64,000 bases of DNA from Verrucomicrobiia bacterium (GTDB lineage: Bacteria > Verrucomicrobiota > Verrucomicrobiia > Verrucomicrobiales > DEV007), in the NCBI GenBank assembly GCA_030425385.1, contig JAUIAH010000007.1:124001-188000 (forward strand). The letters run 5' to 3'. Under the pieces are notes generated by a model that was not told the origin of the DNA, made no database searches, and saw only the letters and a list, made by a program, of their open reading frames with translations. Position 1 is the stretch's first letter. Each line of letters opens with the position of its first letter. Positions 1 to 64,000 of this stretch are shown one piece after another. Both the position numbers and the translations under genes were made by a program.

Positions 1-1193
1 TGCAGAGTGGCTGGAATAGTGGAGAAACAACCATCGTTCGCGTTTCCGAATTGGATTCGGAAACGGATTGGGTGACAGTGCGTTCGATCGTCCCAAAGAT
101 TGGGCACGTGCCCGAGCAAGATCAAGAGTATCTGAAGCTTCGAGTAGAAGAAACCGTAGGGGGATCGGGTGCGGTGTATACGAGTGAGCCCAGCGGTTTT
201 CTCCGAACAGGCACGAGTGGCAATGCGGATACCCTCATTGGGTTGCCCTTGTGGCGTCCTGCCCTATTTACAGGTAGTATTGAGGCCGTCAGTGGCAATA
301 CATTCACGGTATTAGCTGGACTTGCCGATGGGGAATTGAGCAGTGAAAGTAATCCATTTTATGTGCACATCGTATCGGGTATCCTTGATGGGTGGTGTTT
401 TACAGTGACGAGTAATATGGGGGATACAATAACAGTGAATCCGACCGGAGCGAGCAGTTTAGAAGATCGCGGGTTGGCCATCGGTGATTCTATTCGTATC
501 ACTCCTCACTGGACCTTAGGAACTTGTTTTCCGAATGGCGATGGTATCATTGGTTCAAGTAGTGTTTTCAACCCTGAGAGTACGCTCAAACTATACAGTC
601 CAGAGACACCAGGGATTAACTTTGCACCAACCAAGACATATTTGTATCATGATGGTTCTCAAGGGCCGGAGGGTTGGTATAACAATGATAGCTTGAGTAG
701 TGGTTTGCAGAATGATGTCGTGCTTTCACCTGGTATGTTTTTTATTCTTAGGAATTCAAGAGCTCTAGCGACCGATTTCATCCATTCGGGACAAGTTCCC
801 ACTCAACGGATAGGTATAGTTGTAGGACGCTTCGCCGACGGCGTGAGTCAGGACAACATTCTAATCAATCCCTACCCTGCACCGATGATGCTTGGAGCAA
901 GTGGTCTCCATCTGCTTGATGAGCAAGTTTTCGAAGCCTCAAGCAGTGTCTTCAATGCGACGGATACATTAAAACTATTTGTTAACCCATCGGGAATTAA
1001 TCCGCCTCCAGACAAGACGTATCTCTATCACGATGGCTCACAAGGTCCTGCGGGGTGGTATGACAATGATCAATTAGGGAGTGGGCGTCAGAATGGCGTC
1101 ATCATTCCTCCTGGCGGGGCCATGATTGTGCGTAAACGCGCAGGGAGCCTGGGATCCGCGATGTGGTTGCCAGGGCTGACATATCAACTCTAG
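1..1193 (+). CDS. TIGR02597-like secreted repeat protein, 5' truncated
   Basis: The frame is open from base 3 to the TAG at 1191-1193, so the gene begins upstream of the window and about 396 residues are visible. The C-terminal half holds two related modules: each starts with a stretch like 'STLKLY' or 'DTLKLF', then 'KTYLYHDGSQGP', a GWY, an asparagine/aspartate pair and a hydrophobic strand ending near an 'ILRNS' or 'IVRKR' segment. This layout recalls TIGR02597, a family I know mainly from Verrucomicrobia; the assignment is from memory of the pattern. Function is unknown; proteins of this type are secreted. The DNA is visibly more AT-rich than genes downstream. An internal TTG at 51 could be read as a start but the open frame before it argues against that. 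Confidence 0.6.
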   Translation, partial: QSGWNSGETTIVRVSELDSETDWVTVRSIVPKIGHVPEQDQEYLKLRVEETVGGSGAVYTSEPSGFLRTGTSGNADTLIGLPLWRPALFTGSIEAVSGNTFTVLAGLADGELSSESNPFYVHIVSGILDGWCFTVTSNMGDTITVNPTGASSLEDRGLAIGDSIRITPHWTLGTCFPNGDGIIGSSSVFNPESTLKLYSPETPGINFAPTKTYLYHDGSQGPEGWYNNDSLSSGLQNDVVLSPGMFFILRNSRALATDFIHSGQVPTQRIGIVVGRFADGVSQDNILINPYPAPMMLGASGLHLLDEQVFEASSSVFNATDTLKLFVNPSGINPPPDKTYLYHDGSQGPAGWYDNDQLGSGRQNGVIIPPGGAMIVRKRAGSLGSAMWLPGLTYQL

Positions 1194-1303
1194 TTCGCTT
1201 CATTTTGCGGTCGATGCTCCAGTCAATTGATCGACTTTTAATCCCCAAAGAAGGGAAAGGACCGTCATCATTGATACAAGGGACAGGCAGTAGTCACCCA
1301 TTC

Positions 1304-1336
1304 CCTTGATGAACTCGTGCGCCACGCCGCGATCAA
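1304..1336. repeat. 33-bp interspersed repeat, copy 1
   Basis: The segment reading 'gaactcgtgcgccacgccgc' and its flanks recurs with a few changes at 2400-2432, directly after the stop codon of the truncated vapC. Read on the minus strand both copies encode a peptide like 'RGVA[HR][EK]F[IV]K', so they may be the same fragment of a lost coding sequence. Its source is not recognised. Confidence 0.6.
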
Positions 1337-1536
1337 TTTAAGAGACAGGACCATCATCATTAATGAAGGGACAAAGAACAATTGTGGTCAGGCCTATAAA
1401 GGTTGATGGAACATGATTCAAAGGGGCATCCCCGTAGTTGTAATGGCCATGACGTAAGGTTTCACAGATCACAGATCGGCAGCTTCAGAAGCCCCACGCA
1501 ACGCCGCAACGACTTGCCTATGCGGCCCCGGTGGAC

Positions 1537-1555
1537 CACGGGTTGCCAACCCGTG
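1537..1555. repeat. REP-like palindrome
   Basis: A perfect 8-bp stem, CACGGGTT at 1537-1544 and AACCCGTG at 1548-1555, with a three-base loop. It sits in gene-free DNA far from a stop codon and has no T tract, so an intergenic repetitive palindrome is more likely than a terminator. Confidence 0.5.
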
Positions 1556-1657
1556 AACAATATGGGCTTGTGAGCCAGCTTAGTGTGGAGGCGATGCATG
1601 CCATCCGTATTGTTTGAATCGAAGAGCTTCGGCGTGGGTGGTGTGATTATTGGTCGG

Positions 1658-1879
1658 CTAGGGTGAAGCGCTCTTCGAAGGGGGTGGGGAGAGGTTTGGG
1701 CCGTGGTGTTTGATCCAGTAGTGGGTTTGGGCGGCGGTTTCGCCCATGAAGGTGTCCCATGTGCAGGGTTCTCCTTGGCCGTGAAGGAGCGGCTCTTGGG
1801 GCTTCGGGAAGACGAGTTGGAGATCGGTGGCGGTGACCTTGATGGGTCGAGCGTGTGCTTTAGGCGCGTCGTCGTTCAT
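1658..1879 (-). CDS. small partner protein, decayed copy
   Basis: A 73-residue frame starting 'MNDDAPKAHA' that closely matches the 77-residue protein at 2888-3121. The last residues differ because the G tract at about 1679-1684 has five Gs here and six in the other copy; the one-base loss changes the end from 'PPPFEERFTLDDQ' to 'PPPSKSASP'. Its upstream partner, the nucleotidyltransferase, is deleted for its catalytic core, so this copy is probably no longer functional. Function of the family is unknown. Confidence 0.5.
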   Translation of the reverse strand: MNDDAPKAHARPIKVTATDLQLVFPKPQEPLLHGQGEPCTWDTFMGETAAQTHYWIKHHGPNLSPPPSKSASP

Positions 1880-2157
1880 TGAGTTCGGAAATGAGTTTCG
1901 TTGCCATGGCGGCGAACGATTTCGCGAAAGGTTGTCTCTTTCTCCGGGTCGAAATGAGGTAAGTGACAGAGTTCGACAATGTCTTGCCAGTCGACGGCGT
2001 CGTCACGGCACTGAGGGGAGCGGCACGCTTGGGGTTTCATGGCGATGAGGTGCTGCGGGGCGGCTATCGGAACATCCAGCAGAGAAGCGAAGTTCGCGTT
2101 CTGGCCTGGGTGGGGATCGGCCTTGATGGGTGCTTCGGGGCGACAGCTTACAATCTA
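1860..2157 (-). pseudogene. nucleotidyltransferase remnant (internal deletion)
   Basis: This stretch aligns base for base with the 3' end of the intact nucleotidyltransferase gene at 3105-3686. At base 2100 the match jumps from position 3356 to about 3784 of the intact copy, removing some 430 bp that contain the GG and DxD catalytic motifs and the start codon. A smaller deletion of about 12-15 bp lies near 1885. The match continues through an ATGACGACGAG at 2157, the same bases that start the DUF1080 gene at 3832, so the duplicated segment once included that neighbour's 5' end. Confidence 0.75.
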
Positions 2158-2204
2158 TGACGACGAGTCTTCAAACGAATCGAATTCTGCTTTGCAGCTC
2201 TACT

Positions 2205-2398
2205 TACGTTTCCTTTGACTAGCATTCTGCCTTGAAATTGGGGTGCGAGCGAGAATGGAACAGAAGGAAGCGAAGGAAGCAGAGGGCGTGAGAGAGAGAA
2301 TAGAAGGGACAGGACCTCAGTTATCAATGTACGTTTCCCTATGACTAGCATTATGCCTTAGAGAGAGAATGGAAGGGACAGGACCTCAGTTATCAATG
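2205..2398. repeat. interleaved direct repeats
   Basis: Two units alternate. Unit A (2205-2233 and 2330-2359) starts 'tacgtttcc' and ends 'gcctt'. Unit B (2292-2329 and 2361-2398) is 38 bp, differs at a single base and includes 'gaagggacaggacctcag'. Unit B resembles the 'gacaggacc' pieces around 1260 and 1345. No coding potential was recognised. The second B copy directly abuts the 33-bp repeat at 2400-2432 and the broken end of vapC. Confidence 0.75.
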
Positions 2399-2399
2399 G

Positions 2400-2432
2400 C
2401 CTTGACGAACTTGCGCGCCACGCCGCGATCAT
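2400..2432. repeat. 33-bp interspersed repeat, copy 2
   Basis: Second copy of the repeat at 1304-1336. It overlaps the last bases and stop codon of the truncated vapC and appears to have replaced the toxin gene's missing 3' half. Confidence 0.55.
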
Positions 2433-2602
2433 CGGTTTGGCCGGGCGAAACGTCGGAGCGCGAGGAGCACCTCGGCGAACACATGCCCGCAGATGCAGAT
2501 ATCCTCTCTGGAGGTGAGCAGGGACTTGATGCGGCGGGTGGGTGGTGCGTCAAGAGCCCGGAAGAAGTCGATCCATACTGTCGAATCGATCAGAACTCGC
2601 AT
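2429..2602 (-). pseudogene. vapC: VapC-type PIN-domain toxin, truncated to 57 residues
   Basis: An ATG at 2602-2600 opens a frame beginning 'MRVLIDSTVWIDFFR', the characteristic VapC start with the first PIN-domain acidic residue (Asp6), and continues to 'GHVFAEVLLALRRF', which carries the conserved glutamate region. It stops at 2429 after 57 residues, while VapC proteins are about 130 long and need acidic residues in the missing half. The start overlaps the vapB stop by 13 bases, the usual VapBC arrangement. The sequence after the stop is interspersed repeat, so the 3' end was probably lost by recombination at that repeat. Too short for the ribonuclease fold; most likely inactive. Confidence 0.8.
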
Positions 2603-2838
2603 AGCCCCCGCCCAGCTCGCATCTTAGAGAGATCTCCGTCCCAATCGACTTCGCCTTCGAGGGCCCGGATTTGCGCAATCTTGTGGCGCCTCACGAGTTC
2701 CCGCAGGGCATGATCCACTAATTCCTTCTGTGTCGAGAGACCGGTCAGGCGCGGTGCCGTTTCCACGATCTTCTCGTCCAACACGATGTTCGTCCTTTCA
2801 TGTGTGTGTGCGAAACGGGCGCTTCGTGTGTATGTCAA
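2590..2838 (-). CDS. vapB: VapB-type antitoxin
   Basis: The core 'TNIVLDEKIVETA' followed by 'STQKELVDHALRELVRR' is the VapB (DUF2191) pattern: a short strand, then helices that bind DNA as a dimer, then a C-terminal tail that blocks the toxin. The frame reaches back to a TTG at 2838 with AGGAG about eight bases upstream, giving 82 residues with some 15 extra at the N terminus; family members normally start right before 'RTNIVLD'. An ATG sits at that place but out of frame, suggesting a small indel near the start. Its toxin partner is truncated, so it is an orphan antitoxin and perhaps decaying. Confidence 0.75.
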   Translation of the reverse strand: MTYTRSARFAHTHERTNIVLDEKIVETAPRLTGLSTQKELVDHALRELVRRHKIAQIRALEGEVDWDGDLSKMRAGRGLCEF

Positions 2839-2887
2839 CCCGCGAGCTCCTAGAATTGCGGTATCCTCCGTTCGGATTGCAAGATGA

Positions 2888-3121
2888 TTATTGGTCGTCT
2901 AGGGTGAAGCGTTCTTCGAAGGGGGGTGGGGAGAGGTTTGGGCCGTGGTGTTTGAACCAGCAGTGAGTTTGGACGGCGGTTTCGCACATAAAGGTTTCCC
3001 ATGTACAGGGTTCACCTGGGCCTTGAAGGAGCGGCTCTTGGGGCTCCGGGAAGACGAGTTCGAGATCGGTGGCGGTGACCTTGATGGGGGGGTGAGCGTG
3101 TGCCTTAGGCGCGTCGTTCAT
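2888..3121 (-). CDS. small partner protein of nucleotidyltransferase module
   Basis: A 77-residue acidic, proline-rich protein starting 'MNDAPKAHAH' and ending 'EERFTLDDQ'. Its ATG lies 17 bases inside the end of the nucleotidyltransferase gene, so the two are probably translationally coupled. I do not recognise a domain. The fixed pairing, kept also in the decayed copy at 1658-2157, suggests that the two proteins work together, for example as an antitoxin or adaptor, but that is inference from layout only. Confidence 0.65.
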   Translation of the reverse strand: MNDAPKAHAHPPIKVTATDLELVFPEPQEPLLQGPGEPCTWETFMCETAVQTHCWFKHHGPNLSPPPFEERFTLDDQ

Positions 3122-3686
3122 TGAGTTCGGAAATGAGTTTCTGTAAAAGGGTTTCGTTGCCGTGGCGGCGAACGAGTTGGCGAAAGGTAGCATCGTTTTC
3201 CGGGTCGAGATGGTGTAAGTGACAGAGTTCGACAATGTCTTGCCAATCGACGGCGTCGTGACGGCGCTGAGGGGAGCGGCACGCTTGGAGTTTCATGGCG
3301 ATGAGGTGCTGCGGGGCGGCTATCGGAATCTCTAACAGAGAAGCGAAGTTCGCGTTCGTGGCATGGGAGATGAGTTTCTCCCATGTTGATTCATCTACGA
3401 TCATGAAGTCGATCCGAGGCTTCATGCGGTCGCTATCGAGGAATTGCATGAATGCCTGGGTTGCGTGGATCATTTCAAAGTTCTCCTGCTCTAGCAATGT
3501 CCTCCAAGATCCTATCTCGCGTTCCGGAATTACCAAGTCGATGTCTCGGGTGAAGCGCGGCACGCCGTGAGCGATGACGGCATTTCCTCCAATGATAAGG
3601 AAATCGCGTAAGCCTTTCATGGCGGCACGCTCAAGGATATGGATGAGCGTTTGCTGGATTGGATTACTCGGTGGGTCGGTGGCCAT
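3105..3686 (-). CDS. AbiEii/DUF6036-like nucleotidyltransferase
   Basis: A 193-residue protein with the polymerase-beta-type nucleotidyltransferase signature: Gly33-Gly34 in 'LIIGGNAVIAHG', then Asp48 and Asp50 in 'RFTRDIDLVI', the metal-binding pair. A later segment 'PQHLIAMKLQA' followed by 'RRHDAVDWQDI' matches the helix and D-x-x-D region of stand-alone nucleotidyltransferases of the AbiEii and DUF6036 groups, some of which are toxins that add nucleotides to tRNA. The ATG at 3686 was preferred because the motif then begins about 30 residues in; the frame stays open further upstream to 3899 but that overlaps the DUF1080 gene. Overlaps its small partner by 17 bases. Toxin function is possible but not shown. 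Confidence 0.75.
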   Translation of the reverse strand: MATDPPSNPIQQTLIHILERAAMKGLRDFLIIGGNAVIAHGVPRFTRDIDLVIPEREIGSWRTLLEQENFEMIHATQAFMQFLDSDRMKPRIDFMIVDESTWEKLISHATNANFASLLEIPIAAPQHLIAMKLQACRSPQRRHDAVDWQDIVELCHLHHLDPENDATFRQLVRRHGNETLLQKLISELNERRA

Positions 3687-3831
3687 GGGTGAGCGCTTCT
3701 GAGAGGATGCATACGCCAGGTCGTGGGATCGCACCATCGGAGAATGCGCGCGTGATGGCTGGCTTGGGATTGCCTGGCTTGAGTGGTGATCGGTCTTGAC
3801 GGGTGGTTCGGGGGGCGACAGCTTGCGATCT

Positions 3832-5169
3832 ATGACGACGAGACTTTCTTCCTTTTCCTGTGTGGTGGCGTTGGGGTTGGTTAGCCTGGGCCTGGACAAG
3901 GCGTTGGCGGATGATCATGAGGCGGGGGCGCTGAATGTGCCGCCGGCGGGGTTCACGGCGCTGTTTAATGGGAAGGATTTGGAGGGGTGGTTTGGTCATG
4001 GGACGGAGGATCCGCGCACGCTGTGGGCGATGAGCCCCGAGGCGTTGGCGGCGCATCATGAGAAGACCTTGGAGGATGTGCGGCAGCATTGGTCGGTGGA
4101 GAATGGGGAGTTGGTGAATGACGGGCATGGGCTCTACCTGACGACGAAGAAGGATTACCGGGATTTCGAGTTGTTGATCGATTACAAGACGGTGCCGAAG
4201 GCCGATAGCGGGATCTATTTGCGTGGGGTGCCGCAGGTGCAGATTTGGGATTCGACGGAGGAGGAGAAGTTTAAATTGGGGGCGGATAAGGGGTCCGGGG
4301 GCTTGTGGAACAATCCGGCTGGGAGTGCAGGGAAGGATCCTAGCAAACGCATGGATAAGCCGTTTGGAGAGTGGAATCACTTTCGCATCCTGATGATCGG
4401 GGAGCGGGTGACGGTGGATTTCAATGGGGAGCGCGTGGTGGATGATGCGGTGATGGCGAACTACTTTGGGAAGAAGGAGGGGCTGCCGATGTTTCCGAAA
4501 GGGCCGATCCAGTTGCAGACGCATGGGGGTGAGATTCGCTGGCGGAATGTGTTCATCCGTGAGATCGGGGCAGAGGAGGCCAATCGCCATCTGGCGAATG
4601 ATGGCTTTGTGTCTCTCTTTGATGGGCATTCGTTAGACGCGTGGCAGGGGGCGGTGAACAATTACGAAGTGGTGGATGGGGCGATCCGGTGCAAGCAGGG
4701 GCATGGGGGAACGTTGCTGACGAAAGAACCGTATGCGGATTTCATCTTTCGCTTTGAGTTCCAGTTGCCTCCTGGTGGGAATAATGGTGTGGCGGTGCGG
4801 GCTCCCTTAAAGGGCGATCCTGCCTGGGAGGCGTTTGAGATTCAGATTCTGGACGATGGGCACGAGAAGTATGCGAATCTGAAAGACTATCAATATCACG
4901 GATCGATCTATGGCTTGGTGCCAGCGAAGCGCGGGTATTTGCGGCCGACGGGTGAGTGGAATTATCAGGAGGTGGAGGCCCGCGGGTCGCGGATCCAAGT
5001 GCGGGTGAATGGGACGACGATCGTGGATGCGGATGTGAGCGCGATCGATTTGGAGAACGTGGAACGCGTGCCGAAAGGCGTGGAGCGGACGGAAGGCTAT
5101 GTGGGCTTTGCCGGGCATAGCGATCCGGTGGCATTCCGGAATGTGACGATCAAGCGACTCGGAAAGTGA
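3832..5169 (+). CDS. secreted protein with two DUF1080 domains
   Basis: A 445-residue protein with a signal peptide ('FSCVVALGLVSLGLDKALA'). It contains two copies of the DUF1080 / 3-keto-disaccharide hydrolase fold: the first begins 'GFTALFNGKDLEGW' near residue 40, the second 'GFVSLFDGHSLDAW' near residue 260. Both keep the concanavalin-like features 'YLRGVPQVQIWD' / 'EIQILDD' and 'EWN' motifs. DUF1080 proteins are frequent in Verrucomicrobia and Planctomycetes and include hydrolases of 3-keto-glucosides, so a role in periplasmic or extracellular sugar breakdown is likely. The ATG at 3832 is chosen because it directly precedes the signal peptide; a GTG at 3796 is possible. Divergent from the nucleotidyltransferase. 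Confidence 0.85.
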   Translation: MTTRLSSFSCVVALGLVSLGLDKALADDHEAGALNVPPAGFTALFNGKDLEGWFGHGTEDPRTLWAMSPEALAAHHEKTLEDVRQHWSVENGELVNDGHGLYLTTKKDYRDFELLIDYKTVPKADSGIYLRGVPQVQIWDSTEEEKFKLGADKGSGGLWNNPAGSAGKDPSKRMDKPFGEWNHFRILMIGERVTVDFNGERVVDDAVMANYFGKKEGLPMFPKGPIQLQTHGGEIRWRNVFIREIGAEEANRHLANDGFVSLFDGHSLDAWQGAVNNYEVVDGAIRCKQGHGGTLLTKEPYADFIFRFEFQLPPGGNNGVAVRAPLKGDPAWEAFEIQILDDGHEKYANLKDYQYHGSIYGLVPAKRGYLRPTGEWNYQEVEARGSRIQVRVNGTTIVDADVSAIDLENVERVPKGVERTEGYVGFAGHSDPVAFRNVTIKRLGK

Positions 5170-5314
5170 TGATTGATTTCTGGGGCTTGGCCTGAGCGGG
5201 CGGTTTGCCGTTACTCTCGTGGTCAGCGGAACCACGCCGGGATTTGAACCACAGATGACACCGATAGTCACAGATAGGAGTGAGGTGATTGGTGACGTAG
5301 ATAGCGGTGGGCTG
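5170..5314. other. convergent intergenic region with degenerate repeat
   Basis: Lies between the ends of the DUF1080 gene and dtd. It carries a small GTGGT/ACCAC hairpin at about 5219-5235 and a degenerate 'aaccacagatgacacc' tract near 5247, a type of interspersed sequence I have met in other verrucomicrobial genomes. No gene seen. Confidence 0.4.
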
Positions 5315-5770
5315 CTATTGGCGGTTGTGGCTGTCGATGGGAATCGTGACGGGGCCGTCGTTGGTGAGCGTGACGGCCATGTCGGCGCCGAATTGGCCGG
5401 TGGCGACGTTGTCTGGCCCTAACAAGGTGCCCATGGTTTCAATAAAAGTTTCGTAGAGCGGGATGGCTTTCTCAGGGCGGGCAGCGCGGATGAAGGAGGG
5501 GCGATTGCCTTTCTTGGTGCTGGCGTGGAGGGTGAATTGACTCACGATGAGGGCGGCTCCGCCGACATCAATAAGCGAACGGTTCATGAGTCCGTCATCA
5601 TCACTGAAGATGCGCATCTTGGCGATCTTGGGGCAGAGCCAGGCGACATCGGTGGCGTCGTCAGCGTCTTCGATGCCTAACAAGATCATGAGGCCGCTGC
5701 CGATTTCCCCGGCAACGTCATTGGCGATGGTGACCTTAGCGGCGGTGACGCGCTGGAGGAGAGCTAGCAT
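5315..5770 (-). CDS. dtd: D-aminoacyl-tRNA deacylase
   Basis: A 151-residue protein that hydrolyses D-amino acids (and misloaded glycine) from tRNA in the cytoplasm. The family motifs are both present: 'SQFTL' at residues 77-81 and 'GPVT' at 139-142, which form the cross-subunit active site of the dimer. Length fits the family (about 145-150). Its ATG overlaps the stop of the LysR-type domain gene by seven bases (ATGCTAG), so its translation is probably coupled to that gene. Confidence 0.95.
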
Positions 5771-6054
5771 GAAGGGCGAGGCTTTTGTGAGGAGAACGCT
5801 GCCATGGCGCGTTCCGCTTCGTCGACCTCGGCGAGAACAGTGCGGGCGTGATGGAGGAGGATCTCCCCGGCAGGGGTGAGTGTGTTGCGGGAGCGATCGT
5901 GGCGCCGGACCACGAGGGGCTGGTCAAATTCCTCTTCTAGTTTCCGGATCTGTTGGCTGAGGGACGGTTGGGTGACGTGGCAACGTTGTGCTGCTCGGGA
6001 GAAGTTTCCCGTTTCAGCGAGCGCGACCAGATACCGCAGTTGCTGCAGTTCCAT
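5764..6054 (-). CDS. stand-alone LysR-type DNA-binding domain (OxyR-like)
   Basis: A 96-residue protein starting '[20 protein letters not shown]', followed by the winged helix-turn-helix '[17 protein letters not shown]' and the linker helix up to '[15 protein letters not shown]'. LysR regulators are about 300 residues; here the effector-binding domain is absent and dtd follows at once in another frame. The DNA-binding part most resembles OxyR. It lies 39 bases after a glutaredoxin gene, and OxyR controls glutaredoxin in E. coli, so a redox-linked regulator is conceivable. It may act as a dimer through the linker helix, or be the remains of a full-length gene. An ATG further up at 6093 is less likely. 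Confidence 0.8.
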
Positions 6055-6093
6055 GCCGAAAGAGGCTGGCATGGAGCGCGGCGGTGACGCCAA

Positions 6094-6456
6094 TCACTCC
6101 TTGATGAACTGGACGGCGGAAGCGCGGGCCATGGCTTCGTGCTGCTCGGCAGAACACCCGGCGTCCGTGGGGGCATCCGCTTCCGTATCCGAGGGTTCGA
6201 TCAGGCCCTTCTCGACCATGTAGTGTTCGACTTCCTCCCCGGAAACATCCGCGAGCATGACGCCATTCACCACCACACAGGGAGAGAGGCCTTGCCCGGA
6301 CTTCTGCTCCATCTCCCAGCGGAGCGCGGGATTCTTGATGATGTCTTTCTCTTCGTAGTCGAGCCCGTGCTTCCGCATGACGGCGCGGACGCCTTCGCTC
6401 CAACCGCAGAATGTCTTGAGGTAGGCTGTGATCTGGGGTGCTTCGCTATTTGCCAT
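6094..6456 (-). CDS. glutaredoxin-like protein
   Basis: A 120-residue thioredoxin-fold protein. The active site reads Cys17-Gly-Trp-Ser in 'LKTFCGWSEGVRAVM', a monothiol variant of the usual CPYC. The cis-proline loop is 'GLSPCVVVNG' and the last helix starts 'SGEEVEHYM'. After the domain there is an acidic tail of about 35 residues ending in 'SAVQFIKE'. It probably reduces or glutathionylates protein thiols or handles iron-sulfur clusters. The ATG at 6456 gives a normal N terminus; a TTG three codons upstream is possible. First gene of a run with the LysR-type domain and dtd. Confidence 0.8.
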   Translation of the reverse strand: MANSEAPQITAYLKTFCGWSEGVRAVMRKHGLDYEEKDIIKNPALRWEMEQKSGQGLSPCVVVNGVMLADVSGEEVEHYMVEKGLIEPSDTEADAPTDAGCSAEQHEAMARASAVQFIKE

Positions 6457-6519
6457 AGAAATCAATCGATACGTTGAGGGGAATATACGGGTAGAGGCGC
6501 GGGCTGCAAGGAATGCCGG

Positions 6520-8055
6520 TCATTCTTCCTTCTGAGCACGCTCGTATTGGGCGGCAGTGATCCAGGTGAGGTCCTCCCAGTGCCCGGTGTCGTTACCACG
6601 AGAAACGATGGCGGTGGCCTTGGCCTCCAGTTCGCGGGCCCGGTCAGCGTGCTCGGCGACGAGGTTGGTGGTTTCGCCAGGATCATTCTCCAAATGGTAG
6701 AGTTCGCGGGGTCGCCCCCGATGCGGGAAGATGAGCTTCCAAGGGCCCTGGGTGATGGCGAACCGGCCGTTGGCGCCGTGGTTGATGAGCGGGGGGCGGT
6801 TGGGGGTGGCGTTTGGCTGGGTGAGAATGTCCGCGAAACTGACGCTGTCTTCACCGGCACCTGGAGGCAGTGGAAGCCCGATGAGCTCGGCCACGGTCGC
6901 CAAGAGATCGGTCTGACCGACGAGACCATGCCATCGTCTGCCTGGCTCTTGAATGCCTGCGGGCCAGCGTAGGAGGAAGGGGACGCGGTGCCCTCCTTCG
7001 TAGATCGAACGTTTCCCTCCGCGGAAGGGGCCATTGCTGCGGTGCCCAAATTTCTCGACGCGTTCTTTCCACGAGTTCTCGGGTCCGTTGTCGCTGGTGA
7101 AGACGATGAGGGTGTTCTCATCCAAGCCTTCTTTCTCAAGAAAGCCTAACAATCGCCCGACATGGTGGTCGGTTTCGATCATGAACTCGCCATAACCGCC
7201 GCAGGCACCCTTGCCCCAGAAGGGAGGAAGGGGACAGACGGGATAGTGAGGGGACGTGTAGGGGAGGTAGAGAAAGAAGGGCTGGTTCGGATCGCGCTCG
7301 CGTATCGAGGTGATGGCTTCGTTAGTGAAGCGTGTGAGGCATTGGTTGTCGATGAAATCGGGAGCCACTTCCATGCCGGGTTTCCCTAACGTTTGCTTCG
7401 TGGCCGTCGGGGATTGCTGATAGGGTGGTTGGATCCGATAGTCCACGTGGCGGTGGTTGGGTTTCTTCGCGGTGAAGACGGTGGGCGGCACGGCGGCGTG
7501 ACGCCCACGAAACCACGCAAGCACGCCGTAGTTGAGCGATGCGGGGATGCCGAAGAAATAGCCGAAGCCTTTGTCCAAAGGCATGTCGCGCACGGGCTGA
7601 CGCCAATCGCGATCTTGGGGCGAGGTTCCCGGGAAATCCATGCCGAGATGCCACTTGCCAACCATGGCCGTTTGATAGCCTGCTTGCTGAAGATGGGAGG
7701 CGAGGGTGACGCGATCATCGGGAATGAGGCCTGTGCCCTCGGCCCCCATCACGCCCGTCTTGCGACGCGTTCGCCAGCAATAGCGCCCGGTCAGCATCCC
7801 ATAGCGCGAGGGTGTGCAGACAGTGTCAGGGCTGTGTGCATTGGTGAATGCTAGTCCTTCGTTGGCAAGACGATCCAAGGTGGGCGTAGAGAACTTGGCC
7901 TCTGGATTGAGGGCACTGACATCCCCATAGCCTTGGTCATCGGTATAAATGAGGAGGATGTTTGGGGGTGCTGCTCTCAGGAGATTCCCAGAGAGAAGGA
8001 GAAGAGCTATGAAGATCAAGCGCGCATGCACCCGGCCGTTGTAGCGGAGGCGCAT
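6520..8055 (-). CDS. secreted type I sulfatase
   Basis: A 511-residue arylsulfatase-family (S1) enzyme with an N-terminal signal segment ('LIFIALLLLSG'). The metal site 'LLIYTDDQG' is followed by the formylglycine motif CTPSR (Cys80), then 'AMVGKWHLG' and the later 'FTSDNGPE', all active-site elements. The cysteine must be converted to formylglycine by a separate enzyme not present here. It removes sulfate esters from glycans or aryl esters; the substrate cannot be told. The ATG at 8055 is preferred; a TTG at 8079 would overlap the stop of the upstream membrane gene by four bases, so coupling is plausible. Confidence 0.92.
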   Translation of the reverse strand: MRLRYNGRVHARLIFIALLLLSGNLLRAAPPNILLIYTDDQGYGDVSALNPEAKFSTPTLDRLANEGLAFTNAHSPDTVCTPSRYGMLTGRYCWRTRRKTGVMGAEGTGLIPDDRVTLASHLQQAGYQTAMVGKWHLGMDFPGTSPQDRDWRQPVRDMPLDKGFGYFFGIPASLNYGVLAWFRGRHAAVPPTVFTAKKPNHRHVDYRIQPPYQQSPTATKQTLGKPGMEVAPDFIDNQCLTRFTNEAITSIRERDPNQPFFLYLPYTSPHYPVCPLPPFWGKGACGGYGEFMIETDHHVGRLLGFLEKEGLDENTLIVFTSDNGPENSWKERVEKFGHRSNGPFRGGKRSIYEGGHRVPFLLRWPAGIQEPGRRWHGLVGQTDLLATVAELIGLPLPPGAGEDSVSFADILTQPNATPNRPPLINHGANGRFAITQGPWKLIFPHRGRPRELYHLENDPGETTNLVAEHADRARELEAKATAIVSRGNDTGHWEDLTWITAAQYERAQKEE

Positions 8056-8075
8056 GGTGGCGGCAAGGTTCCGTT

Positions 8076-9278
8076 TCAATCGCGCTTCCGCGCACGGTCT
8101 AACAAGTCTATCAAGCCGTCGGTAGCCGTGTCTTTCAAGTTGTCGAGTTTCTCTTTGGCTCCGTCGACACCACCTGCGAGCTTTTCGATGAGTGCTGTTT
8201 CGATCGCTTGATAGAGAGCGCGAGCAGCTTCAGAGGCATCGCCTTCAAAGACATCTGGATCCATCTGGAGCCGGAAAGCGATCTCGATGGGTGTCTCCGT
8301 CCTCGCATTGAAATAGGCGGCGACGGCCTTGCGAACCACGCTATCCGGCGGTGCCGTGGCACGAATGCCTGTGAAACGCAGGCGCCAATCGAGATCGACT
8401 TCAAGGGTGTCGGCATGGAGCCATTCGTCGGTCACGTCAATGGACACGCGGCCATCGGCAAAGATGCTGAAGAGGCCTCCTGCGGACGCAAAGGGCAGCA
8501 CGGGCAAGTCCTTTGCTTGCCACCGCGTGCGTTTTCCCTTGGGTGCGCGGTCCTCAACACTCACGACGAGCGGATTGCCGTTGATAGTACCTTGAAGGTT
8601 GGAGCGAAAGAAGAGGTAGAAGAGGCTCCAGCGGCTGCGAAAGCGCTCGGCTTCCAAGTGGTCGATGGTCAGGGAATGCACTGTTGCCGGGGAGCCATCG
8701 GGCAGACGCATGGTCATGGAAGCTTGAGTGACGTGGAGGTCTTCAATGGTCAGGTGCTTCTTGCGACCGCCGTCGCCTTTCCGAGGGAGCTCTAACATGG
8801 TGGCGTCTCCAGAAATGCCTTGAATGGTCAATTGCTGTAAGCGTCTCTCGGAGGAGAAGAGGAGCGACGTGAGAGCGAGGTTCGCCTCGATGTGGTCCAC
8901 GGCGATCTGCCAATGAGGCGATTCGAGACGCAAATCGGCGATGGCCATTCTGCCAGTGAAGAAGTTCCCCCGAATGCCTTGGTGTTGCATGGCGATCCCT
9001 TTCTTGTCCAAATAATGGGCTGCCATGCCACCCACGATGGACCCGAAGAACCCTTGAGCGATCCCTAACAGAAGGACGATCGCGACTCCAGAGATCAGAA
9101 AGAAACGGCCGACGGACTTGATCCAAGCGGGAGGCGGCTTGCGCTCGCCAGGGCGCGATCGGCCTAAGATCGCGGAGAGAAGGGTGAGGAAGGCGTCAAT
9201 GAGCGCGCCTATCAGGCCCACGACTCCCGTGGTGAAGCCCACCGCACACTCAGCAATCAGAGCTACTAAACCCTCCAT
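8076..9278 (-). CDS. membrane-anchored protein of unknown function
   Basis: A 400-residue protein with two N-terminal hydrophobic stretches (residues about 5-40 and 55-85), then a long region predicted to lie outside the cytoplasm with strand-like repeats such as 'IRGNFFTGRMAIADLRLESP' and 'HLTIEDLHVTQASMTM'. This pattern of alternating polar and apolar residues recalls AsmA or TamB-like beta-rich proteins that bridge the periplasm, but I cannot name a family with confidence. The C-terminal 60 residues are helical and charged. It ends directly at the start of the sulfatase gene. Confidence 0.65.
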   Translation of the reverse strand: MEGLVALIAECAVGFTTGVVGLIGALIDAFLTLLSAILGRSRPGERKPPPAWIKSVGRFFLISGVAIVLLLGIAQGFFGSIVGGMAAHYLDKKGIAMQHQGIRGNFFTGRMAIADLRLESPHWQIAVDHIEANLALTSLLFSSERRLQQLTIQGISGDATMLELPRKGDGGRKKHLTIEDLHVTQASMTMRLPDGSPATVHSLTIDHLEAERFRSRWSLFYLFFRSNLQGTINGNPLVVSVEDRAPKGKRTRWQAKDLPVLPFASAGGLFSIFADGRVSIDVTDEWLHADTLEVDLDWRLRFTGIRATAPPDSVVRKAVAAYFNARTETPIEIAFRLQMDPDVFEGDASEAARALYQAIETALIEKLAGGVDGAKEKLDNLKDTATDGLIDLLDRARKRD

Positions 9279-9302
9279 CGCTGCTAGGCCTCAACGAGGA
9301 AG

Positions 9303-9376
9303 TGGAGCGGGTGAAGGGAATCGAACCCTCGTGTCAAGCTTGGGAAGCTTGCGTTCTACCATTGAACTACACCCGC
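9303..9376 (-). tRNA. tRNA-Gly (anticodon CCC)
   Basis: A 74-base cloverleaf with an encoded CCA end. The acceptor pairs GCGGGTG with CACCCGC, the anticodon stem pairs CAAGC with GCTTG around the loop TTCCCAA, which places CCC (plus-strand 9342-9344) in the anticodon, and the T arm carries GGTTCGATTCC. It reads GGG glycine codons. It sits between the pseudopilin gene and the 400-residue membrane protein, all on the minus strand. Confidence 0.97.
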
Positions 9377-9412
9377 GATGTGGGGAGGGACGGTCCCCAC
9401 GGGAAAGACTTG

Positions 9413-9988
9413 TTAGTCCCAGGAGGTGACGTTGTCGTCGACGGTATCCAACTTCTTGTCAGGACCACCACTGTGGACAAAGATGGGCTTCTTGAGGCGA
9501 CCGGAACGGCCGAACTTGGAGCCATAGATGGCAGGGACAGTCAGCTCTTCGTCATCGTCGGCGTCCATGTAGATCTCGAAGGGCTGACCCCAGGGATCGT
9601 TGAGGCGACCAGAGTCGGCGTGGTAGCCGGGCATGCGCGCTTCTTTCGCCATTTTGGAAGGTTCCCAGAAGGGCAACTTGCGGCGGTTGAGGCGTTCGGC
9701 TTCGGCCGTGCTGTTGCTCATGAGCACATCCATCAGGGAACCGTCCGTCTTGTAGGGACCCTCACTATTGCCGTCTACGGGATACTGGTAATACTCATTA
9801 TAAAACCCTTTGATGGCATTTTGTAGTTGCATGCAATCGTTTTGCGCCGAAGCACTCCTAGCTTTGTTCATCACGTTCTTGGTCACTGGGACCGAGACGC
9901 TCGCCAGAACGGCGATGATGGAGATCACAACTAAGAGTTCGATCAACGTGAAGGCGCGTGAGGAACGGCTAGAGGGAGAATACTTCAT
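9413..9988 (-). CDS. type II secretion / type IV pilus pseudopilin
   Basis: A 191-residue protein with the class III signal: 'SSRAFTLIELLVVISIIAVL', with Phe13 as the likely first residue of the mature protein and Glu17 at the conserved +5 position. Ala12 takes the place of the usual glycine before the cut. The C-terminal part has GspG-like features, including 'YYQYPVDG' and 'LNDPWGQPFEI'. No secretion machinery genes are nearby, which is common for the many dispersed pseudopilins of Verrucomicrobia and Planctomycetes. It probably forms part of a periplasmic pseudopilus. Confidence 0.85.
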   Translation of the reverse strand: MKYSPSSRSSRAFTLIELLVVISIIAVLASVSVPVTKNVMNKARSASAQNDCMQLQNAIKGFYNEYYQYPVDGNSEGPYKTDGSLMDVLMSNSTAEAERLNRRKLPFWEPSKMAKEARMPGYHADSGRLNDPWGQPFEIYMDADDDEELTVPAIYGSKFGRSGRLKKPIFVHSGGPDKKLDTVDDNVTSWD

Positions 9989-10080
9989 AATGTCGAGGTA
10001 GATTTCCTAATGGTAACATGTGAACACTGCCCGGGGCTAGCGTTTTCTAGAGCCCCTCTCATGGATGGGAAGCGGGCCGA

Positions 10081-12348
10081 ATGCTTAGCGGTCCGGGCTT
10101 CTTTGACAAGCACGTAATGAAAGAAATGATGGAGCAGAAAGTGCTCTCGTATATGCGGCGGAAAGATTATCGGCCGCTCAACAAGTCGGAATTGGCGCGG
10201 GCCATCGACGTGGATGCGCAGGAGCGCTCACGTCTACGGCAAGCGCTCAAACAAATGGAACAGGCGGGTACTATCCTGCGTGCAAAGAAGGGGCGGTATG
10301 TCCTCCGCGAAGCGGATGATCAGACGGTGATGGGGACTTTCCGCCAGGGCTCTCGTGAGGGGGAACTGGTGGTGGCGAAAGGGCAAGCGGGCGACCGGAA
10401 AGTGACGGTGCGACGCGTGCTCATTCCCAAGGGCTATGAGCACACGGCCTTAGATGGGGATCGCGTCATGGTGCGGCTGCGGCGACCCACGGATTCCCCT
10501 GCCTGGTTGAAACATTTGCCCAAGGCGAAGCAGGAGAAGCTGAAGGCACGCTTCCAATCCAATGGGAATGGCAAGCGCAAGGAAGGTGAGGTGATCAAGG
10601 TGCTAGAGCGGTCTCATCGTCCCGTGGTGGGGCGTTTGGTTGCGAAGAAGGAATGGGTCTCGCTCGTGCCGGATGATGACGCGCGTTTTCCGGAGCGGAT
10701 CGACTTGGAATCTCCTTTGCCGGAAGGGGCCAAGCCCGGCTACAAGGCGTTGGTTCGGGTGGTGTCCTGGGAGAATCGCAAACGGCGTCCAAAGGGCGCT
10801 CTGGTGAAAGTCCTAGGACCTGCGGATGCCCCAGGCATCGATGTGCTCTCGATCATTCACAAGCACGGCTTGCCGACCGAGTTTCCTGATGAGGTGTTGG
10901 AGGAAGCCGACCGTGTGCCCGATGGCTTGGGTGCCTCCACGTGGGAGAAGCGTGAGGATTGGCGGGAGGAAGAGGTGATCACGATTGATCCGTTTGATGC
11001 GCGTGACTTTGATGACGCTATCGCGGTGAAAGCGCTTGAAGGTGGTGGATGGGAACTTGCGGTTCACATTGCGGATGTTTCGCATTATGTCCCCGTGGGC
11101 AGCGCGCTCGATCGGGAAGCGCGTAAGCGTGGAAACAGTGTCTACTTGGTGGATCGCGTTCTGCCGATGCTACCGGAAAAGCTAAGCAACGGCATCTGCA
11201 GTCTTCGCCCTGACGAGGAGCGGTTGACCTTCTGTGCGGTGATGCGGTTCGATGAGAAGGGGAAACGGGTCTCCTGCCGTTTCACGCCCGCAGTGATTCG
11301 GAGCCAGAAACGTTTCACCTACGAAGAGGCGTATGCCCGGATGCAGGGTGAGGGTCCTGAGGACCGGTTTACGGACGTGCTCCAACGGGCGTGGGCATTG
11401 GGGAGTCGATTGCGGAAACGGCGTTTCCGTGAGGGCAGCCTGGACCTGGATTTCCCCGAAACGAAGGTGATTCTTGATGAGAAAGGGAAACCGACTGAGA
11501 TTCGAGAAATCGCCTATGATGAGAGTCACCAATTGATTGAGGAATTCATGCTGGCCGCGAATGAAGCGGTGGCGGAGCACATCTTCAAAGCGGGGCGGCC
11601 CTCAGTCTATCGGATCCACGAAGATCCTGATCCTGACAAACTCCTTGAATATCGCGATTTAGTGCTCATGCATGGGTATCAGGTGGGAGATCTGACGCAT
11701 CGCGAGGAGTTGCAGCGGTTCTTGCGCACCCTGAAAGGCAAGCCGGACGCTCCCTTGCTCAAGCTCGGCCTGCTCAAGAGTCTCAAGCGTGCGGCCTACT
11801 CAGTGGATTCGTTAGGGCACTATGGATTGGCGAAAGAGTTCTACACGCATTTCACGAGTCCCATTCGCCGCTATTCGGACTTGGTCGTGCACCGGGTGCT
11901 GCGTCGGCTCGTGCATCCAGAGTCCAATCTCCGCACGCCGCCCTACAAGGGGATGAATGAAATTGCCTCACACTTGTCCACCACTGAGCGCACAGCGGCC
12001 GATGCGGAAATGGAATCGAAGCGCCTGAAAGTGGGCGAGTACTTCGAAGCCATGCGGCGCGAGGATCCGCCACGCGAGCTTGAAGTGCTGGTGACTGAGG
12101 TGATGCGCATGGGCTTGATGGTGGAAATCACGGGCTATGGAACGCGGGGGATGATCCGGGTGGAAGACTTGCCGGGCGATCGCTATTACCGATTTCAGCC
12201 GGAGAAACGCCAGTTCTCTGCGGGCAAAGGGCACACCTACCGTGTCGGCGACACCTTGAAAGCGGTGGTGGTTCACGTGGATCGGAAGCGGGGCTTCATC
12301 GATCTGCGACCGACAGGAGTTGGGGAGGTGTTAGGTTCGTTGCGTTGA
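10081..12348 (+). CDS. rnr: ribonuclease R
   Basis: A 755-residue 3'-5' exoribonuclease of the RNB family. From the N terminus: a winged helix (residues about 20-80, 'LNKSELARAIDVDAQ'), cold-shock-like domains, the RNB catalytic domain with the acidic cluster 'TIDPFDARDFDDA' near residue 300-313, and a C-terminal S1 RNA-binding domain ('GLMVEITGYGTRGMIRVEDL'). It degrades structured RNA and takes part in rRNA and tmRNA quality control. Length is in the normal range; it lacks the long basic tail of the E. coli enzyme. Divergent from the pseudopilin. Confidence 0.95.
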   Translation: MLSGPGFFDKHVMKEMMEQKVLSYMRRKDYRPLNKSELARAIDVDAQERSRLRQALKQMEQAGTILRAKKGRYVLREADDQTVMGTFRQGSREGELVVAKGQAGDRKVTVRRVLIPKGYEHTALDGDRVMVRLRRPTDSPAWLKHLPKAKQEKLKARFQSNGNGKRKEGEVIKVLERSHRPVVGRLVAKKEWVSLVPDDDARFPERIDLESPLPEGAKPGYKALVRVVSWENRKRRPKGALVKVLGPADAPGIDVLSIIHKHGLPTEFPDEVLEEADRVPDGLGASTWEKREDWREEEVITIDPFDARDFDDAIAVKALEGGGWELAVHIADVSHYVPVGSALDREARKRGNSVYLVDRVLPMLPEKLSNGICSLRPDEERLTFCAVMRFDEKGKRVSCRFTPAVIRSQKRFTYEEAYARMQGEGPEDRFTDVLQRAWALGSRLRKRRFREGSLDLDFPETKVILDEKGKPTEIREIAYDESHQLIEEFMLAANEAVAEHIFKAGRPSVYRIHEDPDPDKLLEYRDLVLMHGYQVGDLTHREELQRFLRTLKGKPDAPLLKLGLLKSLKRAAYSVDSLGHYGLAKEFYTHFTSPIRRYSDLVVHRVLRRLVHPESNLRTPPYKGMNEIASHLSTTERTAADAEMESKRLKVGEYFEAMRREDPPRELEVLVTEVMRMGLMVEITGYGTRGMIRVEDLPGDRYYRFQPEKRQFSAGKGHTYRVGDTLKAVVVHVDRKRGFIDLRPTGVGEVLGSLR

Positions 12349-12405
12349 CAGCTGGGGCGAGCTTGGCTTAGGTTAGGGAGTCAGCCAACGCCCATTCCTC
12401 CCGTC

Positions 12406-15400
12406 TTGAAAGTCGCCTTTTCCCTTATCTTCCTGTTCTTGTGCTCTCAAGCATCTGCTAGGGTGCTCCTGAATGAATTGATGTATCATCCGCGGGCGAT
12501 TGAGGGGCGTGAGCCGGTGGAGCAGGAATACCTCGAGCTGTGGAATATGGGCGAGGCTGTGGTTGATCTGTCGGGGTGGCAGGTAGATCGCGGGGTGCGC
12601 TTTGCCTTTCCTCCCAGCACCATGCTCGCTCCTGGTGGCTACCTGGTCGTGGCCTCTGATCCTGGGGCCCTAGCATTGGAGAATGATGTGAGGGTGCTAG
12701 GGCCGTGGGAAGGTCGCTTGAGCAATGGGGGCGAAACGGTGCGCCTGGTGGATGCGGATGGTGCCGAGGTGGATCGTCTGCGTTATGCGGACGAGGGTGA
12801 TTGGGCTGAGAGGCGTTCCGTGACGGTGGGTGGCCAGTTGGGATGGGCGTGGCAGGCGGGGCATGATGGCGAGGGGTATTCGTTAGAGCGGCGCCATGGT
12901 GCGCTGCCTTCTAGCCATGGGCGAAATTGGGGAGCGAGTCTTGGCGTTGGCGGAACACCTGGTCGAGTCAACGGCATCGCATCGGAAGCTGTGCCGCCCT
13001 TGATTGATGAAGTGCGGCACTATCCCGCTGTGCCGAGTTTTCAAGATCAAGTGACGGTGTGGGCAGACGTGATCTCATTGGGCGAGAGCGTGACCGCGGA
13101 GGTGCGCTATCGCGTTTCCAGGGAAGCGGCGGGAGCGTTTCGTGTGGCTCCCATGACCCGTCTGGCGTCCGGCGTCTACGCCGCGACTCTCCCTCCGCAA
13201 CCTGAGGGAACGGTGGTGGAATTTTATGTCAGGGCGGAGAATCCGATGGGTAGTCGGACGTGGCCCGCGCCGAGCGATGCCATGGGGACTCAGGGTGCCA
13301 ATGCGCTCTATCAAGTTGATGAAGAAACTGTCGCGGGGGATCAGCCTTACTATCGCCTGATCTTGCCGGTGGCGGAGGATCTTCGTTTCCGTCCTGAGCG
13401 CTTTCCTAGTGGAAGCAATGCTAGAATGAATGCGACGCTAATCGTATCGCGCGGCGAGGAGACGACCATTCGTTATCAAGCCGGCCTACGACGGCGTGGG
13501 AATGGCAGTCGCAATCGAAATCCGCGCAGTTTCCGCCTGAGTCTGCCGAGCGATGTCCCGTGGCGCGGGTGGACGGATTTGAATCTCGTGGCGCAGTATA
13601 GCTATCTCCAGGTGTTAGGCATGCATCTCTGTCAGGATGCCTATTTGCCCGCGCCGGATGCTCTCTTCGTGCAGCTGCGGATCAATGGGACGAATTACGC
13701 CAACGATGGGAATCGCCCGCATGTCCACTTCGGTTCCTACGCGCACATCCAACCGCTGAATGGGACCTTTGCGGAGGAGGCTTTCCCAGATGATCCAGAT
13801 GGCGATCTCTACAAGAAGGTGAGTGCCAATCCGCAGCGCGATCGGAAACGATGGGGCGTTCATTTCGAAGATCAGATTGTCTATCAGAACCCCAATTGGT
13901 ATGTGACGGATCGCTGGACCAAGGAAACCAATGGGGCGGCCAATGATTGGGCGCGGTTCCAAGCGTTCATTGTGAGAATGAATGAGGCCCCGATAGAGGG
14001 CTATCACGACTCTGTGGGTGAGGTCATCGATGTCGAGCAGTGGGTGCGCTGGTTTGCCCTCATGGCTCTCATGAACAATCGTGAGACCAACCTGAGCAAT
14101 GGGATCGATGATGATTACTCGATCTATGTGGGGCGCTCTGATCCTAGAGTGACTCTCTTGCCGCATGATCTCGATACGATCTTTGGACGCGGCGACACGA
14201 CCACGCAGCCTGAGGCGACTATCTTCCAGGCGATTGATGCGAGTTTTGGGACTGGGGACGCGCGGGTGCCGCAACTGGAGCGGTTCTTCCAAGACCCTGA
14301 GATTCGACCGCTCTATTTCCAAGCGCTCCATGAATTGATGGCGCATGTGCTCGCTCCCGAGCGATTCGACGTGCTCGTGGATAGCTTGTTAGACCACGTT
14401 TCCGGTGATGAGCGGGATCGGATCAAGCGATTCAATCAGCAACGGCTAGCGCACGTGCGGACGGTGATCGATGCGCCTTTGGAGGTGGTGGAGCCGCCCT
14501 CTGTGGTGGTGACGCCCACGGTGGCTTTGCAAGGAACTCTGAGTCCTCGTCGAGCAGTGACGGTTCACGTCAATGGGCGTGAGGCAATCTTTGATCGGGG
14601 ACAAGGTCGCTGGACGATCAGTGCGCTACCCTTGGCCGTTGGGAGGAACCCGCTCACCATCATTGCACGGGATGTGGCGGGTGCTGAAGTGGACCGCATC
14701 AGGTTGATGATCGATCGCCTGGGAGAGGCCCTGACTACGGTAGGAGGTGTGTTAGAAGAGGAAACCACTTTCACGAAGATACAGAGTCCTATCACTATCG
14801 AAGGCGATCTCGACGTGCCAGTGGGACGCACCTTGCGACTGGAGGAAGGCGTGGTCTTGCGGTTCGACGCAGGGGCACAACTTCGTGTCTCGGGGCGACT
14901 TGAGGTGGTTGGCACCGAAGCCGAGTCCGTGGTGTTGACTGCGGAGCCTGGCGCGGCGTGGAAAGGCATTGCGTTGGTGGATGGGGCTCAGGCTTCGTTG
15001 GCGCACGTGCGTTGGGAATCTTTGGAACCGGATGCCTTCGCGCTACACCTTGAAGATGCCTCCATCGAAGGGCACCATTTGGATTTCAGCGATCATCCAG
15101 GCACGGCGGTGCGTTTGATCCGTTCGTCGGCTAACATAGCGCACAGTCGCTTCCGACAAGAGCGTGGAGCGGTCTCCATTCAGAGCACAGGAGGATTCTT
15201 GTTAGGGAAAGGACTTCATATAAGTGATAGCTTGCTAGGAGCGGTCTTCGTGCGGGGGCGACCGGAGGGGAGGTCGGAGCGCTTGGATCTGGAGAGCAAT
15301 GTCTTTGCCTCCGTGGACACGGCCTTGGAGGTCGAGGGGGCGTTTCGCGTGGTGGACTGCTGGTTCGAGTCGGTGGGAAAGGCAATGTTATTGCATGACG

Positions 15401-18400
15401 CGGAGGTGCTGGCGGCCAATTGCCGCTTTCGCGAGGTGGACCAGGTCTTTGTGAGGGTGGGAAATGCACGCGTGATGTTGGAGCAAAGTGCCGCCGCGTC
15501 TGTGGGACAGGTGTTCGCAGGCAATCCTGAAGGTGTCTGGTCGGTACAAGTGGCCAATTCCATCTTTGCCGACACTTCTCGTCTGGTTCCTGATTTAGTG
15601 GCCGAGGGTAGTTTCATACAATGGACCCACAACTATGTGAGTGCTTTGTTAGAAACGACCGTCCAGGGGAAGCCTGGATTGCGGATCGATAATTCTGTGG
15701 TTGGCACGAACCCCATCTGGGACGAGGAACTGAGGCTGCGGGTGGATGCGCCAGGATGGCGCCAGGGGACCCACGGACAAGCGTTAGGGCCCTTGTCGTT
15801 GGAATCTGGAGTGATCTTCGGGGTGCCTGCTCCAGAGACGAAGCGACGTGATGCGTTTCTGGCAGTGACAGGGAGCGGATGGGAGCAAGCGGAGTATCGC
15901 CTTGATGGAGGGGATTGGGTCTCCTTGACCCTCCCACGGATTCCAGAGGCTGGAACCTTTCGTGAAGCGTTGGTGTTGTTGACAGGGTTGAACCAGGGCG
16001 AGCACGTGTTTGATCTGCGACTTGGTGAGGGAGATGCCATCACGACCGCGCGCTGGTTCGTCAATCCCTTTGCGCCCGAGGTGGCCTTGAATGAGATCGC
16101 AGCCATCAACACGACGCATCCCTTTGGCGAGGCCTTTCCAGATTGGGTCGAATTGCGGAATTTGACCGAACAGGCTGTTTCATTGGAAGGGTACGCTTTG
16201 CGATCGCTGGATAATGAGGAAGAGGATCCGATGCCTCTGGATGACTTCATGATAGGGCCGAATGGCCTGGTGGTGGTACCATTGATGGCCCAGGAGCCGT
16301 CGGGACTGGCATTGGATCGCGATGGGGAAGGGATTGCCCTGATCGATCCTGCGGGAAGGCAAGTGGATGCGATCCGGTTTGGAGCGCAGATTGCAGGGCA
16401 CACCTTAGGTCGTCTGCCGTCGGATCCGGGTTCCTGGGGGCTTTGTGAGCCCTCACCGGAGCAATCCAACCGTCCGGCGGTGCTAGGTTCCGTTCAGGGC
16501 TTGCGATTCAATGAATGGAATGCTGCGAGTGGGTTGGCCTATCGCCAAGACTACATCGAGTTGATCAATGTGGGAGCGTTGCCCATTGCGCTCGATGGTG
16601 TCTGGTTGACAGATGACCCCGCGAGGTTGCCTGACAGATTTGCGTTTCCTTCTCATGCTTTCATTCCTGTTGGTGGGTATGTGGTGGTCGATGAGGACGC
16701 GTTGGGATTCGGGTTGGATGCCTGGTTTGAGCGAGTGGAAATGTTAGGGCACTCGGGGGCAACCGTCGTCGATGTTCTCCGTGGTCAAGCGCAGCCTCCG
16801 GGGATGACCGTGGGGCGGGTCCCTGATGGAGAAGGGGCATGGGGCCCCTTGGAAGTGGGGTCCCCTGGTCGTGCGAACGGCGAGCGTGAGGCCAGCGAGC
16901 GATTGCGCGCCTTGATGGAGCATGTGAGGGTCACGGAGGTGATGTTTCATCCGGTGGAGGGAGGGAGCGAATGGCTTGAAGTCCATCATCGGGGGCAAGA
17001 GCCAATCGCCCTGGAAGGCGTGCGGTTTGGGGAAGGGTTGGAGTTCGTGTTTCCGTCAGTGGTACTGGCACCTGATGAACGGGCCGTTCTCGTTGGCGAC
17101 ATTGCAGCCTTCCAAGCGCAGTATGGTGAGGGTGTGAGGGTGCTAGGCGAGTTTGAAGGGCGACTGGACAACGCGGGCGATCGCCTCACGTGGCAATTGC
17201 CGTTGCCGGAGGATCATCGGTGGTTGGCGTTGGAGTATGCGCCGGAATGGTATCCCGAGGCGCGAGGGCAAGGGAACACGCTGGTTCTCCGAGAAGAAGA
17301 TGTCACTCTAGCGGAGATGTTGGAAATGTGGAGAGTGGGGGATCTCCCTGGAGGCACGCCTGGATTGCCGGAGAAGCCCGTGATCACTTCTGTGCGGGAA
17401 TCAACGACGATCATTCAAGATGATTTCGTCTATCAGTTAGAGGCCACGAATGGTGGTCGTTTCATTGAGGCCGCGCCGCTTCCGCCTGGGCTGAGCTTGG
17501 ACTCCGCCACGGGAAGCATCTCGGGATCGGTCATTATCCCGGGAACTTACGAAGTCACGCTGCGAGCTGGTAATGAGGTGGGGATACATGAGGCGGTGTG
17601 GACGCTGGTGGTAGGGGCGTCCGGTCCCGCAGCGGGTCTTCGATGGGAGAGTTTCCCTGAAAGCGTGACTCAGCTAGAAGACTTTGATCTTGGTGTGTCT
17701 GCGAGGGATGCGGAGGGCCGGTTGGTGCCTGATTTCGACGGTGCGGTGGACGTGCGGGCGGATATTGGAAGGGGAGCGGGTCCAGCCGTGGTGATTTCGG
17801 AGATCCGCGATTGGGGAACGGATGGTCTCACATTGTATAAGGGGGATCCCGAAGTGAACACGGAGGGGTGGCGACTCTTTCTCAACGCCGCTGCTGATCG
17901 CAACGCTGCGGCGATTCATGGGATCCACGGAGTGCCTGGTAGGGTGTTGTCGCTCCCTGACCATTTCACTTATTGGGAGGTGCGTGAGGATGCGTTGGGA
18001 TTCAATCTGCAATGGTCTGACGATGATCCTAGCGAGCGCGTGGGTGGTCAGAAGGGATGGGCGTTATTGGCAAATGCAGAGAACGAGGCGGTGGACTTTG
18101 TTGCGTGGGGGTATGAGGAGTCCATGTTAGAGCGATTGAGTGTTGTCGATGAACAGGGACACCGCATCACCGGATTGGCGTGGGAAGGGGAGGGTGTGCC
18201 GCATCCGGGGCCACTGAGATTCACCTTGGCTCGCCGCGGGGCCTACGATTCGGATCGCGTGATGGACTGGCAATGGATGGATCCAGCTGCAGTGCCTGTG
18301 TTTGAGGGGATGGTTGAGCGGCGCGAAGCTTATGAATTGGGCGAGTTGCTTGTGGAGGCCTTCTTTGAGGGGGGACGGTGGTCACAGGCATTCATTGGGA

Positions 18401-19128
18401 CCACCTTTGGGGCCCGTGTCTACTTGCAGGCAAGGGAGCGGACGCGGGGCTTTGAGACGGAAGAGCGCGTCATGGAGATATTGCCGTTAGCAGCTCCAGA
18501 ATTGCCCTCGACCAGCGCGGTCACGGTGGTACAAGGAAGACCGAGTCCGTTGTTAGGCCTAGATTCGTATCTAGCAGAAGGCTATCGAGTCGGCGACACG
18601 GATGTCGGGGGAGTGGGGTTGGTGTGGGAGAATCATCGCTTAACCCTCACGATAGCCCCATCAGGTACATTCGTCATTCCTGTCATTGCGCACAATGGAT
18701 TAGGGGAGAGTGTGAGTCTTGTTGAGGTCACGAGTCTTGGCGATTCGGATGGTGATGGCATGGATGATGGTTGGGAGCAAACGATGAATCTGAATTCCGA
18801 GGACGCTGGAGACGCTCAAGTGGACATGGATGGAGATGGCGTGGAGAATCTGTCAGAGTATCTCGCGGGAACGGATCCACGGCGAGCTGAGGACTTTCCG
18901 TCACTAGGTGGGTTGGAACTCCTAAGTGGATTGGTGCGTTTGCAATGGCGCGCACCGGCTGGCAATGTCTATACACTGGAGGTGGGCGAGCCAAAGCGGG
19001 GCGGTATGGAGTGGCGCGTGGCCCATGATGGATGGCTCATTGGTTTCGGTGGTGGCGAGGTAAGCTATGCCATTCCAATCGATCCCAGTGCTTCCGACGG
19101 GAGGCTGCTGCGCGTGCGTGTTTGGTAG
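12406..19128 (+). CDS. giant secreted LTD / CotH-kinase / beta-helix protein
   Basis: A 2240-residue protein starting with TTG at 12406 and a signal peptide ('VAFSLIFLFLCSQASA'). Domains in order: lamin-tail domain (about 18-115), CotH-kinase-like domain (about 313-680, with the 'LPHDLDTIFG' motif near 585-594), a right-handed beta-helix-like stretch (about 780-1140), three more lamin-tail domains (starting near 1223, 1365 and 1506, e.g. 'LNEIAAINTTHP'), a putative Ig domain (about 1657-1740), a further LTD-like segment near 1790, and a thrombospondin-3 calcium repeat ('DSDGDGMDDGWEQ', about 2113-2160). CotH is an atypical protein kinase of spore coats; secreted relatives with lamin-tail domains are typical of Verrucomicrobia and Planctomycetes. 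Role unknown, probably surface attachment or modification of secreted proteins. Confidence 0.88.
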   Translation: MKVAFSLIFLFLCSQASARVLLNELMYHPRAIEGREPVEQEYLELWNMGEAVVDLSGWQVDRGVRFAFPPSTMLAPGGYLVVASDPGALALENDVRVLGPWEGRLSNGGETVRLVDADGAEVDRLRYADEGDWAERRSVTVGGQLGWAWQAGHDGEGYSLERRHGALPSSHGRNWGASLGVGGTPGRVNGIASEAVPPLIDEVRHYPAVPSFQDQVTVWADVISLGESVTAEVRYRVSREAAGAFRVAPMTRLASGVYAATLPPQPEGTVVEFYVRAENPMGSRTWPAPSDAMGTQGANALYQVDEETVAGDQPYYRLILPVAEDLRFRPERFPSGSNARMNATLIVSRGEETTIRYQAGLRRRGNGSRNRNPRSFRLSLPSDVPWRGWTDLNLVAQYSYLQVLGMHLCQDAYLPAPDALFVQLRINGTNYANDGNRPHVHFGSYAHIQPLNGTFAEEAFPDDPDGDLYKKVSANPQRDRKRWGVHFEDQIVYQNPNWYVTDRWTKETNGAANDWARFQAFIVRMNEAPIEGYHDSVGEVIDVEQWVRWFALMALMNNRETNLSNGIDDDYSIYVGRSDPRVTLLPHDLDTIFGRGDTTTQPEATIFQAIDASFGTGDARVPQLERFFQDPEIRPLYFQALHELMAHVLAPERFDVLVDSLLDHVSGDERDRIKRFNQQRLAHVRTVIDAPLEVVEPPSVVVTPTVALQGTLSPRRAVTVHVNGREAIFDRGQGRWTISALPLAVGRNPLTIIARDVAGAEVDRIRLMIDRLGEALTTVGGVLEEETTFTKIQSPITIEGDLDVPVGRTLRLEEGVVLRFDAGAQLRVSGRLEVVGTEAESVVLTAEPGAAWKGIALVDGAQASLAHVRWESLEPDAFALHLEDASIEGHHLDFSDHPGTAVRLIRSSANIAHSRFRQERGAVSIQSTGGFLLGKGLHISDSLLGAVFVRGRPEGRSERLDLESNVFASVDTALEVEGAFRVVDCWFESVGKAMLLHDAEVLAANCRFREVDQVFVRVGNARVMLEQSAAASVGQVFAGNPEGVWSVQVANSIFADTSRLVPDLVAEGSFIQWTHNYVSALLETTVQGKPGLRIDNSVVGTNPIWDEELRLRVDAPGWRQGTHGQALGPLSLESGVIFGVPAPETKRRDAFLAVTGSGWEQAEYRLDGGDWVSLTLPRIPEAGTFREALVLLTGLNQGEHVFDLRLGEGDAITTARWFVNPFAPEVALNEIAAINTTHPFGEAFPDWVELRNLTEQAVSLEGYALRSLDNEEEDPMPLDDFMIGPNGLVVVPLMAQEPSGLALDRDGEGIALIDPAGRQVDAIRFGAQIAGHTLGRLPSDPGSWGLCEPSPEQSNRPAVLGSVQGLRFNEWNAASGLAYRQDYIELINVGALPIALDGVWLTDDPARLPDRFAFPSHAFIPVGGYVVVDEDALGFGLDAWFERVEMLGHSGATVVDVLRGQAQPPGMTVGRVPDGEGAWGPLEVGSPGRANGEREASERLRALMEHVRVTEVMFHPVEGGSEWLEVHHRGQEPIALEGVRFGEGLEFVFPSVVLAPDERAVLVGDIAAFQAQYGEGVRVLGEFEGRLDNAGDRLTWQLPLPEDHRWLALEYAPEWYPEARGQGNTLVLREEDVTLAEMLEMWRVGDLPGGTPGLPEKPVITSVRESTTIIQDDFVYQLEATNGGRFIEAAPLPPGLSLDSATGSISGSVIIPGTYEVTLRAGNEVGIHEAVWTLVVGASGPAAGLRWESFPESVTQLEDFDLGVSARDAEGRLVPDFDGAVDVRADIGRGAGPAVVISEIRDWGTDGLTLYKGDPEVNTEGWRLFLNAAADRNAAAIHGIHGVPGRVLSLPDHFTYWEVREDALGFNLQWSDDDPSERVGGQKGWALLANAENEAVDFVAWGYEESMLERLSVVDEQGHRITGLAWEGEGVPHPGPLRFTLARRGAYDSDRVMDWQWMDPAAVPVFEGMVERREAYELGELLVEAFFEGGRWSQAFIGTTFGARVYLQARERTRGFETEERVMEILPLAAPELPSTSAVTVVQGRPSPLLGLDSYLAEGYRVGDTDVGGVGLVWENHRLTLTIAPSGTFVIPVIAHNGLGESVSLVEVTSLGDSDGDGMDDGWEQTMNLNSEDAGDAQVDMDGDGVENLSEYLAGTDPRRAEDFPSLGGLELLSGLVRLQWRAPAGNVYTLEVGEPKRGGMEWRVAHDGWLIGFGGGEVSYAIPIDPSASDGRLLRVRVW

Positions 19129-19149
19129 GCGTCTTCGATCAGATTAGAT

Positions 19150-20301
19150 TTAGGACTGCGTGATGATGCGTTCGTAGTCCTCGCTGAGAAACCGATCAGT
19201 CATCCCAGCGATGTAATCGCAGACGGTGCGCTCCAGCCCTTCTTCCTCCAAACGACTGGCGGCCTCGCGTCCCAATTCATCGGGATGACGAACATAGTGA
19301 TCGAAGACCGTGGATATCTTGGCAGTGGCCTTCTGATTCGCCCCATTGACCTCGGGATGGTAGTAGAGGTTCTTGTAGAGAAAGGCGCGCAGTTGCAGGT
19401 TGGCTCGTTTGAGGTCGGCATCGTAGGCAACAAGCTTTTCTGGGTGACGACGGGCATCGTCGGCACTCTGAATGTTGGCTTCTGTGAGACGCCGTCTCGT
19501 TTCGGTAACCAATCGTTCAACCTGGGTATCGATGAGCACGCGAATGACATAGCGAACATAGAGATCGCCAGTGAGCTGGGGAAACTGCGCGTCGACTTGC
19601 GCACAACAGAGTTGCCAGATATCAAGGTCCTCCAATTGCGACGTGCGGATCAGGCCGCTATCCAGGCCATCGTCGAGGTCATGGCTGTAGTAGGTGATCT
19701 CGTCGGCGAGATTGGCCACTTGCCCTTCAAGCGAACTGTTAGGAAAGATCTCTTCCTCGTAGTCCTCTGTTGCCGGTCGATGGTAGCCGTGGTCGTGTTT
19801 GCGCAAACCTTCTAACACTTCATACGAAAGATTGAGTCCGGGAAATTCTGGATACTTGGACTCAATCAGGCTCACCACGCGGAGGCTTTGCACGTTGTGT
19901 TCGAAGCCTCCGTGTGCACGCATGAGTTCGTTGAGCTTCTTCTCGCCCGAATGACCAAAGGGAGCGTGGCCGAGGTCATGAGCGAGGGCGATGGTTTCGG
20001 CCAAGTCTTCGTTCAAGGCGAGAGCACATGCCACGGCGCGACTGATCGAAGAGACTTCGATCGTGTGTGTGAGGCGCGTGCGAAGGTGATCGCCCGTGCC
20101 ATTGAGAAAGACTTGGGTCTTTCCCTCGAGGCGGCGAAAGGCACGGGAGTGGATCACACGAGCGCGATCGCGCTGGAAGGCGGTACGGTAGTGGTGCGAG
20201 GGTTCGGCGAACGTGCGCCCGGCAGACTCGGCGACGGATTGCGCATAGGGAGCCAGCGTCTCGCGCTCACGTTGTTCCAGAGTTTCCCGTATCGTCGGCA
20301 T
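19150..20301 (-). CDS. dgt: dGTPase-like deoxynucleotide triphosphohydrolase
   Basis: A 383-residue cytoplasmic HD-domain enzyme that cleaves dNTPs to nucleoside and triphosphate. The metal ligands are visible: His79 in 'RLTHTIEV', His108-Asp109 in 'ALAHDLGHAPFGHSGE', and a later aspartate in 'LADEITYYSHD'. The N-terminal 'YRTAFQRDRARVIHSRAFRR' is also family typical. It belongs to the shorter type 2 group. The ATG at 20301 is chosen over a position nine codons upstream since 'MPTIRETLEQRE' is a usual start. Its start overlaps the end of the upstream small membrane gene by 35 bases. Confidence 0.93.
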   Translation of the reverse strand: MPTIRETLEQRERETLAPYAQSVAESAGRTFAEPSHHYRTAFQRDRARVIHSRAFRRLEGKTQVFLNGTGDHLRTRLTHTIEVSSISRAVACALALNEDLAETIALAHDLGHAPFGHSGEKKLNELMRAHGGFEHNVQSLRVVSLIESKYPEFPGLNLSYEVLEGLRKHDHGYHRPATEDYEEEIFPNSSLEGQVANLADEITYYSHDLDDGLDSGLIRTSQLEDLDIWQLCCAQVDAQFPQLTGDLYVRYVIRVLIDTQVERLVTETRRRLTEANIQSADDARRHPEKLVAYDADLKRANLQLRAFLYKNLYYHPEVNGANQKATAKISTVFDHYVRHPDELGREAASRLEEEGLERTVCDYIAGMTDRFLSEDYERIITQS

Positions 20302-20632
20302 GAGAAGGAGGTTCCATCTGGTCCGCAAACATGCGTTCCCGCAATTGCCGAAGGGCTAATTGCTGTTCTTGACGCACCGCCAACATGTCGTAAAGCGCTA
20401 ATAATAGCATCATCACAACGAGGAAGGCGCAAACACCCCAGAAGAGAGTGAAGCCCAAGAGAGACTTGGACAGATGATCCATGAAGACCCAGCCCAGCGT
20501 AAACTGAGCCATGGTCCCAAGGGTCAGGTAGAACATGATCTTGCGCCGCCAAGGGCGGTGGCGTAGACCGAAGAAGCCAAGCTTGAGGGCGACTTGCGCC
20601 CAGCCCGGTGATGGATTGCTTGGGTTTGCCAT
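20267..20632 (-). CDS. small two-helix membrane protein
   Basis: A 121-residue protein with two hydrophobic segments ('IMFYLTLGTMAQFTLGWVF' and 'LLGFTLFWGVCAFLVVMMLL'), followed by a charged helix rich in Q, R and E. It overlaps the dgt start and is probably co-transcribed. No family recognised. It could be a small inner-membrane accessory protein; nothing in the sequence links it to nucleotide metabolism beyond its position. Confidence 0.7.
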   Translation of the reverse strand: MANPSNPSPGWAQVALKLGFFGLRHRPWRRKIMFYLTLGTMAQFTLGWVFMDHLSKSLLGFTLFWGVCAFLVVMMLLLALYDMLAVRQEQQLALRQLRERMFADQMEPPSHADDTGNSGTT

Positions 20633-20696
20633 GTTTCCTCTCTAGCCATCATAATGGAACGGCTAGCTACCAAGGTCCAGAGGAAACGCGATTCCT

Positions 20697-20870
20697 TTAG
20701 CCCTCCTGTGCTTCCTCAGCGGGAGCGGCCTTCTTGGCGGCGGCTTTCTTGGCGGCCCTCTTCTTCGGAGTCCCCTTAGAACCGGCTGCCGCCTGCGCGC
20801 GTTCGCGTTTGCGGGTGAGATACTGCCGTCGCCGACGGCGCTTGATTTCCTTGTTGTATTGTTTGCCCAT
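20697..20870 (-). CDS. 57-residue basic protein (MGKQYNK type)
   Basis: A 57-residue frame starting 'MGKQYNKEIKRRRRRQYLTR', then an alanine/lysine tail with 'AAKKAAAKKAAP'. I recall similar short proteins with the same start in other Verrucomicrobia, which supports it as a real gene. The strongly basic composition suggests RNA or DNA binding; the lysine/alanine tail matches the repeats in the front part of Rho encoded 470 bp away. It lies upstream of the two-helix membrane protein on the same strand. Confidence 0.75.
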   Translation of the reverse strand: MGKQYNKEIKRRRRRQYLTRKRERAQAAAGSKGTPKKRAAKKAAAKKAAPAEEAQEG

Positions 20871-20911
20871 AGGTCACGCAACTTCGTGAAAGACTAGACA
20901 GGGGTGCAAGC

Positions 20912-20936
20912 GAAATCGTTTGATTGCGACGATTTC
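20912..20936. repeat. inverted repeat, hairpin or operator
   Basis: GAAATCGT at 20912-20919 and ACGATTTC at 20929-20936 are perfect complements around nine bases. No T tract follows. It may be an operator for the divergent genes or a stem in a leader RNA. Confidence 0.55.
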
Positions 20937-20985
20937 TCAAGACGCATTCGCGAGATTTCTCCGATAAATCGCTTGACCCTGTGCT

Positions 20986-21046
20986 CAGTTTCCGCGATAC
21001 AGCCGCTACAAAGTTGTCGGAGCGAGGTTCTAATCCTCGTAAACTG
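20986..21046 (+). other. tRNA-like fold, unassigned
   Basis: CAGTTT (20986-20991) pairs with AAACTG (21041-21046). Just inside the 3' side lies a T-arm-like hairpin, CGAGG / CCTCG with the seven-base loop TTCTAAT. The element is only 61 bases, too short for a normal tRNA, with no clear D or anticodon arm, and the loop has T where a purine is normally needed. It may be a decayed tRNA or tmRNA fragment, or chance. Confidence 0.25.
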
Positions 21047-21336
21047 ACGCCTCGACCTCCACCATTAGCTGGTCGTAATCCCTATCCTTCCCGCATGCTT
21101 TCTCGTCTGAGGACGTCGCTTGCAAGCCCATGGCTAGCTATCGCACCTGCCGGTGTCGGTGGATGGTCATTCTGCTAGACTTGTTTCTTACATTAACAGA
21201 CAATGTTCCCGAAACTCCGGTTGATCTCTTGATCCATGGAAAGTGATGTTCCCAGCCCTTGGGCTAACATTGATTTGAACACCAGGACTTCAAACCTACA
21301 ACGCTTGTCGAACTGACGAACGCTATCACTGTGCTT

Positions 21337-23028
21337 ATGAGCACCCCTCCCGACTACGAACCCTCGCTCTTCGATGATGATGCGGTGACCACCGCGCCTA
21401 AGAAGAAAGCTGCCAAGAAGAAAGCCGCCGCCAAGAAGAAGACGGCAGCCAAGAAGAAGACGGCAGCCAAGAAGAAGACAGCGGCCAAGAAGAAAGCCGC
21501 CGCCAAGAAGAAGACGGCAGCCAAGAAGAAAGTGGCGGCGGTGGAAGAGTCCTCTTCTGGGGTGTCTGAGGGCGCGGTAGCCGAGAAACGAGACGAGGCT
21601 AAGGCGGAGAATGAAGCACCCGCTCCCAAAGCGGAGAAGGCGCCCAAAGTGCAGGAGGCGCCCCAAGCGGCATCGGCAGAAACGAGCGCTGAAGTCCCTG
21701 AGACAAAGAAAGAGGCGCGCGAGGAGAGACCTCGTGAGAGACGAGAATCTAGTGGTGAGCGTGGGCGAGATGACCGCTCTGGTGGACCTGATGGAGACCA
21801 GCGTGGTCGCAAGCGGCGGCGCAATCGTGGTCGGAATCGGCATCGTGATGACCGGCGCCGTGACCATCGGCAAGAGGAGGTGCGAGAAGAGGTTCAGGAG
21901 GTCGAGTTGGGACCACCTTCAGAGGGAGGCGGCTTTGTGGAGTTGAGCCCGAAAGGATTTGGATTTCTTCGCCAAGCGGATCGCAACTTTTATCCAACGA
22001 ATCGTGACACGTTCATCCCGCCCGATATGGTGCGGGATTATGGCTTGCGCGATGGAATGGTCTTAAAGGGCGAGGTGCGTCGCGGTGCGCGTGGGCCTCA
22101 ATTGACGGCCATTCATACCATCAATGATAAGGACCCGTCTGCGTATCAGCACTTGCCGGTTTTCGAGGAGTTGACGGCGATCAATCCGAACAAACGCTGG
22201 ATCCTAGAAACGGATCCCAAGCGGCACACGACGCGGATCATCGATATGATCGCGCCTGTAGGTCGTGGGCAGCGTGGGCTCATTGTGGCACCGCCCCGCA
22301 CGGGGAAGACGACTTTGCTAGAGCACATCGCACATGCGTTGGATACGAACTATCCAGACACGAAGGTGATTCTCTTGCTCATTGATGAACGGCCCGAAGA
22401 GGTGACCGAACTCAAGCGGGCTTTGCCGAACGCCGAGATCATGGCGAGTAGCAATGATAATGACACCCGCACGCACATGCGTGTGGCCCAGTTAACGATC
22501 GAACGCGCGAAGCGGATGGTCGAGGCGGGCGAACATGTCTTTATCTTGTTAGACTCCATCACGCGATTAGCGCGGGCCTTTAATCGCGCTAACCGAGGCA
22601 AAGGCGGGCTGAACAAGGGAGGCTTGAGCAATCGCGCCTTGGAAGTGCCGCGTCGCCTGTTTGCGGCTGCGCGAAACACGCGCGAGGCCGGGTCGTTGAC
22701 GATCCTGGCGACGGCATTGATCGAAACGGGTACGATGATGGATGAGGCGATCTTCCAGGAGTTCAAAGGCACGGGCAACATGGAGCTCGTGTTAGACAAG
22801 AAGATCGCGCAGAACTACATCTATCCAGCGGTGGATATCTTTCGGTCTGGCACGCGTCGGGAAGAACTTCTCCTACCGCCGCATCAGCTGGAGAAGATCT
22901 ACGTCATTCGCCGCGGACTAGCGGGGCACCGCCCCATCGAGGCGATTGAGCGTTTGCTCAGTTTCTTGGAGAGATTTCCTAACAACGCGCAAATGCTCTT
23001 GGAAATCAAAGCGTCGTCCGCAGGGTAG
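21337..23028 (+). CDS. rho: transcription termination factor Rho
   Basis: A 563-residue hexameric RNA helicase that ends transcription. The usual N-terminal helical domain is not seen; instead there are about 190 residues of low complexity: lysine/alanine repeats (22-68), then acidic and Arg/Gly-rich stretches. The RNA-binding cold-shock-like domain follows ('GFGFLRQADRNFYP', about 205-270), then the ATPase domain with Walker A in 'APPRTGKTTLL' (about 318-328), Walker B in 'VILLLIDERPEEV' and the Q/R-loop region 'NRANRGKGGLNKGGLSN'. The ATG at 21337 is taken; a GTG two codons upstream is possible. Followed 33 bases later by the DUF4112 gene. Confidence 0.95.
   Translation: MSTPPDYEPSLFDDDAVTTAPKKKAAKKKAAAKKKTAAKKKTAAKKKTAAKKKAAAKKKTAAKKKVAAVEESSSGVSEGAVAEKRDEAKAENEAPAPKAEKAPKVQEAPQAASAETSAEVPETKKEAREERPRERRESSGERGRDDRSGGPDGDQRGRKRRRNRGRNRHRDDRRRDHRQEEVREEVQEVELGPPSEGGGFVELSPKGFGFLRQADRNFYPTNRDTFIPPDMVRDYGLRDGMVLKGEVRRGARGPQLTAIHTINDKDPSAYQHLPVFEELTAINPNKRWILETDPKRHTTRIIDMIAPVGRGQRGLIVAPPRTGKTTLLEHIAHALDTNYPDTKVILLLIDERPEEVTELKRALPNAEIMASSNDNDTRTHMRVAQLTIERAKRMVEAGEHVFILLDSITRLARAFNRANRGKGGLNKGGLSNRALEVPRRLFAAARNTREAGSLTILATALIETGTMMDEAIFQEFKGTGNMELVLDKKIAQNYIYPAVDIFRSGTRREELLLPPHQLEKIYVIRRGLAGHRPIEAIERLLSFLERFPNNAQMLLEIKASSAG
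21400..21540 (+). repeat. 18-bp tandem repeat inside rho
   Basis: About eight units, the first of 15 and the others of 18 bp, each coding for KKK followed by two or three of A, T or V (mostly 'KKKTAA' or 'KKKAAA'). Neighbouring units are nearly identical at the DNA level, which makes the tract prone to slippage and probably variable in length among strains. Confidence 0.85.
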
Positions 23029-23061
23029 GCGAGTTCGCGCTTGAGAATTCTGTCGCAAGCC

Positions 23062-23625
23062 ATGGGCGCTTCTCCAAACGATGACACGGAGGTGGTCGAT
23101 GTGGATGAGGTGCTGGCTCCCGACGCCCCCGTGCCGCCGCGTGAAGGGGAGGCGCCGACGAAAGGAGCCAAGCGAGCCGTCCGCGGGATGTTTCCGCGCG
23201 TCATGGCGCGTTTGTTAGATGAATGCATCAGCTTGCCTAATGGGAAGTTCAAATTTGGGCTCGACCCGATCATTGGATTCTTCTTTCCGTTCGTTGGCGA
23301 TGTGACCACAGCTGCCTTGGGGACGACCATTCTGGTGGAAGGGTTGCGACGCCAGGTTCCCAAGCCGGTGATCATGCGCATGAGCACCAATCTCTTGCTC
23401 AACGCCGCCATTGGGGCGGTTCCGGTGGTGGGAGATCTCTTTTCCCTTTGGTATAAGTCGAATCTTCGGAATTATGCTCTGTTAGAAAGGCACTCGGGCA
23501 ACCCAGACCATCCGCGCGTCAAGGTGAGCATGTGGCCGGTGGTGATCTTTCTCTTGGGGCTCATTGCCTTGGTATCGCTTGTCTTCTTTGGGCTGTGGGC
23601 CTTGGTGAGAGTGCTGTTCTATTGA
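23062..23625 (+). CDS. DUF4112 membrane protein
   Basis: A 187-residue protein with the DUF4112 pattern: 'LDPIIGFFFPFVGDVTTA' then 'MSTNLLLNAAIGAVPVVGD' and 'SNLRNYALLERH'. A final hydrophobic helix spans about 160-187. The acidic first 40 residues are unlike the rest. Function of the family is unknown. It is the second gene after rho and is followed after eight bases by another membrane protein, so these are likely one transcript. A TTG at 23041 is an alternative start. Confidence 0.85.
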   Translation: MGASPNDDTEVVDVDEVLAPDAPVPPREGEAPTKGAKRAVRGMFPRVMARLLDECISLPNGKFKFGLDPIIGFFFPFVGDVTTAALGTTILVEGLRRQVPKPVIMRMSTNLLLNAAIGAVPVVGDLFSLWYKSNLRNYALLERHSGNPDHPRVKVSMWPVVIFLLGLIALVSLVFFGLWALVRVLFY

Positions 23626-23633
23626 GCAAATGG

Positions 23634-24095
23634 ATGGGACTCATGAATGTGCCAGAATCTCCATGGTTGCGAGCGGCGGTGCTCGGGTTTGTCGTTGTCG
23701 TCGTGTTCCCGTTGGCATGGTGCAGCGTGCTGTGGCTGGTGGCACGCGTGTCAGGCTGGGGGCGCTTGGCCCGATCCTATGAATCGAATCGTCGCTTTGA
23801 GGGGCCCTGCAAGCGCTGGCAGTCTGCATGGTTCGGTTGGGTGGCCTACAATCGCTTATTGACCCTGACAAACACACCGCGAGGGCTTGGAATCACGATC
23901 TTCCCTCTGTTTAGCGCGGCGCATCCAGCACTCCTCGTTCCCTGGAAAGAGGTGCAGTTGATCGAAGTCAGGACCCACTGGGGGCGCGAGTATGCGACCT
24001 ATCGGCTTGGGGATCGCAGTGCCGTCCGCTTCACCGTGAGGGCGGGAATCGTGGAGTCGCCGTCGACGTCCTCCAACCTACTCGAATCCGACTAA
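23634..24095 (+). CDS. single-pass membrane protein, unknown function
   Basis: A 153-residue protein with one strong hydrophobic segment near the N terminus ('AAVLGFVVVVVFPLAWCSVL') and a soluble C-terminal part with 'GLGITIFPLFSAAHPALLVPW' followed by 'KEVQLIEV', which resembles the PH-like folds that follow a membrane helix in many small bacterial proteins. No family recognised. Starts eight bases after the DUF4112 gene; its last 18 bases overlap the end of the convergent glycosyltransferase gene. Confidence 0.7.
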   Translation: MGLMNVPESPWLRAAVLGFVVVVVFPLAWCSVLWLVARVSGWGRLARSYESNRRFEGPCKRWQSAWFGWVAYNRLLTLTNTPRGLGITIFPLFSAAHPALLVPWKEVQLIEVRTHWGREYATYRLGDRSAVRFTVRAGIVESPSTSSNLLESD

Positions 24096-25595
24096 CCAAG
24101 CCACGAAGAGGACAAGGATGGCGAAGGAGAAGAGAATCTCAAGCTTGGGCACTAGCCAGACGAAGAAACTTTCCTCGTTCCCGTCTTTCTCGCCTTTCTT
24201 CTTGCGGTGCGCGTCCCAGCTCTGGCGGTGCAAATGGAAGAGTCCGTGGATCTTGACCAAGCTTCCAACCCACTGCGTGTAGAGGAGTAGTGGGAGATCG
24301 GTGAAAGACATGCGATGCCCTTCCGTGGTGAGCAGGATGAGGTAGAGTACCCTCACCACGATCACAATGATCGCGTAGAGCAGGAGATAGTAAGGGCTGA
24401 TGAAGATCGCGGCCCAGACGGCGGTGACGGGTCCGAGAAGGCCAGTCCACATCGAGATGCGCTGATCGACAATGCACCACCAGACAAAGGGTTTCTGGGC
24501 GCCAATACCGAGTCGGATGGCGCGGCCATTGTTTCTTAACATGTTTCCAAACCAACGCTGCATCTTCAACAGAGACTGTTTGAAGGGGCGTGGTCCCGAG
24601 TCCTCCATGCAGTAGATGTGAGCATCCGCCACATAGAGCATTTCCCAACCTTCCTTGAGGAGACAATACCAGGTGCTCTTATCGTCCCCCGTGAGAAACT
24701 TGATCTCTCCGTGGAGCCAGTGTGAAATCCGATCGTTCTCCACATGCGCGATGAAGTCATCGGTAAGCACCCAATGGGCGCGAAAGGCGGAGAATCGTCC
24801 GGTAAGAACGAGGAGTTGTTTCGAAAGACTGTGAGACTTCATCATGCGGTGCCGCATGGCGAAGCGGAGCGTGTACCACTTGCGGTAGAGTGAGGCGCCC
24901 GAAGTTACCGCAATGTTATCAGTGGTCACAGCACCGAGCCGAGGATTGGTGGCGAAGAAAGGCAGGCTTTTCTCCAAGATACCCTTTCCAAGGACAGTAT
25001 CTCCATCCATGAGCACAATGATATCATCTTCATTCACTTGGTAGTCGCTATTGCGCAGGGCATAGAGCGCATCCGCCATGCCGCGTCGTTTCCCTCCGAC
25101 TTGCCGCACGAACATGAGCTCGATCTCGGAGTGTGGATCTTCAGCAATGACCTGGCGAAAGAGATCGTCTTCCTCGTCACTGCCGGCATTCACCACCACG
25201 ACCACTTTCGAGCTGATGGTGCGTGCCTCGCTCATCACGGATTGCAGCATGCGCCGAGAGACTTCGGGCTTCTCCTGAAAGGTCGGGATGACGATGAAGA
25301 GGTGCTCGGGGAATTTCTCTTCATTCGGAAGGCGGCGACTTTCGAACGCGAGTTGGCCGTATTTGAAGTGCTCGAAGATCATGGCCCTCACATAGTGCGT
25401 GAGTAGCCAGAGATAACGCCAGAGGCCGATGAGGCCGAGGGCGGCGAAGTTCCCCAAACTTTGGTCCATGGCATCCCACGGAATAAACAGGGCGATGGCC
25501 ACCGCAATGGCCAAGTAGGTGATAATGACAGGGGCAGATCGGATCAATCGGCCGATGAACCCGATGTCGTATCGGATACTCGTGACGTCGCTCAT
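24078..25595 (-). CDS. Alg8-like membrane glycosyltransferase (GT2)
   Basis: A 505-residue processive glycosyltransferase. Two membrane helices (about 18-60), a GT2 domain (about 95-345) with 'FIVIPTFQEKPE', the UDP-sugar DxD in 'VLMDGDTVLG', the acceptor-site 'TGDDKSTW' and the QxxRW-type 'MQRWFGN', then three or four C-terminal helices. The combination 'FLTGDDKSTW' plus 'RWFGNMLR' is what I associate with Alg8, the alginate polymerase. The upstream gene encodes an Alg44-like protein, the known partner of Alg8, which supports a role in making and moving an exopolysaccharide across the inner membrane. Which sugar is used cannot be told; no alginate-modifying genes are present. Confidence 0.85.
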   Translation of the reverse strand: MSDVTSIRYDIGFIGRLIRSAPVIITYLAIAVAIALFIPWDAMDQSLGNFAALGLIGLWRYLWLLTHYVRAMIFEHFKYGQLAFESRRLPNEEKFPEHLFIVIPTFQEKPEVSRRMLQSVMSEARTISSKVVVVVNAGSDEEDDLFRQVIAEDPHSEIELMFVRQVGGKRRGMADALYALRNSDYQVNEDDIIVLMDGDTVLGKGILEKSLPFFATNPRLGAVTTDNIAVTSGASLYRKWYTLRFAMRHRMMKSHSLSKQLLVLTGRFSAFRAHWVLTDDFIAHVENDRISHWLHGEIKFLTGDDKSTWYCLLKEGWEMLYVADAHIYCMEDSGPRPFKQSLLKMQRWFGNMLRNNGRAIRLGIGAQKPFVWWCIVDQRISMWTGLLGPVTAVWAAIFISPYYLLLYAIIVIVVRVLYLILLTTEGHRMSFTDLPLLLYTQWVGSLVKIHGLFHLHRQSWDAHRKKKGEKDGNEESFFVWLVPKLEILFSFAILVLFVAWLVGFE

Positions 25596-25619
25596 GGGTG
25601 AGAAAGGGCAGCGGTCCGA

Positions 25620-27269
25620 TCAAGCGCTCGGCTGGGTTTGCACGGTCGCGGATTCGGATTCATGGGGAAGGGCTTTGGACGCTTCATTATCCTCCCAAGG
25701 CCAACGATGGTCCAGTTGGATTGTCATGCCAATGCGGAGGCCTGCAGGGATGTCGTAGGGAATGTCAGGGAGCGTGACTTTGATCGGCACCAGAGTGGGA
25801 TCCGCTCGGAAATCGGGATTCCAGCCGCTCTGGCTATAGACACCCCGGTGGCCGATGGCAGCCACCTTGCCTGTGGCAGAGACGCCCATGGACTTGAGGT
25901 GAATGCGTACGTTCTGGCCAGGGAGCACTTTCAACGCCATCTTCTGTGTCACGTGCCCCACGGCCCAGTTCTCTTGTTGAGTGGCGAGGGCGAGCACTTC
26001 CCCTCCTACTTTCACAAAGCTGCCAGCCTTGAGGTAGGAAGCATAGACGGAGCCTGGAGAAGACGCGTGAACAGTGAAGTGTCTCCGCTGTTCTTCCAAA
26101 TGCGTTCGTTGGGCGTGCAACTCAGCGAGCTGAGCTTCTGCTGAAGCTAGGCGAGATTGTGCCTGAGCTAGGGACTGGTCTAACCGATCACCCACCATGA
26201 GAAGATTGGATTCCTTGAGGAGACGTTCGCGCTCGCGCAAGCGATCCACTTCGGCCGCGTGCATCTCGGCAGTGGCCATGGCGGTTTGATGTGCCATCAC
26301 GGCCTCTTCGTATTTGCTCATCACGATCACCTGCCGTTCTGCTAGAGGGCGGAGGCGAGCGGCGATGGCTTCTGTCCGTTGGACATCGACTTTGGCTGCG
26401 TTGGCAGCAGCTCGAACGACGGCGAGGTCGTTCTTCAGATTCGACGCAGTGACCGTGAACTGCTGTTTCGCGGCAGCCACTTCTTGGCTAGCATTGTCTC
26501 TTTCGACCTCCGCGGCGCGGATAGCGGCGTCGATTTGGACAAAGGCATTCTCCACTTTCTGATCCACGATGCGGAAGAGCGGATCACCAGGCGAGACGTG
26601 TTCGCCGTCCCGCACGAATACTTTCTCAAGAATGCCTTCAGAGCTAGCCTTCACGGGGACAAAGTTGCCTAACAAGACTGCGTTGTGCACGGGGATGGAG
26701 AGTTGGCTCTTGAAGAAATAGAAGACCGTGGCTGCTATGGCGAGGATTCCGAAGAGCAGCACACCGATGGCGATCACACCCTTCCGTTTCCCTGGTCCCG
26801 CGTCAGTCCGCGCGGGGGCTGACGCAGGTGCCGCCGCCTTCGTGGAGGGTTTGGCACCGTTTCCGTTCACGCGGCTGCCATTGGCAAAGCCGTTCGTGGT
26901 CGCGGGCGGCGCGGCGACTGTTGTGCGAGAACCGGCACCCATGGCGATTTGATCGTAGCTCAGATCGTTGAGGGCGTCATTCGCTTGCCCCTGGTATTGG
27001 TTGATCATGGACTTGAGCTGGGCCTGCTGCTTGAGAGTGAGATCGTAGAAGTAGCAGTGCGTCCGTCCGTCGGCGTTTGATCGGACACGGATGCGAATGG
27101 GGAGCGAGCCCTGATCGGGAAATTCGAGGACACCATCATGAACGGATCCTTGGTCGGCGACGGTGCCGGGGACGAAGAATCCGTGAAGACTCAGGTTGGA
27201 AGTGGGTCGCGATTGGTCACCCGTCCAGAAGCGGGGCGTGTGCGTCGTGGTGAGAGTTGATTGGCTCAT
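25620..27269 (-). CDS. Alg44-like PilZ / HlyD membrane-fusion protein
   Basis: A 549-residue protein. The N-terminal ~100 residues look like a PilZ domain: 'NLSLHGFFV' fits the [DN]xSxxG motif and 'YDLTLKQQAQLKSMI' the family's last helix, but a clear RxxxR motif is missing (Arg13 and Arg21 lie nearby). A proline/alanine-rich linker, a membrane helix ('IAIGVLLFGILAIAATVFYF', about 166-187) and a HlyD-type part follow: lipoyl-like halves around a long coiled coil (about 230-400). Alg44 has this same order and turns on Alg8 when cyclic-di-GMP binds PilZ. It lies 24 bases upstream of the glycosyltransferase and is divergent from a TolC-like gene, its probable outer membrane partner. Confidence 0.85.
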   Translation of the reverse strand: MSQSTLTTTHTPRFWTGDQSRPTSNLSLHGFFVPGTVADQGSVHDGVLEFPDQGSLPIRIRVRSNADGRTHCYFYDLTLKQQAQLKSMINQYQGQANDALNDLSYDQIAMGAGSRTTVAAPPATTNGFANGSRVNGNGAKPSTKAAAPASAPARTDAGPGKRKGVIAIGVLLFGILAIAATVFYFFKSQLSIPVHNAVLLGNFVPVKASSEGILEKVFVRDGEHVSPGDPLFRIVDQKVENAFVQIDAAIRAAEVERDNASQEVAAAKQQFTVTASNLKNDLAVVRAAANAAKVDVQRTEAIAARLRPLAERQVIVMSKYEEAVMAHQTAMATAEMHAAEVDRLRERERLLKESNLLMVGDRLDQSLAQAQSRLASAEAQLAELHAQRTHLEEQRRHFTVHASSPGSVYASYLKAGSFVKVGGEVLALATQQENWAVGHVTQKMALKVLPGQNVRIHLKSMGVSATGKVAAIGHRGVYSQSGWNPDFRADPTLVPIKVTLPDIPYDIPAGLRIGMTIQLDHRWPWEDNEASKALPHESESATVQTQPSA

Positions 27270-27413
27270 ATTTGAGAATCTAGCAGCAATGATAATTAAT
27301 GAATGTCAGCGACGAGAAACATATCCATCATTATTCCTAAAATATCCAGAATGCATTTGACCAATTATAAGAAAGATAGCAAGTGTGAGAATCAATAGGA
27401 AGATTAACAAAGA
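27270..27413. promoter_or_regulatory. divergent AT-rich control region
   Basis: This 144-bp region separates the Alg44-like gene and the TolC-like gene and is much richer in A and T than its surroundings, as expected for two back-to-back promoters. A 'TTGACC' at about 27357 could be a -35 element for the rightward gene, but no matching -10 is clear. Shared control of both sides is likely. Confidence 0.5.
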
Positions 27414-29012
27414 ATGAGATTTCAGATCAGCTCTCTTTCCCTCCCATGCCTACTCGGACTGTGTGTTGTTGGTGTCGGATGCTCGCGCGTTCACGTTTCG
27501 CCCAGTCCCAGGCCGGAGTTCATTCCCCGAAAGCCCGACCCTTCCATGGTGCCGCCGGAGACGCCGTCGGCGACGTTGAGTGCGGCGCCTTCTCAGCCTG
27601 CTTCGCCGCCGGCGATCGAATCAGTGACACCCAGTGTGTTCTCGGAAGTCGCTGCGGTACGCTATGCTCAACTGCACAGCCCTTCGATCTATCGCAGCCA
27701 GGCGAGTTCGGAGCGTGCCTTGGCGGAAAGGGATTCAATGAAAGCGGAGTTGAGGCCCTATGTCTCCGTCGAGGCAGAAGCGGGGCGTGCCGATAGGCTA
27801 TCGTCCAATCGTCAGGATGATCCCGCTGACGCCGGTATCGGTGTCTTTCTTCGGCATCGCCTGTTTGATGGAAAGGCGGGATGGTTTCGTTATCTCGCCT
27901 CCGTCAATCAAAGCCGCGCGGCTGCCTATGAGCGGGAGGCCGAACAGAACCGGGTTGCTGCGGAGATTCGGCTCGGCTTCGCCCGGATGCGTCACTGGTA
28001 CCGGGTCGCCACCGCCCAGCGGGATGAGGTGAAGGAAATGGATGCTTTGTCAGAGAAGCTTGCCCTTCTTGCAGCCTATGGCGTCAGCACGGCGGAGAAG
28101 GTCGAACGCCTCAGCGCCCAACGGGACAACCTGAAAGTGGGTGCCGAAGAAGCCCTGTCAAAGTTGCAGGAGGAGCGGCGGCGCATTCTTGAACTAATGG
28201 GAGCGCCTGGAGGCACGCGGCTGAGTTTGGGGAGATCTAACATTCAGGCATCGACTACAGATCCCATGCTGCTAGCGGGTCAGGCATTGCAACAGCGCGC
28301 TGAGTTGAAAGCAGCCGCCTACGCCGTAGAAGCGAAGCGCGCCTCAGCCGAATCCGTACGGCGAGATCGTTACCCGCGGGCAGACTTGGTCTTAGGCTTG
28401 GCGACGGAAGGGCGATTGGATGAGAGCATCCGGCGCACTTGGGAAACGGCGGGCCGCATTGGTATCCGTGCGGAGTGGTCGCCCTTTGACTTTGGTCGGA
28501 ATCAAGCAAAGCAACGTGAGGAAATGGCTAGTCTCCGTGAAGCCGAAGCTGACTACGCTCAGTTGAAGAAGACCGTGCAACACGATATTGTGAATGCGAT
28601 CGAAAGCACCAAGCTTGCCTACAACCAGGTGCAAGCAGCCACCTCTGAGATGGTATCAGCACGGAAAGCGTTAGGGCTCGCTCTGGAAGCTTTCCGCAAT
28701 GATGCGGGCGATATAGAAACCGTTATCCGCGCGCATCGGACCGTGCGCCAATCGCGCCTCTCAGAATCGACGGCTCGGTATCGTGCGGAGGAAGGAAACG
28801 TCCTCTTGGCGTTCAGTCAGGGGCAAGCCGCCCATGTTCCTGGAGCGATCGATTCAGTCCAGCTCAGTGCCACGGAACTGCCCGCAATCTCCTCTGGAGC
28901 CTTGAGTACCTATCGCCCGGCACCTGTGGCGACGCAGCCGATTCTCCCGCAGCAATCGCCTCCCAAAGCCCCCGAAGCAGCTCTCTTCATGCCCATCGTT
29001 CTCCTGCCGTGA
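27414..29012 (+). CDS. TolC-like outer membrane efflux protein
   Basis: A 532-residue outer membrane factor. A signal peptide ending 'CVVGVGCSR' has a lipobox-like cysteine, although the -3 residue is not ideal. A proline-rich linker (about 30-70) leads to two repeats of long helices and short strands typical of TolC: 'FRYLASVNQSRAAAYEREAE' and 'NAIESTKLAYNQVQAATSEM' mark the helical barrel. The end is proline-rich. It is divergent from the Alg44/Alg8-like pair and probably supplies the outer membrane exit for their product, replacing the AlgE/AlgK route used for alginate. Confidence 0.85.
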   Translation: MRFQISSLSLPCLLGLCVVGVGCSRVHVSPSPRPEFIPRKPDPSMVPPETPSATLSAAPSQPASPPAIESVTPSVFSEVAAVRYAQLHSPSIYRSQASSERALAERDSMKAELRPYVSVEAEAGRADRLSSNRQDDPADAGIGVFLRHRLFDGKAGWFRYLASVNQSRAAAYEREAEQNRVAAEIRLGFARMRHWYRVATAQRDEVKEMDALSEKLALLAAYGVSTAEKVERLSAQRDNLKVGAEEALSKLQEERRRILELMGAPGGTRLSLGRSNIQASTTDPMLLAGQALQQRAELKAAAYAVEAKRASAESVRRDRYPRADLVLGLATEGRLDESIRRTWETAGRIGIRAEWSPFDFGRNQAKQREEMASLREAEADYAQLKKTVQHDIVNAIESTKLAYNQVQAATSEMVSARKALGLALEAFRNDAGDIETVIRAHRTVRQSRLSESTARYRAEEGNVLLAFSQGQAAHVPGAIDSVQLSATELPAISSGALSTYRPAPVATQPILPQQSPPKAPEAALFMPIVLLP

Positions 29013-29072
29013 TGGGATTGGGATAGGCGGGAAAGAGCTGGCGACGCTTCCTGAGTTTGCTAGGGTCACCGA

Positions 29073-29960
29073 GTGGAAGATATCCAATGGATCGTGACAT
29101 GGGCATTCCTCATGGGGGGTGTGGTGCTGGCTCAGGAGCCCCGTTCATCGGAGCACTACACGTTGCGAGAAGAAAGTTCTGTTAGTGCTTATGGGCAACG
29201 GGCTGCGGGAGCTCATGTGTTGGTACAAATGAGTGCGAACTCAGGAGAAGACGCCCATTCCACTCATTATAGCCATGGCTCTGGCCACACGCGTCTGCTC
29301 ACCCATCCGGCTGGATTTGGAGTGTCCGTGCCCCGTGATCCGATTCCCGAAGACGCGACGACGGATCTGTGGGCAGGCATGCTGGATGATGACGGCTGGG
29401 GTGTGCAGGTGGAGGCCTCGTCCTGGGCGATCTTGCGTGGTCCCTTGCGGGAGATCGGCATTTCAGGTCGCGTGATCACCTTGCCAGTCAGTGAAACGCT
29501 CGTCGCGGAGGTAGAGGCGACCTGGGGAGATCTGAGGGCCACGGGCGACTTTCTTGTGGCGGATACGAACCCTGACAACTTTGCGCATTTCGCTGCCGAT
29601 GGTTTGCCGGATGCCTGGCAGCTAGAATACTTTGCTTTGGACGACCCCCTAGTGGGCCCCCTCGACGATCCCGATGGGGATGGGCTCAACAATCAATTCG
29701 AATTCCTCACGGGATATTCGCCAGCCGATGGCGCGTCCGCCTTTGATTTGCTCTTGGCAAGTGACGCGATGGTGGAGCTTTCAAAAGTGATGCCTGGCAG
29801 GACTTATCGCCTTTATCGATCGACGGATCTGCAATCGTGGGAGGACACGGGTGCCGAGATGATGTCGAACTCAGAGCTATGGGGCGTTTCTCTGACAGAT
29901 CCCAATCCTCCAGAAGAAGCGGACTCACGCATCTTCTACCTTATTGAAGTAGAGGATTGA
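29073..29960 (+). CDS. secreted protein with thrombospondin-3 repeat
   Basis: A 295-residue protein starting with GTG and a signal peptide ('IVTWAFLMGGVVLAQ'). The first 170 residues are beta-rich and unassigned. Then comes 'DGLPDAWQLEYF', followed by the calcium-binding 'DPDGDGLNNQFEFLTG', and a last domain with 'PGRTYRLYRSTDLQSW', a C-terminal module I know from many verrucomicrobial secreted proteins. Function unknown. Converges with the gene at 29973. Confidence 0.75.
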   Translation: MEDIQWIVTWAFLMGGVVLAQEPRSSEHYTLREESSVSAYGQRAAGAHVLVQMSANSGEDAHSTHYSHGSGHTRLLTHPAGFGVSVPRDPIPEDATTDLWAGMLDDDGWGVQVEASSWAILRGPLREIGISGRVITLPVSETLVAEVEATWGDLRATGDFLVADTNPDNFAHFAADGLPDAWQLEYFALDDPLVGPLDDPDGDGLNNQFEFLTGYSPADGASAFDLLLASDAMVELSKVMPGRTYRLYRSTDLQSWEDTGAEMMSNSELWGVSLTDPNPPEEADSRIFYLIEVED

Positions 29961-29972
29961 AATAGGTTTTAG

Positions 29973-31847
29973 TTAGGGTTCTAGAGCCATCCAATGGAGC
30001 GCGAGCGCCGGAGGTCCGAGACGCACGTAGACAGCGTCATCGTTCTTGTTGAAGAGAATCCCCGCCTGGCCTTCGGCCTCGACCAGGTATCCGTTGCGTC
30101 CAGTGGCATCTTGGAGCACAGGGAGCCCCCAAGAGGACCCTTGCGCATTCTGAGCCTGAATATAGTAAAGCCCATCAACATTGTAGCGCTTGCCGACGAG
30201 GGCGGGTTTACTAGCAATGACCGCAACAGAATCGGCCCAGAAGCTGGAGGTGATGTGGATGGCATCCCCCCAGGCTTCCCCTAAAGGATCGAGAGCGCGA
30301 CGATAGCGCACCACGCCATCAGGCAGGCCATAGACATAGCCGGGAAGCCCGTCGGATTCGACGTAGCCCCGTGCAAAGCCAACGGTGATTCCTTCGGGTG
30401 CTCCCCACGTGATTCCGGCGGGATCCTCTGCGCGGATAAGGAGGACCTCGATGTCTAGAATACGATCATCGTTGCGACCATAGAAGACGACGGGAACGCC
30501 GCCAAGGAAGACGATCTCAGGATTTAAGCCCATCTTCTCATCTTCGTGAGCACCCGTGTGGAGAATCGTGGGATCTCCCCATGAAGTGCCATTGGCATCA
30601 TTCGCTCTCACATATTTCAAACGGTCATTAGCGTCATTCGAGCCAGTCTCTCCATAGGCAATGGCGGGATGACCATCAACTTCGAGAAGGAAGGGTTCGC
30701 GGCCAATGGTGGCTGCCCGTCCATATTGCGTGGGCGGAACGTCATCGTCGACGGTGAGAGGCTCTTCCCACTCTGTACCTTCAGCATTGAGGGCACGCAT
30801 GTAGACGAGGGCATCGTCAGAATGCTGGTGCATCGCGACTGCAGGGTGCCCATTGATGAGCGTCAAATGAAAGCCCGAATGATAGCGAATGCCAAGATCA
30901 ATGGTCACGGGATCGTGCCACGCATTTCCTGCAGGATCTTTGGCGCGATGATAGCGATAGATCGTTCTGCCAAGATCAAATACGGGCAGGGAATCCATGA
31001 AGGCTGGCCGCCCATTGATCACGGCCAGGTTTGAGGCATCAGCCTGAGGAAAGGTTATGGAGTGATTATTGAGTGGTTCTGTCAGAACGATCTGCCCACT
31101 AAAGCCCTCTGGAGAACGGGAACTGAGAGAGCCAAAGATTGCACTGACATTGGCAGATGATGGCGCTTCAAATGTGAAGGTGACCGAGGGTGTCGAGCTG
31201 AAAGGGATCGGGAAATCAACTGTGAATGGATAGGTTCCAGCGGCACCCGAAACGAGATTCAAATCGCGTGCCGTCAGCGACCCCGAACGAGGTGGTTTCT
31301 CCAGGGCGGCTGCCGTGATGGCCCCTGTGGCCACACTTTCGGTCGTGACAGCACCAGCGCTCAATTGCTGCGCCTGAATGGCGCCGGGCGCGATCTTGGA
31401 TGCGGTGATCGATCCATCGGCGACTGTTCCCGCCACCATCGCATAACCGACCGCCGCGATCCGTTGGTCCGGATCCAAGCGTTCAAAGCCATGCGTGCCG
31501 TCGTCGAACCAGATGCGTAGTTGGACATTGGGACGGCGAAAGGTCTCATGCGGGATGGGAGCCGATGGCGGATTGCCCAAGAGCACCGCATAATTACCCT
31601 TCACCACGTTCAGATCTAGCGCATTGCTGGGCTCGCTTCCGGCAATACTCGATCCATCATTGCTCCAGAGTGTGGCGCTCGTATCCCCATCGAGAAGGGC
31701 AAACTTGAAATGCCCGATGCCGTCGTGTAATCGACCGCCTACGGCAACGCGTCCTTGATGGTTGAGCAGCCCTGGGACCTGTGCCCAAGCACTTGGGGTG
31801 ACAAGCAGAATCACCAGCCAAGCAATCGAGCGGAGACACACGTTCAT
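29973..31847 (-). CDS. large secreted beta-rich repeat protein
   Basis: A 624-residue protein with a signal peptide ('IAWLVILLVTPSAWAQ'). The front part carries 'LNHQGRVAVGG', 'FKFALLDGD' and 'DPDQRIAAVGYA', a block common in verrucomicrobial secreted proteins. A stretch 'GSITASKIAPGAIQAQQLSA' resembles tail-fibre-like helical repeats. From about residue 270 on there are six or so related units with 'Y.RA.D..G..W..P' followed by a strand such as 'ING.PAV', as in a beta-propeller. Function unknown; probably surface exposed. The ATG at 31847 precedes the signal peptide directly. Confidence 0.75.
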   Translation of the reverse strand: MNVCLRSIAWLVILLVTPSAWAQVPGLLNHQGRVAVGGRLHDGIGHFKFALLDGDTSATLWSNDGSSIAGSEPSNALDLNVVKGNYAVLLGNPPSAPIPHETFRRPNVQLRIWFDDGTHGFERLDPDQRIAAVGYAMVAGTVADGSITASKIAPGAIQAQQLSAGAVTTESVATGAITAAALEKPPRSGSLTARDLNLVSGAAGTYPFTVDFPIPFSSTPSVTFTFEAPSSANVSAIFGSLSSRSPEGFSGQIVLTEPLNNHSITFPQADASNLAVINGRPAFMDSLPVFDLGRTIYRYHRAKDPAGNAWHDPVTIDLGIRYHSGFHLTLINGHPAVAMHQHSDDALVYMRALNAEGTEWEEPLTVDDDVPPTQYGRAATIGREPFLLEVDGHPAIAYGETGSNDANDRLKYVRANDANGTSWGDPTILHTGAHEDEKMGLNPEIVFLGGVPVVFYGRNDDRILDIEVLLIRAEDPAGITWGAPEGITVGFARGYVESDGLPGYVYGLPDGVVRYRRALDPLGEAWGDAIHITSSFWADSVAVIASKPALVGKRYNVDGLYYIQAQNAQGSSWGLPVLQDATGRNGYLVEAEGQAGILFNKNDDAVYVRLGPPALALHWMALEP

Positions 31848-31975
31848 GTCCCATGGAAGCAGGTTCGAGTCGCCGTGTCGAATTCTCAATCAACCCATTC
31901 TTAATTCTCAGTTTGTTTCTAACATCACCCAATCATCCAGATGGACATGATAGGCATCTTAGTCTCAAAGGAGGT

Positions 31976-33244
31976 TTACCGGGGCGTTTCAGTAGAGATC
32001 GATGTTTCTGATAGACAATCTCCAGAGACGGGGTCGTAACGGCGAAGAGCGGCTTGGAGAATGATGCCAGTGGCGTGAGGATAGCGGTCCGTGTCTAGTG
32101 ACATTACGAGGCGGTAGGTGCGTGCGTGGAGAGAGACTTTACCCGTGAGATCGATACCAATTTCGAGCGGCTGATTCTGGGGGTGGAAGGGACCGAGGGA
32201 GAGTCGGCGAGCGCCTGTGAGGAAACGGCTGTATTTCTCGGGGCTGGCTGGTTGAGCGAGAGCGACTTCCCGTTTGCCCGTGAAGATCCAGGGGCGGTAA
32301 ACGGTGTCGTCCGCGTGCAGGGCCACGCGCATGGCATCCTGACAGTTTCCTTGGATTTGGAGTTTTAATGTCAGGAGAGGCTGGTGCCGGGGGCGCACCT
32401 TGGCGGCGGCTGCCCATTGCCCGCGCCGAAAGTTGGTCTGGGCAAAGGCCGCGTAGAGAACATGGGCTCTGCCCTGATGTCCCCAGGAGAGGCCGTGACT
32501 ATTGACCACCAGAAAGGCGCCTTGCTCGCAGTCTGCGAGGGTGATGCGGCCGTCGTTGTTGATATCTACCGTTGTAGTGATCTGTCCATCCTCATTGAGA
32601 TCATGCTTCACGGTATCATCGTATCCCACATAGGTCATGACGTGCCCTTTGCCCTCGCGGCCCCACTTGGTGATCAATGGGTAGGTGGCTCCGGCGGGTG
32701 TGTGTGTGGTGGCGCCTTCGAGTCGACTTTCGACGACAAAGAGGCTACCTGGTTTCTCATGAGCATCGCCACGATGATAGAGCCAGGCTTTCAGCCGAGC
32801 GATGTCTTCGAGGCTTTTGATAGGGAAACTGCGATAGCCTTGCAGACGGCGTTGCATGCCCTCGTAGTAGAGGGCGTAGCCGTGAGGCCAGGTGCCGAGG
32901 TTTCTAGGTGGTCTGTAGCTGGCGACGGAAGGGACGCCGAGAGTGTTTGCCAATTGCCATCCCTCGACCACTTCCGCGCCGCGATTCTCACCGCGATTGA
33001 GAAAGTGCCAGAGAAAGGTGCCAGCCCATTGATTGCGTGGATCCGCCGCAGACGTGCCGTGTGTGCGATTCCACTCGTAGGTGAGCAGGTAGGAGATCCC
33101 GGCGTCTTGGGCGCAGGATTCCAGGCGCTGACGGATGATGGGAGGAAAGTGGGTCGATGAGCTGTGATCCACCCCTTCAGGGAGGGGCTCGGCAAGGGCT
33201 TGGATGCAGGTGAGGAGACCCCCAATGGGCCACCAGACCTTCAC
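31976..33244 (-). CDS. secreted papain-like (C1) cysteine protease
   Basis: A 422-residue protein starting with GTG at 33244, which overlaps the PhoD stop by four bases (GTGA) and begins a signal peptide ('WWPIGGLLTCIQALA'). The catalytic residues of family C1 can be traced: Cys44 in 'LESCAQDAGISYLL', His201 in 'GKGHVMTYVGYDD' and Asn248 in 'GAFLVVNSHGLSWG'. Between His and Asn sit two calcium-loop-like segments ('DLNEDGQ' and 'DINNDGR'). A C-terminal domain of about 130 residues is unassigned. The usual CxxCW pattern around the cysteine is changed, so activity is likely but not certain. Confidence 0.7.
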   Translation of the reverse strand: MKVWWPIGGLLTCIQALAEPLPEGVDHSSSTHFPPIIRQRLESCAQDAGISYLLTYEWNRTHGTSAADPRNQWAGTFLWHFLNRGENRGAEVVEGWQLANTLGVPSVASYRPPRNLGTWPHGYALYYEGMQRRLQGYRSFPIKSLEDIARLKAWLYHRGDAHEKPGSLFVVESRLEGATTHTPAGATYPLITKWGREGKGHVMTYVGYDDTVKHDLNEDGQITTTVDINNDGRITLADCEQGAFLVVNSHGLSWGHQGRAHVLYAAFAQTNFRRGQWAAAAKVRPRHQPLLTLKLQIQGNCQDAMRVALHADDTVYRPWIFTGKREVALAQPASPEKYSRFLTGARRLSLGPFHPQNQPLEIGIDLTGKVSLHARTYRLVMSLDTDRYPHATGIILQAALRRYDPVSGDCLSETSISTETPR

Positions 33245-34314
33245 TTGCCTTGAGGAGCTGATTTCCCTATTTGAAGCGTGCTCAAGGGGATTCGTTTCTG
33301 CACGCGCATCGTTCCCGTGAGGTCGATGATACCGAGGGAAATGATCGGGTCCTCCGATTCCCAATCGATCTCAATGAGGCCAAAGTTGTTCTCGCGCACG
33401 ACAGGACCGTGGCGGTTCTGGTTCGGTTCCACGCTGTCCCAGTCTTCGGTCAATCCGCTAGAGGTGACGTCGTGAATGGGGTAGAGATCTTCCACGTCGA
33501 GGACCGAAAGCTCTCCCCAGTGTACGTCTCCGGAAATGAAGACGACGCCATTGGCCTTGGCCGCGCGAATGGTGGTGATCATCTTGAGAAGCTCGCTTGG
33601 GAGATTCGTCCAAGACTCCCAGCCATTGTATTCGTGTGCGAACTGGATGCTGGAGGCGATCACGCGAACGTCGGCCGGTTGGCGCAAGGTTTCGGCGAGC
33701 CAGGTCCACTGGGCTTTCCCAAGGAGCGTTTTGTCAGGATCGGGGTCCGGATGGTAATCATTCTTCCATGAGGGAACCGCATTGGTAGCGAGGGGATCAC
33801 GGAAACTTCGAGTATCTAACAAGATCACTTGGAGAGTGTGGCCGTCGGCGGAGAATCGGTGGCTGTGATAGATGCCCGGGTGGGTCCTGCGAGCGCTGTC
33901 GGCGGGCACGGCCCAGAAATCGAGGAAGACCTTACGGCTAGCTTCTTTCTGCGGATACTCTTTGCCCGCGTCATTGGCGCCGTAGTCGTGATCGTCCCAG
34001 ATCGCCAGCGTGGGTACCTGGGCTCGAAGAGCTTGGAATTCGGGTTTGGCTCCCAACTGATCGTATTTGGCCTGGAGCACGGTCATGTCATGGGTGTCTC
34101 CGTAGATATTGTCTCCCAGGTAGATGAAGAGATCCGGATCGCGCTCCACGATCTTGCGGAGGATTGGCTGAGGCTTATCCTCCTTGGCACAGGATCCGAA
34201 GGCGATGCGGGTGGGCAAGCCATCGATGCTGGCGATTGGCAAGATTTCCTGAGCCATGCTGGAGGAGACGGCGCTCACGGCGAGGCTTAGGAGTTGAATT
34301 AAAAGAAATTTCAT
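33241..34314 (-). CDS. PhoD-like secreted phosphatase
   Basis: A 357-residue metallophosphatase with a signal peptide ('LLIQLLSLAVSAVSSSMA'). PhoD-family motifs: 'RIAFGSCAKED', 'DLFIYLGDNIYGD', 'LAIWDDHDYGAND', 'VILLDTRSFRD' and 'GVVFISGDVHWGE'. Such enzymes use iron and calcium to release phosphate from mono- or diesters outside the cytoplasm. The start codon is seven bases from that of the divergent amidase. Followed by the papain-like protease with a four-base overlap, so both are probably made together. Confidence 0.88.
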   Translation of the reverse strand: MKFLLIQLLSLAVSAVSSSMAQEILPIASIDGLPTRIAFGSCAKEDKPQPILRKIVERDPDLFIYLGDNIYGDTHDMTVLQAKYDQLGAKPEFQALRAQVPTLAIWDDHDYGANDAGKEYPQKEASRKVFLDFWAVPADSARRTHPGIYHSHRFSADGHTLQVILLDTRSFRDPLATNAVPSWKNDYHPDPDPDKTLLGKAQWTWLAETLRQPADVRVIASSIQFAHEYNGWESWTNLPSELLKMITTIRAAKANGVVFISGDVHWGELSVLDVEDLYPIHDVTSSGLTEDWDSVEPNQNRHGPVVRENNFGLIEIDWESEDPIISLGIIDLTGTMRVQKRIPLSTLQIGKSAPQGK

Positions 34315-34321
34315 AAATGAT

Positions 34322-35023
34322 ATGGCCATGCAAGGCCGGTGGATACTTCTAGCAGCACTGACTCCCATTGTCATTGTCATCGCATGCTCGAGTCCGAAAC
34401 AATATGGACGCAAGCCGCTGCGAGACTATTCCTCCCCTCGGGCATCCTCAACGAGTTACAGTGGGCGTCCGGTGTCGTCGACGAGTGCGGCTGCCATGCT
34501 GGCACAGGTGCGATTGGTGCGTGACTTCGTTCCCAAAGGACGCCATTCGCGGCGTCGGCATCGTCCGATGCGGCCGCGCTACATCACCATTCACAGCACC
34601 CAGAACTACTCGGGCGACGCCTATGCGCATGCGCGAGCCATGAAGCGGGGGGCCTTCAGCGTGAGTTGGCACTACACGGTGCAGGACAACGTGGCCATCC
34701 AGCATCTCCCTACCAATGAGCAGGGCAAGCACGCGGACTTTGATGGACCGGGCAATCGCTACAGCATTGGCATCGAGATGTGCGAGCACCGTGGCAACAA
34801 CCGCTCACGTACCCTGGACCGGACAGCGAAGCTTACGGCCTATCTCATGAAGCGTCATAACATTCCCATCACCAACGTCGTGCCGCACTATCATTGGCCG
34901 CGACGCGGGAAACGGCCTCCCAACAAGAATTGCCCCCATTTCCTCATGACCAACGGACGCCCGGGGGCGAAGTGGTATGCGTTTCGAAATCAGGTGAACC
35001 GCTACTATCGCGCGATCCGTTAG
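34322..35023 (+). CDS. lipoprotein N-acetylmuramoyl-L-alanine amidase (Amidase_2)
   Basis: A 233-residue protein with a lipoprotein signal ('TPIVIVIACSS', lipobox VIAC), a serine-rich linker and an Amidase_2 domain from about residue 80: 'RPRYITIHSTQNYSGDAYAH' with the first zinc histidine, 'SWHYTVQDNVAIQHL', 'YSIGIEMCEH' and the last zinc site 'HYHWPRRGKRPPNKNCPHF'. It cleaves the bond between muramic acid and the stem peptide. Anchored to a membrane facing the periplasm. Another ATG two codons later is possible. Ends two bases from the end of thiS. Confidence 0.88.
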   Translation: MAMQGRWILLAALTPIVIVIACSSPKQYGRKPLRDYSSPRASSTSYSGRPVSSTSAAAMLAQVRLVRDFVPKGRHSRRRHRPMRPRYITIHSTQNYSGDAYAHARAMKRGAFSVSWHYTVQDNVAIQHLPTNEQGKHADFDGPGNRYSIGIEMCEHRGNNRSRTLDRTAKLTAYLMKRHNIPITNVVPHYHWPRRGKRPPNKNCPHFLMTNGRPGAKWYAFRNQVNRYYRAIR

Positions 35024-35025
35024 GG

Positions 35026-35229
35026 TTAGCCGCCAGCGACGATGAGAATGATCTCGAGCTGATCTCCCTCGCGCACGGAGGTCTCGGCGTGCTCGCGCTG
35101 ATGAAGAGCCACGCCGTTGTGCTCGACCAGCACGGGTTTCTCCCCGAATCCCAACGTGTCCAGAAGGGTTGGTAGCATCATGGATTCGCAATCAAAGCTG
35201 CGGGATTCCCCATTCAATCGTAGCGTCAT
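35026..35229 (-). CDS. thiS: sulfur carrier protein ThiS
   Basis: A 67-residue ubiquitin-fold protein starting 'MTLRLNGESRSF' and ending in the required Gly-Gly ('ILIVAGG'), where sulfur is carried as a thiocarboxylate for the thiazole of thiamin. Directly downstream of thiH (nine bases). ThiG, the partner that uses both, is not in this window. Confidence 0.9.
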   Translation of the reverse strand: MTLRLNGESRSFDCESMMLPTLLDTLGFGEKPVLVEHNGVALHQREHAETSVREGDQLEIILIVAGG

Positions 35230-35238
35230 GTGTCGTTG

Positions 35239-36366
35239 TTAGGCTGATTGGCGTTGCAGGATAGCTTCATCCCAATCTTTCCATACGGGATCAAGTCCCT
35301 TTCGCCGGAGCATCGCGGCGACTTCCGCGGCTGAACGGTCGTCCGCGATGCCGAATTGTTCGGTAGCCTGGCCTTCTCCTGCCTCTTCCAGCTCGACGCG
35401 CCGACCGCGTACAGTCAGATGCAAGTCCTCGGTGCCTTGCCCGGTGTAGCCGCCTGGTTCCGTGTGGCTACCGGCGCTCATGGAGGTGATGCCTAACGGA
35501 GCCACCGCATCGCGCAGGGCTGCGGGTTCGCGCGTGCTGAGTACGATGCCTACTTCGGGGAAACTCAGGCGGAAGGCGGCGATGAGTTGGACGAAATGAG
35601 TGTCCTCTAGCAGATACTTGGGTTGAAAGACCCCGGCGTGAGGGCGCATGCGAGGGAAACTAACCGTGTAGGAAGCTTTCCAGCATGTACGCATGAGGTA
35701 CTCCAGATGCGCGGCCAAGCCGAGCGCCTCTGTTCGCCAATCTGCTAGTCCAAAGAGGGCGCCAATGCCAATGCGGCGGAAGCCGCCCGCATAGGCACGT
35801 TCGGGACATTCCAAGCGCCAATCGAAATCTTTCTTGGGACCCGCCGTGTGCAGTTCTTGGTAGGCCTCGCGATCGTAGGTTTCTTGGTAGACGACGAGTC
35901 CTTCGCAACCGGCGATGACCATCCGTTCATACTCGTCCGCTTCCATGGGCCCCACCTCGAGGGCAATGGTAGGGACAAAGGTCTTGAGCGCGCGGATGCA
36001 TTTCTCCAGATAGCCGTTGGAGACAAATTTAGGATGTTCTCCTGCGACGAGCAATAGATGGCGGAATCCCATCTCTGCGAGGTGCTGCGCCTCGGCCACC
36101 ACCTGTGGGATGTCCAGGGTCACCCGAAGAATGGCGTTGTCTCTAGAGAATCCGCAGTAGGTGCAATTGTTGATGCATTCGTTAGACAAATACACCGGGG
36201 CAAAGAGACGCATGGTCTTGCCGAAATGTTGTCGTGTCCGCGCCCGTGCGGCCTGCGCCATGCTTTCCAGTTCCCCGCGCGATTTGGGAGCGAGGAAATG
36301 CTCGAACCTCTTGAGGAGTGGTGAGCGTTCCTGGGGAAGGCGGTTGAAATGGGGAACAAAGGACAC
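35239..36366 (-). CDS. thiH: 2-iminoacetate synthase ThiH
   Basis: A 375-residue radical SAM enzyme that cleaves tyrosine to dehydroglycine and p-cresol for thiazole synthesis. The iron-sulfur cysteines are Cys64, Cys68 and Cys71 in 'SNECINNCTYCGFSR'; 'PRMRPHAGVFQPKYLLED' and 'SMSAGSHTEPGGY' also match the family. A GTG start at 36366 gives the family length; the frame stays open to an ATG at 36432, which would add 22 residues of unlike composition. Upstream of thiS. Confidence 0.92.
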   Translation of the reverse strand: MSFVPHFNRLPQERSPLLKRFEHFLAPKSRGELESMAQAARARTRQHFGKTMRLFAPVYLSNECINNCTYCGFSRDNAILRVTLDIPQVVAEAQHLAEMGFRHLLLVAGEHPKFVSNGYLEKCIRALKTFVPTIALEVGPMEADEYERMVIAGCEGLVVYQETYDREAYQELHTAGPKKDFDWRLECPERAYAGGFRRIGIGALFGLADWRTEALGLAAHLEYLMRTCWKASYTVSFPRMRPHAGVFQPKYLLEDTHFVQLIAAFRLSFPEVGIVLSTREPAALRDAVAPLGITSMSAGSHTEPGGYTGQGTEDLHLTVRGRRVELEEAGEGQATEQFGIADDRSAAEVAAMLRRKGLDPVWKDWDEAILQRQSA

Positions 36367-36443
36367 GGGAGGGTAGGAATCGCCTCGCCTGACGCGAGTG
36401 TCAAGACGCGTGCAATCTGCGATTTTGCCCATAGACTGCCGCC

Positions 36444-36542
36444 ATGCCCAGGATCGACGACCCCACCGAGAATCGCCTGCTAGCTGCGTGGATGGCGAGA
36501 CAAACGGCCGCGTGCGTCGCGGCTGCCGATCACGCCATCTAG
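36444..36542 (+). CDS. possible 32-residue leader peptide
   Basis: A short frame from ATG 36444 to TAG 36540-36542 encoding 'MPRIDDPTENRLLAAW' and 16 more residues. It ends four bases before the start of the metallophosphoesterase gene. The position suits a coupled small protein or leader, but nothing else supports it. Confidence 0.25.
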   Translation: MPRIDDPTENRLLAAWMARQTAACVAAADHAI

Positions 36543-36546
36543 CATC

Positions 36547-37380
36547 ATGATGGCAGCTTTTCCCGAACCCATTCGCATCCTCTCAGACTTACACTTGGGG
36601 CATGAAGCCTGCGCGTTGCCCGATGCCAATGCCATCCGCCCCCTGTTGGAAGGGGCGCGGACGGTAGTCTTCAATGGGGACACCATCGAGGTCCGCGCCC
36701 GTGCCTTCAAAAGGCGCGCCGCGGAGGAACGTGAGCGGCTCGATGCCTTACTTAAGGAGTTGGGCGTCGAGAAGGTGCTCTTTCTGACAGGAAACCATGA
36801 CCCTCGCATCAGCGATTGCCATCATCTGGAACTTTGTGAGGGCAAGCTTCTCGTGACGCATGGAGATTTCCTTTTCCGTTATGTGTCGCCGTGGAGTCAG
36901 AAACTGCGCCACTGTCGCCCTAAGATTGATGCGATCTTGGAAGACATGGACAAGGATCGGTGGGCTAGCGACTTGGAGTATCGATTGGCAATCACGCGGG
37001 ACTGCTGTGACGTCCTCGAAGTCATTCAGAAAGCTTCCCCTGAGGGGTGGCGCGGCGTGGTGAGTTATTATGCCAAAGAGTTCTGGCCACCGACGAGGCT
37101 CTTCACGATTGCCCATGTGTGGCTACGATCTCCCGCACTGATGGCTGCGGCTCTTGAGCAGTACCGTCCCCAATCGCAAGCCGTGCTCTTTGGACACATC
37201 CATTACCCCGGGATCTGGCAGAAACGCCAACGATGGATCATCAACACGGGTGGCTATGTGAGTATGGTGCGCGCTCAGGTAGCCGACCTGCAGGGCACGA
37301 CCTTACGGATACACCGTGTCGATCTGCGCGACGGTCTGTGTCACTTGGCAACGGAGCCTCGGGTGATCGCGCTCGCTTAA
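36547..37380 (+). CDS. calcineurin-like metallophosphoesterase (LpxH-like)
   Basis: A 277-residue cytoplasmic phosphoesterase. Metal-binding motifs: 'RILSDLHLGHEA' (DxH), 'VVFNGDTIEV' (GD), 'FLTGNHDPRIS' (GNHD), 'LLVTHGD' and 'VLFGHIHYPGIW' (GHxH). The arrangement is like UDP-diacylglucosamine hydrolases of the LpxH type, but the middle part differs and the substrate is not clear. Converges with the degenerate amidase gene at 37393. Confidence 0.8.
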   Translation: MMAAFPEPIRILSDLHLGHEACALPDANAIRPLLEGARTVVFNGDTIEVRARAFKRRAAEERERLDALLKELGVEKVLFLTGNHDPRISDCHHLELCEGKLLVTHGDFLFRYVSPWSQKLRHCRPKIDAILEDMDKDRWASDLEYRLAITRDCCDVLEVIQKASPEGWRGVVSYYAKEFWPPTRLFTIAHVWLRSPALMAAALEQYRPQSQAVLFGHIHYPGIWQKRQRWIINTGGYVSMVRAQVADLQGTTLRIHRVDLRDGLCHLATEPRVIALA

Positions 37381-37392
37381 AGCCCTGTTAGG

Positions 37393-38361
37393 TCAGGGCG
37401 TTTGTGGCTCAAGGGCGGTGCGGAATTGGCGCAGTCCGCGAACGAGGGCCGCGCCGAGGTGTTCGGCTGAGGCTTTGCTTTCGCTAGGGATGTGAATGGT
37501 GACCGCGGGTTCGGTTGCTGTTTCCAAGAAGGCATTCCGCGCACGGCGCAGACCGCCATCAAGAACGCCTTCGACTGTCTCCATGAGCGTCGCGTGGAGG
37601 GCCATGGCGAGAGCCACATTCTCCTTATCCTGCGTGTTGCCCACCACGCGGTTATTGTCGTCGCGTTGGGATGAGTCGCCAAAGGCGGGCGTGCCGTAAG
37701 GGGCGAGTGATAGGGTGGCCAACTCATCCGTGTCGGCCTTATCGACCAGTTGGATACGCGCAAAGATGGGGGTCTCGGATCCCTCTTCGGGAAGAGCGGT
37801 GATGGCTTTCATTTCAAAGGCGGCCAGGGCGCGCCCGCAGTGTTTGGCTACCTCGGAAGAAAGGCTGTCCTCGGCAGCAGCCTGCAAGAGGATGGTTGGT
37901 TCACTCGTGGAAGGGCGCGTCCATTTGGGAGGGCGGATCGTGGGATCGATGAGGAGAGAGAGGTCGACACGCGAAATGTAAGGACGATTCTCAAAGCGCA
38001 CGGGAGGGAAGCTTAGAAAGGCCTTGTACCCTTTCACTTGCGCCTGTTGCAAGCCGACGAGGAATCGGAGAGTGACAAGAGGCGATTCGAGAATCACTTC
38101 ATCCCCGACGATGTCGAGAGTCTCGAAGCGATAGAACGCTTGGACATCTTCGAAGCGCACATACTCGCGATCATCTTGGCGTAAGACGTGCCATTCCCAG
38201 TTGCCGCGTTTCTCCACCCGCTCCAAGGGGGGAGGTGGTGTGTGGACGAGATTGGGAGCCTCTAGCGAAGGCGTTTCTTGAGCCGCTACCAGGGTGAGGC
38301 TCAGAATGCCAATCAATAGAGCGGCTGGTGTGTTTGTGTTGGAGGGAAACCACACAGGCAT
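37393..38361 (-). CDS. AmiC-like protein lacking zinc ligands
   Basis: A 322-residue exported protein with a signal peptide ('TPAALLIGILSLTLVAAQ'). Residues about 40-145 fit the N-terminal beta domain seen with AmiC-type amidases ('REYVRFEDVQAFY'). The rest follows the second half of an Amidase_3 domain: 'DDNNRVVGNTQDKENVALAM', 'GLRRARNAFLE', 'PAVTIHIP' and 'HLGAALVRGLRQF'. The GHGG and glutamate motifs that bind zinc are not found in the place where they should be. It is probably a catalytically dead relative that regulates or localises real amidases. The ATG at 38361 was taken for the signal peptide; the frame is open far upstream. Confidence 0.65.
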   Translation of the reverse strand: MPVWFPSNTNTPAALLIGILSLTLVAAQETPSLEAPNLVHTPPPPLERVEKRGNWEWHVLRQDDREYVRFEDVQAFYRFETLDIVGDEVILESPLVTLRFLVGLQQAQVKGYKAFLSFPPVRFENRPYISRVDLSLLIDPTIRPPKWTRPSTSEPTILLQAAAEDSLSSEVAKHCGRALAAFEMKAITALPEEGSETPIFARIQLVDKADTDELATLSLAPYGTPAFGDSSQRDDNNRVVGNTQDKENVALAMALHATLMETVEGVLDGGLRRARNAFLETATEPAVTIHIPSESKASAEHLGAALVRGLRQFRTALEPQTP

Positions 38362-38414
38362 GCGTGATGGTCTGGCCAAGTCCAGAAGAAAGCAACCACC
38401 TAGTCGCACCGGCT

Positions 38415-39416
38415 TCAGGCCGCCTTTGCCTGGCGCACGACTTGTCGCCATGTGGCCGCTCCCTTTGGGCGATAGAAGGGAAAGAGCAATCCACCGAGCA
38501 CGCTCCAAGCTGCGCTCATTCCAAAGCCGAGTAACGAAACCATGACGCCGCGCTCTGGCGCTACCTGGCACAATTGTGAAAGGAAGGATTCTAACAACGT
38601 TTCGCGTAATCCTAGGCCGGAGATGGAGACGGGTAGCGTGGTGATGACGTCGACCACCGGCATGATGGTAAAGAGATCCAGCCAGCGGACGCCTGCCTGC
38701 ACCGCCTGTGCCCCGCACCCGAAGGTAGCAAAGTAGAGGAGGTGAATGAAGAAAGAGAGAAAGATACCGAGAAGGCTCGCTGGCCAATGCCTGATGAAGA
38801 GCGTGAGCGTATCACAGAAGCGGATGGCGTGATCCCGCCATGGAAGTCCTGGCGGCGTGCGCTTGGTGAGGCCTAGCAAAGCTACAAGAAAGAGAAAGCC
38901 TACTCCAATGAGGGAGGCTCCTAGATAGATACCGGCAAAGAGAGCGATCTGAGATGAGAGACCGGTAGTGGCTAGCCATTCCCAGCGTGTGAGGCAGAAA
39001 TAGGCGTAGAAGAAGATGACCACGGGGAGCCCGCACAGGTGATCCATCAGAATGCTCGCCACGGCCTGGCTCTTCTTCTGTGGGAAGCGTCGAATGAGAT
39101 AGAGAATTTTGATCGCGTCGCCGCCAACAGCACCGATCAGGATTAGATTAAAGAAGCCGCCGATGAGGCTGAGTTTCGTCGTTTCTCCCCAGGACAAGTG
39201 CAGGCCTTGGAGGCGGAGGAAAAGTTGCCAACGAACGATGCCTAAAGCGACAACGCCCCCCGCGACGAGCAAACCGATGCCTAACCAGGAAAGATCTGCC
39301 TGGAGAATCGCTTCCCACAAGCCCTGATGGATCTCGGGCCGAGCGGCCAACCAGGCAAGGCAACCAACGCTGACCGCCACCTGAAACCAGGTGAGGTAGG
39401 GGCGACCGCTACTCAT
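38415..39416 (-). CDS. lysylphosphatidylglycerol synthase-like membrane protein
   Basis: A 333-residue integral membrane protein of the UPF0104 / LPG_synthase_TM group, with about eight helices. Typical motifs: 'IGAVGGDAIKILYLIRR', 'SILMDHLCGL' and 'LPVSISGLGLRE'. The group covers flippase parts of MprF and polyprenyl-linked glycosyltransferase partners such as AglD; the catalytic domain of MprF is absent. It likely moves or modifies lipids. Lies between a sulfatase and the AmiC-like protein on the same strand. Confidence 0.85.
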   Translation of the reverse strand: MSSGRPYLTWFQVAVSVGCLAWLAARPEIHQGLWEAILQADLSWLGIGLLVAGGVVALGIVRWQLFLRLQGLHLSWGETTKLSLIGGFFNLILIGAVGGDAIKILYLIRRFPQKKSQAVASILMDHLCGLPVVIFFYAYFCLTRWEWLATTGLSSQIALFAGIYLGASLIGVGFLFLVALLGLTKRTPPGLPWRDHAIRFCDTLTLFIRHWPASLLGIFLSFFIHLLYFATFGCGAQAVQAGVRWLDLFTIMPVVDVITTLPVSISGLGLRETLLESFLSQLCQVAPERGVMVSLLGFGMSAAWSVLGGLLFPFYRPKGAATWRQVVRQAKAA

Positions 39417-39440
39417 GAATGCATGGTAGACCTGACAGAA

Positions 39441-41102
39441 TCACGAACGCGGTTTGCGCTTCTGCAAGGCGGCTTCGCGGCGCTCTCGGAAAGCCTTGGA
39501 AAGGGCGATGGCCTTGGCGCGATCTGCGTCGTCGTAGTCCCAGAATTCTTGAACGACCGCTTCGCACTTTGGATAGTGAGAACCGTCATCACCGATATCC
39601 TGGCGCATCTTGGCAAAGGCCGCTTTCAATGCATCGCGAATCTCAGTATAAGCCGGATCATCATAAACATTGTGCAACTCCTGGGGATCTTTGACTAGGT
39701 CGTAGAGTTCCCAGCCGGGAGGCGTTTGATTCTCACCTTCGTAGTCGCAGCCATAGAAATAGATCAGCTTGTGCGTCTTGGTGCGATAAGCCATCTCGCC
39801 CGGATTGTCATGGTGCGCCATGTGCATCCAATAGCGATAGTACACGGCCTTCTTCCAATCTGATGGCTCTTCGTTTCCCTCACAGATGGTGCGAAAGGAG
39901 CGCCCTTGCATCGCCTCTGGCCGAGGGACGCCGGCATAGTCGAGCATGAGAGCAGGGAAATCGATATTCTCTACTAGCGTGTCCGAGCGTTGTCCTGCGG
40001 GAATGGAGGCAGGATGACGGATGATGAGCGGCATGCGCTGGGATTCCTCGTAAGCCCAGCGCTTGTCTTGAAAGTCCTTCTCGCCTAACCAGAAACCTTG
40101 GTCACCTGTGTAGATGATCAGCGTATTGTCGAACAGATCGTGTGCTTTGAGATAGTGAAAGAGGCGGCTGAGATTATCGTCCACACCTTTGACACAGCGG
40201 AGGTATTTCTTGAGATACGCTTGATAGGCGAGCCGCGTCGTTTCCTTTTCGGAATAGGTATCGACCTGGTAGCCTTCTGGGAACTCTTCTGGAAAGCGGT
40301 CGTAGAGATCCACGGCATAGGAACGGCGAGGATTGCGCTTGCCGATCGAGGTGCCAATGTGAGGTATCAACTCATCTAAATGGCCACGGGTGGCAATGGA
40401 TCCCCAGGTGGCAGGCACTTCGTAGAGGGTGGCAGGCTCCGGGATCTCGACATCCGCCAGGTAGGACTGATAACGCGGCGCATTCTCAAAGAAATCGTGT
40501 GGAGCTTTGTACTGATGACAGACAAAGAAGGGTTTCGACGGATCGTATTTCTTCTTAAACCAATCCAGCGTCGAATCGGTGATCGCATCCGAGGAGTGTT
40601 CACCCTTGTGCGTGACGGTATTCTGAGGCCATGGTTTGTCTCCCTGGACGCGAAACTCTGTGTCGTAATACTTCCCTTGGCCGGGAAGCACTTTGTAATA
40701 ATCAAAGTTGGGCTCTACTTTGAGATGCCATTTCCCGATCATGGCTGTTTGATAGCCGCTCTCACGAAGCAACAATGGCAGTGTCTGATTGGCTGGCTGC
40801 ACCCGCCCACCAAGATCGAAGACGCCATTGTGATGATTGTAAAGGCCGGTGAGAATGCAAGCGCGCGACGGTGTGCAGATGGAGTTGGTGCAGAAGGCAT
40901 TGTCGAAGACAATCCCCTCTGCTCCCAGCTGATCGAGAGTGGGCGTGGGATTCAACGCTTTTAAGACCGTGGCGTAGGCGCCCACGGCCTGAGCCGTGTG
41001 ATCGTCCGACATGATGAAGAGAATATTCGGACGTTCTTGTGCTAGGATAGGAGGGACAAGTGAAAGAGTCGCCCAGAAGACAGCGAGGATTGGCAAACGC
41101 AT
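39441..41102 (-). CDS. secreted type I sulfatase, second copy type
   Basis: A 553-residue sulfatase with a signal peptide ('PILAVFWATLSLVPPILA'). Active-site elements: 'NILFIMSDDHTAQAVG', the formylglycine motif CTPSR (Cys76), 'AMIGKWHLK', 'YKAPHDFFENAPRY' and 'IIYTGDQGFWLGE'. It resembles sulfatases acting on glycosaminoglycan-like or other sulfated polysaccharides, more than the enzyme at 6520-8055, with which it shares only the core motifs. The ATG at 41102 is chosen for the signal peptide. Divergent from the kinase gene. Confidence 0.92.
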   Translation of the reverse strand: MRLPILAVFWATLSLVPPILAQERPNILFIMSDDHTAQAVGAYATVLKALNPTPTLDQLGAEGIVFDNAFCTNSICTPSRACILTGLYNHHNGVFDLGGRVQPANQTLPLLLRESGYQTAMIGKWHLKVEPNFDYYKVLPGQGKYYDTEFRVQGDKPWPQNTVTHKGEHSSDAITDSTLDWFKKKYDPSKPFFVCHQYKAPHDFFENAPRYQSYLADVEIPEPATLYEVPATWGSIATRGHLDELIPHIGTSIGKRNPRRSYAVDLYDRFPEEFPEGYQVDTYSEKETTRLAYQAYLKKYLRCVKGVDDNLSRLFHYLKAHDLFDNTLIIYTGDQGFWLGEKDFQDKRWAYEESQRMPLIIRHPASIPAGQRSDTLVENIDFPALMLDYAGVPRPEAMQGRSFRTICEGNEEPSDWKKAVYYRYWMHMAHHDNPGEMAYRTKTHKLIYFYGCDYEGENQTPPGWELYDLVKDPQELHNVYDDPAYTEIRDALKAAFAKMRQDIGDDGSHYPKCEAVVQEFWDYDDADRAKAIALSKAFRERREAALQKRKPRS

Positions 41103-41238
41103 GGCGGCAGTTTGGCGTGCGGATCGAGGGAAAGCAAGACCACTTCGGTCGGCCGCGGTTTCCTCGGGCTCTCGCGTGATCGAAATGGAGGAATAGACTG
41201 CTCGACGACGCGAAAAGGCTTCGCTAAGGGTTAGATCC

Positions 41239-44200
41239 ATGAGTGATGGTCAGGGTTCACAAGAAGGTCCAAACATGGAAGACGTGAGTGACCGTATCGT
41301 GCGTCGTCTCTTTGCGCCCGTGACGGAAACGTATCAACCGTTGCCGACGACCGATGAGCTGGAAGAACTTTTCCCGCGTTGGGAAGGCGTGGGGGTGGCG
41401 ACACGCACGGAGCACCTTCTCGTCCAGCGGTTGCGGCGGCGTGATGATGGGCAGTTGGGGCGGCTCGTCTTCGCCACGGGGAAGATGATGAAAGAGCCTT
41501 GGCGGGACTTGGAGGAAACGCACCCTAACATCGTGCAGATTCTGGAATCTGCCTGCACCGAGGATTATCATTATCATATCTTCGAAGACTTTTCGGGGGC
41601 GACCTTGGCAGAGGCGATTGAGACCGGGCAGCTGACCCAGGACGCTCTCGCAAACAAGGTGATCCCCCTGATACGCGAGGCCGTGAACTACGCGCGCACC
41701 AAAGGCTTACCGCTGGACACGCGGACGACGGCGATCGGCTACAATCAAGAGGGGAAGATCACCCTGGCGCCTTTCGGAGAACAGCCATCCATCGGGGAAG
41801 GGGCGAGCTTAGATGACATGGTTCTGGGTGGCGATCAGCCCTTGGTCGGGAGTTGGATTGGGCCCTATCGGCTGCTGGAAATGATCGGTGAAGGTGGCTT
41901 CGCGGAGGTCTATCGGGCGGAGCAGCAGACGCCGGTGGTGCGGCACGTGGCGATCAAAGTGCTGAAGGCGGGCATGGAATCTGAGGATATCGTGGCCCGC
42001 TTCGCCGCAGAGAGGCAGGCCCTTGCGCGCATGGATCATCCTGGCATTGCGCAAATCTTTGATGGCGGCCAAACGAGTGGCGGGCGGCCGTATTTCGTCA
42101 TGGAACTGGTGGAAGGGCTGCCGCTTTCAATGTTTTGTCAGGATCATGCGTTGAAGCTGGAGCAGCGGTTGCGGCTCTTCTGCGATGTGTGTCAGGCAGT
42201 GGAGCATGCGCACGGCAAGGGCGTCATTCACCGGGATCTGAAGCCTTCCAATATTCTCGTCGCTAACAAGCCTAGCGATACCGGATCTTTCGCCGTCAAA
42301 GTGATCGATTTCGGGATCGCCAAAGCGATGGGGGGCTCGAAACTGACGGAGAAGACGCTGCATACCAAGCACTATCAATTTCTCGGATCGCTGAGCTACA
42401 TCAGTCCTGAGCAGATAGCTTCCCGAGGCGATGTGGATGCGCGCTCAGATGTCTATGCGCTCGGATGCATTCTGTATGAAATGCTGGCGGGAACCACGCC
42501 GATGACGTCAAAGTTCATTGCCGATACCTCTCACTACGCAGCGGCTGACGCGATCATGCACACGGATTTCGATCCACCCTCGGTCCGAAACCCGCATGCG
42601 CATGTGCCCCTGGCATTGGATTCCGTGACCATGATGGCGCTGGAGAAGGAGCCGGAGCGCCGGTATGAATCAGCGCAAGCGTTAGGCGAAGATGTGCGCC
42701 GTTTCCTCGAGCACATCCCCGTACTGGCCACGGCGCCGACCCTTTGGGACAAGGTGTGCAAACTGGCTATCCGTCACAAAGTTGCTGCCAGCATGTCTGC
42801 TGTCGCCGTGGTTAGCCTGCTTACGGCGACGGCATTGAGTGTCTGGGGTTGGTTGCGAGCGGAAGCCGCTGAGGGAGAAGCGGAACAGCATCTCTATAAC
42901 ACGCGAATCAAACAGTGTCAGGACGCGTTGGAGAACGGCGAGATGCGCCAATTCTGGGAAACGATGGCGTTGTATGCGGGGGAAGCGGGAGAGAGATTTC
43001 GTGGTTGGGAGTGGGATTGGTTAGCCACTCAGGGCAATGCAGCCCACCGCATCATTCAGGCGCACGAAACTGGTGTGGAAGCCCTGGCCATGAACCCCAA
43101 CGGAGCGACCTTTGCCACGGCTGGTACTGATGGGTGGGTGGCCGTTTGGGAGGTGGCCTCGGGTGAGTGCGCGGTCCGACTCCGCTGCCACGTGGGCGCA
43201 GCATTGTGTCTTTGTTGGAGTCATGATGGCACCTTCCTGGTGACGGGTGGTGCCGACCACTCGGTGACGGTTTGGGACACCGCTGGCTGGGAGAAGGTGG
43301 CGCGTCTGGCGCATCATGTGTCGCCGGTAGAGGCCGTGGCGTGGCATCCAGGGGAGACACGCTTTGCATCCAGCTCCCTTTCGGGAACGGTGGCTCTTTG
43401 GGGAATGAGTGAGGGCGAATGGCGCCGTGAGGGAGGGTGTGCCGTGCCAGCGACCGTCCGAGACCTCGCGTGGATCGGTGATGGGTCATTGGCGATTGCT
43501 CGAGGGGGAGGGAGATCTGAGATCTATCATTGGAACATCGGTACTGGGAAGGTCACTTGCCCGTATCGAAAGGAGCGGATCTGTGATGTGACCGTGGCCT
43601 GGCATCCCGAGAGGCGCCTCATGGCACACAGTTATACCAATCAACGGATCTGTCTGCTTCCGCTGACGGAGGGCGGCGAGGGTTACCTCGAAGATGTCTA
43701 CCGTGAACCTGCGCATAAGCAGACCATTCGGCAGTTGGCCTGGCAACCTGGGGCAGGAGCGTTACTCGCTTCGGTAGGGGACGATTGGGTCCTCCGCGTG
43801 TGGGACCTCTTCAACGATGAAGGGAAGGATCCTTTGCGAGCCATGCTGCCCGGGCACCGCGGGTCGGTGACGGGCGTGGCGTGGACGCGTGATGGCGAGG
43901 AACTGGTGACCTGCAGCCGCGATGGCACCGTTCGGTTCTGGTATCCTAAGAAGCATTTGGTAGAACTGAAGTCGCCCATCTACGAGGGTAAAGAAATCTC
44001 GGGTGCAGCCATGGATTGGATGAATGATGGTGAGCACCTGGCGGTCACGTATTATGATCGTGGGTTGATTGGCCTCTGGCATCATTCCTGGGAACGCGAT
44101 CCCAAATTGATACGTGGTGACTATATACAAAGCATGACTGCCTGGCGTCCTGGAGATGATGATCAGTTTGTGGTAAAGTCTCCTGAAGGTCATATTATCC

Positions 44201-45771
44201 TCGGCTCCGCGACGGAGGAGGCTAAAGTTGTCACGAAGGACGGCTACACCACTGGCAAGTGGAATCGACAAGGAACGCACCTCGCGTTATTGGAGAATGT
44301 CTCTCGATATGTGGATGTTTGGAACATGGACACCATGGAGGCAACAGGTCGGCTTGAGATTGAAGATCCCTCTGAAAACCATGTGCTCGCCATGGGGTGG
44401 CATCCCAATGGGCGCGAACTGACACTTGCAGAGCACTGCGGGGAGGTGAGCCATTGGCGTCTCACCAATGAAGGCGCGAAACGGCGTTGGCGTATGCAAG
44501 TGGGAGAAGGATCGGCGACTGCGGTGGCTTGGAGTCATGATGGAGAGATCATGGCTGTGGGAGATCGGTTTGGGTGGGTTTCATTCTTTGATTCTAAAAC
44601 ACGTGCTCTGCTAGCGCGGCTGCATTTGCATTCGGCGGCCGTGACAACACTTTCCTGGAGTCCTGCAGAGCCTCGCATGGCATCGACGAGTGAAGATCGA
44701 TTGATCAAACTGGTGAACACCGTGACCTTTGATCTCGTTCTGACTTATGATCTCATGTCACGACATCGCTTGGGGAGGATGGCATGGAACAAGCAGGGGA
44801 CACGGTTGGCAGCGTTTAACGGAGAGAAAGTTGCTATCTTTGATTCCCGGTACGACGTGGAGCCGCTGACTGCTGGCGATGGGGTGCCGGTGATCGATGG
44901 AGTCTCCGAAGATGAGGTGCTGCTAGAGGGAGGACTGGCGCTTTGGTTAGGAAAGGGAAATGCCAAACATCCCGGAATCATGCGATTTGCGAGTGATCCC
45001 ATTGATCTCTCGAATGGGTACAGTGCCGCGACGCAGATGCTCGCGCGGGTGGTCGCGAGAAGACCGGTAGATCCCAATGATAGTGGTCATCTGCTCGCAT
45101 CATTGGGTGTCTCAGGGTCTCTCATGCCCTTGCAGTTCCTTCAGCGCTACTGGGAGTTTGACCCGCTGCCTTTAGAGCAATGGGATTCCGAGCGTTTTGC
45201 CATGCTCTCATTGCCGGTACGAACGGATGAGGAAGCGGATAGCCATCTCAAGGATTTCCCATTGGGAAGGCATGCCTTCGGAGGCATTCCCTTCCAAGTG
45301 GATGGGTTTGTGAGGCTGGCGAGTGTCGCCACGGCTAATGCAGGCTATGATTTCCCAGTATCCGTGTCTCTTGAGGAGCCAGTGAGAGGGAGCGCACTGC
45401 ATTTCTTACAAGCGACCGCTTATGAACCCCGGTCAGGTGAACGTTTGGAGGTCGGAACACATGTCATCGAATACGCCGATGGCACCATCCATCGTGAACC
45501 GGTGCGTTATGCGGAGCATGTTGCCAATGCCTATGTGCTGTCAGATCACGTCCTGCCGGGTCGCATGAAGGGAGCCACGACCGTGTGGGCGGCGAGACAT
45601 CGCTACCCAATCGAGCGTAATAAAGGTTATGTCATGGCTTTCTTTCACATGGCTGTGGCAAATCCTTACCCTGACAACGTCATCGAACGGATCGTGTTGG
45701 AGTCTGCTCAGAATCATCCCTCTCTTATTGTGGCGGGCGTCACCGTAGAACGCAAAGAAGGCACCCCGTGA
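41239..45771 (+). CDS. Ser/Thr protein kinase with WD40 propeller
   Basis: A 1510-residue membrane protein. Residues about 90-190 look like a decayed kinase C-lobe ('HPNIVQILES', then 'APFGE' where DFG would be). An intact Hanks-type kinase follows (about 207-500): glycine loop 'GEGGFAEVY', 'VAIK', 'HRDLKPSN' (about 331-338) and 'DFGIA' (about 357). A single membrane helix lies at about 517-540. Outside are WD40 repeats (about 600-1250, e.g. 'SHDGTFLVTGGADHSVTVWD') and a C-terminal beta domain (about 1315-1510) with 'FGGIPFQVDGFVRLAS' and 'YADGTIHREPVRY'. Such receptor kinases are abundant in Verrucomicrobia and Planctomycetes; the propeller probably senses a ligand. Target unknown. Confidence 0.9.
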   Translation: MSDGQGSQEGPNMEDVSDRIVRRLFAPVTETYQPLPTTDELEELFPRWEGVGVATRTEHLLVQRLRRRDDGQLGRLVFATGKMMKEPWRDLEETHPNIVQILESACTEDYHYHIFEDFSGATLAEAIETGQLTQDALANKVIPLIREAVNYARTKGLPLDTRTTAIGYNQEGKITLAPFGEQPSIGEGASLDDMVLGGDQPLVGSWIGPYRLLEMIGEGGFAEVYRAEQQTPVVRHVAIKVLKAGMESEDIVARFAAERQALARMDHPGIAQIFDGGQTSGGRPYFVMELVEGLPLSMFCQDHALKLEQRLRLFCDVCQAVEHAHGKGVIHRDLKPSNILVANKPSDTGSFAVKVIDFGIAKAMGGSKLTEKTLHTKHYQFLGSLSYISPEQIASRGDVDARSDVYALGCILYEMLAGTTPMTSKFIADTSHYAAADAIMHTDFDPPSVRNPHAHVPLALDSVTMMALEKEPERRYESAQALGEDVRRFLEHIPVLATAPTLWDKVCKLAIRHKVAASMSAVAVVSLLTATALSVWGWLRAEAAEGEAEQHLYNTRIKQCQDALENGEMRQFWETMALYAGEAGERFRGWEWDWLATQGNAAHRIIQAHETGVEALAMNPNGATFATAGTDGWVAVWEVASGECAVRLRCHVGAALCLCWSHDGTFLVTGGADHSVTVWDTAGWEKVARLAHHVSPVEAVAWHPGETRFASSSLSGTVALWGMSEGEWRREGGCAVPATVRDLAWIGDGSLAIARGGGRSEIYHWNIGTGKVTCPYRKERICDVTVAWHPERRLMAHSYTNQRICLLPLTEGGEGYLEDVYREPAHKQTIRQLAWQPGAGALLASVGDDWVLRVWDLFNDEGKDPLRAMLPGHRGSVTGVAWTRDGEELVTCSRDGTVRFWYPKKHLVELKSPIYEGKEISGAAMDWMNDGEHLAVTYYDRGLIGLWHHSWERDPKLIRGDYIQSMTAWRPGDDDQFVVKSPEGHIILGSATEEAKVVTKDGYTTGKWNRQGTHLALLENVSRYVDVWNMDTMEATGRLEIEDPSENHVLAMGWHPNGRELTLAEHCGEVSHWRLTNEGAKRRWRMQVGEGSATAVAWSHDGEIMAVGDRFGWVSFFDSKTRALLARLHLHSAAVTTLSWSPAEPRMASTSEDRLIKLVNTVTFDLVLTYDLMSRHRLGRMAWNKQGTRLAAFNGEKVAIFDSRYDVEPLTAGDGVPVIDGVSEDEVLLEGGLALWLGKGNAKHPGIMRFASDPIDLSNGYSAATQMLARVVARRPVDPNDSGHLLASLGVSGSLMPLQFLQRYWEFDPLPLEQWDSERFAMLSLPVRTDEEADSHLKDFPLGRHAFGGIPFQVDGFVRLASVATANAGYDFPVSVSLEEPVRGSALHFLQATAYEPRSGERLEVGTHVIEYADGTIHREPVRYAEHVANAYVLSDHVLPGRMKGATTVWAARHRYPIERNKGYVMAFFHMAVANPYPDNVIERIVLESAQNHPSLIVAGVTVERKEGTP

Positions 45772-45784
45772 GAGGTGCCTTCTT
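45755..45784 (+). terminator. hairpin overlapping the kinase stop codon
   Basis: A perfect 11-bp stem, AAGAAGGCACC at 45755-45765 and GGTGCCTTCTT at 45774-45784, with an eight-base loop that contains the TGA stop. The 3' side ends in CTTCTT, a weak T tract, so this may be a bidirectional intrinsic terminator between the kinase and the convergent BI-1 gene. Confidence 0.7.
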
Positions 45785-45820
45785 CAGAAGAAAGGGAGTT
45801 AAGGAAAGGGGTGATTTGTG

Positions 45821-46531
45821 CTAGTCATTATTCATCGCCATGAACAGCTGGAGCACATACCAGAAGAGGGTGGCCACACTGGCGAAGAGTGCTAGAGATG
45901 CGGCCACGTGTTGATCCGTGTTGTAGTGATGCATCACATTGGAAGTCGTGTAGAGGATGCTGCCTGCCATGAGAAGAATCATCGCGGAGGTGAAGATCAA
46001 GCCTAACGAGAATCCGAAGATGGCACCTGCAATGATGAAACCAAGAGCAACGAAGCTCCCAATGGCGATGACCGACCCCAGGAAGGAGAAATCTTTCTTG
46101 GTGAGAAAGACGATGGCGGTGAGGCCGAGGAAGAGCCCCAGGGTGACGAGAAGCGCCTGCATCACGACTCCATCGTAAAAGCGTGTGGCAAAGGTGAGAG
46201 GGATCGCGAGAATCGCGGCTTCCGCGATGGTGTAGAGGGCGAGCCCGGCGTATTGCATGCCGCGAGAAGTGCCCGAGTGAGCCCAGCGGTTGGCAACGAA
46301 GGTGACGACCATGAAGAGGCCGAGCACGAGGAGCCATCCCATGTTGCCACCGGAGGTCACTTTGGCTGCCAGGGTGTCCGCGAGAGGCGATTGGAGAAAG
46401 ACAGCTTCAATCGCGATCAAGGCCATGACGGCCATCGCGAGGTGCAGGTAGGTGTTGCGTATGAACGCTGCGCGGGCGGCGGGAGCGGCATCGGCGACGG
46501 TGTAGGGGTTGTTGTATGATCCAATATTCAT
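45821..46531 (-). CDS. Bax inhibitor-1 / YccA family membrane protein
   Basis: A 236-residue protein with seven membrane helices and the BI-1 signature 'YTIAEAAILAIPLTFA' plus 'ASLALFASVATLFWYVLQLF' at the C terminus. Bacterial members include YbhL and YccA; they are pH-dependent calcium channels or modulate membrane proteolysis by FtsH. The start 'MNIGSYNNPY' at 46531 is family typical; the open frame upstream adds 20 unlikely residues. Confidence 0.92.
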   Translation of the reverse strand: MNIGSYNNPYTVADAAPAARAAFIRNTYLHLAMAVMALIAIEAVFLQSPLADTLAAKVTSGGNMGWLLVLGLFMVVTFVANRWAHSGTSRGMQYAGLALYTIAEAAILAIPLTFATRFYDGVVMQALLVTLGLFLGLTAIVFLTKKDFSFLGSVIAIGSFVALGFIIAGAIFGFSLGLIFTSAMILLMAGSILYTTSNVMHHYNTDQHVAASLALFASVATLFWYVLQLFMAMNND

Positions 46532-46671
46532 GTGTGTATCCGTTCGGAGGAAGTGATGATGGGAGAATAGACTGCCCCGGACGCGGGGCAAGTGTTATCG
46601 GATGGGTGCTTGGCACTTGCGCCTGTGGCGCAACCTGAGAGATTGCGTGGGTTTCGCAGCTTCCTACCACC

Positions 46672-46881
46672 ATGACGACCTACATCTACGAGACGATTCC
46701 AGAGGACCCGAACGACGAACCGCGCCGTTTCGAGGTGCAACAGAAGATGACGGATCCACCCTTGGAGAAGGACCCAGAGACAGGATTACCCGTCAAACGC
46801 GTGATTACCGGCGGCTCTGGCGTGGTCTTCCACGGCCCCAGCATCATGTCGATGAATACTAAGGGTAGCCGCGGCAAATAA
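46672..46881 (+). CDS. FmdB-like protein without zinc cysteines
   Basis: A 69-residue protein. It follows the FmdB_CxxC_SSSS layout: 'MTTYIYETIPED' at the start, 'RRFEVQQKMTDPPL', then 'PVKRVITGGSGVVFHG'. In the normal family two CxxC pairs bind zinc at the places where this protein has 'TIPEDPND' and 'KDPETGLP', with no cysteine at all. The fold may be held without metal. Function of the family is unclear. Divergent from BI-1. Confidence 0.75.
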   Translation: MTTYIYETIPEDPNDEPRRFEVQQKMTDPPLEKDPETGLPVKRVITGGSGVVFHGPSIMSMNTKGSRGK

Positions 46882-46946
46882 TCGGCATTTCTAATAATAT
46901 TCATATTTGTAAGATTTGAGGAGTTGGCTTAGGGTCGTGCACTGTC

Positions 46947-47864
46947 ATGTGCTGCCGCCGACTTGCTGCCCTTCTCGTCATCGCCATGGCTGTGGTGGGA
47001 TCTTGTCTGGCAGGGCAAGTGGACTGGTCGAGTTCCGCCTTCTCTATCCACCAGCGGAGCGATGGAACGCCCCTGGACGGTTCTTTCGCCTTCGAGTTGG
47101 GCGGATTCGCCGACGGCTTTGTGCCGTCGAGCGATAATACCGATCAATGGGCGGCTCATTGGCAGGCTGCTCAGCGCGCCTTCTACAATCCCACGACGCA
47201 GATCTTCGCTGGCAGCTTCGTGATGGAGACGAATGCCGCGCCCTTCGATACGAGTGGGCAAGGGTATATCTGGGGCCTGTCTTTGGACCACCCAGGCGAA
47301 TGGTTTCTCATCACCAGTCCCGTGTGGAAATGGCCGGCGGTAGGAGGCGCAAATCCGCCCGTGGCATGGACCGTGCAGAATTCCGTCTCCACAGTGGTCG
47401 GGGAGATTGATCGTGATGGCGATCCCTACTTCCTGCGGACCGGGGCGGTCAGCGTGAGTAATCCCATCCCTTGGGTGACGCCCACTGCTTGGCGGGGGAG
47501 TCATTTCTCCCTCGCACAGATTGCCGCGGGAACCGCTGATTGGTTGGCGGATCCTGATGGGGATGGCTTGACCAATCTCGATGAAATGGGCGCGGGAACA
47601 GATCCGCTGGTTCCCGATCATCGATCCATCTATACAGTGAGCGCGAGCGCGGGCAACGCCCTTCAGGTGACCGTGGACAAGGTTCCCAATCACGTGCTCG
47701 ACTACGTAGTGGAAATGTCAGACGATCTCGTTACCTGGCGAAACGCGATGGCGGATCTTGAAGTGATTACGGAATCAGCCAATCGCCTCGTGGTGCGCGA
47801 TCGCTTGCCCCTGAGCACCAGTTACCGGCGTTTCTTTCGGACCACGGTGGTTCTGTCAGAGTGA
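46947..47864 (+). CDS. secreted protein with calcium-binding loop
   Basis: A 305-residue protein with a signal peptide ('RRLAALLVIAMAVVGSCLAG'). Residues 25-190 are a beta-rich domain ('GSFAFELGGFADGF', 'NPTTQIFAGSFVMETN') seen in other verrucomicrobial exported proteins. Then 'DPDGDGLTNLDEMGAGTDPL' is a thrombospondin-3 / EF-hand-like loop, followed by the common C-terminal module ending 'SYRRFFRTTVVL'. Function unknown. Converges with batE. Confidence 0.75.
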   Translation: MCCRRLAALLVIAMAVVGSCLAGQVDWSSSAFSIHQRSDGTPLDGSFAFELGGFADGFVPSSDNTDQWAAHWQAAQRAFYNPTTQIFAGSFVMETNAAPFDTSGQGYIWGLSLDHPGEWFLITSPVWKWPAVGGANPPVAWTVQNSVSTVVGEIDRDGDPYFLRTGAVSVSNPIPWVTPTAWRGSHFSLAQIAAGTADWLADPDGDGLTNLDEMGAGTDPLVPDHRSIYTVSASAGNALQVTVDKVPNHVLDYVVEMSDDLVTWRNAMADLEVITESANRLVVRDRLPLSTSYRRFFRTTVVLSE

Positions 47865-47874
47865 GGCGACTCAA

Positions 47875-48624
47875 TCAATCTTCCGCGAGCCAGGGACGCA
47901 ATCGCTCAACGTGGTCAACCTGCACCCAGCCACTGAGCCCATTCTCGAGTTGCACGTGGTGCCAGCCCTTTCGAGTGGACGAAAGGTGCACGACAGTGAA
48001 TGGGGAAAGTTGGCTGAGGACGGGACCCGCCTCATCATGCGTGGCGCGAAGGGGAGCCTTGTCCGCCGAGACAACCCAGGCCGCAGATGCTGGTGGCGCT
48101 TGGTGGTGACAAAGATAGGCGGCGATGCCGAGGAGCAGTCCCATGCCTAACAACGATAAGCCGGTGTTGCGGAGCCAGGGACGGTTAAAGGCGAGGATGG
48201 CCAGGATCATCCCGCTCCAGAAGGTGAGCATGGCGAGAAGCGTGATGGGACCTTGCCATGCCAGCGCCGTGGCTTGGCGGGTCGCAGTTTCCAGGCGTCG
48301 TGAGGAAAGGCCGGTGTCTTGCGCCAGTTGCTGAAACGGCTGTTTGGCGCTCGAAGAGAAAGGTGCCAGCAACCAAGATCGATAAAAGGCTACAAGCGCT
48401 CTCGGGGAACTGTCCTGACGTTGATAGGCCACTCCGAGATTGTGATAGAGCGCCGCGCTGTGCCAGTGATCATCTATCATTTCCTCAAAGATGGCAATCG
48501 CACTGGCGGTCTTCCCATTCTCCAGTGCCTGGGTGCCCTCGACAAAGCGTTCAGACGCACCTTTCCCGTAGGCGAGGTGGCTCCCTAGCAGAAAGAGAAT
48601 CAGTGAGAAGACGCCTTGCCTCAT
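47875..48624 (-). CDS. batE: BatE-like protein (TPR and SH3)
   Basis: A 249-residue protein with a signal or anchor helix ('VFSLILFLLGSHLAYG'), TPR-like helices ('SAALYHNLGVAYQRQ'), two membrane helices in the middle ('ITLLAMLTFWSGMILAI' and 'GLSLLGMGLLLGIAAYL') and a C-terminal bacterial SH3 domain ('VVHLSSTRKGWHHVQLENG'). This order is that of BatE of the aerotolerance operon. Its ATG overlaps the batD stop by four bases (ATGA), so it is translated with batD. Confidence 0.8.
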   Translation of the reverse strand: MRQGVFSLILFLLGSHLAYGKGASERFVEGTQALENGKTASAIAIFEEMIDDHWHSAALYHNLGVAYQRQDSSPRALVAFYRSWLLAPFSSSAKQPFQQLAQDTGLSSRRLETATRQATALAWQGPITLLAMLTFWSGMILAILAFNRPWLRNTGLSLLGMGLLLGIAAYLCHHQAPPASAAWVVSADKAPLRATHDEAGPVLSQLSPFTVVHLSSTRKGWHHVQLENGLSGWVQVDHVERLRPWLAED

Positions 48625-50534
48625 GCGTTCTGATCGTGGCGAAGAGCTTCGAAGGCTTGGCACCACCGCTGGCGTTGCGTGTCGAACGACCCATCTGCGG
48701 CCTGATCGCGAGACCAGCGTCGCGCGGCGGCCCACGACAGGAAGGCGTCTAAAGCTTGGCGCGTTTCGGAACCATCGTCGAGGGCGCGGACTGCCCGCGT
48801 GGCGGCGTCTTCGTCAGGAATGATTGCGAGTTGAGGGCTTTGCAAGTGCTGGCGAATGGCGAGCCACCGCAGAAGTTGGGTTTGAAACTGGTCGGGGTCT
48901 GTGGTGGTAGGGAGCTGATGGGCGAGCGTGCGTTGTTCGTCAATGAGTTGGCGCCGCCTTTTGGAGAGAGAGGGGGAGCGCTCTCGGCGCTGCCATTGCC
49001 ACCCTAACAATCCGATTCCTAGCAGAGCGGCGATGCCGTTGGCGGTGAGGAGGGCGCCACTGCTAAGGAGGGAAGGGCGTTCCCCCTGAAAGAAGGTGAG
49101 GGCTTCACTCGGCGCGATGGCGGCTATCATTCCTGACACTTGCCCTTCGCTTGCCTGTGCCGCCAGCGAAGCGATGTCTTGATGGCTGAGTCCCGTGGAT
49201 GGGCTGCCGGTGACAGATACAGGTATCACCTCGCCTCCCAGATTCACATACGCTTTCAACTCGGGATCAAAGAAGCAGAACTGAACGGAAGGTGCGGTGT
49301 CCGTCGCATCTTGTGCGATGAAAGTGTATTCAAAGGTCTTCTCACCACTGAGCTTGAGTTCATCCGTAGAGTTGAAGGCGATCTTGGGCGGGTAGGCGCG
49401 CCAGGTGGGGTCTTCGACCGTTTCCAGCCCGCTGATCCTGTCAAAGTTGCCATGTCCCGTGAGCGTGCCTGTGACCGTGAGGGCGTCATCCACTTCAAGA
49501 GCCTCTTTATCCGTCGAGACATCGAGTGAGAAGCGTCCCACCGCGCCGCTGAAGTGGGCGGGGCGGCCTTCTGTCGGGAGGGGAAGGACCGTGAGCTTCG
49601 TCGCCTCAGAGCGCAGGCGTAATTCACGGCTCCGATTGTTGAGGACGCTATCGAAGAACGGATCATCGAAAGGATCGCCAAAGAGTTGGTCGAGGGGAGA
49701 ACGAGCACGCCGACGCTGCCGTTGCGGCTGGGGCAGGCGAATCATGGCGTTGAAGTTGACGGGCTCGAGCGCAAACTCGCCGGGCTTCACGGCTGTGAGT
49801 GTGGTTCTGTAAGTGATGACATTGAAAGGCTGCCCATCGATGGTTTCTTGATTGAAATGATAGACGCGCTGGCGGCCTTGGCGGCGCACTTGCACGTCAG
49901 GGCCGACGGTTGGCTGGAGGATGAAGTCTTCCCCTGTGAGGTTGAGTTCGCGATCGAATCCCGTGACGGTGATGCCCGCGTGCAAGTAGGCTTTGATTTC
50001 CACCTCGACGGTCTCGCCCACATAGATCTCATCGCGCTCGGGCAACACCTTCACAAACACCGTTTCTTCATCGATCTTCGTGGGCGGCTTGGCGTTCCTG
50101 GGCGTGGGGCCGATGTTAGGCGGTGTGGGAATGCCAGGGCTGAGGCGCGGTTGCGGTTTGCCATTCCCTTTGGCTATGGTGAGTTTGAGAGGATTGGTCG
50201 TCGTCTGTTTGCCATCGACGGTGAGGGATATGCCCGGGATCTCAAGTGGCCCTTCCTTCTGTGCGAGGACGGTGTAGGTGAAGGTGGTGTTGGCGCTGAA
50301 GCGCCCGTTGATGAGCGACATGCTCGTGGACGTGCTTGGATTTGGCGAGAGCACATCCAGCCCCGGAATGTCGAGCAGTCCAGGAGAGGCCGCGCGTGCA
50401 TCGACCTGGATCTGCAATTGGAAGGGTTCGCCTGCCACCGGAGCATTGGTGGATGCGGAGAGTGTGGCTTTCTGCGCCAGGCCTGTGACGATGCCGGAGG
50501 CGAGGAGGCAAAGGATAAGGACGATGGGCTTCAT
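48621..50534 (-). CDS. batD: BatD oxygen-tolerance protein
   Basis: A 637-residue exported protein with a signal peptide ('IVLILCLLASGIVTGLAQ'), several immunoglobulin-like domains ('EPFQLQIQVDARAAS', 'GETVEVEIKAYLHAGITVTG'), one membrane helix near residue 515 and a helical cytoplasmic tail. BatD and BatE belong to the Bat operon, linked to oxidative stress tolerance and virulence in Bacteroides and Leptospira; BatA-C and the MoxR ATPase, normally just upstream, are absent here, and an unrelated DUF3616 gene precedes it. Confidence 0.88.
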   Translation of the reverse strand: MKPIVLILCLLASGIVTGLAQKATLSASTNAPVAGEPFQLQIQVDARAASPGLLDIPGLDVLSPNPSTSTSMSLINGRFSANTTFTYTVLAQKEGPLEIPGISLTVDGKQTTTNPLKLTIAKGNGKPQPRLSPGIPTPPNIGPTPRNAKPPTKIDEETVFVKVLPERDEIYVGETVEVEIKAYLHAGITVTGFDRELNLTGEDFILQPTVGPDVQVRRQGRQRVYHFNQETIDGQPFNVITYRTTLTAVKPGEFALEPVNFNAMIRLPQPQRQRRRARSPLDQLFGDPFDDPFFDSVLNNRSRELRLRSEATKLTVLPLPTEGRPAHFSGAVGRFSLDVSTDKEALEVDDALTVTGTLTGHGNFDRISGLETVEDPTWRAYPPKIAFNSTDELKLSGEKTFEYTFIAQDATDTAPSVQFCFFDPELKAYVNLGGEVIPVSVTGSPSTGLSHQDIASLAAQASEGQVSGMIAAIAPSEALTFFQGERPSLLSSGALLTANGIAALLGIGLLGWQWQRRERSPSLSKRRRQLIDEQRTLAHQLPTTTDPDQFQTQLLRWLAIRQHLQSPQLAIIPDEDAATRAVRALDDGSETRQALDAFLSWAAARRWSRDQAADGSFDTQRQRWCQAFEALRHDQNA

Positions 50535-50590
50535 GACACTAGATTAGACCAGTTACCAAACCGGGATTTCTCAGGTTTCAAGTACCCACC

Positions 50591-51604
50591 TTAGTCGGTG
50601 CGCTTGGGGACGCGGAAACGCTCTGGAGCACCGCCCACGATGCCATCATAGACCACAATGACATCGTAGTGAGTGGCGGTCTCCTCGATTAAGGCCATGC
50701 CTTCCGCTTTGGCGCGTGGTGGCGTGGGCAGTTCACCCAGAAGGCGAAGCTTGCTCTTCCGCTTGCCCTTGTCTGGGATGCCGTCGTCCCCGTTCCAGTA
50801 ATAGATGAGGAAACCGCCGGGACCGTCTCCCGAAGGCCCAGCAATGATGAGGAAGCCGCCATCGACCTTGAGAAACTCGCGAATTCCGAAGCCGTTGAGA
50901 TCGAGATAGCGGAGCTTGTAAGCCTCGGGTTCGTTGAAATCGAGGATCATGATGGGCACGAAGTTGTCCCGTAGAATAGGGCCACGAAACCCAAGATGGA
51001 GCTTGTCGCCTTCCTTGCCCTTCACCGCGATCGCTTCAATATCGATGCCGTTCTCCTTGCTGGGAATGCTCGTGAACCGTCCCAGGACGGGATCCTGTTT
51101 CAGCAGCGGGCCGAGGCCAATCCGGCGCTTGGATTGGAGTCGTCGCGTGCGGCGATCCATTTCCAATCGGTAAATATGAAAGCGACTGGGCTCGAAGATC
51201 ACTTCCTCCAGCGAGGCTAGATTCTCTTCCTTGGTGGCCTCGGGTTCCAGAAGGCGGCGCTTCAGCGAGTGCGACCCCGCGACGTAATAGACGTCGTGAT
51301 CCTTGAAAGGAGCGATCCCCTCGATGTCGAGTTCGGTCTTGGACAGGAGCATGTTCATGTCCAGTTGGGGCTGCACGCGATAAACCTCACTGTTTTGAGG
51401 GTCGGGAGTGAGAATTTGGACCTTCGTGCCCTCATCAGAACCGACCAGAAGGGCGTCTCCGAGGAAGGCAATGGCGCTCAAATCGGCCTCTTTCTCCAAG
51501 GGGCCAACAAAGGTGAGCTTTCCCAGGGAGGTGATTTCCCCCCATGCCGTCTGGCATAGAGAAGCGGCGCAAACAGCGTATAACCAGTTGATAGAAGACC
51601 TCAT
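50591..51604 (-). CDS. secreted DUF3616 protein
   Basis: A 337-residue protein with a signal peptide ('INWLYAVCAASLCQTAWG'). It shows the DUF3616 pattern: 'DLSAIAFLGDALLVGSDEG', 'LDIEGIAPFKDHDVYYVAGSH' and 'IEAIAVKGKEGDKLHLGFRG', blades of a beta-propeller-like fold. Function unknown; it may bind or hydrolyse a small ligand outside the cytoplasm. The ATG at 51604 starts the signal peptide. Confidence 0.82.
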   Translation of the reverse strand: MRSSINWLYAVCAASLCQTAWGEITSLGKLTFVGPLEKEADLSAIAFLGDALLVGSDEGTKVQILTPDPQNSEVYRVQPQLDMNMLLSKTELDIEGIAPFKDHDVYYVAGSHSLKRRLLEPEATKEENLASLEEVIFEPSRFHIYRLEMDRRTRRLQSKRRIGLGPLLKQDPVLGRFTSIPSKENGIDIEAIAVKGKEGDKLHLGFRGPILRDNFVPIMILDFNEPEAYKLRYLDLNGFGIREFLKVDGGFLIIAGPSGDGPGGFLIYYWNGDDGIPDKGKRKSKLRLLGELPTPPRAKAEGMALIEETATHYDVIVVYDGIVGGAPERFRVPKRTD

Positions 51605-51685
51605 AACAATCCGTAGGAATGGGTAAAGATAGCATTGACGGCGTCGAGCCAAGTCGATTGCATCACGGGCACTCACCGAAAGCAA

Positions 51686-52092
51686 TGAACGGCATCTTAA
51701 TTTCTGCTTAATCCATAATTCCTTGTCTCAGTATAATTATCATACGTTTCTCCTTGCGAAAGGGAACCCAGCCTCCTAAACTTTTCCCATGCTACGCTTC
51801 CTCCCCGCTGCGATTCTCAGTCTGCTCCTTTGGGCGATCGGTCTTCACACCGCTTATCTGGCGTTCGCCTCGATTCACACCTTCTTTGGGTCCGTGGGAG
51901 GGCTCGTTTCTCTGGCATTCTTTCTGTAAGAGCCAGCCAAGGAGGGGTGCGATATCTACGGAGAATGATCTCGGTTCTTAAACGCTATGCTTGGAAGGTC
52001 TTTCCAGTCTCAAATATCTGGTTTTCTCGACTCAGTCTATCTGATTAGATTCGCATTGCCAACGATTCACCGGGGGCTAGAGTGCGCCCATT
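51686..52092. other. intergenic stretch around a tiny membrane ORF
   Basis: Apart from the 46-residue frame at 51789-51929, nothing is recognised. The DNA on both sides is AT-rich, consistent with promoters for the divergent DUF3616 gene and for the DoxX-like gene. Confidence 0.4.
51789..51929 (+). CDS. 46-residue hydrophobic protein
   Basis: Begins 'MLRFLPAAILSLLLWAIGLH' and ends 'GGLVSLAFFL'. It has one or two short membrane helices and resembles a small inner-membrane protein or a cleaved signal-like peptide. The composition is clearly unlike random sequence, but no homologue is recalled. Confidence 0.5.
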   Translation: MLRFLPAAILSLLLWAIGLHTAYLAFASIHTFFGSVGGLVSLAFFL

Positions 52093-52653
52093 ATGGCAGA
52101 CATTGAAGAATCCGCTGAGATCAAACCCGTGATCACGGAAGCCACTTGGGGCTTCTTGTTTCTCCGACTTTGGATCGGTTTTCGCATGCTCTTCGCTGGG
52201 GCGGAGAAGTTCTACGCACCCGTGGTGGTGGATGAAGATTTGGACCTGACGGAGTATCAGTTTCGTTGGGAGCACGCCAAGGTCACGGCTGAGGAGAACA
52301 TCCATCGCGTTGTGGCGGACAACGCGTTTCTCCCGCTCAATCCCAAGGAATTCTTGGAAAAGGTCTTCCATGTGGATCCCGAGAAGGTCGAGTTTCTCGG
52401 GGGGCTCAAGTTTGATCTCTGGTTTGCCATGGCGCTTCCTTACCTCCTCCTGGTCTTCGGAGCGTTTCTGATTGTTGGCATCTTGCCGCGAACGAGCTTA
52501 TTCATGGCAGGAATCACCTTCATGCTGCTGTCGATCGGGCTGATGTCCATGCCTGATAACGAGGGCATCGCTGCTCTTGGGATTCACGTGGGGCTCGTAG
52601 CCGTCGCCATGTGTCTCGTGAAGCAGGCGCGGTTCAATTTGACGAAATACTAA
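52093..52653 (+). CDS. DoxX-like membrane protein
   Basis: A 186-residue protein with four helices: 'FLFLRLWIGFRMLFAGAEKF' at the start is the DoxX first helix, then a soluble loop of about 60 residues, then 'MALPYLLLVFGAFLIVGIL', 'TSLFMAGITFMLLSIGLM' and 'GLVAVAMCLVKQARF'. DoxX proteins take part in respiration-linked redox reactions in some bacteria. The inserted loop is longer than usual. Followed by the Gfo/Idh/MocA gene after 59 bases and probably in one operon. Confidence 0.78.
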   Translation: MADIEESAEIKPVITEATWGFLFLRLWIGFRMLFAGAEKFYAPVVVDEDLDLTEYQFRWEHAKVTAEENIHRVVADNAFLPLNPKEFLEKVFHVDPEKVEFLGGLKFDLWFAMALPYLLLVFGAFLIVGILPRTSLFMAGITFMLLSIGLMSMPDNEGIAALGIHVGLVAVAMCLVKQARFNLTKY

Positions 52654-52712
52654 GGCTCTTGCGAGCCAAGTGGCCGCATCAAGGGGTTTGAATCCTAACC
52701 ACGCTTGAGAAT

Positions 52713-54230
52713 ATGAAAGACCAAGACACCACCTCCCCTGCTGTCTCTAGTCGCCGTAACTTCGTAAAGTCCTCGGCGGTCGCTGGAGCCCTCATCACTT
52801 CCAAAACCCATTCTGCCCTCGCGCAAGAGACGCCCCCATCGGAGCGGATCAACGTAGCCCTCATTGGCTGCGGAGCTCAGGGGGAGAAGCAGATCGAATC
52901 CGTCATCGGCAAAGGCAAGGTTGCGGGCGTGAACTTTGTCGCGGTGTGCGACATCTGGAAGATGAACCTCGATCACAAGTGGAAGCTGATCGCGGTGAAC
53001 CAGAATAAGGAGAATCCGCGAGAGGAACTCAAGAAGATCGGCAAGTACACGGATCACCGCGAGATGTTGGAGAAGGAAGGGGACCGCATTGATGCCGTCC
53101 TCATTGCCTCCCCAGATTTCATGCATCACGTGCACACCCGCGATGCCTTGGAGGCAGGGAAAGCGGTTTATTGTGAGAAGATGATGTCAAACACCCTGGA
53201 GGGTGCCCGTGACATGGTGCGTGCGCAGCGTGAGACGGATGGCATTCTACAAATTGGCCACCAACGCCGGAGCAATCCTCGCTACCTCGCGCTCCGTGAT
53301 AATCTCGTCTTCGGTGAAGAAGCCTTCGGGCGCATCACCCATGCTTACGGACAGTGGAACCGCTCCACGGCAAGTGGACAGGTTTCTCTCCCCAAGAGTG
53401 ACAAGAAGTGGCTCTCGCAGGAGTTGCTCGCCAAACACGGATACGGCGATCCCAACCTCACCTGGGAAGAGCAGATGTATCGCTTCCGCAACTGGCGTTT
53501 CTTCCGCAAGTTCGGTGGTGGTGTCGTGTCCGACCTCGGGGCGCACCAGATTGACATCTTCAACTGGATGTTCAATGCCACCCCGACTTCCCTCATCGCA
53601 TCCGGTGGGGTGGACTACCACATGGACTCCGAATTGTATGACAATGTGATGTCCATTTACGAATACGAGCCGCGTGACTTGAATGGCCAGGTTCGGATCG
53701 ACGAGAAGACAGGCAAGCCGTTGAAGGCACGTGGCTATTACCAGGTGCTCACCACCACGAGTGCGCTGGGATTCTTCGAGCGATTCATGGGAGACGAAGG
53801 GACGGTTGCCATTTCGGAGATTCCCAAGACAAACCAGGCCTATCGCGAAGCCAACGCGAAGGAGTGGAAGCCACTCATCGCTAAGGGCCTTCTGAAGCGC
53901 GACGATGAGGAGATCAAATACAATCCATGGGACATTCCCAAGACTTGGGGCTCGAAACCCAAGCCATGGCTAGCGTCGACCAAGCCAGGTCAGGCCGATT
54001 CGCGTGCTTCCAAGAAATTGGAAGCGTGGGAGCTGGCGACGACCTTGGATGAACTCCCGCACACGCCGCACCTGCGCAATTTCTTCGATGTCATGCGCAG
54101 CGGTCGGAAGGAAGATCTCAATTGCCCTGTGGACGAGGCTTTCCGCACGTGCGTGACGGTCTTGAAGATCTATGAAGCCGTCGCCACCGGGAATAAGATC
54201 GAGTTCTCTCCCGAAGACTTTGTTGCTTAA
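52713..54230 (+). CDS. Tat-exported Gfo/Idh/MocA oxidoreductase
   Basis: A 505-residue NAD(P)-dependent oxidoreductase with a twin-arginine signal ('SRRNFVKSSAVAGAL') cut near 'ALAQE'. The Rossmann fold starts 'RINVALIGCGAQGEKQ'; the catalytic EKxx motif appears as 'YCEKMMSNT', and the substrate domain has 'GGGVVSDLGAHQIDIFNWM'. Exported members of this family with a Tat signal are very common in Verrucomicrobia and Planctomycetes and probably act on sugars or inositols in the periplasm, bound to their cofactor before export. Substrate unknown. Confidence 0.9.
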   Translation: MKDQDTTSPAVSSRRNFVKSSAVAGALITSKTHSALAQETPPSERINVALIGCGAQGEKQIESVIGKGKVAGVNFVAVCDIWKMNLDHKWKLIAVNQNKENPREELKKIGKYTDHREMLEKEGDRIDAVLIASPDFMHHVHTRDALEAGKAVYCEKMMSNTLEGARDMVRAQRETDGILQIGHQRRSNPRYLALRDNLVFGEEAFGRITHAYGQWNRSTASGQVSLPKSDKKWLSQELLAKHGYGDPNLTWEEQMYRFRNWRFFRKFGGGVVSDLGAHQIDIFNWMFNATPTSLIASGGVDYHMDSELYDNVMSIYEYEPRDLNGQVRIDEKTGKPLKARGYYQVLTTTSALGFFERFMGDEGTVAISEIPKTNQAYREANAKEWKPLIAKGLLKRDDEEIKYNPWDIPKTWGSKPKPWLASTKPGQADSRASKKLEAWELATTLDELPHTPHLRNFFDVMRSGRKEDLNCPVDEAFRTCVTVLKIYEAVATGNKIEFSPEDFVA

Positions 54231-54296
54231 CGACTGTCTTTGAATAAGAAGTCCCTCCGCTAAGTCAAAGCAGCTAGAATCACGACAATTCTTACA

Positions 54297-54950
54297 ATGA
54301 AACGCACATCCCTCATTGCCACCCTCTCCATCGCCGCCGTTTCTGCGCTCTCCGCGCAGGACAAGGTCGCACTCGAAACGGAAATCCCTGAAGCCATGTT
54401 TGAAGGCACCAAAGTGCCGATCAAGCTCGATAACTTGGAGCCCGTTGAGAAGAAACAAGAGCCTCTCATGGTTCCCCAAGGCGTTGTCTTGTTGTCCGAG
54501 GACAAGGAGGTCACTTCAAGTGATGACCTCCCGATCATCGGTGAACTGGAGTATATCACCGATGGAGACAAGGACGCCGCTGACGGTAGCTACGTGGAGC
54601 TCGGACCCAACAAGCAGTGGGTGCAGATTGATCTGGAAGAAGAAGCTGAGATCTACGGGATCTGGCTCTGGCACTTCCATAAGAACGCCCGCGCCTACAT
54701 CGATGTGGTTGCCCAGATCTCCAACGATGCCGAGTTTGCCGATGGGAAAGAAGTGACCGTGTTCAATGCGGATCACGACAATTCTTCAGGTCTTGGTAAA
54801 GGGACGCAGAAAGCCTATGTGGAAACGAACAAGGGCCGCGTCATTGATGCCAAAGGTGTGAAAGGCCGCTATGTGCGCCTCTACAGCAACGGCAACACTT
54901 CCAACGAGATGAACCACTACATCGAGGTGGAAGTCTGGGGTAAGAAGTAA
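54297..54950 (+). CDS. secreted discoidin-like protein
   Basis: A 217-residue protein with a signal peptide ('MKRTSLIATLSIAAVSALSA'). The mature part is a beta-sandwich with features of F5/8 type C (discoidin) domains: 'YVELGPNKQWVQIDLEEEAE', 'IYGIWLWHFHKNARAYID' and 'GVKGRYVRLYSNGN'. It may bind sugars. Similar proteins occur next to oxidoreductases or as paralogues in Verrucomicrobia. It is followed by a strong terminator. Confidence 0.75.
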   Translation: MKRTSLIATLSIAAVSALSAQDKVALETEIPEAMFEGTKVPIKLDNLEPVEKKQEPLMVPQGVVLLSEDKEVTSSDDLPIIGELEYITDGDKDAADGSYVELGPNKQWVQIDLEEEAEIYGIWLWHFHKNARAYIDVVAQISNDAEFADGKEVTVFNADHDNSSGLGKGTQKAYVETNKGRVIDAKGVKGRYVRLYSNGNTSNEMNHYIEVEVWGKK

Positions 54951-54974
54951 CCTCTGACCCATCACCATCTTTCG

Positions 54975-55011
54975 AGGGCCGCCCCGCTTTGTGCCGGGCG
55001 GCCCTTTCTTT
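54975..55011 (+). terminator. rho-independent terminator
   Basis: A 10-bp GC-rich stem (AGGGCCGCCC at 54975-54984 with GGGCGGCCCT at 54996-55005), an 11-base loop and the run TTTCTTT after it. It lies 24 bases after the discoidin-like gene and ends its transcript before the Pal gene. Confidence 0.9.
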
Positions 55012-55101
55012 GTACGGAAGATGGGCATTGAAATCCTGCCTCCCCCTTTCCAGAATGGAATGGGATCGAATGGATCCCACTCAACCCTCGTCCGTTTCTC
55101 C

Positions 55102-55653
55102 ATGAATTCGCGCCTTGTCGTTTCTCTCGCCGCCCTCTTTCTCTCGCTTGTCCTCACGCAGTGTGCGTCTCGTCCCGGTGGTGGTGGTGCTGGTGGATGG
55201 GGCGGTAGTGGTGGCGCCTATGACCCTAACAATCCTGGATTTCAGGAATTGCCGCAGCGTCAGGAAGGCATCTCGCTTTATGGTCCGGGCAGTGAGAATG
55301 TGCAGCTTAACCCAGTCGCGCCTGTGTATTTCGCCTTTGATAGCGCGGTGGTGTCGCCTAACGAAATGTCTAAGGTGCAAAGCTTGGCAGAGATCGCTCG
55401 CCAAACCTTGATTATCATCGCGGGCCACACGGACAGCACGGGCACGTTCGAATACAATCGTGGCCTCGGCGAACGTCGCGCCCTGGCAGTGCGCGAAGAG
55501 CTCCTCCGCATGGGCGTTCCTGTAGGGAACATTCAGACCATCAGCTACGGCGAAGACATGCTCACCGGCCAAGGTGATAGCTATGATCGTCGGGCCGAGT
55601 TTGGCGCACTGAAAGCGCCGAGTGCTCCCATGGCTCCCGGACCTGCGTTTTAA
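55102..55653 (+). CDS. OmpA/Pal-like peptidoglycan-binding lipoprotein
   Basis: A 183-residue lipoprotein: signal 'LVVSLAALFLSLVLTQCAS' with lipobox LTQC, then a glycine-rich linker, then an OmpA-C domain ('APVYFAFDSAVVSPNEMSK', 'AGHTDSTGTFEYNRGLGERR', 'ISYGEDM'). The aspartate and arginine that hold diaminopimelate are in place. It links the outer membrane to the cell wall. No tol genes nearby. The ATG at 55102 precedes the signal directly. The protease gene follows after ten bases. Confidence 0.92.
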   Translation: MNSRLVVSLAALFLSLVLTQCASRPGGGGAGGWGGSGGAYDPNNPGFQELPQRQEGISLYGPGSENVQLNPVAPVYFAFDSAVVSPNEMSKVQSLAEIARQTLIIIAGHTDSTGTFEYNRGLGERRALAVREELLRMGVPVGNIQTISYGEDMLTGQGDSYDRRAEFGALKAPSAPMAPGPAF

Positions 55654-55663
55654 GCATAGACCG

Positions 55664-58600
55664 ATGGATAAGCGTCTAGGATATGTCCTGACATTGGCAC
55701 TGTTCACATGCCTGGCTGGGATCGCTTCGGTTAGCTTTGGAAACAAGATTCGCATCTATCGGATCGCGATCGCTGCCACGGGGGAGTTCACGGATCATCA
55801 CGGGGGGACAAAGGCTGATGCCCGTGCTGCTATCAAGGCTATCTTAGCAGAGGTTAACAGCGTTTATGAAAAGGAGTTGGCTGTTCGGTTAGAGCTTATT
55901 CCGGATGCGGAATTGAACAAGATCATCTACACGGATGGGACAACGGATCCCTATACTGCGGGAAATCGATCGGCGCAACTGCTAGAGAATCAGACGACGA
56001 TTGATGCGGAGATTGGCTCGGCCAACTACGATATTGGCCATGTCTTTGGCATGACCTCGGGAGGCGGGGGTGGTTTGGCTAGTCTCGGAGCCGTGGGCCA
56101 TCCCACTCGCAAGGCGCGGGGTGTTTCCGAGACCGGCGATCCCTCAGCTTCCAATCGTGGGTTCGTCTCCGTCGTCCTGCATGAGATCGGACATCAGTTT
56201 GGCGCCGAACACACCTTCAACGCCGACGGACCGGGAACCGATTTCTGTGAGGGGAATCGGGCGAGCGGGAATGCTTACGAGCCTGGAAGTGGCAGCACCC
56301 TCATGAGTTATGCGGGAATCTGTGAAGCGTCCGATCTGCAGGACGATCCCGATTGGTACTTTCATAGCAAGAGCGTCGAGCAGATGGAGAATTACATGGC
56401 ATCCAACGCACACGCGGCCCCATTTAATGCTCCCGACACCGGCAACAGCGTTCCCTCCGTAGACGCCGGTGCCGACTACACCATCCCTGCAAACACCCCC
56501 TTTGCGCTCACGGCCAATGGCACCGATCCAGATGGCGATCCCTTGACCTATGTTTGGGAACAGATCGATCTTGGTCCTGCCATGAGTTTGCCGCTTTCCG
56601 ATAATGGAAGCAGCCCACTCTTTCGTTCATGGCCGCCCGCGGCCTCACCCACGCGCACCTTTCCTCGACTCACCGATCTCCTTCAGAACACGACCGATCC
56701 AGGCGAACGCCTTCCGACGACCAACCGAACCCTCACCTTTCGAGCCACCGTGCGGGACAATCGTTCCGGGGGCGGGGGCATGGCCTGTGATGATGTGGCC
56801 CTCACGGTTGTTCAGACTGGAAACGCCTTTGCGGTGACCTCTCCCAACGGAGGAGAGAGTTGGACTGGCGGCGCGACTCAAACCATCATGTGGGATGTCG
56901 CCGGAACCACGGCGTATGGAGTCAATGTGTCTGAAGTGGCCCTATCGTTCTCGGCGGATGGAGGCCTCACGTTTCCATTCCTCCTCGCGACGACTGCGAA
57001 CGATGGAAGCGCTGTGGTGACACTTCCTAACATCGATACGGCGCAAGCGCGCATCCGAGTGTCCGCTGTTGGGAATGTGTTCTTTGATGTTTCTGACAGT
57101 GAATTTACAGTATCGAGTGATATGGCCGTGCCAGGAATCGCGGTGGCCGCGACGGACGGCGATACGGTGGTCGCGGAAGATGGTGTGTTAGATGCTTACA
57201 CGATTGCTGCCTACACGCCACCCAATGCGCCCGTGACGGTCGCAATCAGTGGCAATGAACAGGTCGAGGTGAGCACTGATGGCGTGAGCTTTTCTCAGAG
57301 TGCGGCTGTGAACCTAACGGATACCAATTCCGAAACCATTTATGTGCGGGCTGTGGACGATCTCGTGTTAGAAGGTGGTCATCTGAGCGTTCTGCAGCAT
57401 GTCGTCAGCAGTTCTTCAGACGCAAGTTATCCCGCTGGCATGCTGATCAACACGCTGCCCGTGATGATCGAGGACAACGACGCCCCTCCTCTCGTGGGGA
57501 TTGACTTTGACTTTGATGATGTGAGCTACGAATCGCCGGAGCATTGGCTGACGGCTTGGCTCACAAGTAGTTCAGCATCCTATCAGAATCTTACGAGAGA
57601 TGACGGTGTGGCAACGGCCATTGACCTGGACCTCTCCTATGCTTCGGGGTCGCCTGGGCGTGGATCCGCAGGAGCAGAGGCGGTGACGAAGCCTGTGCAT
57701 GTGCCTGAACTCGAGGAAATCGACGGTTACAGCCGCGGTGGCGCGTCCTTGACGGCGACGTGGAGTGACCTCGTTCCCGGCCAACGCTATGGTGTCTACG
57801 TCTTTGGTTTGGATACCAGTGAGGCGCAGGCATATGGCCAGGAAGTCGCCATCACAGGCGAGACAACGCTCGCGCCATTCACTCAGACCCTCACGGATAA
57901 TCAGCTTCACGTGAATGCGTCCATTGGATCGGATGGGCAATTGCTAGAGGAATACGAGAAGCAGGTGGCCGCCGATGAGCAAGGTCGGATTCAGGTGCAG
58001 ATCGAGCCACTGCTTGATGGCTATAGCCTGGCAGGGCTCGCTCTTAGAGCGATTCGCGAATCCGTGCCAGGACTTACCCTAACATCCACTGAGCTGGTGG
58101 AGGGTGGAGCGGCCTCATCCTACGATTGGGTTCTCAACACCGCGCCCAATGGCTCCGTCACCATCGTCATCGATGCTGATGCCGATTCAGAGGTGAGCCT
58201 TGATGGTGCATCCTTTGCGTCATCCCAAACGGTGAGCGTTTCCAACCAACTTCCTCAGCGCCTCTTTGTGCGGGCGATCGACGACAGCCAACCAGAGAGT
58301 AGCCACACGACGACTCTGCAGCATACTATCTTGGCGTCGACCAGCGCCGATTACCCAGTCACCCTAGCACTTCCTGATCTCACGCTCAAGATCTCGGACA
58401 ACGATGCCTTTGCCCCTTTGATTGGCGTCGACTTCGATGAGGATCCCAATACGCCGACGAACTGGAATCAGATTGCGTCGTGGTCCGGAACGACTTGGAC
58501 TGACTTGGATCTGGAGAACGGCTCCTCAAGTGCTGTCGATCTGACTATCAGGCGCAGCAATGTTAGTTGGGCGCTTGGTCCCACCGATCCGCGGCCAGAG

Positions 58601-60127
58601 ACGGTTCCAAGCCATTCGCCGGATATCTCCGAGGTCGGCTTTGTCTTCTTACATCGTAGCAATGCGGTGCCCATCGAAGTCACCTGGAGTGATCTCGTGC
58701 CATCCACCCGATATCATCTCTATGTCTTTGCGTTAGAGAACTTTGGGGGCATTTCTATCGATCAAACGGTAACGATTCAGGGTGCGGGAATTGACGATCC
58801 AGCCCCATTCACGCAGGTGTCTGCTATCGGGAGGCAGTTGATCGTCAATGATCAAGTGGGCTCTGATCAATTGCCTCTTGAGGCCTATGCCATTCCGGTC
58901 ACGGCTACGGCGACTGGGGAGATCGATCTCACCATCCAAGCTTCGGCAGCCGTCGCGGATGCCCTCCTCGGAGGCCTCGCCATTCAAGAAGCTCCCATCC
59001 TCAATGACATCGTGCTCGACCAAGGTGACGGTGTGGCCATAGCGGAAGCGGGCGGTACAGACACCTACACGTTAGCTCTAGCCTCTCTCCCTGCAGGGAC
59101 TGTCACGGTATCCATCCTGGCAGATGCACAGTCGGAAGTCAGTCTCGATGGCGCCTCCTTCGCAGAGATGCAAACGATCAACCTCACGGACACTTCCGCG
59201 CAAACCATCCACGTGCGAGCCGTGGACGATGCCGCTGCGGAGGGCACGCATACCAGCCGCATCACTCATGAAGTCACCACGACGGGAGATGCCGCGGTCT
59301 TTCCCATTGGAGCATTCATCCCCACTCTCACGGCACCGATCACTGACAATGACGCCAGGATTTCTCTTGCGATCACAGATGCCACTGCAGCGGAACCTGC
59401 CGATGACGGCGCCTTTACCGTCAGCTTGCCCTCGGGAGAAACGGCGCCTGCGGGTGGGGTGACGGTCACCTACTCCGTAGAGGGAACGGCCAGCAATGGC
59501 AGTGATTATGATAGTCTAAGCGGCATGGTGGTCATTCCAGCGGGAGGAAGCACGGCTGTCCTTCCCGTCCAAGTGATCAATGATGCGGAAGAGGAATTGC
59601 CCGAGAGCATCGTCGTGACCCTGACGGGAAGCGATCACCCGAGCCTCGGTATCGCGTCGCCACCTCACCATCAAGCCACCATCTACCTCACTAGTGACGA
59701 AATGTCAGGCTACCAAACGTGGGTTGCCAACCACTACGCATGGCAAGTGCTCACGGACCCTTCGCAAGAGGCAACCGTATGGGGAGCTCATGCCAACAGC
59801 GATGGTGATGTGCTGGTCAATGTGGAAGAATATTTCTACGGCACCTCGCTCGCAGTCTACGATCCAGATCACCCCATCGCGGTCGAGATCATTGAGGACG
59901 GCGGCGTGCTTTTCTTAGAACTGATCTTCGCGCGTCGCAAAAGTGTCAGTGGGATCGATGTCGTCATTGAGCAAGGCAACCGCCCCGATGACTGGATGCC
60001 CGCCAGCGGTACCAGCGAATCCTCAGAGGAGATCGACTCCGAAACAGATGACGTCCGCGTGCGCTGGCCCATCGGTACCGACTTCCGCCATTTCCTCCGC
60101 ATCCGCCTCACCGAGAGCGGTCCGTGA
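55664..60127 (+). CDS. large secreted zinc metalloprotease with repeat modules
   Basis: A 1487-residue protein with a signal peptide ('GYVLTLALFTCLAGIASVSF'). The catalytic domain (about 25-260) is reprolysin-like: 'VVLHEIGHQFGAEHTFN' gives HExxHxxGxxH with His173, His177 and His183. A PKD/Ig-like domain follows ('SVDAGADYTIPANTPFALTA'). Then modules alternate: a 110-residue unit (near 489, 804 and 1115; marks 'EVS.DG.SF' and 'RAVDD') and a second unit starting 'GIDFDFDD' or 'GVDFDEDP'; last comes a Calx-beta domain (about 1232-1325) and a C-terminal module. It probably degrades extracellular protein; the repeats may fix it to a surface. Ten bases after the Pal gene. Confidence 0.88.
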   Translation: MDKRLGYVLTLALFTCLAGIASVSFGNKIRIYRIAIAATGEFTDHHGGTKADARAAIKAILAEVNSVYEKELAVRLELIPDAELNKIIYTDGTTDPYTAGNRSAQLLENQTTIDAEIGSANYDIGHVFGMTSGGGGGLASLGAVGHPTRKARGVSETGDPSASNRGFVSVVLHEIGHQFGAEHTFNADGPGTDFCEGNRASGNAYEPGSGSTLMSYAGICEASDLQDDPDWYFHSKSVEQMENYMASNAHAAPFNAPDTGNSVPSVDAGADYTIPANTPFALTANGTDPDGDPLTYVWEQIDLGPAMSLPLSDNGSSPLFRSWPPAASPTRTFPRLTDLLQNTTDPGERLPTTNRTLTFRATVRDNRSGGGGMACDDVALTVVQTGNAFAVTSPNGGESWTGGATQTIMWDVAGTTAYGVNVSEVALSFSADGGLTFPFLLATTANDGSAVVTLPNIDTAQARIRVSAVGNVFFDVSDSEFTVSSDMAVPGIAVAATDGDTVVAEDGVLDAYTIAAYTPPNAPVTVAISGNEQVEVSTDGVSFSQSAAVNLTDTNSETIYVRAVDDLVLEGGHLSVLQHVVSSSSDASYPAGMLINTLPVMIEDNDAPPLVGIDFDFDDVSYESPEHWLTAWLTSSSASYQNLTRDDGVATAIDLDLSYASGSPGRGSAGAEAVTKPVHVPELEEIDGYSRGGASLTATWSDLVPGQRYGVYVFGLDTSEAQAYGQEVAITGETTLAPFTQTLTDNQLHVNASIGSDGQLLEEYEKQVAADEQGRIQVQIEPLLDGYSLAGLALRAIRESVPGLTLTSTELVEGGAASSYDWVLNTAPNGSVTIVIDADADSEVSLDGASFASSQTVSVSNQLPQRLFVRAIDDSQPESSHTTTLQHTILASTSADYPVTLALPDLTLKISDNDAFAPLIGVDFDEDPNTPTNWNQIASWSGTTWTDLDLENGSSSAVDLTIRRSNVSWALGPTDPRPETVPSHSPDISEVGFVFLHRSNAVPIEVTWSDLVPSTRYHLYVFALENFGGISIDQTVTIQGAGIDDPAPFTQVSAIGRQLIVNDQVGSDQLPLEAYAIPVTATATGEIDLTIQASAAVADALLGGLAIQEAPILNDIVLDQGDGVAIAEAGGTDTYTLALASLPAGTVTVSILADAQSEVSLDGASFAEMQTINLTDTSAQTIHVRAVDDAAAEGTHTSRITHEVTTTGDAAVFPIGAFIPTLTAPITDNDARISLAITDATAAEPADDGAFTVSLPSGETAPAGGVTVTYSVEGTASNGSDYDSLSGMVVIPAGGSTAVLPVQVINDAEEELPESIVVTLTGSDHPSLGIASPPHHQATIYLTSDEMSGYQTWVANHYAWQVLTDPSQEATVWGAHANSDGDVLVNVEEYFYGTSLAVYDPDHPIAVEIIEDGGVLFLELIFARRKSVSGIDVVIEQGNRPDDWMPASGTSESSEEIDSETDDVRVRWPIGTDFRHFLRIRLTESGP

Positions 60128-60165
60128 TCGACAGTGCGCGTCTCGTTTCCGAAGCGTCCTCACCC

Positions 60166-61407
60166 TTAGCTCGAAAGAGGGAAGCTGAGGAGCCGTCGGC
60201 GGAGTAGGTCGAGGGCACGTTGAGTGGTGCGCCATTTGAAGGTCTCCCGGTCGGTAGGGTAGTAACATTTCTCGACATGCGTGGCAGCGCCTTGGCTGGC
60301 GAGACCGATGTGAACGGTGCCGACGGGCTTGGTGTCGGTACCGCCGGTGGGTCCGGCGATCCCAGTGATGGCGAGCGCGTGATCGGCTTTGGCGAGTTTG
60401 AGAGCGCCTTCGGCCATTTGCTGAGCGACGAGATCGCTGACGACTCCATGGGCGTCAATGGCCGCTGGATCCACGCCGAGAAGGCGAGTCTTGGCGGCAT
60501 TGGCATAAGTGACGTGGGCTTCTGCGAGGACGCTGGAGGACCCCGAAACATTGGTGATGCGGTTGGCCAAGAGGCCGCCAGTACACGACTCTGCTAGAGT
60601 GACCCATTGGCCGAGTTCGGCTAGCATGGCGACGATGCGAGCTTCGATGGAATCGAGCTCGGGTGTCTTGCTAACAAGGTGGTGGGGATAGACCTTATTC
60701 ACGACCGCATCGGCGCGGGCAAGGGCGTCTTCCGGGCCGAGGCAGCGGAGGTGGACTTCCATGGTCTTGGCGCAATAGCCAATCTCAAGATGAGGAATCT
60801 GTGAGAGCTCAGGCTCAAGGTGCTCGGCAAGCTCTGTTTCACCCAGTCCGCAGAATTTCCATTCGCAGCTGAGGACATCGGTGTTGCCGACAATCTGTTG
60901 GAGTCTGGGGAGAACCTGCTCTTCCACCATGGGATAGAGTTCACGCGGCGGACCTGGAAGGAGAAAGAGATGCGGATGATTGCCTGTCTGGGGCAAGTAC
61001 AAGCCTGGAGCAGTCCCATGTCCGTTGGGGAGGACTTCGGCCCCCTCAGGTACCATGGACTGGCGCCGACCGCCCTCGCCGAAGGGTCGATCGCGAAGCG
61101 CGTAGTAGGTCTTGATGTTCGCGGCGACGTCCTCGTTGAAATGCAGTTCGACACCTAACAATGACGCCGTGAGCTCACGCGTGATATCATCACTGGTAGG
61201 GCCGAGGCCGCCGGTGACGATGAGAATGTCAGCGCGGGGAAAGCGTTCCTCTAAGACATGGCCAATGTCATCGCCGTCAGGGATGCAGGTCTGCCGCTGG
61301 ATGCGGAGGCCTACTGAGAAAAGCTTTTCCCCCAGGTAGCTGAGATGGGTATTGATGGTGCGACCGAGGAGGAGTTCGGTCCCGGTGTTGATGAGATCGA
61401 CACGCAC
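60166..61407 (-). CDS. cinA: CinA family protein (NMN deamidase / ADP-ribose pyrophosphatase)
   Basis: A 413-residue cytoplasmic protein starting with GTG. The N-terminal MoCF_biosynth domain has 'NTGTELLLGRTINTHL' and 'ILIVTGGLGPTSDDITRE', the C-terminal CinA/PncC domain has 'LAESCTGGLLANRIT' and 'GIAGPTGGTDTKPVGTVHIG'. These proteins remove ADP-ribose and deamidate nicotinamide mononucleotide in NAD recycling. It begins four bases after the rsfS stop and is likely part of one transcript. Confidence 0.95.
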   Translation of the reverse strand: MRVDLINTGTELLLGRTINTHLSYLGEKLFSVGLRIQRQTCIPDGDDIGHVLEERFPRADILIVTGGLGPTSDDITRELTASLLGVELHFNEDVAANIKTYYALRDRPFGEGGRRQSMVPEGAEVLPNGHGTAPGLYLPQTGNHPHLFLLPGPPRELYPMVEEQVLPRLQQIVGNTDVLSCEWKFCGLGETELAEHLEPELSQIPHLEIGYCAKTMEVHLRCLGPEDALARADAVVNKVYPHHLVSKTPELDSIEARIVAMLAELGQWVTLAESCTGGLLANRITNVSGSSSVLAEAHVTYANAAKTRLLGVDPAAIDAHGVVSDLVAQQMAEGALKLAKADHALAITGIAGPTGGTDTKPVGTVHIGLASQGAATHVEKCYYPTDRETFKWRTTQRALDLLRRRLLSFPLSS

Positions 61408-61411
61408 GACG

Positions 61412-61861
61412 TTAGTGCTCGGCAGTGGGAGCGGGTTCCTCAGGGGCGTCTTCGGTGGCTTCCACCGTCAACACTTCGCCCGTTTGCCAGTCAAGGCGTG
61501 GCGCGTCTGCCCAAAGATCTTCCAGGGCATAGTGGGCGCGTGTGTCTTTCTGAAAGATGTGCAAGACGACGTCAATGAAATCAAGGACGAGCCATTGGCT
61601 TTCGACGTCGCCGTCCCGATGATTGGGGCGGACGGAGTGTTCCTCAGAGAGCTTGGCGATGACATCGTCACGAATGGCCTTGAGGTGGGGCAGTGAGTTG
61701 CCCGAGCAGAGGACGAAATAGTCACAAAGATGCGAAAGCCCGCGCAGATCTAGAATGGTGATCTCGGAAGCAAGCTTCTCGTCGGCATAGCGCCCACAGC
61801 ACTGAGCGAGCGCTGCCCCGGTGGGCGCGCTCTTGGGTTCCCTGGGAGTAGTGACAGACAT
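61412..61861 (-). CDS. rsfS: ribosome silencing factor RsfS
   Basis: A 149-residue protein of the RsfS/Iojap family that binds ribosomal protein uL14 and blocks joining of the subunits in starvation. Motifs: 'DLRGLSHLCDYFVLCSGNS', 'WLVLDFIDVVLHIF' and 'HYALEDLWADAP'. The C terminus has an acidic tail of about 20 residues. The ATG at 61861 is chosen; the open frame upstream overlaps the NamZ gene. Followed closely by cinA. Confidence 0.95.
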   Translation of the reverse strand: MSVTTPREPKSAPTGAALAQCCGRYADEKLASEITILDLRGLSHLCDYFVLCSGNSLPHLKAIRDDVIAKLSEEHSVRPNHRDGDVESQWLVLDFIDVVLHIFQKDTRAHYALEDLWADAPRLDWQTGEVLTVEATEDAPEEPAPTAEH

Positions 61862-61871
61862 GAGGAATGAA

Positions 61872-63134
61872 CTATTGATAGAGCAAGTATTTCTGGCGCG
61901 CACTGCGGAAGCGGTCATTGGAGGAGCGCCAAGATTGGATGAGTCGCTGAGGACTTTCCTGACTGCGCATGGCTTGTTCGAGCCGGTTGCTTCCGTAAAC
62001 CTTATTGAAGAGGCTCAAGCCGTCCGCTGAAACGCGAGACAAGAGTCCTCCAGGAACGCGTCGATGCAACTCTAAAATACAGGCGACATCGATAGCGACG
62101 AGATCGGCACCACTGCGCGGATCGAAGTGAATGCGGCTTCCATTTCGCCCTGGCCGAGTGGTACTGATATAAGGCTCGAATCGTGTGCCAGGAAATCCAT
62201 AGCGATTCATGGCGGCAGAGAATTCGTGAGGGTCCACCCCCTCACCGGCAGCAAATTCAAATGGGCGATTGGTGCCAATGCCGACATCGACGGGGGTGAG
62301 GCCTCCTAACATGCCGGTCATGGCGTAGTAGAAAGGGGAAATCGATTTGGGGATATTGGGAGACGTGGCTCGCCAACGGAGTCCGGTGTGGTCCCAGAAC
62401 ATGTTCCGAGTCCACCCTCGCATGCGAACCACGTGGAGTTGCGGTCGGCGACCGATCCAGCGCTCACCATTGGTCATCGCTGCGAGTTCGCCTGTCGTCA
62501 TGCCGTGAACGTATGGGACGGGGATCTGACCGACGAAGGACTTGTATGCAGACTCTAACGGAGGGCCATAAACGCCGTGACCGCCCAACGGATTGGGGCG
62601 ATCGAGGACGACAAAGGGAATGCCCCGAGCCGCACAGGCCTCCATGGCGAGAGCCATGGTGCTAATGTAAGTGTAACTCCGTGAGCCGATGTCCTGGAGG
62701 TCGAAGACCATCATGTCAATCCCCGCCAACTGGGCAGGGCTGGGTTGGCGCGTGACGCCGTAGAGGGAGTAGACGGGTAGTCCAGTAACGCGATCACGTC
62801 GAGAGGACACGTATTTCCCCGCCTTGATGTCTCCATCGATCCCGTGCTCTGGCGCATAAAGAGCCGTGAGTTGGACGCCGGGCGCCCGTTGCAGGACTTG
62901 GCGCGTCATTTGTCCTCGCCCATTGTAACTCGTCTGATTGCAAATGAGACCGACCCGCCGTCCACGAAGGAGGGCGAAGCCTTGCGCTTCGAGGGCATCG
63001 ATCCCTAACAGGAACGGTCCGCCGGAAACCTGTCCGCTTTGCGCGGGACGAGTGGAGGCGCGCGGCACGCAGCCGCATAAACACGTTAGGAGAATCAGGA
63101 CGGATAAAAAGCTTTTGTAATTCACAAGGGTCAC
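61872..63134 (-). CDS. DUF1343 exo-beta-N-acetylmuramidase (NamZ-like) lipoprotein
   Basis: A 420-residue protein, GTG start, with a lipoprotein signal ('SVLILLTCLCGCVPR', lipobox LCGC). DUF1343 motifs: 'GRRVGLICNQTSYNGRG', 'LYAPEHGIDGD', 'MVFDLQDIGSRSYTYISTM', 'FVVLDRPNPLGG' and 'GGLTPVDVGIGTNRPFE'. NamZ of Bacillus removes MurNAc from the non-reducing end of peptidoglycan chains. Here it is probably anchored in a membrane facing the periplasm. Starts 19 bases from the divergent GH3 gene, a pairing that fits cell-wall sugar recovery. Confidence 0.88.
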   Translation of the reverse strand: MTLVNYKSFLSVLILLTCLCGCVPRASTRPAQSGQVSGGPFLLGIDALEAQGFALLRGRRVGLICNQTSYNGRGQMTRQVLQRAPGVQLTALYAPEHGIDGDIKAGKYVSSRRDRVTGLPVYSLYGVTRQPSPAQLAGIDMMVFDLQDIGSRSYTYISTMALAMEACAARGIPFVVLDRPNPLGGHGVYGPPLESAYKSFVGQIPVPYVHGMTTGELAAMTNGERWIGRRPQLHVVRMRGWTRNMFWDHTGLRWRATSPNIPKSISPFYYAMTGMLGGLTPVDVGIGTNRPFEFAAGEGVDPHEFSAAMNRYGFPGTRFEPYISTTRPGRNGSRIHFDPRSGADLVAIDVACILELHRRVPGGLLSRVSADGLSLFNKVYGSNRLEQAMRSQESPQRLIQSWRSSNDRFRSARQKYLLYQ

Positions 63135-63153
63135 TGCTAAGTAGCGCGACTTT

Positions 63154-64000
63154 ATGGAAGATCAGAATCTGGGTCAACTCCTCCTCATGGGAATCCCGGG
63201 CGCCGAGCTCGATGCGGACACTGCTAGGCGTCTCAAAGCCATTCAGCCTGGGGGCTTCATCATCTTTGGTCGAAATATCAAGGCACCGGAGCAATTGCGA
63301 AAGTTGATGGATGACTTGCGTGACCTCAGTGAAGTGGAGCCGATCCTAACGATTGACCAGGAGGGAGGGCGCGTTTCGCGTTTGCGCCTGATCGGTCAGG
63401 AGCCCCCTAACGCCCAAGACTTGCGTAAGAAGAATGACCTCAAGTTGATCAAGCGTCATGGGGAATTGACTGGAAAGATCTTGCGGCTCTTTGGGTTTAA
63501 TCTCGATCTCTGTCCAGTCTTGGACGTCTCTCATGACGACGAAGCGGATAATTCTCTTAAAGGGCGGTGTTATGGCACGTCTGTGAATGAAGTGATTGAG
63601 AAGGCGGCGACCTTCAATCATGCCATGCGGAAACAAGGGATCCTCAGCTGCGGGAAGCATTTCCCGGGTTACGCAAACGCGGATTGCGATGCCCATCATG
63701 AACTGCCGGTCATTTCACGGTCGATCGACGAGTTGGAAGCGGAGGAACTGGCTCCTTATCGAGCCATGATACCAGATTTAGATAGTGTGATGGTCTGTCA
63801 CTCGCACTATCCAGCTTATGATGCAGATCGTCCGCGTTGGCCTGCGTCGCTCTCCAAGAATATTATCACTCAAGTGCTGAGGAATCAGTTAGGGTATGAT
63901 CATGGACTGGTGATGACAGATGATTTGGACATGGGGGCGATTCTCAATGAGGTGGGATTTGAAGAGGTGATCAGAGAATCGATTCTGGCAGGGAATGACA
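63154..64000 (+). CDS. glycoside hydrolase family 3, NagZ-like, 3' end outside window
   Basis: The frame starts at ATG 63154 and is open to the last base, giving 282 residues of a GH3 beta-N-acetylglucosaminidase. Family marks: 'GGFIIFGRNI', 'ILTIDQEGGRVSRL', 'CGKHFPGYANADCDAHHELP' (the KHFPG and the Asp-x-His loop that serves as acid/base in NagZ) and 'VMTDDLDMGAI' with the nucleophile aspartate. No signal peptide, so probably cytoplasmic. It would remove GlcNAc from muropeptides or chitin-like sugars. Divergent from the DUF1343 gene. Confidence 0.9.
   Translation, partial: MEDQNLGQLLLMGIPGAELDADTARRLKAIQPGGFIIFGRNIKAPEQLRKLMDDLRDLSEVEPILTIDQEGGRVSRLRLIGQEPPNAQDLRKKNDLKLIKRHGELTGKILRLFGFNLDLCPVLDVSHDDEADNSLKGRCYGTSVNEVIEKAATFNHAMRKQGILSCGKHFPGYANADCDAHHELPVISRSIDELEAEELAPYRAMIPDLDSVMVCHSHYPAYDADRPRWPASLSKNIITQVLRNQLGYDHGLVMTDDLDMGAILNEVGFEEVIRESILAGND

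Follow-up and report, generated by a model that had tools for sequence, protein, structure and literature searches.

A gene-linked Alg8-type synthase, hairpin-bearing Alg44-like adaptor and TolC-family duct as a putative exopolysaccharide synthase-exporter in Verrucomicrobiota

Analysis of a 64,000-nucleotide stretch of a Verrucomicrobiia genome (the window) identified three neighboring genes that probably encode one Alg8-based synthase-exporter using a TolC-type duct, a reading to which we assign a probability of about 0.72. A first-pass annotation had proposed such a direct three-part machine at 24078-29012, and all three open reading frames were found there. A two-gene unit on the reverse strand encodes a 549-residue Alg44-like adaptor (25620..27269; HlyD_D23, E 2.9e-12) followed by a 505-residue Alg8-family GT2 processive polysaccharide synthase as its last gene (24078..25595; Pfam Glyco_tranf_2_3, E 1.9e-36). 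Divergent from this pair, as annotated, a 532-residue TolC/OEP-family outer membrane duct and putative lipoprotein with two PF02321 repeats (E 2.5e-25) is encoded on the forward strand (27414..29012). The 144-bp divergent intergenic region between the adaptor and OEP genes (27270..27413) contains a sigma-70-like site on the reverse strand that keeps 10/12 consensus bases (27391-27364), and promoter-like sites in this region were no more frequent than in shuffled sequence. The three parts, the linkage of the OEP gene and a long hairpin in the adaptor together support the proposal, with export through TolC as its predicted outcome.

By sequence, the synthase is of the Alg8 type, which bears out its initial annotation as an Alg8-like polymerase. 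An Alg8 profile built without sequences of the synthase's own subclade scored it at 558 bits, compared to 27 bits for PgaC and below 0 for BcsA, and this same Alg8 profile did not detect E. coli BcsA. Membership in the BcsA or PgaC sequence families was rejected because these scores fall far below 558 bits; HasA was compared by fold only. The best annotated matches were Alg8 proteins of complete alginate operons at 31-38% identity, where the reference proteins come from annotated or inferred alginate operons and not from P. aeruginosa itself. A DxD-type metal/nucleotide motif, DGD (residues 197-199; 24999..25007, reverse strand), and a TGDD catalytic-base motif (residues 302-305; 24681..24692, reverse strand) are present, and D197-D199, G303, D304, D305, K306, S307 and the RW motif R347 W348 are all invariant in a 12-sequence alignment. 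The nearest fold to the synthase model was hyaluronan synthase (Z 29, 2.7 Å over 382 residues), and an archaeal GT2 was the only match in phmmer and profile searches of PDB sequences. Pfam found no PilZ domain in the synthase.

Alg44 binds c-di-GMP through an RxxxR motif and a DxSxxG motif. The AlphaFold model of the adaptor (mean pLDDT 82, ~95 over residues 11-90) shows an N-terminal PilZ fold at residues 9-100 (26970..27245, reverse strand) that Pfam missed and that matches the PilZ domain of P. aeruginosa Alg44 (4rt1/4rt0; Z 12.0, 2.0 Å over 87 residues, 23% identity). The domain keeps NLSLHG, and RxxxR is absent ahead of it both in the window's adaptor and, at that place, in six Planctomycetota relatives. 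An incorrectly called start codon hiding an upstream RxxxR was rejected, as an in-frame stop lies just upstream of the ATG. Model secondary structure and hydrophobic sequence predict a single TM helix at residues 162-189 (26703..26786, reverse strand), followed by a HlyD/EmrA-type periplasmic part. The proposed Alg44-like PilZ/HlyD protein was thus recovered in fold, membrane helix and HlyD-like portion, with the qualification that its PilZ domain is degenerate, with c-di-GMP binding improbable. No GGDEF domain was detectable in the window's genome, and a Pfam PilZ search of that genome gave no match, which is weak evidence because the same search misses the adaptor's own domain. For the machine of this genome, c-di-GMP is probably dispensable.

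In the model, the adaptor's periplasmic part forms an alpha-helical hairpin (residues 237-396; 26082..26561, reverse strand) built from helices 237-311, 317-354 and 366-396, with the tip turn at residues 312-316. The window's adaptor has 168 residues between its lipoyl halves, compared to ~12 in Alg44 proteins of complete alginate operons, which lack this hairpin. TolC docking is associated with the tip motif RxxxLxxxxxxS (RLS; PMC3391258), and the full-length hairpin carries an RLS-like version, R305-x3-L309-x6-V316 (26322..26357, reverse strand), with R and L spaced as in the motif and V in place of S, so the docking tip on which the first-pass proposal depended was not found missing. The motif varies across the clade. 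Long-hairpin adaptors had a linked OEP in 11/42 cases and other adaptors in 0/46 (Fisher test, ignoring phylogeny); long hairpins also occur at loci without a linked OEP, and at L025 and L017 the partner of the synthase has PilZ and a TM helix and no recognizable barrel-sandwich domain.

The adaptor's periplasmic part is EmrA/MacA-like, with EmrA as its best structural match (Z 17.4), and this likeness would also suit an arrangement in which adaptor and OEP are an efflux pair while the synthase is unrelated or a glycolipid-making GT2. We consider this very improbable given the Alg44-type PilZ fold of the adaptor, the adjoining synthase and adaptor genes in nearly all Alg8-family loci, and the lack of any MFS, RND or ABC transporter gene in the locus. 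The trio shares its adaptor hairpin architecture and OEP duct with EmrAB-TolC, MacAB-TolC and HlyBD-TolC, whereas a polymer synthase occupies the place of their inner membrane transporter.

An OEP gene adjoins the pair or lies <=2 kb from it in 10/12 genomes of the Alg8 subclade, drawn from Verrucomicrobiota and Planctomycetota, and at one locus outside it (L015), so that linkage recurs in ten genomes besides the window's; within the subclade there is mostly no gene between. Linkage in two phyla runs against the possibility, raised with the original proposal, that the TolC gene would be unlinked in relatives. Two loci inside the subclade (L017, L027) have no linked OEP, and none was detected at the remaining Alg8-family loci surveyed. 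With about 20-22 OEP genes in the 8 Mb of the window's genome, the probability that one of them starts no more than 1.5 kb from a given point is ~0.8%, and this expectation together with the recurrence in ten other genomes indicates that the linkage is not due to chance. A tree rejected the linked OEPs as a single clade (AU p=0.0075), and with it one common orthologous OEP at all linked loci; the closest relatives by synthase carry linked OEPs to which the window's OEP is not orthologous. TolC-type ducts have thus probably been paired with an Alg8-type synthase more than once, and this repeated pairing of different OEP lineages argues for synthase-duct coupling.

The number of OEP genes in the genome and the lack of orthology to OEPs of the closest relatives could instead mean that the OEP serves another pump (efflux or type I) and that the Alg8/Alg44 pair uses an unlinked porin. 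We regard this as unlikely because linkage is so frequent in the subclade, because OEPs of differing lineages repeatedly occupy that position, and because no AlgE-type porin was seen in an alg-gene context. Alginate_exp was absent in three genomes (G018, G435, G358), and the window's genome has partial matches only, the better of which adjoins genes of a nitrate-type ABC transporter. Full porins with strong matches occur elsewhere in genomes of Planctomycetota and in G027. Three of the five places examined are nitrate-type transporter clusters (G651, G708 and the window's genome), and the other two (G434, G027) showed no alginate context. An unlinked AlgE is disfavored as the exit on this basis.

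For the coupled synthase-exporter, the polymer is probably acidic and most likely a uronate polymer. A PL14 lyase gene follows the synthase in four Planctomycetota, suggesting a polyuronate. The statement in the first-pass annotation that alginate genes are missing holds for the locus, which has no AlgK/E/X/G/I/L/A genes, but not for the genome, which encodes two PL14 lyases and a full-length AlgD homologue (G000:C20:68451; 43-46% identity to AlgD of alginate operons) elsewhere. Alternatively, the same machine could make polymannuronate from GDP-ManA supplied by the unlinked AlgD, and would then be an alginate system whose exit is new. This AlgD, the L015 locus, where AlgD and mannose-1-P guanylyltransferase genes are linked to all three parts of the machine, and the presence of polyM lyases among PL14 members (PMC8286568) all point that way, but the AlgD gene of the window's genome belongs to a separate cluster of glycan genes, and several carriers of the module have only 28-31% dehydrogenase matches (G651, a complete genome, and G708, G699, G432, G433), a 35% match (G434), or none at E 1e-30 (G358, G436). 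We hold polymannuronate as a tentative alternative for the product.

Outer membrane passage of synthase-made polysaccharides is known for AlgE-, BcsC- and PgaA-type porins. In the machine that we favor, the Alg8-type synthase would draw on a nucleotide sugar to build a beta-linked polymer, most likely of a uronate, and extrude the chain via its own membrane channel. The adaptor would grip the synthase by its degenerate PilZ domain and TM helix and form a periplasmic ring, whose long hairpins would dock tip-to-tip on the adjacent TolC-type trimer. The resulting closed path out of the cell would stand in for AlgK/AlgE.

Comparison to known systems suggests that the trio is a c-di-GMP-independent, TolC-coupled Alg8/Alg44 variant. 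It shares with the Pseudomonas Alg8-Alg44 alginate synthase (PMC8461298, PMC9734138) an Alg8-family synthase, the Alg44 PilZ fold, a single TM helix, a periplasmic fusion domain and adjoining genes; it differs in its adaptor without RxxxR and in having a linked TolC-type duct where Pseudomonas has AlgK/AlgE. The BgsBA mixed-linkage beta-glucan system of rhizobia likewise combines a GT2 synthase with a HlyD-like partner and a putative channel, but its synthase is a CESA_CelA-type enzyme that itself carries a c-di-GMP site (PMC9495663), and no outer membrane duct is assigned in the sections of PMC9495663 consulted. The trio also resembles XcsAB-TolC, the one TolC route for a polysaccharide in the literature found, in which a synthase, a HlyD-like adaptor and TolC were proposed as a tripartite path for cyanobacterial cellulose (Maeda 2018, reviewed in PMC12430437). 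Unlike the Alg8-type synthase here, XcsA is a cellulose synthase of the BcsA type that carries PilZ. The XcsAB-TolC model lacks experimental validation and its genes lie outside one operon (PMC12430437), whereas all three are linked in the window. Novelty, suggested for the arrangement at first, therefore belongs to its Alg8-based, gene-linked form and not to the synthase-HlyD-TolC principle, proposed in 2018.

A wider and more speculative possibility is that Verrucomicrobiota and Planctomycetota have a class of Alg8 synthase-dependent secretion that needs no c-di-GMP, in which a hairpin Alg44 plugs into exchangeable TolC ducts to export a non-alginate polyuronate such as glucuronan, and in which long-hairpin Alg44 proteins elsewhere (cyanobacteria, marine proteobacteria) may likewise use unlinked TolC. 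Alg44 proteins fall into two classes, with the hairpin and without it, and this division would give a simple sequence predictor of exit type. Conserved gene linkage is what the earlier XcsAB-TolC model of polysaccharide export lacked, and its occurrence in two phyla, with differing TolC lineages for one synthase type, allows the TolC route to be tested directly, also in named Planctomycetota.

The three open reading frames lie where the first-pass annotation had placed them: an Alg8-family GT2 synthase (window 24078-25595, minus strand, 505 aa; Pfam GT2 domain, E 1.9e-36), an Alg44-like adaptor (25620-27269, minus strand, 549 aa; HlyD-type domains, E 2.9e-12) and, divergent from this pair, a TolC-family outer membrane duct or OEP (27414-29012, plus strand, 532 aa; two OEP repeats, E 2.5e-25). 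The host genome comprises 8.0 Mb in 74 contigs at 95.5% completeness, and its same-family relatives include a named Verrucomicrobiia bin (L029, the same place as G018 and the same genome as L014). Elsewhere the window encodes a protein of 2240 aa (12406-19128, plus) that combines lamin-tail domains with a CotH kinase domain, one of 1510 aa (41239-45771, plus) in which a protein kinase domain precedes many WD40 repeats, and one of 1501 aa (55622-60127, plus) bearing both a reprolysin-like metallopeptidase and a Calx-beta domain.

A profile made from Alg8 proteins without the window's subclade (its synthase clade with Verrucomicrobiota and Planctomycetota relatives, 12 genomes) scored the window synthase at 558 bits compared to 27 for E. 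coli PgaC and <0 for BcsA, bearing out its description as an Alg8-like polymerase. The DGD, GDDKS and RW motifs showed no variation across the synthase alignment. The AlphaFold model (mean pLDDT 87) had hyaluronan synthases as its nearest structural matches (Z 29, 2.7 Å, 382 residues), followed by cellulose and chitin synthases, a common predicted fold that gives no indication of substrate. The gene is rare both in its own phylum (3/388 genomes at E 1e-30, including the window's own) and in the Planctomycetota order of Rubripirellula (8/296 genomes at E 1e-40). In a quick tree with SH-aLRT branch supports only, the window synthase was sister to Planctomycetota (100), then to loci L025/L017 (98) and then to L026/L014/L027 (88); that of L015 fell outside the subclade without firm placement. 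Such rarity, together with a nested position next to a different phylum, suggests but does not prove acquisition by transfer. A C-terminal piece of an Alg8-type synthase (L016:7965-8546, genome G013; 59% identity to the window over 189 residues) is truncated or broken by assembly, with no intact synthase gene in that stretch. All 14 plasmid records matched by tblastn were alphaproteobacterial. Four annotated ones had a nucleotide sugar dehydrogenase on one side of the match and a hypothetical protein on the other, with a sugar phosphate nucleotidyltransferase and beta-helix protein downstream and an MBOAT protein in 2/4; from order and product names, we infer an AlgD-8-44-A-G-I arrangement.

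Scanning a collection of 84,980 species yielded 80 loci. By one profile per gene, the OEP adjoins the pair in L022 (Rubripirellula obstinata), L023 and L024 (Planctomycetota) and L026 and L014 (Verrucomicrobiota), is separated from it by about 2 kb in L025 (Spartobacteria LR76), and sits on the far side of an AlgD in L015 (genome G027); Pfam agreed with these calls wherever scanned. The remaining loci had none by a stronger OEP profile in flanks up to 8 kb. An additional sample of 296 genomes from the order of Rubripirellula gave three more close relatives (60-61% identity), all with the OEP divergent from adaptor-synthase. The proposed linkage of the TolC gene holds in 10/12 subclade members across both phyla, these three included, and is absent at L017 and L027. 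Placed among the OEPs of the host genome, the linked OEPs were not one clade: Planctomycetota grouped with L025 (80/57), the window with L015 (100/96), and L026 stood apart; long branches make exact placement weak. Enforcing a single clade was rejected (AU p 0.0075). The simplest reading is that TolC-type ducts were recruited or swapped beside the synthase more than once, a history not easily reconciled with an OEP lying there by chance.

The adaptor model (mean pLDDT 82) has a beta-barrel (residues 10-100), a helix (162-189) and a periplasmic part, which contains helices at 237-311, 317-354 and 366-396 and matches EmrA (Z 17.4) and MacA. In a single alignment covering all adaptors, the length separating the two lipoyl halves fell into classes: 168 residues in the window and about 167 in many adaptors, 92-94 in Halomonadaceae and one relative, and about 12 in the Alg44 proteins encoded by AlgD-8-44-A-G operons of rhizobia and roseobacteria. 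It is 36 in L091, whose locus encodes an AlgK-AlgE-like fusion with Sel1 repeats and Alginate_exp (E 8.5e-45). Adaptor tips bind TolC via an RLS motif, RxxxLxxxxxxS, in which substitution of the serine is tolerated (PMC3391258). The window adaptor has R305, L309 and V316 at its predicted tip, and positions two and three vary in other clade members, so the tip is present, with a partly conserved, putatively TolC-docking motif. In cyanobacterial L054, L056, L065 and L072, Alg8-type synthases adjoin adaptors that lack PilZ and carry hairpins of 190-202 residues with RLS-like tips; no linked OEP was seen within the flanks examined. At L025:6633-7931 and L017:9732-11087, the synthase is partnered by a PilZ-TM-coiled-coil protein in which no barrel-sandwich domain could be recognised; the mechanism of this partner must differ.

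The N-terminal domain matched the P. aeruginosa Alg44 PilZ domain (Z 12.0, 2.0 Å over 87 residues, 23% identity). Z was similar for the further PilZ entries listed, of which MrkH and YcgR had 14-15% identity. PilZ domains bind c-di-GMP via RxxxR and DxSxxG (PMC8461298). The window adaptor retains NLSLHG with no RxxxR ahead of it, as at that place in six Planctomycetota relatives, and a Pfam search positive in 8/14 control genomes found no GGDEF in the host genome. We infer that the system would lack c-di-GMP control in this genome. A cytoplasmic linker motif between PilZ and TM, SYDxLAxG (window 26940-26978, residues about 98-110), is conserved in the window clade (L022, L023, L024, L168-L170) and is possibly a contact site for the synthase.

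Glucuronate polymers are among the substrates of some PL14 enzymes, and a PL14 lyase directly follows the synthase in four Planctomycetota (L022:9503-10270; L023:6677-8485, joined to a beta-helix region; L168:7226-8539; L169:9615-10427). PL14 is also among the CAZy families containing alginate lyases (PMC8286568), and this pattern points to a polyuronate. Full-length AlgD homologues occur in the host genome, G018, G013 and G027. Planctomycetota, including single-contig genome G651, have AlgD matches of only 28-35%, and G358 and G436 have none at E 1e-30, making GDP-mannuronate unlikely as donor in every carrier; UDP-glucuronate is a candidate. Alginate_exp proteins were unlinked in Planctomycetota and G027, partial matches only in the host genome, and not found in G018, G435 or G358. 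Those of G651, G708 and the host genome lie in clusters resembling nitrate-type ABC transporters, surroundings unlike those of alginate exporters. Alginate_exp matches at L195, L196 and L199 adjoin nitrate-type ABC transporter genes, and the label "alginate exporter" would be misleading there.

A similar synthase-HlyD-TolC route, XcsAB-TolC, was earlier proposed for cyanobacterial cellulose, with genes outside a single operon and validation missing according to a 2025 review (PMC12430437). A 2015 survey did not find PilZ-HlyD Alg44 in cyanobacteria (PMC4594306). Rhizobial BgsB is likewise an HlyD-like protein paired with a polysaccharide synthase, that for beta-glucan (PMC9495663). The open-access literature, which leaves out most subscription journals, held no description of an Alg8-Alg44-TolC unit. 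Synthase, adaptor and OEP form a real, conserved three-gene module that most likely makes a polymer and exports it directly via a TolC duct joined through a putative adaptor-OEP contact.
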